This document shows positions 1 to 64,000 of a stretch of DNA of 64,000 nt, in pieces. Below the pieces are notes generated by a model. That model did no database searches. It saw only the letters and a list, made by a program, of their open reading frames with translations, and was not told the origin of the DNA. Source of the stretch: Hydractinia symbiolongicarpus (lineage: Eukaryota > Cnidaria > Hydrozoa > Anthoathecata > Hydractiniidae). Both the position numbers and the translations under genes were made by a program. Where the stretch lies: contig NC_079875.1 of NCBI RefSeq assembly GCF_029227915.1, forward strand, positions 20,143,001-20,207,000, read 5' to 3'. Within the stretch, counting starts at the first letter, position 1, and every line of letters starts with the position of its first letter.

Positions 1-395
1 CGTAGTCCATTGGGAGTGGAAGGATTAGATAGGGATAGGGAAATGTATGTTTTAGCAAAGTCGCTTGCGCGTACAGCGGTAACGTCACAAGAAATCCAGC
101 ACAATTCCCTATTAGACAGCACCATCCACTACCATCCCATATTGATGCCCAAATTTTTCTAGCACAATCCCTAAAAATCAACTAGCACACAGGGGAAACT
201 TCCTAATGATACTAATATTCATCAAAATTACAACGCATGCGCAGTAAAGAATAAAATTGTGTTAGTATTGTGCATAATGAAATCTTCCCACTTTGTTAAA
301 AATTGTATATAGTAAAGAGAGAAATGGATTCATACACTGTCAAATAATTACGTGATATTGCAAAAACCCGTTGGCTATGTAAAGGCATTCAAGGA
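1..395. other. Non-coding flank, nothing recognised
   Basis: I see no coding exon, RNA gene or repeat that I can name here. Open frames are short and have no start context. Confidence 0.4.
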
Positions 396-1130
396 ATGCG
401 TAAGAAGGCTGTTGAAAGAAATCATTGGCTGCTTGAGGAAGTGCAGGAAGTTCAAAACGCGGGACATATGTAACAAGGCCGTTAAAAGAAATCCCCCCCC
501 GCTCGAATATGTACGAGATCAATTCAAGACGCAAGACATATGTAACAAGGCCGTTAAAAGAAATCCCGCCACGCTCGAATATTTACCAGATCAATTCAAG
601 ACGCAAGACATATGTAACAAGGCCGTTGATACGTTTTCCCCAATATTCCAATACGTGCCCGACCGGTTCAAGACGCAGGACATGTGTACCAAGGCTGTTG
701 AAAGAAATCCCCGGTTGCTCATGTATGTGCCAGATCGGTTCAAAACGCAAGGCATGTGCAACGAAGTCGTTGAAAATGATCCCGACATGCTCGAATATAT
801 ATCGGATCGTTTCAAAACGTAGGACATGTGCAACAAGGCCGTTGAAAAAGATCCTGAGGTACTCGAATATGTGTAAGGGGGGCGTTATTCTACAATAATA
901 CTATTAATAAATGAGTTTTAAAACGCAAGACATGTGCAATAAGGCCGTTGAAAAATATTTCCATATGCTTGAGCATATACCCGACAGGTTCAAAACGCAG
1001 GATATGTAGAATGGGGTTGTTGGAAGAAGATTCCGGGATGCTCAGCCAGGTGCCGGATCAGTTCAAAACGCAAGATATGTACAATAAGGCTGTTGAAAAA
1101 CATCCCCAGGCACTCCACGGCCATTTAAAT
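396..1130 (+). pseudogene. Decayed tandem-repeat protein gene (24-aa FKTQDMCNKAV repeat)
   Basis: A 72-bp unit encodes a 24-residue repeat of the form VPDRFKTQDMCNKAVEKNP plus LLEY. The motif ttcaaaacgca starts at 451, 523, 595, 667, 739 and 811, exactly 72 bp apart, and again at about 915, 990 and 1062. The frame is not continuous. The first unit (from the ATG at 396) is in another frame than the units from 450. A stop interrupts at about 820, an insertion of about 30 bp separates the next unit, and further stops and a shift fall near 1008-1030. No ATG fits the longest frame. I read it as a broken copy of a repeat-rich protein, perhaps DUF4116-like; that family name is a guess and I do not know the function. 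A minisatellite that happens to be readable is the alternative. Confidence 0.55.
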
Positions 1131-1281
1131 CAGAGGAAACCTAGAAATAAAGTGTGCGCATGCGCCAATTTTTTTAAAATCCCGTACGATAAAATTTGAT
1201 GTCTTGATGACGTCATAGCTATTGACCTAACTGATTTAAATGCAATTTACCAATCTGTAGGAGGGCTAGCGGGATAAATAG

Positions 1282-1298
1282 TATTTTTAACCTTGGTA
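1282..1298. repeat. Target-site duplication, left copy (17 bp)
   Basis: TATTTTTAACCTTGGTA, identical to 5064-5080. The two copies flank the R2-like element. Confidence 0.75.
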
Positions 1299-1572
1299 TA
1301 GTACCAATTAACCGTTAAAGATGGCGGCACGAAAACATAAACAAGAAACCGAAAGTAATTAATTAGTAAACACATCTACGCGAAACTTGTGTTAAGACAC
1401 GAAACGGGTTTCAAAAGATTAACAAATTAATAATCACTTACTTCTTGACATTGTTGACTGCTGTTTAAATTGGAATTCATAATATAATTGACACACGGCT
1501 TACATCCAACACAACGCTGAAAAGACTTTACGCAATTAAAGATTTGTTTTGTTTAAAGATTTGCTTTAAAAG

Positions 1573-1727
1573 GGCACCCTCCTCATCGGGGACCTCTTAG
1601 GTAAGCCAGTAAACTTAAAATTTATTCTTATCTGACAGTTGGTGTTTGCGAGGGTGTTTGGTATCAAATTTAAGATTTAAAGAAGGCGCATTATAAAGGC
1701 ACCCTCCTTATCGGGGTCCTTTGAGGT
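1573..1727 (+). repeat. Twin hairpin motif in the 5' leader of the R2-like element
   Basis: GGCACCCTCCTCATCGGGG at 1573 recurs as GGCACCCTCCTTATCGGGG at 1698, 125 bp apart. Each can fold CCC against GGG and is followed by a second small hairpin (ACCT-CTT-AGGT, then CCT-TTG-AGG). The copies sit in the leader, so promoter repeats or structured RNA are possible. The function is not known. Confidence 0.5.
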
Positions 1728-1785
1728 AGGAGAGAAATTAGTTTTAGTGTATTTGTTTTGCGTCTATCGATTGTACTGAAACAGC

Positions 1786-4700
1786 ATGGATGGAATGATT
1801 AAACGACTATTTTATAATGATCAACCACCACCACAAGACAATGATTCTGAGGAAAGAAAAACAAGTTTGGGTGAAAATTCTATGGTTGAAAAAGGAAATC
1901 AATCTTCTGGAAACACTGCTATACCCAACACAAAATGGTTTGAAAACTACAATTGCACGCATTGTGAGAAGAAATGCAAGAGTTCCTCTGGACTTAAATT
2001 GCATTTAAAAGCCTGTAAACGAAACCTGGTGATAAAAAACCCAGAAAATACAAGGAAAATTAAAGAAGTCATTGCAGGTGTGTCTTTAACGGAAACTTCA
2101 AAAAAGAAAAACATTAAATTGAAGTCAACAACGCAAAGCTCAGGTGTCAAAACTTTGGAAAATCATTACGAAACCACTGTTATAAATAGAAATCAAGCAC
2201 AAATCAAGATTTGGGGTGATCATACGTTAGATGACGTGATACAAATCTTCAATGCCACGTACGACGAAGTTGTGCACTGGAGAAGAAACTTGTTTTCACT
2301 ACCAACAGGTGCAGCAGAGAAGAGATATATTACTGAAACAATAAGACTCATAGAGATCTGGAACCAACAAGTAGATTTATTAAAGGGGATTTCTATCAAA
2401 GCAGTTATGACGATGCCGATGCTTCTACTACAAAAACCATCATATAAGTCCAAAGCGAAGGATCACTCTGAATGTCTTAACCGTAGATTAAATCTCTGGG
2501 TGGAAGGAAGATTCGATGATTTGATGAGAGAATCGAGGACTATACAATCTAAAATCCCAAAACCAAATTCCCTGAATACTCCAGAGCAGTGCGCTAAAAA
2601 TTTCGCAAAACTAATGCTTCAAGGAAAGATACATGCTGCACTAAGATTATTGGATGATAAGATGTCTGGTGGAGTACTGGATCTAACTGATGAGACACTC
2701 CAAGAACTGAGGTTGAAACATCCAAATCCTGTTGACGCTGATGAATCTGTGCTTCTCAAAGGGGAAATCCCATTTATCGATCCTGCTATTTACAACAACA
2801 TAGATGAAACAACAATATTGAAAGCCGCACTTCGTACAAAAGGTTAAGCAGGACCGTCAGGAATGAATTCAGATGGCTGGAGACGTATATTAGTGTCAAA
2901 GAATTTTGGAAAGATCGGCGTGGAATTGAGATCATCTTTGGCTCGGTTTGCGAAAAATCTTTGTACAACTGCATTTGATCACACAGAAGGCAATTCACTG
3001 GAAGCATACATCGCTTGTAGGTTAATACCACTAGATAAGAAACCTGGTGTGCGGCCTATTGGTGTGGGGGAGGTTCTTCGAAGGGTGATTGGAAAGTCCA
3101 TAATATCAGTAATCAAACCGGAAATACTTGAAAGCGCTGGTTCTCTCCAATTATGTGCTGGTCTACCTTCTGGATGTGAGGCAGCTGCTCACGCCATGAC
3201 AACAATTTTTGAAGAAGAAGGAACAGACGCATTACTTTTAGTAGATGCTACGAATGCTTTTAACTCACTTAATCGGAAAGTGCTACTTCATAATATCCGA
3301 TACATATGTCCAGCTATGTCTACGTATATACAAAATTGTTATAGCTCACCATCGAGGCTGTTTGTTATGGGTGGGAAAGAAATATTATCGGCAGAAGGAA
3401 CAACTCAAGGTGACCCGTTCGCTATGCCAGCTTATGCAGTTGGAATTGTTCCTCTTCTCCCGCTGTTGAAGAATGACGTGGAAGATAGAAAGTTGAACAT
3501 AACTCACTGCGCTTATGCTGATGATCTGGGAGGTGCCGGAAAAATATTTGAATTAAAAAAATGGTGGGATAAAGTTGAGCATTATGGTCCATTATTCGGC
3601 TATTATCCTAAAGCATCAAAATCATGGTTAATAGTAAAGGATGAACATAAATTAGTAGCTGATGATGTCTTCAGTGACACGGAGATAAACATCACTACAG
3701 TTGGAAATAAATATCTTGGCAGCTTTATAGGTACACAAGATGAGAAAGAAAAGTACATCATTGGGTTGGTAAATGAATGGATTGTTCAGATAAAGAAGTT
3801 AGCTAAAATTGCACTTTTTCAACCACACGCTGCCTATGCTGCTTACATAAGTGGATTTCAACACAAATTTAACTATTTTATCCGGACACTTGGGGATATG
3901 AGCAAGTATATCAAAGTACTGGACGATGTTATCGACAATACATTGATCCCAGCATTGACAGAGGGACATAAATGTACCGAAAACGAGAGAATATTACTGA
4001 GTTTACCAATTCGCTATGGTGGTATGGGAATTGTGATATTAGTCGAATCATCAAAGAGAGAACATGAAAATTCTGTTGAAATGACAAAACAACTAGCAGA
4101 AAGAATTAAACTACAGCAAACGTCTTATAAATTTGACAAACAGTTACACAATAATATCAAAAGCAAAATCCTTAAACAGAAACAAATGTTGCATAACGAA
4201 AAGCTGAAAGAAATTCGCCAAAGCATGACGAATGAGCAATTACGAGCAAATGATTTGGCGACAATGAAAGGTGCTTCAAGTTGGTTGTCAGCACTCCCAA
4301 TAAAATCTGAGGATTATGCACTCAACAAAAGAGAGTTTTATGATGTCATACGAATGAGATATCGGTGGGATTTGAAGTTCCTACCAACAATTTGTGTCTG
4401 TGGAAAACGCTTCACGATTGACCATGCTATGTCATGTGTCAAGTGTGGCTATATTCATCAACGTCACGACGAATTAAGAGATACTTTGGCAAAAATATCT
4501 GAAGAGATTTCCAATGATGTAGAAACAGAACCGCATTTACAACAGCTGACTGGAGAAAAATTAAGCAATTCTGCAAACTCCACAGATGAAGCTAGACTCG
4601 ACATTAGCGTTAGAGGATTCTGGCAACGAGGTCAACGAGCATTTTTTGACGTAAGGGTATTTAACCCATTCGCTTTGACATACCTCAATCAGAAACTGCC

Positions 4701-4927
4701 TAATGCATTCATCTCCATTTATCTCCACTCTGTCGCATAAAGTAGCGGAAAAAAGAAATCTAGAACAAAGTACCGTTACAAACTGGCTTCGGACGAAATT
4801 ATCATTTTGTTTACTGCGTTCAGCAATACTCTGTATTCGAGGAACAAGAAATACAAAACGAAGGTTGATAAAAGTAGATGTTAATTGTCTCGAGATATCA
4901 AATGCAACGAGCCAACTTGTCAACTGA
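1786..4927 (+). pseudogene. Reverse transcriptase / restriction-like endonuclease of the R2-like element (interrupted)
   Basis: The frame opens at ATG 1786 and is broken by one TAA at 2845-2847. Reading resumes in the same frame (AGPSGMNSDGW...) to 4740. An N-terminal CCHC finger has C57, C60, H73 and C77. The RT domain shows motif A (LLLVDATNAFNS, about 3235-3270) and motif C (AYADDLGG, about 3511-3534). Toward the C-terminus a CxCG...HxxSCxxCG zinc motif lies at about 4396-4450, followed by LDISVRGFW and FFDVRVFNP, which fit the restriction-like nuclease. Near 4715 a deletion and frameshift move the conserved tail (NWLRTKLSF, LLRSAILCIRG) into the frame ending at 4927. In these elements the nuclease nicks the target and the RT primes from it. 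This copy looks inactive but young. Confidence 0.75.
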
Positions 4928-5063
4928 GAGATTTTATACTACGCACAATCGCCTGTACTATATCAGTCTGAGAAACGGAGAACTTTGTGTTGCTGTTTAG
5001 CTAGCTATTTTCTTGTCACTTGTAAAGTTCATAATTATTTAATATAAGATATTGATTTTTCTT

Positions 5064-5080
5064 TATTTTTAACCTTGGTA
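5064..5080. repeat. Target-site duplication, right copy (17 bp)
   Basis: Exact repeat of 1282-1298; it marks the 3' end of the R2-like element. Confidence 0.75.
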
Positions 5081-5372
5081 AGAGTGACCACACCGTCCAA
5101 AATGTCAATCATTTCAGCCGGATTCGCGCCCAAACAAAACACAAAAAACTTGAAAGCTAGCTAGCCTTATAGCAAATATTGCTCATTTTTGTCATATATT
5201 TGCGCTAATTCTACCCAAAAGAACGGTGTAAAATTTATCCTGAAAGTTAAAGGAACTATTCAATGATCTAATTCCAGTTGCAGTTATCTGCTGTACTTTT
5301 TTTATACGTGGTGATACAAGATTTTGCAACCACAACTTTTAGTTGAAATTTCACTTTCGTTTTGTCACAAAG

Positions 5373-8300
5373 ATGGCTGACCCAGAGAGTCAACACAATA
5401 TATATTTAACAAAACTGTGTCGAATTTGTCAGGAGCATACTGGTAAGGTCCTAAGAAATGCCTTATCCGTCACAAAATTTTCTGAAAGAATTGAAAAAGC
5501 CTTTAGAATAGACCTAAAAGGGGATATTCCAACAGTACACCCTAGAAAAATTTGTTTAAAATGCTACTCTTTAATGAAAAATGTGGAAACCAAAAATACA
5601 ACACCCATATTAAATGTGAAATCATGGTTTCCACATAATCCAAGTGACTGTGACACTTGCAAATTGGGGTCTATTAAATCAAGAGGTGGAAAAAAAACCA
5701 AATCTAAAAGTGTGGGAAGACCACCGAAAGATGGTAGTATGTGGACACGACACATGACTGAGGTGTTATACGAAAAGACTCCGGCAGATATCATACCAAA
5801 GAGATACAGCAGAGAGGATTTCTCTTGTAATAAGTCACTGCCAGAATTTATATGCTTTTTGTGCAAGGATATTCTTAGAAGACCTGTAGGGATAATGCCT
5901 TGTGAGCACAACTTCTGCTTAGAATGTTTGGTACCCAATATTGAAGGTAGGAGAGAAACGGACTGGAAATGCCCTCAATGCAAACTGCTTATAAAAAGCA
6001 ACCAAATTAATCCATCAAAAAAGATACAAAATCTCACAAAAATGTTATCGACCAAATGTAAAAGATGTGGTCATTTATTTAATTTGGACGAAGAAAAAGA
6101 AAAAAAAACAGCATGAGGCATCGTGCATCAGTCAATCTCCAACAATCAATGATGCAAAATCTGATGAAGCAGTTTTGCAAATCATCAGGAAAAAAATGGC
6201 CGAATCAAAACTTCCAAATAAAAGCATTGTATTCAAAACAGCTGGTAGAGTAAGTACACATTTTTTTAAGAAACTGGTTTTGTAAGGCAGGCTCAATGTT
6301 TCTTAAAAAATCAACCATTTGAGCCTGGAATGTTTCTTAAAAACCCACATAATATAAACTATACATATACATAACATATTTCAAATTAAACTCGAACACT
6401 GTTTATTCGGCAACAGGCAAACACAGGTGTTGACAGAAAAGGTCTATTCATTATATTCTCCATTCACATACGACATATCGTTTCTCTGGAAACTAGTTAT
6501 GCTTTCTGGTGTTTCAAAAATGACGTTTGTGTGAAAAAATTTTCTGGGTGGTATATAATGAAAGCTTGAATTATTTTCAGCCATTGGTTATGACTTCAAC
6601 ACCAACACCTACAAAAGAAAGTGATATTGCAAGTACAAAGACTATTCAAAACAGAACCAAATTTTTAAAAAATCAATTAATTGCAACATCTGGAAAAACT
6701 AAAAATGCAATTATTAAACAAACTGGAAAAGTTGTTAAGTCATTTTCTTCCAACGACAGACAATCTATCTTGAGCAACGCAAACATTCCTCAAGCAAAAA
6801 TTGATGCTGAATCATTAGTGGCTATGAAAGTTGATATGGGTATACCTTGGGAGAAATTGAAGACAATGGGCAGGTGAGTATACCTCAAAACTTTTATTAT
6901 GACCCCCTAATGTGATTTATTTTAAATTCTTCTAAACAAAAATATTTTAATCTTACAGATGGCTGAAAACATTTGACATACAGCCTGCATCACATAACAA
7001 GCAAAGACAAGTTGCAAAAGCGTGGTGTGGTGAGGATGTTATAGTTAAAGATGCACCATTTACATTCCCAGTTAAGGATATGAAGGGGGTTTTTACAATC
7101 CAAACAGCTCCATGGGCCTATATCAATGAATTACCACAACACATTGTTAATCATTTAGACTCATTGGCAGAGTAAGTTTGTATTTCAAATTATATAAACA
7201 AGGATTACAGTTGTACCTGCAGATGGTGAATATCTTCTTTTCTTTATAGAAGCAATCTCATGGTTGACCATTCATTCTTGAATAATGAGATCCAAATAAA
7301 GTTAGGAGGAGACCATGGCGGCAAATCTTTTAAGATGAATTACCAGCTGTGTAATTCATCAAAGCCTAATAATAAAGATAATACAGTGGTTTTCAGCATA
7401 TTTGAGGCCAAAGATTATAGATCTAACTTGATGGTTGGTTTGTCCAGATTCACCAAACAAATAGACCAGTTAGAACAAATGAAATGGAGGTAATAGCAAA
7501 CACATTGTCATAGTCCATAAACTAATCACGTCTGCAAAGCTCAAATATTTGACTATAATGGTTGTAATTACTAGGAAGCTCATTTTCCAAAACTAGTCAT
7601 AGTAGCAATACAGTAGTGAATAGATTTACAGTTAGATTTAATTATTCTTATAGAGGAAGATGCATTAGAGTATTTATGTGTGGAGATTATGAGTTCTTGT
7701 GCGTAGCATATGGGATAACTGTGCTAATGGTATGCTTAGCTATCTTACTTTTTCAGGCTGAAACTTAGAAAGTGAAAATAATGACTTGAAGTTAAACAAA
7801 TTTAGTTAGAGAGTTTATATTCCAAGTTAAACTTTATAATAATTCCAAATGTCTGTTCACTAAATATATATAATATATATTTCTTCAGGGAGGCATAACT
7901 GTTTATTTTGCCACATTACAAAAAAAGAAATGCAGAAGCCCAAAGCTGAAAGAGAAGCAGTTACCCAGCGAACTTTAAAATCTTTGACAGATGACTTACT
8001 GGCATTTCGCCAGTCAGGAGGTGACATCAAAAATGCCAAACACTTTAACAATGTAATTCATGAACGGTTATTCAACATTCCAATTGACCAGGTATATATT
8101 CAATCTGATGTTTTCAGAATTCCAATTAATGTGAATTTGGAAGTGAAATAAGACAATTCTTCAGTGGAATTAATTTTATAGTTATTTCCTAAATAATTTT
8201 TAATAACCGTATTTTTAGGTTGCATTGCCTGCACTACACATCTCCTTAGGAACCTTCCTTAAAATATTTAATATGCTTGAAACTGCTTGCTCAGATTTGG

Positions 8301-9701
8301 ACATCAAATTGACAGCAAATGGCCAAAGTTTGGATCCTGATGCATTAACTTTTATTGAGAGATGCCAGAAATTGAAAGATTGTAAGTGGGTTATAAAAGA
8401 CTGCGAGGAAAAGATTGAACTCGTTAATCAGGCATTGGCTGTTGAAATTTTTCAAAATCCCGAAAATGCAAATGAACTCCGGAACATATATGAGCCTAGA
8501 ATAGTATTCTTAAGTAACAAGTTAAAAGAAAAGGTATATACATAATATCTCCACTTTTTTGTTCATAAGTCTGTCAATTTTAAAAAATTAACATAAATAA
8601 AAATGAAAAAACTGATTACACAGCCAATTATTAAATGGTAATTTACTAGTTAATCTATGTCAAAATCAAAAAAATATCATGTTAAGACCTGTTGTAACAT
8701 ATTTGTGCTAAAATTTTTATCATAGTCTAACGAGGCTGAAAAAATTCAAAACGAGTCAGGAACAGAGCGATGGGATGGTCCTTGTACAAGGAAACTTGAT
8801 GAAACTTTAAAACTGTTGAATGTTGAACGACAAGCGTACCACGGGCGGAGTTTTGTTGGCAACCATGTGCATAAAATGCTCAAGGTGATTTGCAATTTAT
8901 ATATAATAATTATAGTAGTAAATCCAGAGTAATATCAACCACCTTCCTATATAATTATGCTTTTTTTTGCTTGGTTGTTGCTTAGGCCATGCTAGAAACA
9001 AAATAATTATCCCACCCAAGGTTACACAATATGTGTATTTAATTTTCAGGATGATAACATCATGAAACTTTGTAAGTCGATACCTGAGTTGATATGTCAC
9101 ATGGGATATAGAGGTACAGATGTTCATAAAGAAGCCATTGGAATCTGTGTTAAGTTCAAGAAACTTTTCTGGTACTATGCACAATGTCATGCGTTAATGA
9201 ACAGTAGAGAGAAATTTGACGAGAAAATGTTGAATGATTTAGGTACCTTTTTATGAATAACTTTTCCATGTTATGCCAAAAAAAACTACAATCAAAATTC
9301 ATAAAAGAGAGCTTTATTGCTGTGTGTCATGCATATGTGCTTGAATGTTGCTACAGAGTAATTTGCAGCCTATTTATTTTATAGAAACTGCAATTGAAAA
9401 CTTCATGAACTTTTACCGAAAAACTTGGCCAGATGCGTCGATTACGCCAAAGTTACACATGCTGGAAAATCATGCGATTGATTTTGTCAGAAGATGGGGT
9501 ACAGCATTTGGTTTTTATGGAGAGCAGGGTGCAGAGAGCATTCATCCAACATTCAACAAGTTGATGGCTACTTATTGTCAAATGAAGCCTCCCACAAAGC
9601 GATTGCAAGCAATGATGAACGAACACCTGACACGTGTCCACCCCAGGTCGCAAGTGCTTCGCCCCTCAATTAGGAAAAGAACACATGAGGAACGACACTA
9701 A
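5373..9701 (+). CDS. RAG1-like recombinase/transposase, nine exons, about 935 aa
   Basis: Exons by GT-AG signals and matching phase: 5373-6249, 6581-6873, 6959-7171, 7250-7489, 7893-8091, 8219-8533, 8726-8884, 9050-9242, 9385-9701. The start is the ATG in MADPESQ; an in-frame ATG at 5343 is the alternative. The N-terminal part shows C16/C19, then FRIDLKGDIPTVHP, then C61/C64 and WFPHNPSDCDTC, the order and wording of the vertebrate RAG1 N-terminal zinc region. A RING follows (C161, C164, C177, H179, C182, C185, C200, C203). The core has GGDHGG (D near 483), KPN...FEAKDYRSN (D near 518), a CxxC (NCLFC) and GEQGAES (E near 876 or 880), which fit the D-D-E order of RAG1/Transib-type RNase H folds; that match is inference. 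The only break is a frameshift at the A9 run 6100-6108. No RAG2-like Kelch ORF lies nearby. It could be a domesticated gene or a RAG-family transposon. Confidence 0.75.
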
Positions 9702-9712
9702 AATGACACTTA

Positions 9713-10099
9713 GGCCACCATCAAAATATGTTATGTTTGTGTCCTTAAGTTCCTGCAAAAATGAGAAAATGAGTAGGTCGGATTTTTCCTAGGGATTTTC
9801 AGATAGGAGCAATTAAATTTGTTCCCTGGACTAAAAAACAGTATAGCGCTACTCAACATTGTTTGCAGACCCTTTATACCACATAAGCCAACTGATGGCT
9901 TGTTCTCTTTTTTTTAATTTCCAATCAATTATAAAGCACATCAATTAAATATAATTGGATAGATAAAAAGATATCACGGCATCCAAAGGAAAGGAAAAAA
10001 AATTCCCGTTTTTTTTTTCTTTGACTTGTCGACTCGAGTTTTTATCACCGCAAGCAAGTCAGTCGGAGGACGCAAACATAACATATTTTAATGGCAGCC
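9713..10099. mobile_element. MITE, 387 bp, TTA target duplication
   Basis: The ends GGCCACCATCAAAATATG and GGCTGCCATTAAAATATG (right end read in reverse complement) continue with TTATGTTTGTGTCC / TTATGTTTGCGTCC. TTA stands at 9710-9712 and 10100-10102. TTA duplications with GG-starting ends suit the PIF/Harbinger (Tourist) class. It begins 11 bp after the RAG1-like stop codon. An extended version of the right end recurs at 28397. Confidence 0.65.
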
Positions 10100-10102
10100 T
10101 TA

Positions 10103-10456
10103 CTGTACTGTGCGTGGCTACCATGTTATGTTTCTAGGATGTATTTCTAAAATTTATTATAATGGAATTAGATGATAGCAAATATGGCTACTTCGGGTAT
10201 TTTAAAATTTTTTGGCTACCTTGGAGCTATAATGGTGCTCACAAAAATAACTACAGCAACATCACTCCAATCAAAATAAGTTCTCCAAACAATACTCTAT
10301 CAAAAAAAATTTACCTGATATTCCTAGTTTGGGTAGAACTTGAAATATCGTGTTCGATTTCCTTGCAACCACATTTCCAAGACGAATCCAGGTTGTCTTT
10401 TTCAGCCATGTGTCACCGCAGCTTATCGCCAAAGGAACTTGCTATTTTGGACTTTC
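10103..10456. other. Intergenic, nothing recognised
   Basis: No coding or structural signal stands out between the MITE and the transposon end. Open frames run into the adjacent AT repeat array and look accidental. Confidence 0.4.
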
Positions 10457-10458
10457 TA

Positions 10459-10735
10459 TGGTTGTTTATATGTAGCAAAATTAAAATATATATGCAACAA
10501 ATATATATATGTGCAACAAAAATATATATGTGCAACAATGTACATATTTATATGCAACAAAAATATATATGTGCAACAAAACACATATATATGCAACAAA
10601 AGCATATATATATATATATATATATATATGGAACAAAAACATATTTATAGGAAACAAAGACAAAAAATATATATGCAACAAAAAATACATATATGCTACA
10701 AAAATACATATATGCTACAAAAATAATATGCGCAA
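10459..10735 (+). repeat. Left subterminal array of ATATATATGCAACAAAA
   Basis: About ten imperfect copies of atatatatg(tg)caacaaaa, with a pure AT run near 10604-10628. The mirror array is at 15770-15980, which suggests transposase binding repeats. ORFs through it are artefacts of the repeat. Confidence 0.7.
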
Positions 10736-10857
10736 CAAAAAAGCATGTGTTCAGAGCAAGCCCAAATATCAGTCTGGTCTGTCTTTTGTGCCGTGACAAT
10801 CCGCAATAACAAAGTGGATCTATCTTTGCATTTAGTTTTTGAAAAGTTTATTTCGGG

Positions 10858-13402
10858 ATGGCTGGTGATGAAGGAGAACTGAGAAAGATAATCAGAGAGG
10901 AAATTGAAAATAGCAACAGAACAAATAACACTCCACGTCATATATATCGTAGAACTCAAGGACTTATTAATGATGCAGTACACAGTTGCGCTCGTGATTT
11001 CAGAAGTAGTTTTTCACCCAGCACTTCATCGGCAACAACAAGCTCCAGCTCACCATCTGCTACTACTGCTGTGTATTTACCTGGAACTTTTAAGAAAAAG
11101 CAAAAATTTTCACCAGGACACCCATACCGCCTTACAGCTGTTCAATCCAAAAAAAAAAGTGATGTTACTAAGCCATTGAAATCTGTTGAAGTTTGGCTTC
11201 TTGATGTCCATGGATTTGAGGATTCAAATCCAGTGGAGGAAAGACCTTCCTTTGGTGAAGGCGGTTTCTCCGAAATTAATTTTAGCGAAGAAATGGTAAT
11301 TTTAAAGGGAACTGTTCAGTTAAATCCTCTTGAAACTTTTGAGACGGCTATCAGACAATCTTTGTGTGAAGTATTTAGTCGCAAGTTTACGCTCATCTCA
11401 CCAAGTGATTTTTTTTACGTTAAAAGAGAAAGAAATAAGCTAGTTTGCTTAGAAACAGGACCTGGTCACTCTTGGGGTTTCCAAAATTTAAGAAGATTAT
11501 GGGGACAAGGAAAACTATATTGTGTGTTAAAAGGACATTATAGAGACCTTGTAATTGGAGACAATGACACAAAAGAAAAAGAAATTGTTAAGATAGAGGA
11601 GGAGGAATGTGATAAAAAGAACGATGACTTGCAAAAACCTTGCTGCTCCCGTACAGGTACATATATAGATATATTTATATATATTCATATATTTAAATTT
11701 ATAATATAGCATTTTTAGAAAATCATTATCTCTCCCGTAAAAGTCTATACAGTCCTTGACTACAGGTCTGACATTGGTCTTTTTGAACGTAAACACAACA
11801 TGGTGCTGTTAGTAGGATGTGACATAAACAAACATATGGAATTTCACTCCAACTTAGGATTTTACTTCAATTCTGACAAAGTGAAAGTTGTGAAACTTCC
11901 ATGCAAAAGCCATTTTTTAGTTATTATTTTATTTTAATTTCTAGAACTGCCCTCAGCGACATCCGAAGCTACATCAAGTTTGGTTTCTGATGCAGAACAA
12001 CTAGTGAATGAATTGCTGGAAGCTGATGATAGAAAGAAAATTGTACCAAAGTTTGAATCTCTGGATGAAGTTGTTGATTATTTTGATAAAAAAATGACAG
12101 GAGATAAGGAACGGTTACGTTTAAAAGCAGAAAATGCATTGGAAGAGGCATTGTGTTATTACAAGTCTGGCAACTTTGATGCTGCATCTAAAATTGTAAT
12201 AACATACAAAGGCCAACCAGCTGTGGACACTGGTGGTATTTTACGCCAGTTCTATACCGATGTCTTTGCTCAAATGGTTACTGGAATGGAAGATATTCCA
12301 CCATTATTTGAAGGAAATGACAGAAGAAAACTTCCAATTTACAGTGCTGCTGCAGTGCTATCAGGGCTGTATGAAATTGTGGGCAAGATCATGGCTCATG
12401 CTCTGTGCTTGTGTGGATCAGGTTTTGGATATTGTTCACCGGCTGTGTACAAATTTATTGTTACTGGAGATATATCAGAGGTGACAAACAGTATCTCACC
12501 AGAGGATGTGTTTAATCTTTACATTAAAGACTATATTAAGAAAGTATGTTTCTTGATTATTTCTGTAAATTCAGCAGGAAGGTAACTATTTCGCAAAAAT
12601 TTCTTCCTGCAGGTTCCACTTTATTTATATTTTGTTTGTAGTAGTATCAAGTAATGTGTAATTGTATGGAGTTATTATTTTTTAGATATCTGCTTGTAAG
12701 GATGATGAAGAGCTGAAACAGATATACCATGAAGATAATTTTCAACAGCTTTTGTCTGATTCGGGCTGCACAAAGCTACTAAAGGTATAGTATGCTTTAC
12801 ATATCCGCACAAATTTATCCCGTCTACACCCTGCCAATACTTCTAGTTTTATTTGCTTAAGAAATTGTGCTTTCTCATTTATACCTAGTGTCTATACATT
12901 ATTTTTATAGATGGAAAACCGCGCTGCAGTCATGCAGGACGTAATTTTTAATGAAGTAGTTGGGAAAAGATTACCAGTTCTTCAACAAATCAGAAAAGGA
13001 TTGGCTATACTTGGTGTATTGGACGTTATTATCGAAAATCCTAAATTGTTTGAACCACTATTTGTCTATGATCCCAGTCACCTAAATTTTGATAAAATAA
13101 AAGCAAAATTGGACTTTTGCACTAAAGAATACTCGGAAACTTCAAAGTCATGGTTATTATGTTATCTTAAGGATGCTGATGCTGAAAAATTTGAAAACTT
13201 TCTGCTTTATTGTACTGGTAGTATGATTCTACCTATGTCTACAATTAAGGTGAAGTTTGGTAAATGTAATCAAATATTTGCTTCTACATGTCTTTTGGAA
13301 TTGGTAATACCAGAAAATTTTAGTGATAAAAAGCAACTTTATTTGTATATGGATACCGTTTTAAAGGACATTCGCACTGCCAAAGCATTTTCCACAGTTT
13401 GA
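10858..13402 (+). CDS. HECT-type E3 ubiquitin ligase carried by the transposon, 662 aa
   Basis: Four exons with matching phases: 10858-11656, 11945-12543, 12686-12784, 12911-13402. The open frame is intact from ATG to TGA. The N-terminal third is serine-rich (about residues 50-75), then a globular part without a name (VEVWLLDVHGF...). The C-terminal half is a HECT domain: the N-lobe has YKGQPAVDTGGILRQFY, matching the conserved F-GE-GVD-GG-RE pattern, and the C-lobe has FASTCLLELVIP with the likely thioester Cys626. HECT ligases accept ubiquitin on this Cys and pass it to a substrate; the substrate here is unknown. It converges on the transposase gene and lies inside the same inverted repeats, so it is probably element cargo. 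It is intact, which suggests recent activity. Confidence 0.8.
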
Positions 13403-13989
13403 GAGGACAATTTTTTTGTTTATAACCTTTTGTTCATTTTTAAGATGTATATATATGAGATTTTTTTAAACTGTATATTTTGTTGAGTCATATTCTTTAA
13501 CATGTGCCTCATGTTTTGTTCAATCATTCTTGGCAGAATTGATATTAGTCAGTAGGGTTTTGTTAATTAAGTTTTAAAATTTTCGTTTCTTTTTTCTTAT
13601 TCGGCCTACACCTTTTTGTCCTAGCTGTTTCTCCAATGATATTTTAAGGCCCAATTTATGTTTACTTTGTATAACAGAAAAGACATCTTTACAAAAAAAT
13701 TGTTTTCAAATTTTTGCGAAACTATTTTTACGGATTTGGGCCAATCTAATTTTTTACTGACAAAAGTTTCAAAGAATTCGCAGATTTCATTTTATATTTT
13801 TTTTAAGACGAAGATAACTTTAATGATGTTACATTTGAAGCTAAACGATAATATAAACAATATACGACAAATTCACGTTGACGTTTCTTTGGTTTAAGGG
13901 TAGTCCAGGGTGGCACACCTTTTTAAGCAATTCGGTTTCGGGCTCAGGTAGAAATTGCTTGCGCAATTTTTTTTGAAAAAAAAATAAAT
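13403..13989. other. Spacer between the convergent genes
   Basis: AT-rich 3' flanks of both genes. I see no further exon; open frames such as 13658-13897 are low-complexity Phe/Lys/Asn strings. Confidence 0.45.
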
Positions 13990-15739
13990 TTAACACTGCC
14001 AAGTCCCTGGATTAGTATCAACTGAAAATAATGCTAAAGCTTCCAGGTAAATGTCTATCCCATAACATGTTGAATCCCGCAAAGGGTCAATCGAGTTCAA
14101 TGTTTGTAAAATATTTTCAGCTATTTCAAAATTTACATCGTCAACTTCTACTGTCGATAAGCCATCATCATTCGGAGTTGGACCAGCCCAGTCCATACCA
14201 TACCATTCAAGGTCCTCTAATGTACCATCAGTATCAAACAGTTCTGCCACTTGATGTTGACTTCTATTTCTTCTGTCAATCATACCATTGTTCCAGATTC
14301 TATTGGGTGACCAATTGCGTTCTGTTCTGAGGGGATGATTATTCCAGCCGGCAGTAAAAGAAGTGATAACTCTGTTTATTCTTGGTAGAAACACGTAATG
14401 TAAAATAAAAACATGCAGATCGGTGTCCATATTAAGTATACCTGTAAAAAATGTACAAATTTTCAGCGGTAATGTCTTTACGTTTAAAATATGTTTAAAA
14501 ATCTTAAAAGTCGTTCCAAGGGGTTGCTAAGTAAGTTGCTTAATTTTTGGCATGGTTTAAGCTATAAGTCGGTTATAACCGTACCTTACTAAAATGCACA
14601 ATAAGTGAATCGGTATTAAACAAACCTTGTGTCTCCATGGCTTGAAAAGTGTAGTAAAACTGTGCACAAACATATGTCCATACATCCCGCCAAAGACGTT
14701 CTATCCTCTGGTTATGGACCGACGATCCAGCTAAATAACTTCCTCTACCATCACCCCTAAGCTCAACCATCCTTTGCCAGACTAGGGCGTTTTCACCACC
14801 TTCATCTGATCGAACGCGTGAAGGGATACCCCATTGATTTACTGCCATATCATATAATTTTAGTACAGTATCTTTTTTGTTATTTGTACTGCACCACAAA
14901 TACACAACAACACGCGAATATCCATCCATTCCGCCGTGAATTACAAATTTCCAGTTAATAAGACTGTGATGACCGTCGATGTGCCAAAGGCTGTTGGGGC
15001 CAGGGACGCTATACTTTCTTCGTCGAATTAAAGAATTCCAACGTATTCTCGAAGTTTCAGGATCAATTTTTCTTAAAGTTTCAATTACTCTTTTATGCTG
15101 TACACGTAAACCAAGAGATCGTAAATGCCCAAGGACCAAGGATCTTCCAACAAAAGAACTGTGACTATCTTTAAAGTCTTTAACAGTCTGCTCAAGTGCC
15201 TCATCAGATATGGAAGAGTAGCCAGTAATTTCTGAAATACCGAGTTCCCTAATTCTTCTACCCACAGTCCATCTTGAGACACATAGCATTGATGAAATTT
15301 CCTTCCAGCAATAACCCAGATCACGAAAGTAAAGTAATACATCCTCCGATATATCCCACTTGGGTCTACCAGGTCCATTCCTGTAAAGTTTATTTGGGGT
15401 ATAATCAATAATAGCCACTCTATCAGATATAAAACCTACAGATTCTCGTTGTACTTCCTGAAGAATCACGAGTAAATTCTCGACGAGTGAATTAATTATA
15501 GTTTTTGAATCAAAAGACAATATTTGGTCTTGACAAGACAAATTTGAAAGTGTGTTGAGAGAAATTCCAATTTTGTCCAATATATCATTTAGCTGTTTTT
15601 TGTCCAAATTATCCCTTTGCTCGGCTCTTTCTACTAGTCTGTTCAATTCTTGAAAAAACGCATGCAGATGACCGAACTCCATCTTTGTTTTTATATTGAG
15701 GATAGGAGCGTAAAGTATATCGAATATGTTTTTAAACAA
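13990..15739 (-). CDS. DDE integrase-type (rve) transposase, two exons, about 533 aa
   Basis: Exon 1 is 15739-14590 and exon 2 is 14441-13990, joined in phase 1 at a GTAAGG donor and an ACAG acceptor. An ATG at 15682 is an alternative start. Residues 125-170 form a helix-turn-helix type DNA-binding region (GRPKWDISEDVLLYF...VSRWTVGRRI). The RNase H core has all three acidic residues: D255 (LWHIDGHH), D312 (VRSDEGGEN) and E347 (SVHNQRIERLW). The C-terminal part (LHVFILHYVFLPRINR, WNNHPLRTERNWSP) is typical of this cnidarian/fish integrase family. It should cut and join the element ends at 10457 and 15990. The frame is intact. Confidence 0.8.
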
Positions 15740-15769
15740 AACCCGGACCAGATATGTTTTAAGTAAAAA

Positions 15770-15980
15770 CCTTGCATATAAAAAACCTTGAATATATATT
15801 TTTGGATGCGAAGTATATATTTTTGTTGCATATATATATTACCGATTTTCTTGCATATATATATTTTTGTTGCATATATCTTTATTGTCCATATATATTA
15901 CCGATTTTCTTGCATATATATATTTTTTCTTGCATATATATATTTTTGTTGTACATATATATTTAATTTTGCTACAAATA
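15770..15980 (-). repeat. Right subterminal array, inverted relative to the left one
   Basis: Copies of ttgcatatatatattttt(gttg), the reverse complement of the 10459-10735 array, just inside the right terminal repeat. Two variant units with ttaccgattttcttgcatat occur near 15838 and 15899. Confidence 0.7.
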
Positions 15981-15990
15981 AACAACCATA

Positions 15991-17699
15991 TAAAGTTTAT
16001 GTGCGAAAGGGACGCCGGAATGTTAATGTTCTGCTCGACTGAATTTATTTTTGTGAAAAATAAAATATTTGGCATTGTTAGTATAGCTTAACGTGCAAAC
16101 AAAATTAAATAGCCTTTAGTTGTACTTTTAGAGACTGTTAAAGTAAGGTTCTGTTTTTTTTGCAGTGCGGTTGAGGAGGTAGCTACTAGACTAGAGCTAG
16201 AAAAGGCTAGCTATGCTAGCTTTTGTGGCTTTTGTGCACAGGGTGTAGAAAAACACAATGTAGGTTTGCTCGAACACATGTTTAGCAGCTATCTAGCTAG
16301 CTTAAATACAACACAAGGTATATATAGGTATACATAACTAATCCTCTTTCTCCTGAACAGACCTTCTTTTACTCTCTAGCTAATATTTTTTCTAAGGGAG
16401 ACAGAACACATAAACATAAAAGTAAATAAAAAATAAACATAAACAAAAAAATAAAATCACATGCTGTTGATTTGGTTGAAAAAGGTTAAAAAACTGGATT
16501 AAGAAGTTCATACCATTTAATTAACCAAATAGTTATATATACGCTTAATTAATCTATACGTACCTTCTAATTAGTCTTAATTAATCGGTTACAGATTAAA
16601 TAACAATCGGTTACAGATTTTAAATAACAATGGATTACAGATTAAATAACAATTTTCTCTGACTGCATGAAATGTAACATCCTATGTTTTATGACTTTTA
16701 ATCTTTTAGTAAAGCAACAAACTTAAAATTATTGAAAAAAGTCAATTGGTTTGACCGTAGGGGCCATTTAGTTGTAAATGAGTTTCCGGGGACCGGTTTT
16801 GTGAAAAACCAAAAGTGCAATATGATGAAAAAGAAACATGAAAAAGAAAGATATTGAGCTAAAACTTGTTAGGAGATGCTTTTAGGCTGGTCTGATGGGA
16901 TTAGCATAAAAAATGATTCTGTAATAGCTATATATACATTCCGAATTTCAGAATTTAGGCATTTAAAGCAGGGCGGTAAGATTTTTTTAAAGAAAATTAT
17001 AAATTTTGACCTAGCAATAACATAAGTTAGGTAAAAAATTTTGACAAATGATTTTCTTTAGGTGTATATGCACGTTACAACAATAATAACAGACAAAAGG
17101 AACCAGTTATTATATACATCTAAACGTATATATCTGATCTGTATCTGACACATGGTTATGTTGATTACGTTTGATGACTCAATACTAGTATAATATATAG
17201 CTACACGCGACCATAATGCCGGCGTGATAAAGCCTCAACTTAGGTTTATAGAGGTTTATGTCACCAATAAGTCGCCTGCAAGACAAAAATGGAATTAGAA
17301 AGACTGCATGTTCCTAAAAAAATACTAAAAACTTAACTAGCTATAGCTAGGCATCTTCAGTGTAATTCTAATCATAAAACCCTCTGATAATTCTGTGGCT
17401 AGCTAAAAGTACTTTCACTTTTAACTATAATATAAAATAAAGATAGCTAAAAATCATAACTACCTTGGTTTGCACAACCTTTGTAGCTGCAAAAGTACGT
17501 CTTAGGCCTTTGCTAGCTAGCTAGCTATAGATGGCTGAAAACTTTAAAATAAATATATATTTAAAATTTGTATGTAGCCACAAAAAGCGAAGGCAACACT
17601 GCAATCATATTTTCTCAAAGCAAAAACTCCAAACACTAGCTAAACATAAATTATTGCAATACAGTGTTCTCGGCGGTCCGCATGTTTTTGAATAAATTA
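15991..17699. other. Non-coding, GCTAGC-rich
   Basis: No exon recognised. The stretch holds many short TAGCTAGC blocks (16188-16320, 17400-17530) and a GGTTACAGATTAAATAACAA unit repeated about three times at 16587-16652. Confidence 0.45.
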
Positions 17700-17726
17700 A
17701 AAATCAGCACGAATCGTGCTGATTTT
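17700..17726. repeat. 27-bp palindrome
   Basis: AAAATCAGCACGA, one central base, then TCGTGCTGATTTT: a perfect 13-bp inverted repeat. It may be the tip of a small repeat element or a cruciform site. Confidence 0.6.
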
Positions 17727-17822
17727 AACCAGCCTGGCCCAGGGTCATTTCTTTGCGCCGTCTCGGATATCAAAAAAGCGAAAAATTGCCCTGGGAACGA
17801 GGTTGAGGTTTAAGGCCTCGTC

Positions 17823-18092
17823 TTGCAGATAAGTTTAAACCAAATCAAGAGCTTGTCATTCATAGTGTATGATAATGATGCACTAGACCACCTTCATGAA
17901 ACCTTGACTCAGGCTTTAAATGATCTATCATTTCATGCTCCCAAGGAAGACAATTTGGTTGTGGAAAGACCAAAAGTTATAGGATCAACATATTTAAGTA
18001 AAAAATTTCAACCTCTCCCAAAACCAAAACCAAAAAAATCGGCGTTTTGGAGAAAAGTCGGTTTGGCTGCTGAAAAAAAAAGTTTTCATCCA
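17823..18092 (+). pseudogene. Fragment of a transposon-like protein
   Basis: A 90-residue frame follows a splice-acceptor-like CTTGCAG. It contains RPKVIGSTYLSKKFQPLPKP and a basic tail, and resembles C-terminal tails seen next to SWIM-finger transposases in cnidarians; this is recalled and weak. The frame ends just after an A9 run (about 18077-18085). Nothing upstream continues it. Probably a relic. Confidence 0.3.
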
Positions 18093-18363
18093 TAATCAAC
18101 ATTTGTCTCTCAAAAAGAAGATAATCATGCGACGTCTGTGGTTGAAGAGTTCCCTGAATACGATCCATCTGTCATTACCAATGGAGCAGGAGCAGTTTAA
18201 TGACGCTGCTGCTGCTCAACTACCAATAAAATCTGGGTAAATCGGGGATCTGGGTAATAAGTGGGTCTAAAGAAAGCCATATTTAATGCCGAAGTATTTT
18301 AAATAAGAGTTACTTTTAAAATTTTAAACCACGGAATGGCATTTTGGATAAAGCATCTTCCGT

Positions 18364-20199
18364 CTAAAGGCTAAGAAAGTTTTGTATTGACTTGCAGCAA
18401 GTAAATGGAAGGCTTGAATATAAAATTGCGGAATGAAGTTGAGCAATGTTGCTAAGAAGAAACACGACTGAAAAACATTATTCTCTGTGTCGCCTGGGAT
18501 TGCAGAAGAAAGCAGTTTGGCAGAAAAACCAGGCTTTTTTGACTTAACAAAATCATAGCATTAACTTTAATGACAACGTTTTCAGGTACATCTGCTTACT
18601 TTTAATTCCATTGATTTTTGAGCTTTCTATTGCTGTGCTAGCAAGTGTGAGCATGAAACTGTTTATAGTTTCACTTTCAACAAATCTAAAAAGCCCTGTC
18701 TCAAACTCAAAGTTCTTGTGTTGTCTTGGGGTTACCCACAAGTAACAAGACATTTGATAGCAATACAATAAATCGAATAGCTGCATAACAACTTGTATGT
18801 TTACTTTGTAGATTCAAAGAACACTAGTCGTGACTAGTTTTGGGAGAATGACTTCGACAAGACTTGATGATGATTGGTTTAAAAGCTCTAATCTTATATC
18901 GAAATAATTCCTGGGAACGATGTTAATTATAAAAATTAGGAAAAAAGCATGGTTTTAATTAATGGGTGAAATGACGTGAAATGTTTGTGGTTCTACCAAC
19001 ATAACGAAAATGACTTAGCATATATACGAATACAACGCTATCCTGATGGACACAAAATGTGTAAATGTAGTTAACGATATCTGTTTTTAAATGATTTGTT
19101 TTGTTAAAAATTTCAAGTAGTTATAGTGTTTATCGCATAACAGCTAGGTATTTTCAAGTTTGATTCAACATTTTAGAGTCTTAGCCAAAAACGGTTACAG
19201 AAAAATAAAACAGTGTTTGTTTGTTTTTGGTTGGCCAAGGGCTAAATATTTTTGACTGAATGTTGTGCTAAATCAGTGGTCATTCACTTGTTGTGGTAGG
19301 TTGTGTTGTTTTTAATTAGCTATTGCTGCGTAAAAAGCAAATTTTATATAGCGGCCTTTACTTGTGCAAACTCATGATATAATTTTGCTATTTTTATTTT
19401 ATTTATCTGTTGTTGTTTATACTATGATCTAATAATACAAATAAAGCCTATTTACAATGCAGTTTGTGTTGTTGTTGTTGCTTATTTCTCTATCTGTCTC
19501 CTTTTTCATGTGATTAAATGTTTCAAATAGATTAAATATGAAAAGTTTTTATTAGTAATAGATACCGTTTCGCATGTCATTTACAGAATATAGTTTCTCC
19601 AAATTTATAGCCTGAATATTGGCCCCAAAGCAATTATATTCACCCATAACTTACGAAAACAAGCCTGCAAATATTTTTCTGGATGTGGAAAAAAGAAGTT
19701 TTTCTGGCTAGCTTAAATATAGTCTTAATTCTTTGAAAACATTTCGCTGTAATTGAAAGATGTATTATAAGATTGCAAAGGAAAAAACACGAGGCCAAAA
19801 TTTCATGCAGATACAGTTTACTATATACAGGTTGGAGCAGGATCGTATCATGTTCGTCTATCGCGGTGAATGAACATAAACTGTACATAACATAACGAGT
19901 TATCATAATGGCAACCTGGCTACAAGGTTGGCGTTACTTGTATAAAAGCCGTAATGGCTCTAGGGTGGTTAAAAAGTGACAGTTTCTGGGCTCCTAACAT
20001 GATGATATAATATATAAAATGAAACAAACCGACCTGGCTACATGCAATATCTGTCCTGAAGAAATATCCGAAGGTTTCTCCTGCTACCAGAGGTACATGA
20101 TCCAAAATTTGCTAGAGTCATTGGATACGCTGCCATTATAGTAATGGAAGCTAAAAGATGGAGTTGATGATATTAGTAGGTTGCAGTGATAGATGCTTC
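18364..20199 (-). repeat. Long dispersed repeat, copy 1 (inverted relative to 32961-34831)
   Basis: About 1.84 kb matches the reverse complement of 32961-34831 along its whole length, including short conserved frames (MDHVPLVAGETFGYFFRTD, minus strand at 20105). Outer limits are CTAAAGGCTAAGAAAG (left) and GATGCTTCTT (right). There is no clear protein product. It is likely a non-autonomous element. The two copies can pair as a 16-kb inverted repeat. Confidence 0.7.
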
Positions 20200-23100
20200 T
20201 TGAAAACGTAGAGCTAGCTTAAAATTATTTTAGTTAAGCAAGTTATTGCTACTACTGGTGAGAAGCTAAATCAGAGTAACTCTCTCCTATTTATAGGGCC
20301 CCTGGATTGTTGATTGGCTAACTTAGAACCTCCTAATATGGACAGACTATACCCAAAACTTTAGTCCCCTACTCTAAAGTATCAACAACAAGAAAGTTGC
20401 TTCAAGTTATGACACATAGCTTTGATTTGGTTAATTGAGACAAAGATGCCTTGGGTGAGCAAGACAACCTTGTGTACCCTTAATGATGCATCTGCATAGC
20501 AACCATCAAGTATTGGGAACTGCAATTAACATGAGCTAAACTGTGTTTAGCTCCATTAAGAAATATAAAGAGTTTTAGTTTCTGATTGGTCATTTATATA
20601 AAACTCCGCTCCTGATTGGACCAGCGGGAACCCGTCTTTGTGTCAGCGGGGGCCCGACGTGTTTTCGTCACCGCGCTAGCAGGCTAGTATTTCGTGCGTG
20701 GTTAACACAAGTCACTTTTGACGCACGAACAGACAGACGACGGTTATTATTATGGAGATAGCCGGGAAACCCGGCCACAAGTAACTGTTGTTGCTCTTAA
20801 AAAGAACTGCAAACTGTGCGACACAGTCAGATGGAGCGCTTTAGTACAGCTATGCAGTATGTCGTAAATCAAGTGAAGCGCACACACCATTATAGTATTG
20901 CGACTGTAACATATTTTTCAAAAAATAACTTTCCGCAAAAAAGGCTGAAGTAAAAACACAGTTTACAACCCTTGTGACTCCGTCATAGCAAAAACAATCG
21001 GTCAATATTATTTTATTTTGCGGAATAAGTTTTTGTAAAAGTTAGAAAATTAATCGTAACACCGGACTGAGCGCTTAGTACAATTAAATGGTGTTACACA
21101 GGTGTATAGGGATAATACCCTTTTGAAAAAAACTTTCTTGCAGACTCTATTTAAATGAAAACACAAGAAACAGTCCTTCGCTTCTTGCACAGGGCTAAGC
21201 GGTTAGTCCAGGTAAACATTGTTGGACATTCGTACAGGCGTGATTCCCAAGAAAGTTTAAAAATTAATTGTCACAGCGGGCTGAACCGCATAGGCGTAAC
21301 AGCCTTTTCTAAAAAACAGGCTATTGTTAACACTGAGCTGACCGCTTATTACAGTTACATTACAGTTGAACAGTACCCTTCTCCAAAAAAACGTTATAAC
21401 AACTTCGGTTTAAATGACAACACAGGAAACAGCCTGTCGTCACCCCTCCAGCTAAAGCAATTGCTCAGCCATTTTATTTGCAAAAAAGAAAATAATTAAA
21501 GATGTATAGCTACCTAGCTAAACTGCATTTAGCATAAGATTTATTGCTGAGAATATTGGGATATTGATAGACAAACTGAATTTTTATACTATCACTTTTT
21601 AGGTAAATGTATGAGATAGCTAAATAGCTATATCCTCGACATAAAAATAAATGTTGGGTTGGAGAAAAACCTCTTATACCAAACAAAATTAATAAAAAGG
21701 CTATTAAGGCTAGTAGCCTTCAAAATATTCGTTCCTAGCCAAAAATCCTAAAACTGGTGCGTTTAAGATCTGCACGTAGCTAAAAAACGTGACAATATAT
21801 TTATCTTAACATTTTAGAACATAAAAAAAACAAATATTACAAATATAAAAAGCTTATAGAAGACAAAAAGGTGAAACAGACTTAGAAACAACACTGAACA
21901 CCATTACTTTTTAAAAACTAAAATGGCCATCATGTTGGCATGTCAAGACCGCGAAAGTCTTGATTGGTTTTTCAGGCGTTTTGATTGGTATACACGTGCG
22001 AGTGGTCAAAACAAAGTCAGTTAAACTGTCCTATTTAAAACTATCCTATTTGTTTTCTGTGGCTCCTGGGCGGAATCGGCGATTAAGGTCACGGGAGTAA
22101 ATTATTATTTAAAATGGCGCATTTAAATAATGAATTCATTTTAATCACTTAATTTTTTTTTCAAATTAGAGGTTTATCAATTAAATTAATTAAATTATGT
22201 CGGGAAATAAATTAATTTCTTGAATCTATTTTAATCAATAATAAAGTTTTCGATTAAACAACCCCCTGGTTTCTAAAAATTCGCGGAAAGATCAAAGGAA
22301 TATCGGTAAGTCTTTTGAACACACAAAATACGGCTATTATTATAGAGACTAGTCGATAAAACCCGTGGAAAATTCAACTTAGGCGGAGGAAAGGTCATCA
22401 CTGTCAAGTACATACACATATAAAAAATTTTTTTAGAATTTTTGTCACCCGCGTAGCATGTGAAGAGCTTGAAACTCAGATCAAAATTATGTATATGAAC
22501 ATGTACATTTTAGGAGAAAAGTTAAGGAGATATATTATACCTTTAAATATTTTGACGTCAGCAAGGCTCCGTTAAACACTATTTCTTTTTTCAGTAATTT
22601 GCTTACACGTTGCCTCTAATGTTCGAAATGCCTATTGGTTTTTCGGTCAGTTGCTCATAAAGTTGATTTTGTTAACTCACTATATGATTTTTTAACAAGA
22701 GCTCTAACAAATATATCACCTGCAACGTGTGTTTTTACTGAAACTATTTTCCTGCTTGTCAACATAGGATAAGCTTAATGCTGCTGACCTAAACTAACTT
22801 ATTTTTTTAGAAAAGTAATCTTTAAATATAGATGCCGTGACTATTGGATACAATTTCTCTTTGGGATACAAGGGAGCTGAAATGGGAGGGATAAGATTTG
22901 AATCTAATGTTGTTCCAAAACTAAATATTATTTCTCGTTTAACTCTCAATTTTTCCGCCAGTGATGGGTGTAATTTGAATTGTGCTCTTGTATTGTACCT
23001 TCTGTGAACAAGCAACGTTTCATAAGCCATTCTATTCTACACAAACTTTGTTTTCCATTATTACAAAAACAATTGTAACAGTTGGAAGTGTGTACCAACG

Positions 23101-23480
23101 CTAGCTAAGTGTTTACCCTTTGCGGGAATTCTAATTTTTTTCCCTAAAAGCCACTTCGCTCGGGCCCAGACCTGCGCGATATGAAACTCTGTAATGTAAT
23201 TACTTTGATGTTTGCAATTTCACGCAGCGGCTTATATTCAAGATGGCGATCGGATTTGCATGGAATTAGCTTAGTTGCTCTTGTTTGTTTTACCTTAGTA
23301 CTCTCTAATCCGGCAAAAAAGGTTTCTTAAATACTAATACATTTGAATATTTGATAACGTTAGCAGTGACGCTTTCATATAAATAAAAATATATTTATAA
23401 TATATTGTATATTGTATAGGGTCATATGACTTTAACGAATGGTTAAGGTGATAACCGTTTAAAATTTTGCTTCAAACATT
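20200..23480. other. Non-coding with a degenerate dispersed repeat at 20935-21400
   Basis: Within 20935-21400 are two or three diverged units containing AACACAGTTTACAACCC, AAAAACAATCGGTCA and a CGCTTAGTAC-type end. Related sequence appears inverted at 62600-62850 and more distantly at 53040-53240. Elsewhere I see no gene; the open frames at 21155 and 22794 have no support. Confidence 0.4.
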
Positions 23481-23589
23481 GATCAAGATCATGTATGGGA
23501 TCAGTTTTTTCATAATATCGTTTCTATGGAAACGAAATTATTCAGAATAATGTCATCCAGTGAATGATATCATGTACGATGTGTGTCAT

Positions 23590-24302
23590 TAGTGAGAGGG
23601 TATTTCTCAAGAATATGGTTTCTATTGGTGCATGGGTGTACACCCAACCTCACTGCTTGTATAGTTTAAAGTGAAAAGTCTTACCTTTGGTATGCTTTAG
23701 GACTTTTGATGTGTCATTTCGCAGGAGAGTATTTAGCCCAGTTATTATTTCTATTGGTGTATGGATGTGTATCCACCTTCAATGCTTGTTCAATTACATT
23801 GAAGAGACTTCCTGATTGATTGGTTTGGTTTAGAACTTTTGATGTGTCATTTCATGCGAGGGTATTTGTCAACAATATCGTCTCTATTGTTTACCGATAT
23901 GTATAGAACAATACCGCCTGTTTAGTGCATAGCTTCTTGTGTCATTTGCAAAGGAGCACTTTTCCACAATATGGTTTCTATTGGTGTATGGATGTGTATC
24001 TAACATCAATACTTGGTTACAGCGTAAAGTCTTCATATTGATTTGTCTGCTTTAGAAAGTTTGATGCTTCATTTCGCGGGAGGGTATTTGTCCAAAGTAT
24101 AGTGTCTCTTTATGTATGAATATGCATCTAACATTAGTGTTTGTTTGGTTTACATTGTGAAGTATTCCTTTTGATTGGTCTGCTGTAGGACTTTTGATGT
24201 GTCGTTTCGCGGGAAAGTATTTAGCCATAATATTATTTCTATTGGTGTAGGGATGTGTACCCAACCACAATGGTTGTTTATTTTACAGTGTAAGTCATAG
24301 CG
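23590..24302. repeat. Diverged satellite, unit about 130 bp
   Basis: The phrase TTTCTATTGGTGTATGGATG recurs near 23621, 23749, 23967 and 24237, each time with GACTTTTGATGTGTCATTTC about 50-70 bp before it. The array continues at 26110-26480 after an inserted element. Confidence 0.65.
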
Positions 24303-26108
24303 TTTATTTTAGACCGTGCAGAAATGTAAATTTGAGAATTCCAAAAATTAGTTTTCTAATTGAAATTTTCCCACTTGATGTATAAAAAAATGGGGAATAT
24401 GTACTCCAAATTTTCAAGAGCTTCCTTGGATTATATATTCTAATATCGCGATAATTGCAATTTTATCTACTGTAGATTTGTATTCAAGGCGTTCTTTTTA
24501 ATGGATTATTCCATTGAAATATGACGTTTTATTTTAAACAAAAAAGCCTCTACGAAGACACCATTTAAACTGCGTAAAAACCCTCAGAAGCTGTAATTAC
24601 TTGTAGAATAATCATGAATTTGAAATGGATTACTGAAAAAATAATTTAAAGAGCAAGCATGGATTAGATATTCCGCACGGTGTTGTCCAAATTACACCCA
24701 GAATAGGAGACAGATTTTTCGTAACATGATCAGTTCCTTTTTAAATTAAGTCAAACTAAATACAACATATTTATGAAACTTTATAATAGGAACAAAATAA
24801 ACTAAAGCAGTGTAAGGAGCACTGTGAAAAGACTAATTCCATTAACACTAATTCCACAACTTCGTTATATTGACAACTTCTGTCCTGAGATTTTCAGGTT
24901 TTTTTTTGCTGTATGAAGATGCCTCAGTATGTCATTTTTGCCAAATTACGTCTTTGAGACACTTTAAAAACGCCACCAAGAAATGAATTCCATAACTAAG
25001 AGCGTTCAAGGATTGAAAGAATTCCAATAAAAAATCAGCAACCTCAGTTGTAATCTTACAATGAATGGTATCTAATTTGACTAGATGTTTTCTGATCGAT
25101 GGTTTAAAAAAGTATTCTCCTCTTTAAGATAAGAATAATTCGTTCTAGAAGGCTCCTTTAATTGATGTTACTCCCCTTAGGTGTTACAGTTGGAAGTCCG
25201 ATAAACATTGATGGATAGTGATTTTTCCCTCCATATGCTATAAAATGGAAGAGGTTATCAGAATTTAAAAATCAAGAAAATCGGTGGAATGTCGTCTTAC
25301 CGAACAGCTCATTATCAACCTAAATCACTGAAAAACTTATTCAAGCCTTTCCCATCAATACCTTATCATCATTATATAATATAATAAGCTTATAAGCTTA
25401 TAATGTCGCATTCCATTTTCAAGGACCTAGTTTTTAGCAAAAAACTGGAATAGTTCCTCCCGGAACGCTCTTTTTCCCAAAATTACTTGTTTGAAAGGAT
25501 ACTGTGTGACTCTGGAAGCAATAAACAAAACGGGGGTTTCAGTTTCTCACGAGGATGGAGCCAAAATTATTTAGAACTATTTCAGCTTTTTTAATCTGAT
25601 CCTAACTTCAATGGAATATCAAATCTACGGAGACTCTTTAAATGAGATAAATTTTATACTTATGCCTTTTTGGAACATCCTTGTTCCATGTAAGTATAAG
25701 AATTTGAAAATTTCTACATCTTTCTCGAAAATATTGTCATTTTTCTTTTCACCTATGTTTTGACTTTTAATTTGGAATTCTTCCATATCTGTTAAAAAAG
25801 TATTTTTTTTCTTTTTCCTAATGATACGTTATATTACTGACATGCCTTCTACAGAATTTCAGCCTAAGAGCCTTTGCGGATAAAAAGTTATGACCGTGGG
25901 ATTTTTACTACAAACAACAATGGAATAATTTCATCCTAAAAGACTCCAACCTTTAATTTGCTATAGCTTCTCAACAGCAGCAGCTTCTTGAGTCGGACAA
26001 AAATCATTGGAATATTTATTTGGTTTAAGAACTAATCAAGCTATACTATTGAAATACTGTTCCGAAAAAAAGAGATAGAATTTACACTTTCGCACGGTCT
26101 GAAATAAA
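24303..26108. mobile_element. Non-autonomous DNA transposon, 1.8 kb, inserted in the 130-bp satellite
   Basis: The termini AGACCGTGCAGAAATGTAAA (24311) and AGACCGTGCGAAAGTGTAAA (26100, reverse complement) are inverted. The repeat extends outward through TTTATTTT / GTTTTTATTTC. The satellite stops at one end and resumes at the other. I see no coding frame inside. A palindromic AAGCTTATAAGCTTAT stretch lies near 25386. Confidence 0.65.
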
Positions 26109-26480
26109 AACACACGTAATGTCTTTGGATTGATTGGCCTGCTTTAGGACTTTTGATGCGTCATTTTCAGGGAGGACACTTGTTTCTACTGCTGTACGGA
26201 TAAGTACATAAAAGTAAAGCCTTGTAAATTTATAGTATAATGCCTTGCCTCAGATTGGCATTTTTTAGGATTTGTGATATGTAATTTCGCGGGGCGTATT
26301 AGTCCTAAATATCTTTTCTATTGGCATAGAACACTACCGGCTGTTCAATATATTGTACGAAAACGTCTCTTTGTTTAGCCTGCAATAGGGCCGTTAATAT
26401 GCCTTTTTGCAAAAGGCTATTTGAGCGAAATATCGTTTCTGTTTGTGTATGGATGTGTATCCAACCTCAAACTTTGTCTA
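26109..26480. repeat. Continuation of the 130-bp satellite
   Basis: Units with CTTTAGGACTTTTGATGCG (about 26140) and GTGTATGGATGTGTATCC (about 26444) continue the array interrupted at 24302. Confidence 0.6.
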
Positions 26481-26509
26481 CTTTATAAAAACAGCTTTCC
26501 GTAAATGGC

Positions 26510-26945
26510 ACTTATGCGAAATATTGTGGCATATTACGTTGGTCATGGCCGATTGACAGAAAAAATATGTATTTATTATGTAGCGATAGAGAGTATTATG
26601 AAGGTATTATGCAGTATTATGCGATATTACGTTGGTTATGGCCAACGACAGAAAAAATATGAATTTTTTATGGAACGACAGAGAGTATTATGAAGGTATT
26701 ATGCGATATTACGTTGGTTATGACCATCGACGGAAAAATTATGTATTTTTTATGGATTATGAAAGTACTATGCAATATTATGCGATATTACGTTGGTTAT
26801 GGCCATCGACAGAAAAAATATGTAATTGTTATGTAGCGATAGATAGTATTATTAAGGTATTATGCAGTATTATGCGATATTATGTTGGTTATGGATTATT
26901 GACAGTAAAAATACGTATTTCTTGTGTAGCGATAGAGAGAATAAG
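26510..26945. repeat. Tandem array, 80-92 bp units
   Basis: GATATTACGTTGGTTATGG recurs about five times (ACGTTGGT at 26536, 26628, 26711, 26790; a variant at about 26881), followed each time by GACAGAAAAAATATG and TATGTAGCGATAGAGAG-like text. Frames through it encode Tyr-rich repeats and are not believed to be genes. Confidence 0.65.
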
Positions 26946-27125
26946 GGTTCATATGCCGGGTCCATTTGGTTGGAGTAGTGTGAATGAACGTCTGTCGGGT
27001 TTTTTATGTCGATAAAGTATGAAGTGATGCTAATGATGTTGTACGTCGTGTGTCGGGACCAGTTAGCCCGGTGCTAAATGAAGTCATTGCCGCGAAAATC
27101 CTATACACTCTCCTCCGTCCGTTAT

Positions 27126-27780
27126 ATTTGGCTTATTTAATGAGGAAATGGTCTACGCTACGCTCTGTGCGATGGCGCGCACTCGGCTTCTCTTTGGTTG
27201 ATCGAGACACGCCGTTTTCAGTAGTAAAGATCAGGTCTGCATGCAGCATTAGCCTCGTAATTCATAAGTTACTTTTACTAATATCACATGACATCTCCAT
27301 GCCCTGGCACATAATTAACATGTTTCACTGTATATTAACCTTGATAAATTTGAGACTTTTTTTTGAGATATTGAATTTGAAATATTTGCACCTTAATATT
27401 TTCTATACTCCTGGACTAATATGATACTTATCTCTGATATATTGAGTATACGCAATCTTTGAGTTGTAGGGGGGGGGGGGAGATTTTCTATTAAAGTCAG
27501 ACACCCCTGCCTTGCCGTTCCATTGCCTTGTCAGCACTGACCGTGCCTTTGCTTACCCTTCCATTGCCTTTTCTGGTGCCTGCCTAATATGCCCTTGCCT
27601 GTGCCTCCAATGCCTTGTCTACCCCTGCCTTCCTGATTCCTCTTCCTGTTTCCTTGCCTGCCTTTGCCGTGCCCTTACCTTGCCGTGCTTAATGCCTTTG
27701 CCTTGGCAACCTCTCCGCAACACTTTCTATATTGATTGCGGAGAGTAGCGGAGCCCATTTCCTCATTAAATAAGCCAAAT
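27126..27780. repeat. Foldback element with 26-bp perfect arms
   Basis: The arm starting ATTTGGCTTATTTAATG at 27126-27151 is exactly inverted at 27755-27780; a weaker match continues about 20 bp inward. The 600-bp interior holds a G12 run and a C/T-rich TGCCT block. Probably a MITE or foldback repeat. Confidence 0.6.
27469..27720. repeat. G12 run and TGCCT/CCTTGC low-complexity block
   Basis: A run of about 12 G at 27469 is followed by about 200 bp built from irregular CCTTGCC, TTGCCTT and TGCCT words, strongly pyrimidine-rich on the plus strand. It could form unusual structures or be an error-prone assembly site. Confidence 0.55.
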
Positions 27781-28204
27781 AAAGGCTGCATAGGGTTTCC
27801 GCGTCTTGCCCCTATACATCAAAATTATCAAGCACTACTCCCCACGGCTTCAATATCGTTCATTTTGGTTTTCTTTCCCAGCAATTTAATCTGGTCATTT
27901 TTCCGTAAATTTTTGATTAAGCGAAAAAACATGAATTTAAAACGGCGATGGGGGAGTTTTTGTTGTTATTTAAATATGGCGACAATGTCAGAAGGATCAC
28001 GAGAATTTTACAGGAGAAAGTCCACGAGAATTTTACTGGAAAAGTTTACCTTTTATATCTATCAATCTCAGGTAGTAATATCCTTATTTAATTCTCATTA
28101 GATATACTTTATCTTACGCTATTACTTTTTTTCGTTATATATGGAAACTTTGTCCAGCGTAGCTAGCTAGCTATATAAAGAAAGTTGAAAGGAATTTTTC
28201 ATTG

Positions 28205-28301
28205 AATTAAATACCTAGTTAACAACCTAGCTACAATCCCGTAGTTAACAACCTAGCTACAATCCCTACATAGATGGCTAGCTAGCTAGCCATCTATGTA
28301 G
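28205..28301. repeat. Short tandem duplication and 36-bp perfect palindrome
   Basis: AGTTAACAACCTAGCTACAA is repeated at about 28216 and 28242. The 36-bp palindrome 28266-28301 starts CTACATAGATGGCTAGC, is centred on TAGCTAGCTA and ends CATCTATGTAG. Confidence 0.65.
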
Positions 28302-28393
28302 TAGCTAGTATATCATTATTTTTTACATGCAATGAACCCCTTTTTATCCTTTACCTAGCTAATGCAAAGCCTTCAAAAGATTACTCACACCTC

Positions 28394-28480
28394 TTAGGGC
28401 AGCCATAAAAAATATGTTATGTTACGTCCACAGACTGACTCGCTTGTGGTAATAAAAACCCGAGTCGGCAAGACTCCGTT
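28394..28480 (+). repeat. Terminal repeat of a TTA-type DNA transposon (left end)
   Basis: TTA followed by GGGCAGCCATAAAAAATATG. About 75 bp match the reverse complement of 10024-10099 with few differences, including GACTGACTCGCTTGTGG and AATAAAAACCCGAGTC. The matching right end of this copy was not found. It lies just upstream of the zinc-finger ORF, which may be its cargo. Confidence 0.6.
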
Positions 28481-28535
28481 TGGACATAGTCATAAGAAAA
28501 AGAGATAGTCTAGAGGCAACGACCACCGACATTGT

Positions 28536-29669
28536 TTGCGCAACCTATCCTTAAGTTGTGTTGGACGACCCTCCGATACTGTTGTAACAGAAGTTGAAAG
28601 CTGCAAGAAAAATGAGGTTTACCGTTGCCAAAATTGCGATAAAGTTTGCAAATCACAACGTGGTCTAACCATACATTGCAATGTTAAGCATGCCTTGTCA
28701 GAAATGCCAGATGCTAGCCCTTTTCTGTCCATGCCAAAATTGTCAAAAGAAGAAAAAATTCTAAAGAAGCTACATCCATTAACATTAAAATTAATGGTGA
28801 AAAAAAGTGCTGAGATATGTTTTGGTGACAGATGTTTACCTGAATCAGCAAGATGTTTGTTTTCAGAGGATAAATTTAAATTTTCAACTGATGAAGCTGT
28901 TGAACTTTGGAACAAAATAAAACCCTTAATTGAAAGTTTTCATGGTGATGCTGAGGATTTTTCTTCTCATTTTTATGGCTTACTAGGGGATAATCTTCTA
29001 CCCTTAAAGTTTGAAGATGTGACTTTAAGCAACATTTTATTAACTGAAGTTGCTAATCACATTTTAATTCATCTCTCAGGAACCGATAAAGTTATGGCGT
29101 CTCTTCCTGATACTGTTTTGGCGATTACTGAAAATAAGCTGAAAAGTTTGCAATATATACCTGGATTTATTGTACATAAGCTTCACACGAAATGCCGTTT
29201 CTCAAAGAAGTGTACTGATTACAACAAGCAGGCTATTTTAATTTTACAGGCGTGCAAAGTTGACTGTGACAATTCGCAGACATTGATCAATATACGGGAC
29301 AGAGGTGGATTGTGGAGAGTGAATAAACAAATTCAAGATGTTTTTCGAGAATGTGAAAAAATATTTCGATCGAAAACTTCACATTTCAGCACAACTTTGA
29401 AATGTCATGATCTTGTTGAAGCTATGTTGAAAAACTGTTCTATTTTGTCAAACTTTAATAGTGTTTGTTATACTGTGGATCCAAAAGTCAGCAAAGAAGT
29501 CAGTATAAACCTTCTGGAACATATGCTCACGTTGTATACAAGAGTTCGGAGTTTTTCATATGCAAAAGATATACGTGAAAAACACAAGGCTGCTAAGAAG
29601 GCTGCAAAAAAGAGATCACTAAGAACTGAAATAATGAAATCAAGCAGCAATACAGACATGGGACACTGA
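28536..29669 (+). CDS. C2H2 zinc-finger protein of DNA-transposon type, 377 codons
   Basis: The frame is uninterrupted but has no ATG at its start (first codon TTG), so a 5' exon or a lost start is likely. A C2H2 finger has C31, C34, H47 and H52 (YRCQNCDKVCKSQRGLTIH). The middle shows LQYIPGFIVHKLHTKC and later DRGGLW...ECEKIFR, a layout seen in proteins of several eukaryotic DNA transposons (P, hAT and related groups) next to the catalytic core. No complete acidic triad is recognised. The tail is Lys-rich (KHKAAKKAAKKR). It starts about 60 bp inside a TTA-type terminal repeat, suggesting element cargo. The family is uncertain. Confidence 0.55.
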   Translation: MRNLSLSCVGRPSDTVVTEVESCKKNEVYRCQNCDKVCKSQRGLTIHCNVKHALSEMPDASPFLSMPKLSKEEKILKKLHPLTLKLMVKKSAEICFGDRCLPESARCLFSEDKFKFSTDEAVELWNKIKPLIESFHGDAEDFSSHFYGLLGDNLLPLKFEDVTLSNILLTEVANHILIHLSGTDKVMASLPDTVLAITENKLKSLQYIPGFIVHKLHTKCRFSKKCTDYNKQAILILQACKVDCDNSQTLINIRDRGGLWRVNKQIQDVFRECEKIFRSKTSHFSTTLKCHDLVEAMLKNCSILSNFNSVCYTVDPKVSKEVSINLLEHMLTLYTRVRSFSYAKDIREKHKAAKKAAKKRSLRTEIMKSSSNTDMGH

Positions 29670-29814
29670 TTGACTTAGTTCCAGGCATGAACTATAAAAA
29701 CTGCCATAACTACGGTGGCCTCTATCTGCCAACAATAACACACTTCAAAGAAACCATACAGAGTTTTTGCAGCAAACATTTAAATCGATTGTCAACTCTG
29801 AAAAAAGATTACTT

Positions 29815-30710
29815 AGTCAACGCTATCTGTACAAATTACACACTTAGCAAATGCTATCTGTACAAATTGCACACTTAGCGAATGCTATCTATGCAAATTG
29901 ATCACTTAGCAAAACGCTATCTGTACAAATTGATCACTTAGCAAATGCTGTCTGTACAAATTGATCACTTAGCAAATGCTATCTGTACAAATTGCACACT
30001 TAGCAAATGCTATCTGTACAAATTGCACACTTAGCAAATGCTATCTGTACAAATTGATCACTTAGCGAATGCTATCTATGTAAATTGATCACTTAGCAAA
30101 ACGCTATCTGTACAAATTGATCACTTAGCAAATGCTATGTATGCAAATTGCACACTTAGCGAATGCTATCTATGCAAATTGATCACTTAGCAAAACGCTA
30201 TCTGTACAAATTGCACACTTAGCGAATGCTATGTATGTAAATTGCACACTTAGCGAATGCTATGTATGTAAATTGCACACTTAGCAAATGCTATCTGTAC
30301 AAATTGATCACTTAGCGAATGCCATCTGTACAAATTGATCACTTAGCGAATGCTATGTATGCAAATTGCACACTTAGCAAATGCTATCTGTACAAATTGA
30401 TCACTTAACGAATGCTATCTGTACAAATTGCACACTTAGCAAATGCTATCTGTACAAATTGATCACTTAGCAAATGCTATGTATGCAAATTGATCACTTA
30501 GCGAATGCTATCTGTACAAATTGATCACTTAGCAAAATGCTATCTGTACAAATTGATCACTTAGGAAATGCTATGTATGCAAATTGCACACTTAGCGAAT
30601 GCTATCTATGCAAATTGATCACTTAGCAAAACGCTATCTGTACAAATTGATCACTTAGCAAAAGCTATGTATGCAAATTTATCACTTAGGAAAATTGATC
30701 ACTTAGTGGT
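29815..30710. repeat. 31-bp minisatellite, about 28 units
   Basis: The unit is GCTATCTGTACAAATTG, then ATCACTTAGCAAAT. Two main variants alternate irregularly (TTGATCACTTAGC and TTGCACACTTAGC), with further variants CTATGTATGC, CTATCTATGC and a 32-bp AAAACGC form. Blocks of several units recur in the same order near 29877, 30066, 30150 and 30595, so multi-unit duplication has occurred. Confidence 0.8.
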
Positions 30711-30760
30711 GACTTGGAGTCAAGTCCAACGATGTGCATAACCTAGTTTAGATTTCAAAG

Positions 30761-32450
30761 ATGGCGGCGAAAGAGCGAGACATGGACAAGGTATGTTGTT
30801 ATGTTCTTTACTGATAAAAGCTGGTTGATTTATATCATGTACTATTAATTTGGATTCGTTAATGATTTAGCAGTATCATTTTATTATTGAGAAATTTTTG
30901 TTTTCTTTTTCAGTATGGACATGGGCGATATGGTGTCCATTCCTTTGCATACAAATTCAGCTAGCTACAACTGATGTTTTTTTTTAGGTAATTCAATATT
31001 TAAAAAAATTGGACCAATCTGAGATGACGATTCTGAATTTTATCAACGAAAAGGTAAATCTCTTGAGAGAGATTGTTTACACCCCTGTGCCCCTTCCCCC
31101 TGCATAAGGAGGAGCGTCTTCGCGCTAAAGATGGTAGCTAGCTATATATAATTATGTTTGTTTTTTTCTTGCAATTTTGGCTGACTTTATCCATGTTTCC
31201 CTTTTCAGCTCACTGAGATAGCTGTACTGCATGCTGACGACAACAATTTACGTAAACATGGTGTCACCAAGGATGGTGATATAATCAGATTGAGATTAAT
31301 GTGTTCCTCAGATGAGCAAATAGAAGATCGAAAGCTTGAGTTGAGGTCCATTATTCAAGGTGGATCAGCTAGACCAAAAAAAGTAGAGTGTTGTCCCCAG
31401 TTAGGAAAAGTGTAACAAAGAAACTAAGAGTCGTTTACCTCAGTTGGGAACACTATGATGCGAGGAAAAAAAAATTTGCTCTAGTGAAAGGAGAAAGAGG
31501 AGGTGGACTGAGAAGCATCAAGCTTCCGTCGAATGCATCCTATGATGATTTATTGAATACTTGCAAAGAGTTATTTTGGGAGAAAAGGAACAACCCTCTT
31601 ACATTTGGTACAAGTGACGTTACTTTCTTTTTAGTTGATATCCGGAGGGAAGTTGTGAATAACATTTTAACCACCAATGCAAACCAACAGATCCCTTTTA
31701 CAATTGAACTGTATTGTCAGAAAACAAAAATGGCTAGAACCAAGTTCATTTTCAGAACAAAGTGCAAGACAATCCAAATGATACAAGACTTGACAGCACC
31801 AATATTTGTGAGTTCTGACAATGACGAATCAGATGATTTTGTTCCAGCTCGTGGTTTTAGAACATCAACACCATTGATTGGAACTTCTCATGAACGAGCA
31901 GAGGTAAGACAAGAGATGGACAATGCCTACTCTGCATCTTTAGCATCTGATAGGAAGAAAGCACAAGAAAAAGCTGATATAGAAAAAAGAAACTTAAGGT
32001 TACAAAGCTTGAATGCAGCACGAAAATCAAGAGTTCCTCCTGAAGCTCTTTTAACTGATTACCATTGTACTATTTCAATACATCACCCTGCAGAAGGTCA
32101 TAAAACACGTCTTTTTCATGCAAGAGAAACAATGACTGTAGTATATGATTGGGCAGGAAGTTTGAGCATTGAACCTGAACATTATGATATTTTAGATTTT
32201 ACTGGAAAAGTTATTGTCCCAGATTCACCAATTAAATCAGGAATGTTTCATATTAGAGAACGTGATGATCCAGTTAACATGACATCCGGAGCTTCAGTAG
32301 CATTTATGGGATTTGGAACAGAGAAAGAGTCCACTAACGATGCTTCTGTAACTGAACAATCTACCTCAACAACAAGTTTATTATCAAGTTCAGAAGAAGA
32401 CAGATAGTGGTGGACCAACAGTTCACCACATGTTAATTGCGGTTCCTGAA
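30761..32450 (+). CDS. N-terminal exons of a second HECT-family gene (ubiquitin-like region)
   Basis: Exons 30761-30790, 30988-31053 and 31209-32450 join in phase 0; the last has a GTAAGT donor after VPE. The start is ATGGCGGCG (MAAKERDMDK). The reading frame shifts once at the A7 run 31376-31382; one extra A would join the two parts. A second lesion near 32400 puts a TAG before the exon end. The protein has RVVYLSWEHYD...GERGGGLRSIKLP, a coiled-coil-like basic stretch (RKKAQEKADIEKRNLRLQ) and a later ubiquitin-like stretch (YHCTISIHHP...FTGKVIVPDSPI). In related animal genes such a region precedes a HECT domain, and one lies at 37700-38770 on this strand. I infer one gene with a 5-kb intron. 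It could instead be two relics. Confidence 0.5.
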
Positions 32451-32451
32451 G
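32407..32451. repeat. 45-bp direct repeat, copy 1
   Basis: GTGGTGGACCAACAGTTCAC to GGTTCCTGAAG, identical to 32918-32962. This copy forms the presumed exon end with a GTAAGT donor. Confidence 0.8.
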
Positions 32452-32917
32452 TAAGTACTTATACCTTGTTGAGAGGCTTGGCTTTGATTGCATTCAGTAT
32501 TCAAGTGTCAACAAAGATGGCTACTAGCATCATTGAAGGATATACTTTAGAAACTCAATGTTATTCCAAATCTAGAATGGTAGACTAGTGAAAAGGGTGG
32601 TCACAAGGCATGAACACTAGGGGCCCTCAAGGTAACTAACCAATACTGTTGTAGATCCACGCCCCTAAGATTGCCTTGCCTACCTATAAAATGGGAGCAG
32701 CTAAAGTCAACTAGTTTCCATCATCACATTTTGCTAATAGTTTGGTTTGGTTTCAACAGATAAAGAACTCACACTATTTCTAGGTCCCTGAGTTTAAGTT
32801 TCATAATTTAAATCAGTAAGACATGATCCAGTTGTAAGAATGTTTTAAATTCTTATTTGAAATTGGTTTTCAAGCCCTCTTGTTGACTGAGGATTAAAAC
32901 TCTGTCTTGTTTGCATG

Positions 32918-32962
32918 GTGGTGGACCAACAGTTCACCACATGTTAATTGCGGTTCCTGAAG
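32918..32962. repeat. 45-bp direct repeat, copy 2
   Basis: Same 45 bp as 32407-32451, here without the splice donor and directly abutting the long repeat at 32961. Confidence 0.8.
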
Positions 32963-34831
32963 AAGCATCTATCACTGCAACCTACTAATATCATCAACTC
33001 CATCTTTTGGCTTCAATTACTATAATGGCAGCGCATCCAATGACAACCAATGACTCTAGCAAATTTTGGATCATGTACCTCTGGTATCAGGAGAAACCTT
33101 CAGATATTTCTTCAGGACAGATATTGCATGTAGCCAGGTCGGTTTGTTTCATTTTATATATTATATCATGTTAGGAGCCCAGAAACTGTCACTTTTTAAC
33201 AACCCTAGAGCCATTATGGCTTTTATACAAGTAATGCCAACCTTGTAGCCAGGTTGCCATTATGATAACTCGTTATGTTATGTATAGTGTTGTTTATGTT
33301 CATTCACCGCGATAGACGATCATGATACGATCCTGCTCCAACCTGTGTATAGTAAATTGTATCTGCGTGAAAATTTGGCCTCGTGGTTTCCCTTTTTAAT
33401 CTTATAATAGACTATACTTAGCTAGCCAGAAAAACTTCTTTTTTCCACATCCAGAATAATATTTGCAGGCTTGTTTTCGTAAGTTATTGGTGAATATAAT
33501 TGCTTTGGGAGCAATATTCAGGCTATAACTTTGGAGAAACTATATTCTGTAAAAGACATGCAAAACGGTATCTATTACTAATAAAACTTTTGATATTTAA
33601 TTTATTTGAAACATTTAATCACATGGAAAAGGAGAAAGATAGAGAAATAAGCAACAACAACAACACAAACTGCATTGTAAATAGGCTTTATTTGTATTAT
33701 TAGATCATAGTATAAACAACAACAGATAAATAAAATAAAAATAGCAAAATTATATCATGATTTTGCACAAGTAAAGGCCGCTATATAAAATTTGGTTTTT
33801 ACGCAGCAATAGCTAATTAAAAACAACACAACCTACTACAACAAGTGAATGACCACTGATTTAGCACAACATTCAGTCAAAAATATGTAGCCCTTATTGG
33901 CTAAGACTCTAAAATGTTGAATCAAACTTGGAAATACCTAGCTGTTATGCGATAAACACTAACTACTTGAAATTTTTAACAAAACAAATCATTTAAAAAC
34001 AGATATCGTTAACTACATTTACACATTTTGTGTCAATCAGGATAGCGCTGTATATGTATATATGCTAAGTCATTTCGTTATGTTGGTAGAACCACAAACA
34101 TTTTCCATGCCTGTCAGCATAACTTCTTTAGTGAAATGTGAAAAACTTTCGTCATTTCACCCATTAATTAAAACCATGCTTTTTTCCTAATTTTTATAAT
34201 TAACATCGTTCCCAGGAATTATCTCGATATAAGATTACAGCTTTTAAACCGATCATCATCAAGTCTTGTCGAAGTCATTCTCCCAAAACTAGTCACGACT
34301 AGTGTTCTCGTCTGTGGCCTTGTGGCATTTTAAGAAATCGTTTAAAAAGTGTTTATTGCCAGGAGCTTTGAATCTACAAATCAAACATACAAGTTGTTAT
34401 GCAGCTATTCGATTTATTGTATTGTTATCAAATGTCTTGTTACTTGTGGGTACCCAAAGACAACACAAGAACTTTGAGTTTGAGACAGGCCTTTTTAAAG
34501 TTGTTGAAAGTGAAACTATAAACAGTTTCATGCTCAACTTGCTAGCACAACAATAGAAAGCTCAAGAATCAATGGAATTTAAAGTAAACAGATGTACCTG
34601 AAAACGTTGTCATTATAAAATTAATGCTATAATTTTGTTAACTCAAAAAGTCTGTTTATTTTGCCAAACTGCTTTCTTCTGCAATCCCTGGCAACACAGA
34701 GAATAAATGTTTTCCAGTAATGTTTCTTTTTAGCAACATTGCTCAATTTCATTCCGCAATCATATATTTAGAACTTCCATTTACTTGCTGCAAGTCAATA
34801 CAAAACTTTCTTAGCCTTTAGACATGTTGAA
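32961..34831 (+). repeat. Long dispersed repeat, copy 2
   Basis: About 1.87 kb, inverted relative to 18364-20199. It lies in the presumed intron of the second HECT gene. The short frame MDHVPLVSGETFRYFFRTD (33066) matches copy 1 with several replacements; no gene function is evident. Confidence 0.7.
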
Positions 34832-36990
34832 TCCTACCCTATCCAACCGACCCGCTACCGGGAGGCAATAACAATAGGTAGAGTAAATTAATTTCAATCT
34901 TTCTTTACTGTAAATTTCGACGACTTCGGCGGGATTCTTCTTGACGTCACATATTCTTTGTTTTACAAGAGTCCAAAAGTCCACACTTCGGCGCGATTCT
35001 TCTTGGCGTCAAAATTATTTGTTTGTTTAAGAGGGTCAAAAGTCCACACTTCGCCTGCGGCCGAAGTCGACTATTTTACGGCAGAAAACAAGAAATCGCG
35101 CAACAATCGGCAAAAAGCGGCAAAATGTAGTTAAACTACCGTGAAACCAGAGAGTTGAGCCTCGTGAAACACTCCTGAGTAGTTTAGATAAATTTTAACT
35201 CGACTCCTGGGCGCAAGGAACCTTTTTAAACGCCAATAAAAAAATTATGCGTTGCTTTCAACCGATTACTAGTTTAGATCCACATGATCTTCTCATTGGC
35301 AATTTCTACTTAGGCGATCCTACCTCACTTTAAGTTGGATTTTTTTAAATTTTTTTTTTGCAATATGTGTCCAGTCTTTAGGATCAATTTTATAAACATT
35401 TCACATAGCTGTATTTTGAATGATACCCAAAATTGTTCGATCAGGCTATATCTTTTGTGCAATTTGGAAATCTGGAAATGCTTTTATTGTCAGTGCCCTT
35501 AATTTAGAATGGTTGGGCATATAAATACGGTTAGGCTTCCGATTTTATGTATTCCCTTTATATTAGGCATTTAAATAAGTGTCATTGTAGAGTGATTAAG
35601 TAGAGTACAGTCTGAATGTAATCTACCGCGTACACGCTAATATCACACCTTTGCGTGGAGGACGGCAGTCGGTTGTCTTTTGTTATAATTAAATCCCTTG
35701 AGCGTTTTGCGAGTTTATATTTGCGTGTTAAAAAACAATGCGCTCGTGAAGAAATATCGGAGCAAATAATAAAAATCTTTCGCGAAGTTTTATAATACAT
35801 TGCGCGGGAATGTATTGTTGATTCCAGCGCGTTTAATCTAAGAAACATTCGAGAAGCATTGTTCACAACTATTAAATGCCGCTTTTCGTTTATAAACTTT
35901 TAAAATGCGATCTAAAAAAACATTTCTATCGCCTCTTTTCGATTTTAAACTTTAAAATACGATCTAAAAAAGCATTTCTATCGCCGCTATTCGTTTAAAA
36001 CTTTTAAAGTTTTAATTTTACTGCAAAGCTGTTGCATAGATTATGTATTAACATTAGGATAAGGATGAAAGGGTTGCTGTGGGACATGGGTTTCGAGCCT
36101 TAAAAATTTCCAGGGAGAAATTTGAAAACTAATGAATGACAAAATCCCAAAAGTTTATCTTCAAATTTTTAATTTTGTTAATGTAAAAGTAATCCACATG
36201 GGGAAAGTTTCTGATGTTTTTTTATGAAGAAATCTTCCATATTAGCCATTATACATTTGCCCTAGAGTGATTAATAAATAAGGTCAGGCTTCTATTTTCA
36301 GAACTGCTATTTACATTTAACATCAAGGCATCCAAAACAGCTCCATTTAGGAAAGGGCTAAGGCTGGCCCATTGTTCGTTTTATCAAATGGGGATTTTAT
36401 TACCCGAATTGTAAAAGGCTAATTTATAGGCACTTGCATGTAGTTTCTTTTTCATGTCTATTTGTTAAGCCTGTTATGGCATGTTGAATTATCTCGTCGT
36501 AGTTCTCGTCATAAATATTGCCTCATAGAATTTGGGGGTGCTGGGCTGCCCTGGGCAGCCACAAAGTGTAGAGATGTGCGTGTACCCCTGGAAGAGTATG
36601 GTGAATTAAGTACAGGTGTGAGGAGATGAACGACGGTGCACCACGCGAGCAGGACAGATGACTGGGGAAATAACAGCGGGGGGATGCGGCGCTGACAGTC
36701 AGAGGTGGTGCACCAAGAGGTTAATAACAGGTGTGAAATGCAAAAGAAGCTAAAGCTCATAAAGAGTAGGTTCTTGTTAGGTATGATAGAGGAAATGGCT
36801 ATTACTGCTATTTTGTATTATTGACAGCAATTGTAGTTATTATTTGTCAATTTAAAGTTGTGTATTATCAGATTTTGAAAGTTAGCTAATAACATGATGG
36901 ATCGCAAAATTGTCTCCTTTAAAAAATCCAGTTTGGGGTAAATTGGGGATGTCGGGCTTCCTTCGTCAGCCAAATGGGATGAAGATGCGT
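34832..36990. other. Presumed intron sequence, two small tandem duplications
   Basis: A unit of about 65 bp (CCACACTTCGGCGCGATTC, TTCTTGGCGTC) is duplicated at 34925-35050. A unit of about 58 bp (GCGATCTAAAAAA, CATTTCTATCGCC) occurs about two and a half times at 35875-36010. GGCTGCCC-T-GGGCAGCC is a short palindrome near 36543. No exon was recognised. Confidence 0.4.
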
Positions 36991-37013
36991 TTGTTTCCCT
37001 AACAAATGAGGTG

Positions 37014-37530
37014 CGTTTCCACGAGATACGCCATAGCAGGTAGTAGGCAAATTCCAAGCGAGTTGCTGAGGTGTAGCCGATTTCCAAGTGAGTCGCGGAG
37101 ATGTAGGCAATTTCCAAGCAAGTTGCTGAGGTGTAGGCGATTTCCAAGTGAGTCGCGGAGAGGTAGGCAATTTCCAAGCGAGTTGCTGAGGTGTAGGTGA
37201 TTTCCAAGTGAGTCGCGGAGATGTAGGCAATTTCCAAGCAAGTTGCTGAGGTGTAGGCGATTTCCAAGTGAGTCGCTCAGATGTAGGCAATTTCCAAGCG
37301 AGTTGCTGAGGTGTAGCCGATTTCCAAGTGAGTCGCGGAGATGTAGGCAATTTCCAAGCAAGTTGCTGAGGTGTAGGCGATTTCAAAGTGAGTCGCTCAG
37401 ATGTAGGCAATTTCCAAGCGAGTTGCTGAGGTGTAGGCGATTTCCAAGTGAGTCGCTCAGATATAGGCAATTTCCAAGCGAGTTGCTGAGTTAGCGTTTC
37501 CACGAGATACGCAGACGTTTCCACGAGATA
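37014..37530. repeat. 60-bp minisatellite, about 8 units, open in several frames
   Basis: The unit combines two diverged 30-mers, TTTCCAAGCGAGTTGCTGAG and TTTCCAAGTGAGTCGCGGAG, each ending in GTAGGCRA. The array is flanked by GTTTCCACGAGATAC at 37014, 37495 and about 37515. Frames on both strands stay open, for example QQLAWKLPTSERLTWKSPTP on the minus strand. That is expected from a repeat length divisible by three and is not proof of a gene. Confidence 0.75.
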
Positions 37531-37699
37531 CCTCTTACTAAGGGTAAGGATGGAAACACACGCATCTGGTTTTGGCCCCCCTGATACCAAACCTGACATC
37601 CCCCCCCTTTCCCCAAACTCAAGTGTAGTTATGACATGAAACAAGAGAAATATACTTCTAACATTATCTGTCATTGTTGTTGTTTGCTTTCGTGTTGTT

Positions 37700-38770
37700 G
37701 CTTCAGAACCATAGCAATTAATGAACTGATAACAACAGCAAATTTCGAAGACTTACAAAAAGTCCGTTTATTATCCCTTGAGGGTGAATTCAATGATGGG
37801 GAACAATTAGTAACTGTAGTCAGAGAAAATATATGGGATGAAATGTTGACATTTTTTCCAGTGACCGTTTTAACATAAAAAAAAGGTTTTAATCGAATTC
37901 AAGGATGAGGAAGCTCAGGGTGATGGTGTTGCAAGGGACGCTTTCACATTATTTTTTAATAAAATGTATGGAAAATTTGATGGCTACTTTGAGAAAGTAC
38001 CAATACCCACTTCAGAAGCGATGGAGTTAAATACAGTGGGAAAAATTATTATCTCTGGCTTTGTATTTTATAATGTATATCCTTTTCAATTATCACATGC
38101 TGCCATGAAGTATACATTGTTTGAAGAAATAACTGATCAAGATTTGTTCAAATCGTTTATGAATTATATTCCATCATCAGAAGCCGAGTATGTAAAAAAG
38201 TTTGCAGCTGGGAAAAAAAGTGAAATCCAACCCATAGTAGACATATTGACTGAATCTCGTATTTTTGATATGCCAAAGAAAGAAAATGTGATCGAATTAT
38301 TTGTTAAAGCTGCAAAAATTTCACTTATAAGGTTACCAACCTTTTGTTTGAAGGAAATTGTTATAGGAATGGGACATTTTTGGAAAAACGTCAGCCAAAA
38401 TATGTTCGATGCTATAGCTGCTGAAACAAAGCCCACACCCGAACGATTTTTAAAAGCTATCGAAGCCGATGAAAAAAATCAAGTTCACCAGAAAATTACA
38501 ACTTGGTTTCATCGTTATGTACGTTCATTGAAACAGGAAACTTTGTTGGATCTTGTCAGATTTATAACTGGATCATCGAACCTTATACCTGGTGAAATCA
38601 TTAAATTAGAGTACACTGATCACCCACCGAAACATGCAAGACCAACAGCTGAGACATGTTTTAAAATTTTGAGGCTGCCGCGCCAATATGTTTCCTTTTC
38701 TCACCTTTGTGAAAACATCAATTATTATCTCGGTAATGAAGACTCATGGGGTGTTAAGGACAATATTTAA
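37700..38770 (+). pseudogene. HECT-domain exon of the second HECT gene (frameshifted)
   Basis: A splice-acceptor-like CTTCAG at about 37711 opens a frame reading ELITTANFEDLQKV...RENIWDEML. It shifts at the A8 run 37877-37884 into KVLIEFKDEEAQGDGVARDAF, the start of a HECT N-lobe. From there the frame is open to TAA at 38768-38770. The C-lobe has RPTAETCFKILRLPRQYVSF, with the catalytic Cys in the usual T-C context. The C-terminus NINYYLGNEDSWGVKDNI is like other HECT tails. It is distinct from the HECT gene at 10858. With the exons at 30761-32450 it may make one gene. The A-run frameshift may be an assembly error rather than true decay. Confidence 0.6.
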
Positions 38771-39960
38771 TATCTTTTTTTTTCAAAGATCTTTCATTTT
38801 ATATTTTGTTGATCATAAACTTGCTGATTATGCATTTTTTATTTATTTTTTCTCCTTTTTTTATATAACACTTTTATATAGAAAACTGCATCTTTCAAAC
38901 AATTCTTCAGACTATGAGTGTGCTATAACTAATACGTATTGATGATAAATAATGGTACCTCGATTTGCACATGTATATATGTATATATAGCTTTTTTCAA
39001 AGAGCATTATTTGCTGATCTTTTGTTTTGTATGTTATGTTCTTTATGACTAAACATATTTTGAAACGCTATTATTAACATTGTTTTGACTACTTTAATCA
39101 TAGAAACTTTCGCAAAAGAAACTTTCGCCAATTTTAGTCTCTCGCAAAAAAATTTCAATTTCGTCATTGGCGAAAATTTTTCGAATTTCTGCGCAGATAC
39201 ATTGAAAAGTAAAATAATGTGTTTTTCCTCAATCGAAAATATAAATTTATATAGCGAGATGTTTTCAACTTTTCAATTTGCAAACGTTTATCCAAAACAT
39301 TTCTCGCAAAAGTTTCTACAATTAAAGTATGTTGGAATTTTTTTTGTATATGTGAAGTAAAGAAAGAAAAAAATAATGATCAGCAAATTGATTTTCTTTT
39401 ATTGTTCTGCTACTCCCGAGGTTTAAAAAAGCTGTCTAAGAAGTAGTTGCCACTGTTGTACTTATTTTATATGAATTAATAAGCTATAGGAAGCTGGTTC
39501 AAATGAGAAATTTCGATATTTAAAATATGCGGGAAACTTGCCATCTTTCCTCACGTGACAGAAAAGTCGAGTTTAGTACAAGTGGGGTAAAAATTTTCTA
39601 TGCGAAGCTAGATCACAGATTTTTAGAAATGTTGACAAGGATAGGTCAAACAGGCGCATAAAGGTCAAGAGGTCGAGGGTACATAACTTTAGCGATTGTA
39701 AATTCGTGGTCCTGCCCATTTTTCTTCCTGCGTTCTTCTGGATCAATTCGCTCTCGTCGCTTTTCTTTTGCTACTTTATCAAATCATGCGCATGCGTATT
39801 AGCAAGCCTTGGGCTGAAAGCGCACTACACTTTGCTATGAAAGTTGATAGACCATGCTAACGCAGAGAAATGAGAAAAAGTAAACGAATCGTTTTGGGGC
39901 TTAACGCGGCATGAGATGAAACTTTTAATGATAAGGACAAAATGCAATAAATAATAACAT
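38771..39960. other. Non-coding, AT-rich
   Basis: Short self-complementary stretches (GAAACTTTCGC repeats and TTGGCGAAAATTT, 39100-39190) but no gene. The frame at 39085 is low complexity. Confidence 0.4.
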
Positions 39961-39965
39961 TGAAT

Positions 39966-40478
39966 TTATACCGCATCTATTAATCTCAAAAATGTTTCAT
40001 ACAGGCAAAGCGCTTTTTCTGCATTCTTTGCTGGAACTAAACTATTTTCAACCATAAGCATGTTAGCCAATTCAAAAAATTCCACAGTACAAATGTGCTT
40101 AGTAACTGTCTCATATTGAAATGTTGTTTGAAGTAGGTTGAGATCGTTATAATCAACATTTTGTTCGTAAGATTTGATTGAAGGATCAGAAAACGATGGT
40201 GTATGATACAACACGTCTGGTCTTCCAGATGGACGATAAATCGCATTTGATGTTGCTTGTTCTCTTATTCGATGTCCATTCCAACTCTGTTGAAACTCTT
40301 TTAAGACTGAATTCAAAACATCATAAAAACAAAACAAAAGACACTCCTTTTGAATTGGGCTTGCACTGTTATATTTATCTACTTCGATGAGATCCTTAAA
40401 ATAGTTCATCCACCAATTGATACAGTCACGCCTCAAGTGGGACCATAAAGCTTCAATTCTTTGGTTGCTTGAGAGACA
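39966..40478 (-). pseudogene. C-terminal part of an integrase-type transposase
   Basis: The stretch reads NQRIEALWSHLRRDCINWWMN, then CLLFCFYDVL, WNGHRIREQ and GRPDVLY, the C-terminal third of the rve-type transposase family common in cnidarians. The Glu of NQRIE is the last catalytic acid of the family. The two Asp and the DNA-binding region are missing because the frame is fused upstream to LINE reverse transcriptase. It is a different member from the gene at 13990-15739. Confidence 0.6.
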
Positions 40479-41786
40479 AATACTGTTGTTAATGGCATTT
40501 GTTAAGGGTTTTATCAAATAAGGTTTTGCTAACTTCACCATTTTAGCCGTTATCTTGTCCTCTCCAGATGCCACACCTACTTTTAGATCCCCGAAAAGTT
40601 TAGAGACTTCATTTTCCGAGACTTCCTTAAAGTTAAACAACATTTCATTACTTTGATCAATTAGTGAATTTTTAATTTCAAGAATACTAGGGTGATTTTT
40701 ATATGTTTCCAGAATCTTTGAGATAACTTCATTTCTATTTTCAGATTGATAATTTCGTAGCGACACTGGTTTAACTCCACTATATTTTAGATATTATTAG
40801 AGCTCTTACCTGATTTGTTAGTAAGGAAAGGTTTAGCAGTGCTCCAAAATTTCTTATTTTGAATAATGCCACCCTCCATTACACTATTAAAATGCTCTTT
40901 AATCGCCTGTCGTCTCATACTAACACACTTATTTCTTTGTTTTTTATATTTTGCCCTATTTTCATCTGTTCGATTTTTGTTAAAATTGTTTTTAAGACGA
41001 GATCTTGTGTAAATTGCTTTTCGTAATTTTTTATTCATAAACGGGGCTTCGTTACCCCGAACTAATTTAATTTTTATAGGTGCATGTTTATCAATTATAT
41101 TTCGAAATTTCAGTACAAGGTTCTCATAACTTTCATTTGGATCTATGTTATTACAACAAAAATCTGTGCTCCTCACTTCTTCAAGAAAAACTTGCTCATC
41201 AAATTTTTTAAAACACCTATACGATATCTCTTTCGATTTTAAACGTACTAAAAAAGTCTTCATAAAAGTAGAAATCATATGGTGGTGGTCACTAAGTCCA
41301 GTTTCAAAAGATTTAGAATTATGAAAACATGCATGTTTATTTGTTAAAAACACATCTATTCGTGATGCACGAGTATTTGTGAAACATGTTTTTTGTTTTA
41401 TTAAATTTTTTAAATTGTAGGTTTCGCAAAAAGTTGTAAAACTGTCAAAACCTGTCGAACTTGAGTCATCACAATCAATATTTATATCGCCCATGACTAC
41501 AACATTATCATAAGTTTTGAAAGCCAAATCAATTGAGCGTTCTATCTCAATAAAAAAGTTACTTAAGTTAGAAGATTCTGGTGGTCTATATAGACTAAAA
41601 ATGGCCCATTTTTTATTTCTCACTGTAATCTCAGAACAAATAACTTCATTTTTCTTTGGCTCAAGGTTCGATAATTGCTTACAAATCAGCCCTTTTTTGA
41701 CATATTCAATAAGTCCCCCTCCATTTTTATCCCTGTCGCTTCTGTTTCGTATTTCATAATTTTCAATATCAAATTGAGCAGACGGC
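40478..41786 (-). mobile_element. APE-type LINE fragment (endonuclease and start of RT)
   Basis: The minus-strand frame 41623-40787, extended upstream to about 41786, encodes the C-terminal half of an AP endonuclease: NGGGLIEYVKKG, VVVMGDINID, SRIDVFLTN and GLSDHHHM. A basic linker follows, then the beginning of the RT (NEVSKLFGDLKVGVASGEDK). A stop and deletion lie at 40767-40789. The 5' end is truncated at the join with the Polinton, and the 3' RT part is missing at the join with the transposase fragment. Non-LTR element of the jockey/CR1/RTE-like group; the clade is not resolved. Confidence 0.65.
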
Positions 41787-42650
41787 GGAAACGATGCCCG
41801 CGATAGTCAAGCCCTGCTCCTTGAACAAGATCTTGAGTTTTTCGAGCAGTGATGTGTCATCCCCAGCGATCTTCATCAGAGTCTCTTTGATAATCTTTAG
41901 TTGGCTCTGGCTCTCGGAGGAAAATACACCGTGTTGCTCTCGTAAGGCTTTCTTCTCATCCCGTACTTTCTGTTCCAAATGTCTATTTGTTCCTTGGTTG
42001 CTCCAGGGTTGGCCTTCTTTTTGTCCTCGAGACTTTTGATCTGCTCATCTCTGACAAGTATCTTGCTTTCCAACATCCTCAGCTGGCCATCCCTTGGTCG
42101 ACTCCCCTCCTCCAAACGAAGTATCTTCCATCAAGCTCTCCGTATCGTCGAGTACTTTCCCGAGCAGCGGTTCCATTGCGATGTCGTCAGCCTTTCCACA
42201 ACGCGATTGGTATCGCCCATAAGTTTCTGGGCCTCTGCCTTACTGCCCTTGTGTGGTGTAGTATAGTTGATAAACCCCATGTCTCGCAAACGATTCGTCC
42301 CCAACCTCCTCTGTATCTCGGCAACACTCCTGAGCTCACCATTCCTTTTCGTGAGCTCTACACCATCGTAAAGAAGCCGGTGCCCTCTCGACTCAAGCTC
42401 GTCGTAGTGTCTAGCGCTAGGCTCCCCCAGCTCATCACCAAGAGCTTCGTAAAGGCTATCAACCTTCGACCTCAATAGTTCCCCACTTGCCGTGAGAGCT
42501 ATCTTCCCCGTCGTGGTGTCTCGTGAAGGTGTTGGGGGGTGGTGGTGGACCCAGGAATATCCTCGGTCTACTGAAAGATCCCTCCTCTCCCCCACGGTCA
42601 AGGTCTTCCTCCGCCGTGAAATCGTCATTGAATCCTGGATTATCTGTCAT
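41787..42650 (-). pseudogene. Polinton coiled-coil hypothetical protein, broken into three frames
   Basis: The N-terminus (MTDNPGFNDDFTAEEDLDRGG, start 42650) is in one frame. The middle (GELLRSKVDSLYEALGDELGE...LRSVAEIQRRLGTNRLRDMGF) is in a second. The C-terminal coiled coil (about 42110-41790, ending KILFKEQGLTIAGIVSA) covers two more short frames. Similar proteins are standard in cnidarian Polintons next to the capsid gene; their role is unknown and a minor virion component is one idea. The last residues run into the LINE fragment. Confidence 0.6.
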
Positions 42651-42681
42651 TTATTCCACTCTCATAGTGCTACCAATAAAC
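42651..42681. promoter_or_regulatory. Bidirectional start region between divergent Polinton genes
   Basis: Only 31 bp separate the ATG at 42650 (minus) from the ATG at 42682 (plus). Both sides carry the gene-start word: AATAAATG on the minus strand and AATAAACATG on the plus strand. Confidence 0.55.
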
Positions 42682-43837
42682 ATGTACGGAACCAAACTTG
42701 ATCAGCATAAGGTAATAAAGACAATGCTGGCTATGAAAGGCAAGAAACAGCGTGTCAAAGTCTCCCATGTCCCCAGCACAATTAATCAAAACGAAAACTT
42801 GTACGTCGTCGTTCCCAACATGGGACAGAATGATGTAATTTTTCCAGGCTCTCTCAAACTCCTCTTTGACCTCGAACATACTGGCACCAATACGAAACGC
42901 ACCATTGTCAGCAACATTGGCAAAGCCCTGGTACAGAATCTTTGGATAAGCCTGAACGGTCACGAGGTACAAAACATCAGCGATTTCGATATCCTCGCAG
43001 TATATAAGGACCTGTGGCTGCCAAAGTTTGACCGAGAGAACAACCTAATTCTAGAAGGCATCAATCCCAATGACGGTACCATCAGAGCCCTGCAAGTGAA
43101 GGCCAGCGAACATGTAGGAAATGATGAAGAAAAAGCGATCGTGACAGCGTTTGGCAATACTTTTGCTATCCTTTTGCTATTCGGGGTGTACCGCAGCTAA
43201 ACCAGCTGATGGCGCTTATTAAATTACCAATATTTGCTTAGAGTTTGATAAAGTGACAAACGAGGGTCTCGCGAGTGCTATGATGTCACGATACTCGAGG
43301 CTCGCCCTGCCCTATGAGCGTGTACTCCGCAGCAAGGTTATAACGATGAAGAAAGCTGATACCTCCTACAACTTGCAAATCGACACCCCAGCGAAGTCTC
43401 TGAAGGGTGTGTTGTTGTTGTTTGAAGACCCGGGGAAAGTGAAAGCTTATGCTGGCGCTAGCGAGGTCTTCTACAACTCCAAGATCGAGAAAATCGCGAT
43501 CACGGTGGAAGGTGAGTCTAACAAACTATATTCGCACGCGATGTTGCCGAAAGATCATCTCGAACAAGTCTTTGAACTTTTCGGGGATGTGAATAGCAAA
43601 ATGACCATTGGGCAGTTCTTCAGTGAAAGATACGCGCTGTTCATTGACTTCCGCAGTAGTCCAGATCACAGTCTCCATGGTAGCGGGAGACCTCTGCAAA
43701 GGCTTAGTGATGGCATCACTCTCCAGATGATCAAGAAAGCAGTCAGAAGTACCGGGGATATCAAGTGCTACGTGTACTTGCTCCAAGTTGCGCAGCTGAA
43801 TGTTCTCGACGGGTGTTTCCACAGTGTGAAATACTAA
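42682..43837 (+). pseudogene. Polinton major capsid protein (double jelly-roll type), disrupted
   Basis: The N-terminal part runs from ATG 42682 to about 43170. A deletion of about 119 bp and a frame change follow, then an in-frame TAA at about 43227, then the C-terminal part in the frame ending at TAA 43837. Recognisable pieces are KLLFDLEHTG in the first half, LKGVLLLFEDP in the middle and ALFIDFRSS and LHGSGR near the end, as in capsid proteins of animal Polintons. A capsid role is known for the family and inferred here. The missing middle segment survives in the inverted copy at 43963-44500. This copy cannot make a capsid protein. Confidence 0.65.
43096..43514 (+). repeat. Inverted duplication inside the capsid gene, arm 1
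   Basis: Matches the reverse complement of 43963-44500 almost perfectly, except that arm 1 lacks about 119 bp. The arms are 448 bp apart. Confidence 0.8.
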
Positions 43838-43848
43838 AATAAACATAC

Positions 43849-43962
43849 ATGGCAACTATTGGTGTACTCGTAGCGGGCGCTGCTATCAACGCGCTCGCGT
43901 TTAGCGGTTCAAATTTCCTCTTCAGTAAACTCGGTGGGCATGGTGAAGAGGAGCGTGAAAGG
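43849..43962 (+). pseudogene. 5' fragment of a small Polinton gene
   Basis: ATG 43849 (MATIGVLVAGAAINALAFSG...) lies 12 bp after the capsid stop and behind an AATAAACAT word. The hydrophobic N-terminus resembles a small Polinton membrane protein. The frame is cut after about 38 codons by the inverted duplication. Confidence 0.5.
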
Positions 43963-44500
43963 CACCTTTCACCGTGATCGCGATTTTCTCGATCTTGGAG
44001 TTGTAGAAGACCTCGCTAGCGCCAGCATAAGCTTTCACTTTCCCCGGGTCTTCAAACAACAACAACACACCCTTCAGAGACTTCGCTGGGGTGTCGATTT
44101 GCAAGTTGTAGGAGGTATCAGCTTTCTTCATCGTTATAACCTTGCTGCGGAGTACACGCTCATAGGGCAGGGCGAGCCTCGAGTATCGTGACATCATAGC
44201 ACTCGCGAGACCCTCGTTTGTTACTTTATCAAACTCTAAGCAAATATTGGTAATTTAATAAGCGCCATCAGCTGGTTTAGCTGCGGTACACCCCGAAGCA
44301 CCCGTAGCAGCATCTTTGATGACTTGGTCATAGGGTGCGAAGTGCAGTACGAACTTCAGTCTGTCGTGTAAGCCTGCTTGATAGAAGGGCAGATCCCTCG
44401 TGAGTTCAAAAAATTTGCCGATAGGGATAGCAAAAGTATTGCCAAACGCTGTCACGATCGCTTTTTCTTCATCATTTCCTACATGTTCGCTGGCCTTCAC
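43963..44500 (-). pseudogene. Inverted second copy of the middle of the capsid gene, arm 2
   Basis: On the minus strand this carries the capsid middle region without the deletion of arm 1 (GKFFELTRDLPFYQAGLHD...). It keeps the same in-frame TAA (about 44254), so the stop is older than the duplication. Both ends stop abruptly at unrelated reading frames. It is a rearrangement product, not a second gene. Confidence 0.7.
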
Positions 44501-44509
44501 GCTGGCTTG

Positions 44510-44666
44510 GTGGAGCAAAAAGACGTATAGACTCGACCGTATTGTGACAGGTACACGTCTCCTGTACTACTTGGCTGATGGGCCTGATCGAAGCTTTGTC
44601 TCGGAGGAGTTGATGCTAATACCAGAGGATGTTAAAATACCTCCGGAGCATGTAAAAGAGTGGTAA
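44510..44666 (+). pseudogene. C-terminal fragment, possibly Polinton integrase tail
   Basis: From the inversion breakpoint a plus frame reads KKTYRLDRIVTG...LLYYLADGP...EELMLIPEDV and stops at 44666. It looks like the end of a protein (small beta-rich tail), perhaps that of an integrase. I cannot prove this. Confidence 0.3.
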
Positions 44667-45069
44667 ATTTCTCGTCTTTTTTATGTGTTATCAACACATC
44701 AAAAAGTATGCTACCAAGGGGGCCCATAGCATGGCCCCCCTTGAACCCCACTATTTCGGACCTGGTCAGTTGTGTCGCCTTAGGTTTTCTTGATCTGACG
44801 GTAATTTCGAGGGCCCCGTCTAATGTAACGAAGGCATCATGTGGATTTTTATCCACTCCATGCATACCTGCTGGGAATGCGTTAGACGCATTCCCTGTGA
44901 TATCACGGCGAGGTGTGGTTTTCACGTCTCTGTATGTTGCGCTTATATCAACAATCCCCAAAAACCTTCCAAGGTCAGCACGTTTAAACATAGGCTGACT
45001 CTTGTTGTTTACCAGGGTCTCGATTGCTCCATTAGGTACAGCATTAAACAGAGTAATTTGCGAAGACAT
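44632..45069 (-). CDS. BRO-N/MSV199-like Polinton protein, probably truncated, 145 aa
   Basis: The N-terminal 90 residues (ITLFNAVPNGAIETLVNN, FKRADLGRFLGI, LDGALEITVRSRKPKA) fit the BRO-N type DNA-binding region of viruses and Polintons. After KPKATQL the sequence changes character and ends at 44632 without the usual long C-terminal part, so a deletion or fusion is likely. The gene-start word is weak here (AAAAATG). In-family role: probably nucleic-acid binding. Confidence 0.5.
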   Translation of the reverse strand: MSSQITLFNAVPNGAIETLVNNKSQPMFKRADLGRFLGIVDISATYRDVKTTPRRDITGNASNAFPAGMHGVDKNPHDAFVTLDGALEITVRSRKPKATQLTRSEIVGFKGGHAMGPLGSILFDVLITHKKDEKFTTLLHAPEVF

Positions 45070-45176
45070 TTTTGACCTGTAATGCCTAGGCTTCCCTTAA
45101 AAGCGGCAGTCGGACAGCTCTATGTTTTTGTGGCTCGATCGAGCAACAAAACTTCTAGCGCAGTAACACCCGGGTC

Positions 45177-45365
45177 TTAATATTTTATCATATAGTAGAT
45201 TAAGGCAAAAGCCAACGACGAGCCACAGGCAATTAAAGTGATCCGGTTGTCGCGTTTCTCCCTCTCCTCATAGATATAGAGATCTACTTCCAAGTCCTCG
45301 ATTGTTTGCTCCAATTTCTGGATCTCCTTCCCAAGCTTTTTCTTTAATTTTTCGACGCAAGACAT
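45177..45365 (-). CDS. Small coiled-coil membrane protein of the Polinton, 62 aa
   Basis: Residues 4-38 are a charged coiled coil (KKKLGKEIQKLEQTIEDLE). Residues 43-58 are a membrane segment (LIACGSSLAFALIYYMI). The ATG sits in AATAAATATG. It lies 17 bp upstream of the ATPase stop side, in the same direction. Function unknown. Confidence 0.55.
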   Translation of the reverse strand: MSCVEKLKKKLGKEIQKLEQTIEDLEVDLYIYEEREKRDNRITLIACGSSLAFALIYYMIKY

Positions 45366-45382
45366 ATTTATTTAGTTAAAAG

Positions 45383-45982
45383 TCAAGGCAAAATGCTCCA
45401 ATTTCTGGGGTGCTCCAGCCCCACATACAGGCAGGAGTGTTTGGACTTGCTCAGCCCGGCTTTAATCGGACTCCAATCGTAGATTATATTCGTTTCCTTA
45501 TCCACCAGCTTCATATCTGACCTCTCGTGGGGATACCACATAAACAACTGTTTTTTCTGCCTTCCAAGGTTCTTTGGTAGAGGTATGTAGGACTGAGTTA
45601 ACAACCAGAGGCTGTGCTTCTTATGCCTATCTGAAATAGCGAGCTCGAGTAGGGGTTGTCGACGCTTGTCGAGACTCTCGTCAGCGATCATATCGTCAAC
45701 GATAAACAGAGTGTCCTCCCCCGCTAGCTGCTTCGAGAATTGCTCGATCCTATCAAACAACTGGTCTTTGGGATCTATAAGGAACACGTAGTTATCTTGC
45801 CACAGTGAGGACCTTTCCAAGTAGGCCTTGCTACAGCGGATGGTGGGACACAGGATCACGATGTTGTGAAAGTGTCGCTTATATTCATTCTCCAGTAGGT
45901 CGAGTACACGCTGAGTCTTCCCACACGAGGTAGGCCCCGTGAAGATTGCCGTATGTGGGTCTTTCACGATGTCTAGATTCAT
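45383..45982 (-). CDS. Polinton DNA-packaging ATPase (A32/FtsK-HerA type), 199 aa
   Basis: Walker A GPTSCGKT is at residues 16-23 and Walker B TLFIVDDM at about 91-98. LWLLTQSY downstream fits the sensor motif of the family. The length is near the 200-250 residues usual for Polinton packaging ATPases. The frame is intact, with ATG in AATAAATG. In viruses of this lineage the ATPase pumps DNA into the capsid; here the capsid gene is broken, so no packaging is expected. It is the best preserved gene of the element. Confidence 0.85.
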   Translation of the reverse strand: MNLDIVKDPHTAIFTGPTSCGKTQRVLDLLENEYKRHFHNIVILCPTIRCSKAYLERSSLWQDNYVFLIDPKDQLFDRIEQFSKQLAGEDTLFIVDDMIADESLDKRRQPLLELAISDRHKKHSLWLLTQSYIPLPKNLGRQKKQLFMWYPHERSDMKLVDKETNIIYDWSPIKAGLSKSKHSCLYVGLEHPRNWSILP

Positions 45983-46023
45983 TTATTCTGTCTGCCATAG
46001 GCAGATAGAACCTTGTGGGGTAC

Positions 46024-46266
46024 TTACTTAGGAGGCATCATGGGACGCTTATACCAACCTTGTTTTATCGCGTTATCATCGAATAATATCGCTCCTGTCA
46101 TATATCCAGCGAGCTTTAACCCGTCCTCCATGTCCATCTTGGCCCCCGGTCTAGAAACTCCCAGCGCCTTTTTCGCACCCAGTCCCAAGATGGTAGTATA
46201 CGATACTAGTCTGACAGATTCCCACAAGGAATCGACGACTTCTTTCTGATACTCCTTGCTGCTCAT
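46024..46266 (-). CDS. Small Polinton protein with hydrophobic segments, 80 aa
   Basis: Hydrophobic runs VSYTTILGLGAKKAL and LAGYMTGAILF, and a KRPMMPPK C-terminus. The ATG is in TATAAATG. It is intact and in line with its neighbours. I know no function; similar short proteins are common in animal Polintons. Confidence 0.5.
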   Translation of the reverse strand: MSSKEYQKEVVDSLWESVRLVSYTTILGLGAKKALGVSRPGAKMDMEDGLKLAGYMTGAILFDDNAIKQGWYKRPMMPPK

Positions 46267-46277
46267 TTATATTATGA

Positions 46278-46644
46278 TTATTTCATCTTGAAAAAGTCGA
46301 TATCGGGCTGGGCTGTGGGCTTTAAAGGCTGTCGCTGCTCTGGTGCACGTGTTTCGGCAGGCTGTTGACCCGCTGCGGGCTGCTTACGCGTAAGGTAGTA
46401 GACTCCAGCAACTGCTATGCAAGCAAGTACAACGCCTCTGGCACTATAGACTGTGACCACCTGACTGTACAGAACTCGCTCCTGAAGAGGTTTTAACTGT
46501 AGATTCTACCGCACCTTCTTGTTGCTTTAGTTTCTCCTTCCTCTTCTTCATCAGTGCAGCCAACTTGTGACCCTGTGCGACTCTCCCTGGATGCTTTACT
46601 GGCTTTGTTATGACTCTTTCTTCTTGAATTTGAACTTCACTCAT
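46278..46644 (-). pseudogene. Polinton membrane-anchored protein with frameshift
   Basis: The N-terminal part from 46644 (HPGRVAQGHKLAALMKKRKEK...EGAVESTVKT) ends out of frame near 46444. The membrane segment and tail (VVLACIAVAGVYYLTRKQ, PEQRQPLKP) continue in the next frame to 46278. The second frame has no ATG, so I read one gene with a frameshift at about 46455. The start is in AATAAATG. Confidence 0.5.
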
Positions 46645-46926
46645 TTATTATGTGTATCCAGGGGTACACACAAAAAGATCTTGATCACTCATTCAGGTAC
46701 TGATATATCACAGAGGGCCTTAAACCGTTTCTGCCAGCGTATGTTATCTGATGCATATGTAGAAGTTAAATTACATGCTTGTGGTGGAAATCGATCAGCT
46801 GCTGGTGTCAGGATTTCCAAAGCGCGTGAGTGGGAGTCACTGTAGATACCACAACAATCCGTGTACCGCGATTTTATTCTGCTATTGCCTAATGAATCTG
46901 CTATGATACTTCCCATTTCAAACACT
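46645..46926. other. Polinton interior without a sure gene
   Basis: A minus frame (47000-46689) and a plus frame (46567-46845) overlap here. Neither has the element's gene-start word nor a recognisable domain. I do not annotate them as genes. Confidence 0.35.
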
Positions 46927-47544
46927 TCACGATTGTCCATGTATATCTTTGATAGAATATTTCCCATTGTTTTCTTGCTCTTCATCAACCTTCTCTTCAA
47001 CTACCTTGGACATGGAGAGTTGGCAGTGGTTTACAGTATGCGCAGCAATAAGCAGAGGTGCCAATAGCTTCCCGAATGCTGAATAAACTAGTATACCCAG
47101 ATCCGCCATGCTTTCCCTGATAATCGGATCCTCTTCCAGGTCTTCGGGACTACCGAGAGGCACCACGTTGCCGACAGCTTTAATGTACATGCTAATGGCA
47201 TGGGTTGACAGTGCTTTGGCCGTTTTCTCTCCCCTCTCCTGGAGCTCACGTTGGATGAAATCGGCATGTATCATGTATCTATCCTCGGGTGATGCTTTGT
47301 CAAGGAATGCTTCTGTACACTTCTTCGGCAGCAAGTGCTGTTTATCCTTACGTGCATCCTTCAAAGTCTGACGTTTGTCAATAGGTTTTTCACGTTGCTC
47401 AGGGGCTTTTGCTGGTGTATAAACTTCATCGAATATATCAGCGAGGTTAGACATATTTATTAATAGCCTCCTGTACTTCAGATAGCAGAGCACGAGAGCC
47501 ACATACGGTAGGAGTATAGCGATCAGTAACAAGACTTCCAGCAT
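46927..47544 (-). CDS. Polinton hypothetical protein, possibly two fused small genes
   Basis: The frame opens at 47544 with a membrane segment (LLLIAILLPYVALVLCYL) and has a second ATG at 47454 (MSNLADIFDEVYTP). Both ATGs carry the start word (AATAAATG and AATAAATATG), so two proteins may start in one frame: a 205-residue form and a 175-residue form. The C-terminal half (EKTAKALSTHAISMYIKAVG...EEDPIIRESMADLG) is typical of a conserved cnidarian Polinton protein of unknown role. The first segment may be a separate small membrane gene that lost its stop. Confidence 0.5.
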   Translation of the reverse strand: MLEVLLLIAILLPYVALVLCYLKYRRLLINMSNLADIFDEVYTPAKAPEQREKPIDKRQTLKDARKDKQHLLPKKCTEAFLDKASPEDRYMIHADFIQRELQERGEKTAKALSTHAISMYIKAVGNVVPLGSPEDLEEDPIIRESMADLGILVYSAFGKLLAPLLIAAHTVNHCQLSMSKVVEEKVDEEQENNGKYSIKDIHGQS

Positions 47545-49096
47545 TTATTGACACCCCTTAGCCGGTAGGTGATAATGACCTCTCGCGAGTGTTGATATCT
47601 GGTCCGATTGTACGATCCGCTTGTCATCTGCCCTATTAAGTGCCAGCTTGTTCACTTCCTGCGGGTAGATTTGATGCCCTTTATTCTGGATACAGACCCA
47701 GGTTTTGTATATGTCAATACCCTCCTCTAGAGAGCGCTGATAGTCTTCGAAGGTGATAGATTTGGCCGTGACACACTTCTTTACACCTTTCGCTTTGCGA
47801 TCGCCACCCCCTTTCGTGATACTCTTGTAAGCATACAGCTTCGCCCTCAGGGTGATGAACTCTGTCATGATTTTACCACTTAGCTCATCCTTCATCAAGC
47901 CCACGACCTTCTTGTTTTTTCCAATGGGGAGAGGTCTGCCATCATCTTTGCTATAGGCACTCGTATCGAAACGTGTCTCGACATCATCAGCAATATCGCG
48001 GTAAAAGTCCTCTGTTCTGATGTGGTACACGAAAGAGTCCGTGTCCATATAGCATATCCGCAACTTGCTACCGTACTTTGGCTGCATGTACTCATAGTGG
48101 AAGTTGTACATCACGATTTTCGAGTAGTCTAAAATAGCTTGGCCAATATACACCGGCTTGTTCATCTTTACCTTACCCATTATCTTACCCATTTCCACGC
48201 CCATGAGGTGACTGCTGAAGTAGTTTCCGCCCTTGAAATTGGGCTTCATGACGAGTTTCGTGTACTTCTCCTCATTGGTGACCAACTGGATGTTGTGGTG
48301 GTTCCTCAGGTTTTCCATGGTCTAACCGAACACCGAGAGGTTCATAAGCTTGTAGAAGTCCTTCTCGAAATCATTTTTGGCGGCTGTTCTAAGCCCCGTG
48401 TTGTGATCGATATAGTCTCTCAGCCAGGGCTTCTGGTTAAACTGGATGACTCTGTGCACCTTCTTGAGCTCGAGCCCGTGTGCACCACGTACCTCCGCTT
48501 GTGTTTCAAATTTGGTATCAGTTTCTTCACTCTGTGAACCACCTTGCGCTCCGGTAGAAAGGGTAACTCAATGTGCTTGTCATGTAGCTTTTCAGGGTAG
48601 TTGATGTCAACTTCCAGGATATAACCATGCTTGTTGGCAGCGATAAGCTTGCTGATGCGCTTCTCGGTAAACACCTCAACGTTCGACAGCCATTTGAACC
48701 GTACGTGGGCAGATCTTGACGCATGGCCCAGCCGTAGAGGTTGTTGGCATCGAGGTACTGCAAGTATGACGACTCAACCTCCGGATCGTATTAGTCCCCC
48801 ATGTAGTTGTTGTTGGTTTTGGCATATCTGTGCACAGCTTGGGTTATGCCTCCTCCGCTACCTCTTTCAAACATCAGCAGCATGTCGGAATCCGTGAGGA
48901 GCTCCAGCTTGATCTCGGTGTACTTCAACGCTGCTTTCCAAGCTAGACCAGGTGCACTTTAGAAGTGGGCGGGGTCGAGCTTGTAGTTATCCAGGCACTC
49001 TCCTCGAAAGCCCTGGAATATATCGGTCAATAGCATGACGTCTGTGGCCAGATACGTATCGTGATAATCTCCCATGGTGACCTTGAAGCCCCCTTA
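47545..49096 (-). pseudogene. Protein-primed family B DNA polymerase of the Polinton, 5' truncated and broken
   Basis: The C-terminal part 48318-47545 is open and includes the polymerase motif YMDTDSF. Upstream, TAG at 48322-48324 interrupts the same frame. Frameshifts lie between about 48410 and 48700. YLDANNLYGWAMRQDLP (about 48710-48760) is another polymerase motif. TAA codons at 48791-48793 and 48959-48961 break the region MLLMFERGSGGG / YHDTYLATDVMLLTDIF. The N-terminal half, including most of the exonuclease, is gone; homology ends at about 49096. The family copies linear element DNA from a protein primer. This copy is dead. Confidence 0.75.
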
Positions 49097-49174
49097 TCGG
49101 ATTCGGAGAATTCAGGATTTGTTGTTGTTGTTTACGTTGTTGTTGTTTACGTCGTCCGTCGACTGCGCTAGAAC

Positions 49175-49252
49175 GCGACAACTCAAAAGAGTAGGATCCC
49201 ATTTCCGTGCTTTTCGCCACGGGAATAGGATCCTACTCTTTTGCGTTGTCGC
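49175..49252. repeat. Large imperfect hairpin, about 36-bp arms
   Basis: GCGACAACTCAAAAGAGTAG pairs with the right arm read back as GCGACAACGCAAAAGAGTAG. The stem goes on through GGATCC to CCGTG/CACGG, with a loop of about 7 nt (CTTTTCG). It lies just outside the last polymerase homology. Confidence 0.75.
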
Positions 49253-50588
49253 TGCGATCACAAGTGGAGGATCGGCCTTTACAGTCGATTTTCTATTAGA
49301 CAAAATGTTTCCACGAGTTGAAGTCTGATCGACTTGTGTTTTTTTACCGCCTTGGGCTACTTCAACTTACGACCCTAGCTTTGCCCGCTAACAGTAACGT
49401 GTGGGTGTGTTCTAGCCTGTGTCTCACACCACTACATTTTTGCAAGTTCAAGATAGTACCATGGCATAAAACCTATTTATTTGAAACGACGGAACAACAT
49501 CGTAGAAGTTCTGTACAAAACAGGCTACTGGCGAAATCGAAAGGTAAAGGGAAAAAAAATCACACGCGAACAAGAATCCGAAAGTCAATAAACTCAACAA
49601 TCGTTGGCCATGCTATTTTTCCCTAAGGAAGAGAAAAAGTCATTTAAATATTCTGGCTGATGCATTTGAAGAGCAATATCAAAAACCGAACTTTTAATTC
49701 AAAAAGAATGTCGTTTTTTTTAGACTTCGGCGTAACGCACCAACATCACGGCAACCGAGAAAAACATTTCAACAAAAAGTAAATCCTTTAACTAAGTTTT
49801 TTCAGTAAGAATAATAAAATTATTTACATGTTAACCAGTTGGGCGGGTATAATACACAAACTAAAAACCTGTCTGATATAAATACATAAAAAGTGAAGAA
49901 AAACAAAGTCATTCTAAATTGCAATAATTTACGCTTTGGATTTTCATAGCAAGTAAATCAAAATGTAAAACTTTGCTGAAGTCTAGAGCAGTAATTGTAA
50001 TTTATCCAAGACAGCTTAGGTCGGATAGAAAGTTCTGCTCACCAAAGAACTTAATTTGAGAGAATTTAAAGTGAGTAATTTTCCTCCAATAATAATAACG
50101 CATTTCAAACAAAAACTGCAATTTTTAGAATGTGAGTTTGTGGGATATTTGCAACATCACGGAAACTTGCGACTTTGCGATAAGTTTACGATAAGGCGGA
50201 AAATTTTTGAAATTACGAAATAATTGGTTGCAAAAAAAGCGCACCATATAAAAGAAACTGTCGGGTTAATTTCAAGATAGAAATATTATTGAGTCATAAC
50301 CAAAATGCACATGCTGTAATTTCGCGATTGTTAAATTTTCTCACATTAAAGCAATTGCACGACGCCAGAATCGTCAAAACAAATTTCCTAATAGTTTTTT
50401 AAATAGTCTTATGCATGCAGCCACAGGATAAAAACTTTACCCTTTATTCCCTGATTTTCAAAATTTGGAATTTAATCGACAAAAAGCTTAGCAGAGCAAT
50501 GATTAGTAAAATTATTTACTTATTTAATTCACACGCAAGTTAAAACGTATAAAATCTCTTCATCTCATAAAGCAACTTTTCTGTCAAG
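49253..50588. other. Non-coding, nothing recognised
   Basis: AT-rich sequence without credible exons; the frame at 49318-49626 has no domain or splice support. Confidence 0.4.
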
Positions 50589-50816
50589 TTATTTCTTTTT
50601 GGTAAATGCCAATGCTTGGTCAAACTGATTCAAATATTTCGCCAACGAAGACGGCATACCATATGTGACGTTACTAACGTGCGACATATTCGTGTGCGAC
50701 ATGGCGGAAGTTTCGGACCTATTAACCGGCTGACCAATTTTGGATAAATCAGCAGCAAACATAACACCCATCCCACCAATGCTTTTGCGCCCATCTCCAT
50801 CCACAATAGTTGAATT
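50589..50816 (-). CDS. Probable last exon of an unrecognised gene
   Basis: On the minus strand a TTTTTCTGACAG acceptor precedes an open frame of about 75 codons (NSTIVDGDGRKSIGGMGVMF...LAKYLNQFDQALAFTKKK) ending in TAA. The composition is protein-like and not repetitive. A GTAAGT donor lies 90 bp upstream near 50904, but the exon before it is unclear. No family recognised. Confidence 0.35.
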   Translation of the reverse strand, partial: NSTIVDGDGRKSIGGMGVMFAADLSKIGQPVNRSETSAMSHTNMSHVSNVTYGMPSSLAKYLNQFDQALAFTKKK

Positions 50817-50904
50817 CTGTCAGAAAAATAAATTATATAGTTTAATAATAATTAAAAAATTATTTTTAACAATATTTTTTATCGTAATAAGGCAGAAAAC
50901 TTAC

Positions 50905-53385
50905 GAATCTGATACAAAATTGCGGGAATTTGGGGTGAAGGAAGGTCTTTTCTTTCTGCTATTTAAATCACACGTACGGAGTTGTGTGATATGTTGGTTT
51001 ACCCTCTCATCGCGGCGCGAATTTGAGGACAATTTTATCACACTGGATTCGAATCAGTGCTATTGCTCATTTAACTGGATTAAAAAATCTCTATTATTTT
51101 CTCGCGTAAACGAAAAGCTGATGCTGGTGCTTTTCTGAAATAAAGTTATAAGGAAAAAAATCTTTATCTTTAGCTGTTTTTATTGAAGCATGGCCCGTTG
51201 TTGTTGTTGTTGTGTTATCAAGGAGTTTTTGAACTTTTGCAAGTAAAAATGAAATTAAGTTAAAAAATATGTGAAAAAATGAATTTTCGCTCGCTCTTTT
51301 GTGTTTCTCCATCAGGGAGGGGAATTTCGGACATTTTAAGTCGTGTATACATCGTGAAAAACGAACATCTAAAATTACTCGTAAAGAGTTTTTTGCAACC
51401 TGACATTTACAACAATAGCCTATTAAAAGATGTGCAGAAGGTGTTAAGCGAACTACCGACAACTCATTAAGTATTTATACCCTGTTAAAAGAAAAATCTG
51501 TTGTGCTGAATGTCAGTTGGTATAAAAAAACAAACAAACTTTTGAAACAAATTAAAATTAACCAGAATAAAAAAATTCGAAAAAGACTCTAGAACACGTT
51601 AGAACAAAACTGACCGAGGAAAAGGTTTTTTTGCGACATTAAATCTACCCATCTCGAAGAAAGTTTAAAAAGTATGCTGAATAATTTAGCTTGTTTGGAT
51701 AATAATATCCACATCGTGATCGTTAAAACTTATAAAATGTTCAAAGTGAGATTCACACATATTTTTTTATTCGCCTTTCAAAAGAAACTGTGTTTGAACT
51801 TTGCTGACCAAAAGAAGTAAACTCTTTTTTATCCTACTTCCAATCAACATTTTTGAAAAAAAAAATCAGAAGTTGGTAGAGAATATCAAACTCCACATCT
51901 TTTTGAAAAAAAAAATAAAAATATTTATACCCTTACAGTATCCTTAAAGTAAAGAAACACACTTTGTATAAAAGTAACGTAATTTCAGAAAATAACAAAA
52001 TACCTTGTTGCGCACAAGTATCACGTTTCTAAATTACGTGGAATTGAAACTGGTAACTAAGTAGTTTTTTTACGTGTAAGTTGTTTCTAATTCCTTTTTA
52101 TTTCTCTAATAAAAAAAACTAAATAAGTTTTATATTTTTGGAAAGATTATTTGTTACACCTTCTAATGATATAAGAATAAAAAAATGTTGCCTTATTTTA
52201 AAAATCATGATCGTTTCGTTAACAGTGGCATTAAAGACAATTTTTTCCTATATATACAGAGGGTGGAACTCGATGGCTAAAATATTCTCATATCAGCAGC
52301 AAAAATTTTAAAATCATAACGCAGAACCATATTTTTTCAAAATTACCCAGGGTTCCTCGACGTTGTCCATCGTATTATCTAGCTCCGAAATTTGTGAACG
52401 CGACACAACTTAACTACGAGGTTAAAAGCTAGGGAATCATGACTTGGAACTGAAAACAATGCAAAGAAGAGGAAGTTTTGAACAATTTTTTTAATTGAAT
52501 TTACACATATTTGAGGCACCCTACAGAAAACCCTTTCTGATGTCTGATGACGAGGGATGGTCACATCTGGAAAATATTTATTTTTGTGATTTTGAGCTAC
52601 CTAGTACCATGCCAGCACTCCAAGGGCACATTTGTTATTAAATAAAAGTACAAGTAGCTATATACATTATGTTATGTCATTTTAAATAAAGATAGGTAGT
52701 TATTTGGACCTCCTATAACAATTAACAATAAGACTTGAGTATATAGCTAGGTAAGTATGCAAGACATTGTATGTTGGTTGGATATGTTGTCATGACAAAC
52801 AGAACCCTTTTTTTCATAAATCAATTTCTACAAATGTTTAGGTTTCTTTTATCAAACAGGAACCTATTTTTCATAAATAAATTTTTTGAAAAATTTGGGA
52901 AACAATAACATGAAGTGATATTCACTTGTAGTGGGAAGACTTAGCACAAGGTGAACTGCGTGAGGGCACTTAGTATATGTGTCACAAATCCAGTGGAGTG
53001 CTTATAGCAATCAGCAGTAAAGGTATAATAACCAACATTCACAGAACTTATGATGAAGCCTATTGCTACTTCTGCAAAGCAAATACAGTTGTTTAGTATT
53101 TTTCATTTTGCAGAATAAGTTCCCGTGGATATTCAAAAATTAATTGTGAGTAGCACAAGGTTAAGCGATTAGTGCAAGTAACCATGTCACCGATTCAGGT
53201 GGACACAAAAATAACTTTCTAACAACTTTGTATTTATACAGCATGAAGTTTAGATTAAGTATTTACCACTGTGCTTTAAAAGCACATTCCCACTTTCTCT
53301 GGGCTAGCTAAGGTATTTGGTCCTAAACCTAGGACACATTTGATCTGTCTGACTTACTTTAATCCTGAGAATCACTTTTAATTTT
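50905..53385. other. Non-coding, one old dispersed repeat
   Basis: The frames at 51094 (minus) and 51279 (plus) overlap and lack support. At 53040-53240 a diverged relative of the 20935-21400 repeat is recognisable (TTTTGCAGAATAAGTT, then AAGCGATTAGTGCAAG). Nothing else stands out. Confidence 0.35.
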
Positions 53386-53635
53386 AAATAAACGCCCCTC
53401 CCTCATCAGGGGCGTTTATTTGAGGCTATATTAAAAGTATACTTGCTTACTTACTTTTTTCCTAAATCTTAGGTTTAAGGTTGGAAATTTAGCTTTCGCT
53501 TTTGAAGTTCATTCTCTAAAGCATGTGAATATCTTTTATTTTCTGTTGTGAAGATATATATCATGTGTATCCTTAAAAACTGCAAAAAAGACGAAGTGTA
53601 AAAAATTTAATAAACGCCCGGGGCGTTTATTTCGA
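53386..53635. repeat. Small inverted-repeat element with GGGGCGTTTATTT ends
   Basis: AAATAAACGCCCC / GGGGCGTTTATTT form a 13-bp stem with a 10-nt loop at 53386-53421. AATAAACGCCC-GGGGCGTTTATT recurs at about 53609-53632. The two sites may be the ends of a MITE of about 215 bp inserted near a similar site. Confidence 0.45.
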
Positions 53636-53831
53636 AGCATTACGGTATGTGAGAATATTTGGTTTTAAATCTAAAAAATTTTCAGCTAGAAATTTGAAAA
53701 ATTATAAATCACAAAATCGCAAAAGTTTTTCTCAAAACTTTTAATTTTAGATGATGCGAAATTTCCTGCAGGTGTACTTAAATATGCGTAAAAGAAGGCC
53801 AAAAACTGTGATGTAATACATCTTTTCACAG

Positions 53832-54884
53832 TTTAAGGACACGGTAACCCCCTGAGACACATACTCAGTATATTTAAAATATCCCCTCTGCTCGCTATAG
53901 TATGCCTAGCAAATATATATATATTCTGAAAGCCAAATAAATTATCTCTAGAATGATGATAAAATATTTTCATAAACAAAATCCAAAAAGTAGAAAAAAA
54001 ATTATATCCGAAAATTCACCCTTCCAGTTCATTTTGTCGAACACTCCCCTCAATAAAATTTTTGTTCATTGAAAAAAATATCATTGCGAAGCTCTTATTC
54101 AGCTCTAAAAAACTTTGCTTTTTTTACTCAAAACAACACGTGGTTCCAAAAATATAGCATATTTTGTGTTACAATAGTTGTTTTATGACTGATTTATCCA
54201 TTTTTAAGAATGCTAGATCAATAACTCGATATTTCCTCACTTTCTGCGTTAGAAAAAGCAAAGTTTTGTAGCCAAAGATATAATTGTCGCAACAAAATTG
54301 TTTTCGTACAATTTCGACAAGATGGAGGGGAGTGTTCGACAAAAATATATACCGTTACGACAGAAAATTTATTTCGAGAAAAACCAAATCAAAGATCTTT
54401 ACTTTTACCTGCAAGAACATGGTTACACCCACTTAAACGTTATGAATAATTAATAGCTCATGAATATTTAATTTAAAATTAAAGGTAAAGTGTTTTCGCA
54501 GAACTTTGGGCCTAGTTATAGTTAAACACACAACAGGATAACATAACATAACAGGATAAAAGCGAAAAAAATAAAAGAAATAAATTAAATAATATATTTG
54601 TATAAATTATTAAAGTGTAAATGTTTCCTATGTTATATGTGGAGATGCAATTTTTTATTCGTTCTGCATAACTCTCTTTAGTTATTATACAGATTAAATA
54701 TATTTGAGGAATTTTAAACTTTGAGTACACTATTAAAAACATTAAAAGACAAAGAAGTTTTTTCTTCATTTTATCCCTCTTAACAATAAATATTTTTGAT
54801 TCTTTTTTAAAAAATATCAGGAAAATATGCCAAAGAATCAAAATTTAAAAAAATGACCCTGAAGGGGGTTACCGTATCCCTAAG
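53832..54884. mobile_element. MITE, about 1.05 kb, CGGTAACCCCCT ends
   Basis: Left end TTAAGGACACGGTAACCCC; right end (reverse complement) TTAGGGATACGGTAACCCC; 19 of 21 positions agree. TA at both outer edges suggests a TA target, as in Tc1/mariner-type elements. No coding frame inside, and it contains another element. Confidence 0.65.
54032..54344. mobile_element. Nested MITE, 313 bp, inside the CGGTAACCCCCT element
   Basis: TTTTGTCGAACACTCCCCTC at 54032 is inverted at 54325-54344 (GAGGGGAGTGTTCGACAAAA), a perfect 20-bp terminal repeat. Confidence 0.7.
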
Positions 54885-55399
54885 TTGTTCGCTCATTTTC
54901 TGTACTGAAAAAAAGAAGTAAACAGAGTGAATTTAATAGATGACTTGCGAATTTTTACAAATCCCGTACATGCCTGCGCGTCTATACAGGAAATAAAAGA
55001 AGGACTGATAACAAAGCAAAAGAAAAAGAAAAAGGAAACGTGTGTATCATCTCAAAGTTGTTCCTTTTGCATTAACCCAAACGTTAGTTAATCAATGTGG
55101 TACTTCTAGTACTAATGACGAGACTTCTTCCATTTGTAAAAAGCAAACTTTTACCTTTTAATCTTTTTCGTCAAAGGGATTTCTAAATCGAAACCTAATA
55201 AACCTAAACAAGTTTTATCTGCAGAGCATTGGTACACCCTTCAGGTTTTTTTAACGGTATTGGGAAATATAATGTAGCACTCACTACGACAAGCTCTACA
55301 CCTCTGATTACAATTATTCTTCCCATTGTAACTTCCGAGAGAACGTCTAAAGTTTATCGTTTTACATTGTAAAACGATAAAATTGTTAAAATTAATACT
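54885..55399. other. Possible 5' part of the BEL/Pao relic
   Basis: No gene. ATCGTTTTAC-ATT-GTAAAACGAT at about 55358 is a perfect small hairpin. I could not find a matching long terminal repeat. Confidence 0.35.
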
Positions 55400-57345
55400 T
55401 TACTTGCTGACATAAGTGATTTTGTTGATGAGAATGAAATCGACTCATTTGTCGCTGTTATTTCGGATATTGATGTTTTTGTTGAAAAAATCGAGATTAA
55501 AAGGTCAAATTTGCGTTCGCTTTCTAATCAAATCAAATTAAATATAGGTGAAACTAAATTCGAAACAGAATTCGCCAAAAACGTTGAAATGTCTTTTGCT
55601 AACATCAAAACTTATATCAAGTTTGCCAAAGATCTGAGAAAATCAATTAGAACAAAAGAGAAAGCCGATTTCACCAATAAAAAAATTTTAAGGCGAGTGT
55701 AAAGGAAAGTGCGCATGATTTTTATAATCAAAATATAATCTCTAAATAACAATTTCATAACCTGATATGTAGATATTTTGGAAGCTCTTATTTTTCTCAA
55801 TTGAGTGATATAATTTTTTTGGAAAAATATTAAGGTCGTTTGAGGTTTAGGTGTATATAAAATTTACCCCAGTCTCTCCTAACTGATGTTTCTCTTACAA
55901 AACGGCTGATTTTTTTTCAAAATTTTTTGACTATTCTTCCCAGCTGTGCTGTATCTAAAAAGGGTTATTACTATTTCATATTCTTCCAAATGCTACTTTT
56001 TCAACTTGTTTTCTTTTACATAGACGGCTGTAAAAAAATTTAAACACGTTTTTACAAAAAAATAAAAAAAACCTTTATGATATATTATTTAGCTTTATCT
56101 CAAAACAGCTCTCCTACACAAACGTTATTTAGTTTTGTAAGAGAAAGTTCAAATGTAGATACCATTTTATCAAAAAATAAACACTGAGAAAAATATCAGC
56201 TCTTCAAAATTGTTTTTTGTTTTGAAGGAAATATGCGCACGTGAGCACATATGACACAGAAAGAGTGTTACAAAGATCATCACAGCGTTATTAGCGAGTA
56301 AACATAAACAAACAAAATAAACAGAGATCCAGATGGAATTTTTGAAAAAAAAAATCATAATTTAAAAGTTTAGTATATTTTGCCCTGATTTCACGAAAAA
56401 AAAAACAAAAAAACAAAAAAAAAACCGAAAAAAAATCACTTTTTTCCTTTACACTCGCCTTAAAAGAAAAACATCACTTCGAAATTATGAAACAAAAAAT
56501 TGAAACTTGGTTTTGTCATCAATAAAATTTTTCGCATAATAAATGAACTTTCAAAAGATTTTCAAGTCAACAAAGACACATCAAACGATAAAATAGCTAT
56601 AAAGGAATCAAATTTACAACTTAAACTTTGTCAATGTGAAAAATTAGCAAAGAAAATCCAGTATTTGTTGGACACTGTCCCGCCTGAATATCCAGATAAG
56701 GAAAGTGTTTTGCAAACGATAAGTAGCTTACAAAAAATTAAATTTTCAGAAGAAAAAATATGTCGAAAATCTTAAAACTGAAATTCAAACTAGGGAGTTA
56801 TCAAAAGAGAAAGTGTTTAGTTCATCAAACCTTACATAAAATTGGAGAAATTCAGAGGTTATGAATAAAAACTTGATATTTATTCATGTCAATCCATGTT
56901 TGAGAAGCTTTGTTCAAAAACAACACCTTCAAAATTGTTACCAGGCTTACTTAAAAATAATCATCTTGACGAACTTTAGGGAAATTTGGATTAGATTAAA
57001 AAGAGCATTTGGTAATTCCAAAACAATGCTTCAAAAGAAACTCGAAGATGTTAAGAGATTTGGTCCACTATGTAAATTAAAAAGTCCCAATACTTTACAA
57101 CATGATTTATCAAAACCTATTACATATACTCCAGGATATTCTTTCTCTGTCCAAAGTTTATAATTTCCAAAATAGGCTTTACTTTGGTGATGGTTTAAAT
57201 ATGATGTACCATATTATGGAAGATGCGAGAGTTACCAGGTGGTTGTCTTCTATCTGTGAGGAAAATTTACAAGAACCTGAAATGTGGGAGAGATTGATTT
57301 TATTTCTTGAGAAGAAACTTACAACAAGAGAAGGCTTTGGTTGCT
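55400..57345 (+). pseudogene. BEL/Pao gag-like region, interrupted by a MITE
   Basis: Lys- and Asn-rich coiled-coil frames (IKLNIGETKFETEFAKN; later EIQ/SLQK-like stretches and IMEDARVTRWLSS...EPEMWERLILFLEKKL) in changing frames. Removing the 768-bp insertion at 55692-56459 restores one open frame across the join. Confidence 0.5.
55692..56459. mobile_element. MITE of 768 bp with TTAA duplication, inside gag
   Basis: GGCGAGTGTAAAGGAAA at the left end is inverted at the right end (ending TTTACACTCGCC). TTAA stands at 55688-55691 and 56460-56463. TTAA sites are used by piggyBac and Kolobok elements. A GTTTTGTAAGAGAAA internal inverted pair lies at about 55888 and 56133. Confidence 0.75.
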
Positions 57346-57429
57346 AGGCATCAGGCTAATAAGTACGAAAAAGATGAAAATAACTATCGCAATGATTCGA
57401 TAGATAGGTACAAGTCACCATATAAATGA

Positions 57430-58066
57430 TGGGCAAAAGGATGAGGACGCAATATGTTACATCTGTAATGAATTTTCTAGTATTTATATTGCAACCAATG
57501 GGCAAAATGGTACTAAAATTATTCAGTACTTTGCATGTCTAAAGTTTGCTGAAATGACTCCCGCAGAAAAATGCAACACTATTAAGTCTAGAGGTTTATG
57601 TATTCAATGTCTTTTTCCAGGAGCATTACAATCAACAGGTAAACATTCACAAGAAAAGTGTCATCGCGATTTCGTATGTCCTCATTCTCACCACGACACA
57701 TACACAGTGAAAAAACACGTTTTGGTATGTCAAGACCACTGTTAGACCAATCAAGATGCTCTTCAGAAGTATAAAGAAAGATGCATCCTTAGACAAAGAG
57801 TACCTTTGCTTGAATTTGGAAAGAACATCAAGCTGTCATTTCATATCCAATCAGCTTACGTATCACTGAAAGGTAATGCTAAATGTAACTCTGAAGTTAT
57901 CACTGAACATGCGTTCATCATACTCCAAACAATCAAGGTACAAAATGAGACGTATACCATATTCTTTGATAATGGATGTGGAGATTTCGTATGCAGATAT
58001 GATGCATTTAAAAGAATAAATAGCATTCAAGAGCTGGTCCAGTTACACTTACAGTTGGCAATTTAG
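57430..58066 (+). pseudogene. BEL/Pao zinc-knuckle and aspartic protease region
   Basis: A Cys/His-rich stretch (CYICNEF...GLCIQCLFPGA...CHRDFVCPHSHHDTY) is followed, after a stop at about 57743, by FFDNGCGDFVCRYDA, which has the place of the protease active-site loop in such elements. Two short frames, no full-length protein. Confidence 0.55.
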
Positions 58067-58299
58067 AAACTGAATCACCACATGGCATCTATAGCGTGAC
58101 GTTACCACTACATGACGGAAGACATGCAGCCACGACAGAAGTTTGCATAGATTGTATTACAAGTGATTTTCCCTTGTATCCTTTGAAAGGAAAAGTATTA
58201 GACGACATTCAAAACCATTATAACCATCATGGAGGTATAATAAAAAATCTACCATAGTTACCAGAGTCCGTAGAAAGCCAAACCGACTTTACGATTGGA

Positions 58300-59560
58300 A
58301 TCAAGTACCTGCGATATTATCCCGAGATGGTATTTCAATTGTCTTCAGGTTTGACAATTTATCGATCCCCTTTTTGAATGCATCCGGTCGCAGAGAAGTA
58401 GTAGAAGGTTCACATTCTGTGTTTACAGAAATACACAAATTTCATCATCATAATCGATCGAATATCAGCCAACAATCGTACCCTAGTCAGCAATATAGTC
58501 TATATATATATTGGGCTATCAAGTCAACCCAGATGTAGCAATTCTAAACGACAGACAGTCATCAATTTGTGCACCAGCTGTCAGTAGAAAATCATGAAAT
58601 TCCCGACCGTTACGTCGTCCGGAAAAAGAAAATATTCTATCAGGTAGAAGAAGTTGGTTTAGAAATCAAATATAGATGTGTTGATTGTAGATCATGTCAG
58701 AAATGCAAAAATGGGAAAAAATTGAAATTCTAAGCTTAGAGGAAGAAGTGGACAAGAATTAATAGATCGATCAGTTTCAGTAGATGAATAAAGTAATCTC
58801 ACAATTGCCAGATTACCATTCATTTATAACCCTGCAGTAAAACTTGTCCAAACAAGAAAAAAGCATTGAAAGTTTGCTACAGTCAACTCAGAAAACTAAA
58901 CACATCTCTTAAAGATAAGGAAGATGTGATCAATTCAGAAAAGAAAACTCACTTGGATTTGTAGAGTTTGTGCACAATCTTACACCGACACAACAACAGT
59001 CATTAAAACACCAACTCCAAAACTACATTCTCTGGTGAGCTGTGTGGGGAAAGTCGTTTACAACACAATGTTGACTTGTGTTTGATACTGACAGTGGAAT
59101 AAGTTTAAATGACATACTTGCTAAAGGCACCAATAACATGAATAAATTGCTGGTAATTATCATACGTTGGTTTAGTCATTCAATCGCTTTTCAGACAGAT
59201 GTACAGAAAATGTACAACACCGTCAGGTTAATAGAGCAAGAGTGTGTCTGCAACGTTACATTTTACAGTCTGAATTGGATATCACAAAGCTACCAGTTGA
59301 AAAAGTAATTAAAACCCTTATATACAGTGTCAAATCCAGCGGAAATCAGGTGGAAAAGGGATTAAGAGATACAGCCAAGCTCTCTTAATGTGAATACCCT
59401 GAAATACGTGAAATGATTCATAACGATTTCTATGTTGACGAGTGTCTTTCTGGAGAAAGATCATTATCACAAGCGTATCAAAGAGCAGATAAATTGACAA
59501 CCGTACTTAGCCATGGGGGGTTTATGTTAAAAGGTTTTTTATGAACTTCACATTTCGAAA
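58300..59560 (+). pseudogene. BEL/Pao reverse transcriptase region, heavily broken
   Basis: Pieces in different frames: a Cys-rich linker (YRCVDCRSCQKCKNGK), LVFDTDSGISLNDILAKG, AFQTDVQKMYNTVRL (RT motif A region), and FYVDECLSGERSLSQAY (motif C region, D followed by E rather than DD). Many stops. Confidence 0.6.
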
Positions 59561-59599
59561 TGATGAAATAAATAAATACAATTCGGTTCACAGCATTAG

Positions 59600-60530
59600 T
59601 ACCGTCTGATGCCGTAAATTTAGATGAAAATACAATCGATACTGCAGATGTTAGTCAGTCAATCGCGTGTTCTACTATTTATGCTCGTTCCCTAAAAAAG
59701 GATAATTTTAGAAAAAAAAAACTCAGCCGAGAGCCAAATTAATTAATACCAACTTAAATGCACACACAGGCTTTGTTGTAAAAGATCTTTTGAAAAATAC
59801 CATATTGGATCAGTCAAACTAACCGACAGTCAAATTGCTTTGTTTTGGATAACAAATGAGAAAAATCCTCTCAAAACTTGGGTGAGGAATCAAGTAATTA
59901 ATATCAACAGATTTAGCAAATGTGATGATGGGATGTATGTCAAAAGTAAAGATATGATAGCCGATGTTCGAACGATGTTCGAGGTGCTTAGATATCATTC
60001 CAGGATCTACATGGATTCAAGTGGATGAAGTCAGACGTATCCAAATTTCCTGCATACAACGTTAACACACTTAATTTGAAAGGAGATTTATCCGAAACAG
60101 TAAAAGAAATTGCACAACATGAAGAATCACCAGATGTACTTGTTTTCACAGGTTCAAGAAAAATATCTGACAAGGTAATATCCAGGCACAAATTGTCAAA
60201 TTATGTTACCGATCCAATGAAACACAGATTCAGTCAAGTTATCCAATTACTTGGACTTGTTTACAGATTTATCAGTAACTGTGAAAAGAAATGTTTTACT
60301 ACAAAAACAAATAACTCTCAAGCGAAAATAATTATCTTGTCCAGTGATGACTTAAAGGCTGCCAGAGAACACTTTTGGAAGAAAGCAACCGCTGAATTTA
60401 AGAAATTCGCAAAAAAGATGCATATGCTAAGATATCAAAAGAAAACAACAACAAACAGTATTATACAGGACGTATTCTACCAGATCAGAAGTTCACTAAC
60501 TCAAGCAATATGACAGATGTTATGTTAGAT
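59600..60530 (+). pseudogene. BEL/Pao RNase H and connection region, broken
   Basis: QIALFWITNEKNPLKTWVRNQV (about 59831-59900) fits the RNase H end, followed by VKSKDMIADV. A Lys-rich frame 60025-60513 (DPMKHRFSQVIQLLGLVYRFI) precedes the integrase. Confidence 0.5.
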
Positions 60531-61418
60531 TTCACAAGTTCCACGTTTTTTGTACCAATTGTTGATAAGTATCCACCTATTGCTCATAGTATAATCAATG
60601 AGGTTCATTGGTACCACCCTATTGCTAAGCATTCCGGTATCGAAACTGTTCACGATACGTCATGAAGCAAGTGTATATAATCGAAGGTAGAGGACAAGTA
60701 AAAGTTATCAGAAAAAAATGTGAAACATGTCGATATCTACTCAAACGCACTTTCGAAGTTGCTATGGGGCCAAACTCCAATCATAATGTTAATATTGTTC
60801 CTGCGTTTTACGTGTGTCAAGTCGATCTAGCTGGCCCATTCTTGTCATATTCCCCACACAACAAGAGAACCACTGTAAAAATTTGGTACTTGGTGTTTTG
60901 TTGTACCACAACATCAACCATAAACATAAAAGTTATGGAAGATTACAGCACCTCAGGTTTCATCCAAGCGTTTATTTAGTTTTAATGTGAGGTTGGATAT
61001 CCAAAAATTCCTTTACCAGACAAAGGAAACCAATTAGTGAGTGGATGCAAAAAACATGAGAATTTCGTTTATGGATTTAAAGGGTAGACTTCACAAAGAA
61101 ACGAGCATTAAATTCAAGACATACCCTATTGGGGGACACTTTATGCATGGTAAAGTCGAAAGAAAAATCAAACAAGTTAATGAATCTATATTAAAATCAA
61201 ATCAAAATGAGAGACTTTCATACTCCAGTGGGAGACTCTGGGTACAGAAATCGCTAATTGTATTAATGATCTCCCCTGATTTTGAAAATGCTGATCTGAT
61301 CACACCTAATCGTTTACGCCTCGGTCGCAACAATGACAGGTTACCAGTTAGTCCTATTGCCTTAACTGATAAGCCTTGGAAATTTATTGATCAACACCGT
61401 AAGATATATTTATTTTAG
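60531..61418 (+). pseudogene. BEL/Pao integrase region, broken
   Basis: NEIHWYHP...HSG and the zinc-binding part (CETCRYLLKRT) are followed by FYVCQVDLAGPF (first catalytic Asp), KVMEDYSTSGFI and, after a frameshift, HGKVERKIKQVN (catalytic Glu region), then TPNRLRLGRNNDR. The element's coding part ends at 61418. No intact integrase remains. Confidence 0.6.
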
Positions 61419-61421
61419 TTA

Positions 61422-63640
61422 TTGTTTATTTTAAATTTATGCGTTGTGTATTTCTTCGTATTTTCATATTTTCTGTGTTAGTTTGAACCTTGTTTGGTGC
61501 GAAAAGTTACAAACATTTCTATCAGGGTTTTTTGTCATCCTGTGAAAACTAACAGCCGTCCTTTATATATCGCATTTCGTGTTTCCATAACACGCCGTTT
61601 TTTTCGCGTACAAACAGACAATATACAGCTATTACTAGATTTATAATACATAATTTTTTTGAAGCATGACATTTTATAAGTATCCATTGGTTTAAATTTG
61701 GTCATTTTTTAAACATATACTAAGCATATGTGAACCCTGAGAAAATGTGAAGTTTTTATGCTTTTTTTTTCGTAAGCAGTTTTTCTTTTTCTTCTTTGTC
61801 TGAATTAACCAGTATGTAGTAAGATTTAAGTTGTAATTACTGTTCAAAATTCATATGTAATATTTTTTTCAATAAGCATCTTTTGATCCTGATGATGTGT
61901 TTTTCATAAGCATATTCCATAAATATTTTTGCCATTAAGCATAACCTAAGCATATTTGGAGTCTTATTTTAGCATCTCAATTGCTTATAAAAAACATGTA
62001 ATAGCCATATTTTGTTCAAAATGGTTACACGCAGCTTTTTTCAGGAAATCCCGGTAAAACCCCACAGAACTCAATTTTTACAGATAAAGGAAGATGAAAC
62101 AATCTGAGAAGGCCATTTTAAAATCTTTGGCGTTGACATTTGTTAAGTCTGTTTTGTCTTCTAAAAGGTTTTTATTTTTGATTTTTTATGTTTTTACATG
62201 TCAAGACAAATATATGGTCACACTTTTTAGTTACATACAAATCTTGGACTCACCAAGCATCCTGTAAAAAGCCAGCTAGCTAGCTATAGCTAGCCTTACT
62301 TATTCATATTATTTTAAAGTTTCTACTCATTTTTTTTGTTTTGCTTTTTGTTTTTTATCCTAGCCAACATTACTTATTTTTATTCTGGGTTGTGGCTAGC
62401 TCTTTAGCTCTGGAAATAAAGCCAAAGTAGTCAAATGCAGTTCGGTTACAACAAAATTCTTATGCTAAATGTAGTTAGGTTACACCTTTTAGCTACACCT
62501 TTTATTACTGTCATGAAATACTATCCGGCAAAATAAAATGAGTGATTTTTTTAGCTTGACGGGCTAACAACGAGTTGTTTCTGTGTTTTTTATTTATATT
62601 AAAGTTCCATTTAAGTTTTTTTTTAAAAGGGTATTACGCCTATGTCTGCTGAACACGGTTTATTTGTACTAAGCACACAGTCTGGTGTCACAATTATTTC
62701 AACGTTTACGGAAACTATTATGCAAAAAATAATAATAGTGACCGATTGTTTTTGCTACGATGGGGTAACAACGGGTTGTAAACTGTGTTTTTATTTCAGC
62801 TGAAGTTGCATTAAAATGATTTTTTTGTACTGCATACCTGCACAAGTGTTCCACCTAAATGTGTGACACAGTTGAGGTTCTCATTAAGCGATCCATTCAG
62901 GGTGTAATGGCAGGACGCACAGTTACTTCTGGCTTAACCTGACTTTTTTACGCCGAGTCCATGGCTAGTCGTAACATAAAAGACTATAATGAAACTGCCA
63001 TCATAACTCAAGTAATTAATCGATAAAATATCTCACTGAAACCTGTGAGATAATACATTGATAAATATGGAAAACTTGTGATAAAAAGTAGCGTTTTGTA
63101 CACCTTAAGTACAAAATTACCATTCCAATAGTTTTGGCAAACTGGTCATTATAAAATTTTTAGGGTTAATTAAGGCCGCTTGTTTAATCCCAGGATTTGT
63201 AGGGTCTGCTTAGACACCCTGCTATAATTCTTTTGACCTGATGAATTTTAAACGTTCGTGGGATGTAACGATTTTCATCTGCGGGTACAATTTGGGTGGG
63301 TTTAAATAACACTTTTATTTGCAACATCACTGTACAATTTTGTTTTCGTGCACTAAATGTTTTATAAAATCTGAGTGAAACTATTAAGCTTAAAGAAATT
63401 AGTAAGACGTAAACAAAATTAAATTTTTTAATTTGGTATGGTAATTGTTAAATTAAAGAAACCACATCCTTCAAAATTGGTAACCACGCTTACTTTGTCA
63501 GGGATAGAAAAAGTCTATTTTTTACTGACTGTATGCAAACCCTGCGACCACTAAGAAAATGCAAGTTAAATAAGTTCACTGCCCTGAAAACAACGCTGCT
63601 GAGTGTCACCAGGGAAAAAGTTTCTGAGAAACAACCTTAC
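61422..63640. other. Non-coding with a tandem pair of about 190-bp units
   Basis: GGGCTAACAACGAGTTG (about 62569) and GGGGTAACAACGGGTTG (about 62763) mark two diverged units at 62408-62830. The second unit is the inverted relative of 20935-21120 (AAACAATCGGTCA on the minus strand). A TAGCTAGCTATAGCTAGCC block lies at about 62276. No exon recognised. Confidence 0.4.
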
Positions 63641-63962
63641 CATTGGAGCACTTCGAGATGGTGTTTTCATCATGTTATTCCTCTTGTTGAACAGCGATTT
63701 TTTTTTTCGACCAAGATACGACACCGTAGATTCGCCTACTAACCGAGATGAGTTCGAAGACTGCAGCGAAAGACGCGAAATATCATTGTTCACTTTTTTT
63801 GATTTTTTCGTAACAGGCTCTAAGGGAGGTCCCATAGTTAATCGGTCAGTCTCGGTAACTTTCTTCAATGCAAAGGGTTTCGGAAGTGACGTTTCATCCT
63901 TTTCCACTTGCTTTGCGACTTGAGACAAATTTTTATCGCGATTTAGTCTGCTCGCCAACCTC
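63641..63962 (-). CDS. Internal exon of an unrecognised gene
   Basis: A minus-strand exon of 322 bp runs from a TTACCTCAG acceptor at 63963-63971 to a GTAAGG donor at 63640. It encodes a basic, Ser-rich, probably disordered stretch (RLNRDKNLSQVAKQVEKDE...LVGESTVSYLGRKKKSLF). There is no ATG at the start, so upstream exons must lie beyond the window. No family recognised; a nuclear protein is possible from composition only. Confidence 0.4.
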
Positions 63963-64000
63963 CTGAGGTAATAAAGATATTAAAATAATAAAATATTCTT

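Follow-up and report, generated by a model that had tools for sequence, protein, structure and literature searches.

Results

On the evidence of a gene model that is open in another genomic copy, of termini, 4-bp target duplications and copy number, and of the predicted fold of a relative (P0001), the RAG1-like gene analysed here from Hydractinia symbiolongicarpus is almost certainly a decayed copy of an autonomous Chapaev DNA transposon (CMC group). The gene lies in a 64,000-nucleotide stretch, hereafter the window (C1:20143001-20207000), of a genome of 480.9 Mb in 76 contigs. A first-pass annotation had presented it as a near-complete RAG1 gene; we read it instead as a transposon of a kind whose architecture has already been published, since passages of PMC4411706 describe the Chapa domain and RING in Chapaev.

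Gene model and state of the window copy

The gene occupies 5373-9701 on the forward strand and comprises ten exons (Table 1). A splice-site check of the window found GT-AG at 9/9 introns, which replaces the nine exons and eight introns proposed earlier. The phases, previously said to match, are off by one at the junction of exons 5 and 6, and the frame is broken within exon 1. Copy L009, spliced by the same ten-exon model, is open through 959 of 962 codons; this frame, open through all ten exons, is good evidence for the model and leaves it well supported.

The window copy itself is not the almost intact gene that it had been taken for. After splicing it has 34 internal stops (four in copy L010), and neither of its two frame breaks, in exon 1 and exon 5, occurs in L009 or L010. 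It also lacks its 3' end within the window and was later interrupted by a LINE-like element; in this state it is evidently dead and can no longer encode the protein. The insertion carries a reverse transcriptase frame at 1780-4740 (RVT_1, E = 8.4e-8) with one in-frame stop ending at 2847. The element also extends past the limits first given for the gene, from 1116 to 10456.

Table 1. Features of the Chapaev copy and its neighbours (window coordinates).
Feature	Coordinates	Strand	Description
5' end of Chapaev element	1116..1281	+	TIR CACGGCCAT..., then 5' untranslated region; 98.8% identity to L009 5' end over 167 bp
LINE-like insertion	1282..5063	+	Divides the Chapaev copy; 17 bp of target, TATTTTTAACCTTGGTA, duplicated (1282-1298, 5064-5080)
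Chapaev element body	5064..10456	+	98.9% identical to L009, 98.4% to L010
Exon 1	5373..6249	+	RAG1-like N-terminal zinc (Chapa) region, RAG1_imp_bd (PF12560), E 6.5e-11; RING, zf-C3HC4 (PF00097), E 9.2e-7; frame broken in window copy
Exon 2	6581..6873	+	Position corresponds to NBD/DDBD of RAG1; NBD at most tentative, pLDDT low in this region
Exon 3	6959..7171	+	GT-AG, phase consistent
Exon 4	7250..7489	+	GGDHGG, candidate for first catalytic Asp (end of beta-1 in P0001 model); exon contributes to DUF1280
Exon 5	7654..7729	+	GDYEF at end of beta-4, candidate for second catalytic Asp; window copy has a frame break here
Exon 6	7889..8091	+	C(2)C motif CLFC
Exon 7	8219..8533	+	Helical insertion region (gene model and predicted fold of relative P0001)
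Exon 8	8726..8884	+	Gene model
Exon 9	9050..9242	+	Gene model
Exon 10	9385..9701	+	HMLENH, of H(4)H type; GEQGAE, candidate motif for the catalytic Glu; stop codon
Other element adjoining Chapaev 3' side	10457..15990 (ends approximate)	.	TIR TATGGTTGTTTAT...; integrase on - strand

Termini, target duplications and neighbouring elements

Copies L009, L010 and L011 are bounded by CACGGCCAT...ATGGCCGTG, and the window copy shares the 5' end. These are 5'-CAC...GTG-3' termini, which together with short target duplications are stated hallmarks of Chapaev in a passage of PMC4079192. Between the two terminal sequences, L009 measures 5773 bp and L010 5754 bp; L011 is an internally deleted copy of 3261 bp. 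Target duplications of 4 bp flank all three (GGTA in L009, GATG in L010, ACGG in L011) as well as two copies of a second family (GCTG in L017, TTTC in L018), and the flanks of a 692-bp copy, L030, are unequal. A 4-bp duplication, within the 3-4 bp of Chapaev, is thus present in five of the six copies with both ends read, a count that leaves out the window copy (which is without a 3' end), L034, and L012-L016 (both ends not resolved). Against the Chapaev reading stands the shortness of the TIRs, which resemble each other only in part. The last ~211 bp of the 3' end has 21 matches in the genome, none of them within C1:20143001-20207000.

The adjoining element at 10457-15990 is flanked by TIRs and has AT-rich subterminal repeats and, on the minus strand, an rva_4 integrase (E = 4.4e-56). 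On visual inspection some of its ORFs resemble HECT; of these, 11938-12582 was scanned and had no Pfam match. Elsewhere in the window, an ORF at 37874-38767 has a HECT ubiquitin-transferase domain (E = 5.2e-10), and relics at 42100-49000 resemble, again by eye, a Polinton or adintovirus. The relics include a Pox_A32-type ATPase (45386-45982, E = 5.1e-6), and the translation of one frame is repeated there in inverted orientation (~43223-43837 and 43922-44254).

RAG1-like N-terminal region

The N-terminal strings that the first-pass annotation had likened to RAG1 are present, and exon 1 contains both the RAG1 N-terminal zinc region and a RING as judged by Pfam (Table 1). Among PDB sequences, exon 1 matched the RAG1 NTD (21wb, E = 2.4e-8) and full RAG1 (9jpu, E = 9.7e-8, residues 31-231); the best match, ahead of RAG1, was the RING of TRIM31 (E = 8.6e-9). 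A fold search with the N-terminal model gave good coverage only for residues 145-245, and the proposed relation of the first zinc region to RAG1 rests on the sequence matches in Pfam and PDB. For the NBD region, a whole-protein profile aligned RAG1 150-491. A profile of that region by itself gave four rows up to E 10, each of them V-ATPase subunit G and none RAG1, which does not support NBD homology; pLDDT is low there.

Catalytic core

The window core matches DUF1280 (PF06918; E = 1.6e-14, 54.5 bits against a cut-off of 25), a family that a passage of PMC3985635 assigns to Chapaev transposases and places in one clade with RAG1. Exons 2-10 gave no significant sequence match to RAG1 or Transib in Pfam, among PDB sequences (searched with the core alone) or in a profile search, whose sole significant RAG1 stretch stops before the catalytic core. 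PF12940, the Pfam RAG1 family, was absent for the window core at E up to 10 (where the filters in HMMER discard most matches with E over 0.1) and at E up to 1 in the relatives P0005, P0008, P0010, P0012 and P0018. NCBIfam had no match for P0001 or P0008.

The earlier claim of a RAG1-type core finds no support by sequence but is supported by predicted structure, that of a relative rather than of the window protein. The core of P0001, which is 40% identical to the window protein, has a predicted fold that strongly matches RAG1 over RAG1 459-1007. The match is closer than that to HzTransib, for which size differences may account.

All three strings first proposed to hold the catalytic D, D and E (GGDHGG, FEAKDYRSN and GEQGAES) are present, but the second Asp was probably misplaced. 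In the P0001 model, the Asp of KDYR does not fall at the end of beta-4 but between beta-3 and the next helix, and we rejected it; GDYEF in exon 5 is the more likely site. The DDE, C(2)C and H(3-4)H motifs of Chapaev, as defined in PMC12730594 (passages of which apply AlphaFold to TET/JBP dioxygenases), were found in the window model and in 12 of 19 relatives.

Alternative readings and genome-wide pairing of the two domains

A true RAG1 or RAG1L gene, that is, a near-complete RAG1 homologue, would account for an N-terminus that matches RAG1 by sequence, a relative's core that matches it by predicted fold, and an identical domain order. We nevertheless regard this reading as very improbable: the core is DUF1280 and not PF12940, the gene is multicopy and broken, and the duplications are of 4 bp (in 5/6 copies) rather than the 5 bp of RAGL and Transib. 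Searched exon by exon, the whole genome gave a single PF12940 match, at E 8.1 and below the cut-off; the 14 control genomes were also without a match, so this search had no positive control. As for a convergent RAG2L partner, we saw no RAG2-like frame among the ORFs of at least 80 aa in 5064-10456. These correspond to exons of the gene itself, to antisense frames (136 and 98 aa) and to AT-rich frames towards the end.

The N-terminal query gave at least 130 matches in the genome, a lower bound with 150 of 179 candidates scored and with broken copies showing as several pieces, and DUF1280 gave 77. An N-terminal match lies upstream, on the same strand and within 8 kb, of 70 of the 77 DUF1280 matches. 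Conversely, DUF1280 lies downstream of 73 of the 130 N-terminal matches listed, and of 43 of the 52 that are 600 nt or more; in no case among the 130 and 77 matches listed does DUF1280 lie upstream of the N-terminal match or on the other strand. This pairing upholds the first-pass view of a single gene, in which a RAG1-like N-terminus and a RING precede a core predicted to fold like RAG1, and it makes very improbable a pair of separate genes in which an N-RAG-TP-like N-terminal element sits upstream of an unrelated Chapaev core. The latter reading could draw on the description of N-RAG-TP, in a passage of PMC8355894, as RAG1 N-terminal-like sequence alone, and on the 57 of 130 listed N-terminal matches without a downstream DUF1280, many of which, however, are short. 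It is opposed also by the single frame through both parts in L009 and by five relatives (P0001, P0005, P0008, P0010 and P0012) that carry both domains in one protein.

A host gene domesticated from Chapaev is just as hard to credit, given that nearly identical copies with TIRs and TSDs of their own occur elsewhere and that the window copy is interrupted by an insertion, besides its frame breaks. Introns are present, and substitutions relative to L009 are fewer in exonic (18/2889) than in non-exonic positions (28/2499; Fisher P = 0.054), which is only suggestive of selection and would be expected likewise of an active transposon.

Further diversity was apparent among the N-terminal matches, which include one group of 20 and one of 18 with a single score each, as recent families would. 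A copy from the group of 18 (L029, C1:8353500-8358500), the one scanned, has RAG1_imp_bd and no RING in Pfam; its family is apparently recent, with a Chapa domain found without RING, and RING-bearing and RING-less Chapaev families probably exist side by side in this genome. At another locus (L028, C14:18470527-18471150), a frame of 953 aa or more in one exon encodes DUF1280 (E = 1.4e-13) and a coiled coil, besides a PHD finger that stays under the cut-off (E = 1.8e-4). It reads GGDKGG instead of GGDHGG, with no RAG1_imp_bd among the best 25 of 41 rows, and is possibly a domesticated or divergent Chapaev.

Discussion

We propose that the Chapaev element, when intact, would express a single ten-exon gene as a transposase of ~960 aa, with a RAG1-like zinc region and RING followed by a DUF1280 DDE core of RNase H fold. 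Transposases would pair the CAC...GTG ends, and the core would cut the paired ends, with catalysis and cleavage chemistry taken by analogy from RAG1 and Transib; reinsertion would then create the 4-bp duplication. The RING may serve as an E3 ligase or as a dimerizer, as in RAG1. We placed the family by published descriptions, and it may already bear a name in Repbase.

The origin of the N-terminal half of RAG1 is debated, with fusion to an N-RAG-TP-like element put forward in passages of PMC8355894 and ancestral fusion in passages of PMC4411706, where Kapitonov and Koonin inferred an ancient fusion from domain order. The predicted fold extends their inference over RAG1 459-1007 and, together with the genome-wide pairing, strengthens the published case for an early joining of N-terminus and core. 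It is conceivable, if somewhat less probable than the contrary, that Chapaev transposases keep the whole ancestral RAG1 layout of N-terminal zinc region, RING, DNA-binding/dimerization domain and RNase H core with ZnC2/ZnH2. In that case, the front half of RAG1 would be ancestral and not a late graft from an N-RAG-TP-like element, and Transib would be a reduced lineage. A genome with many N-terminus-bearing Chapaev copies, with and without RING, and a core of predicted RAG1 fold offers material for tests by structure and biochemistry. Our literature search found no paper that treats Chapaev together with the nonamer.

Chapaev transposons with a Chapa domain and RING go back to Kapitonov and Jurka (2007), as cited in Kapitonov and Koonin (2015; PMC4411706), passages of which name the Chapa domain as part of the RAG1 N-terminus and give two subgroups a RING as well. 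The window family has in common with published Chapaev the Chapa/RAG1-like N-terminus, RING, DUF1280-type core, CAC..GTG termini and 4-bp duplications; it differs in coming from this genome and in its ten exons. Unlike vertebrate RAG1, it has a core outside the Pfam RAG1 family, is mobile and multicopy, and makes 4-bp duplications. Transib (HzTransib structures) is without an N-terminal half according to PMC7204232 and makes 5-bp duplications according to a passage of PMC8355894, whereas the Chapaev elements here have such a half and 4-bp duplications. N-RAG-TP of Aplysia resembles them in carrying a RAG1-like N-terminal region within a mobile element; a passage of PMC8355894 describes that part as standing alone, whereas the Chapaev elements of this genome combine it with a transposase core.
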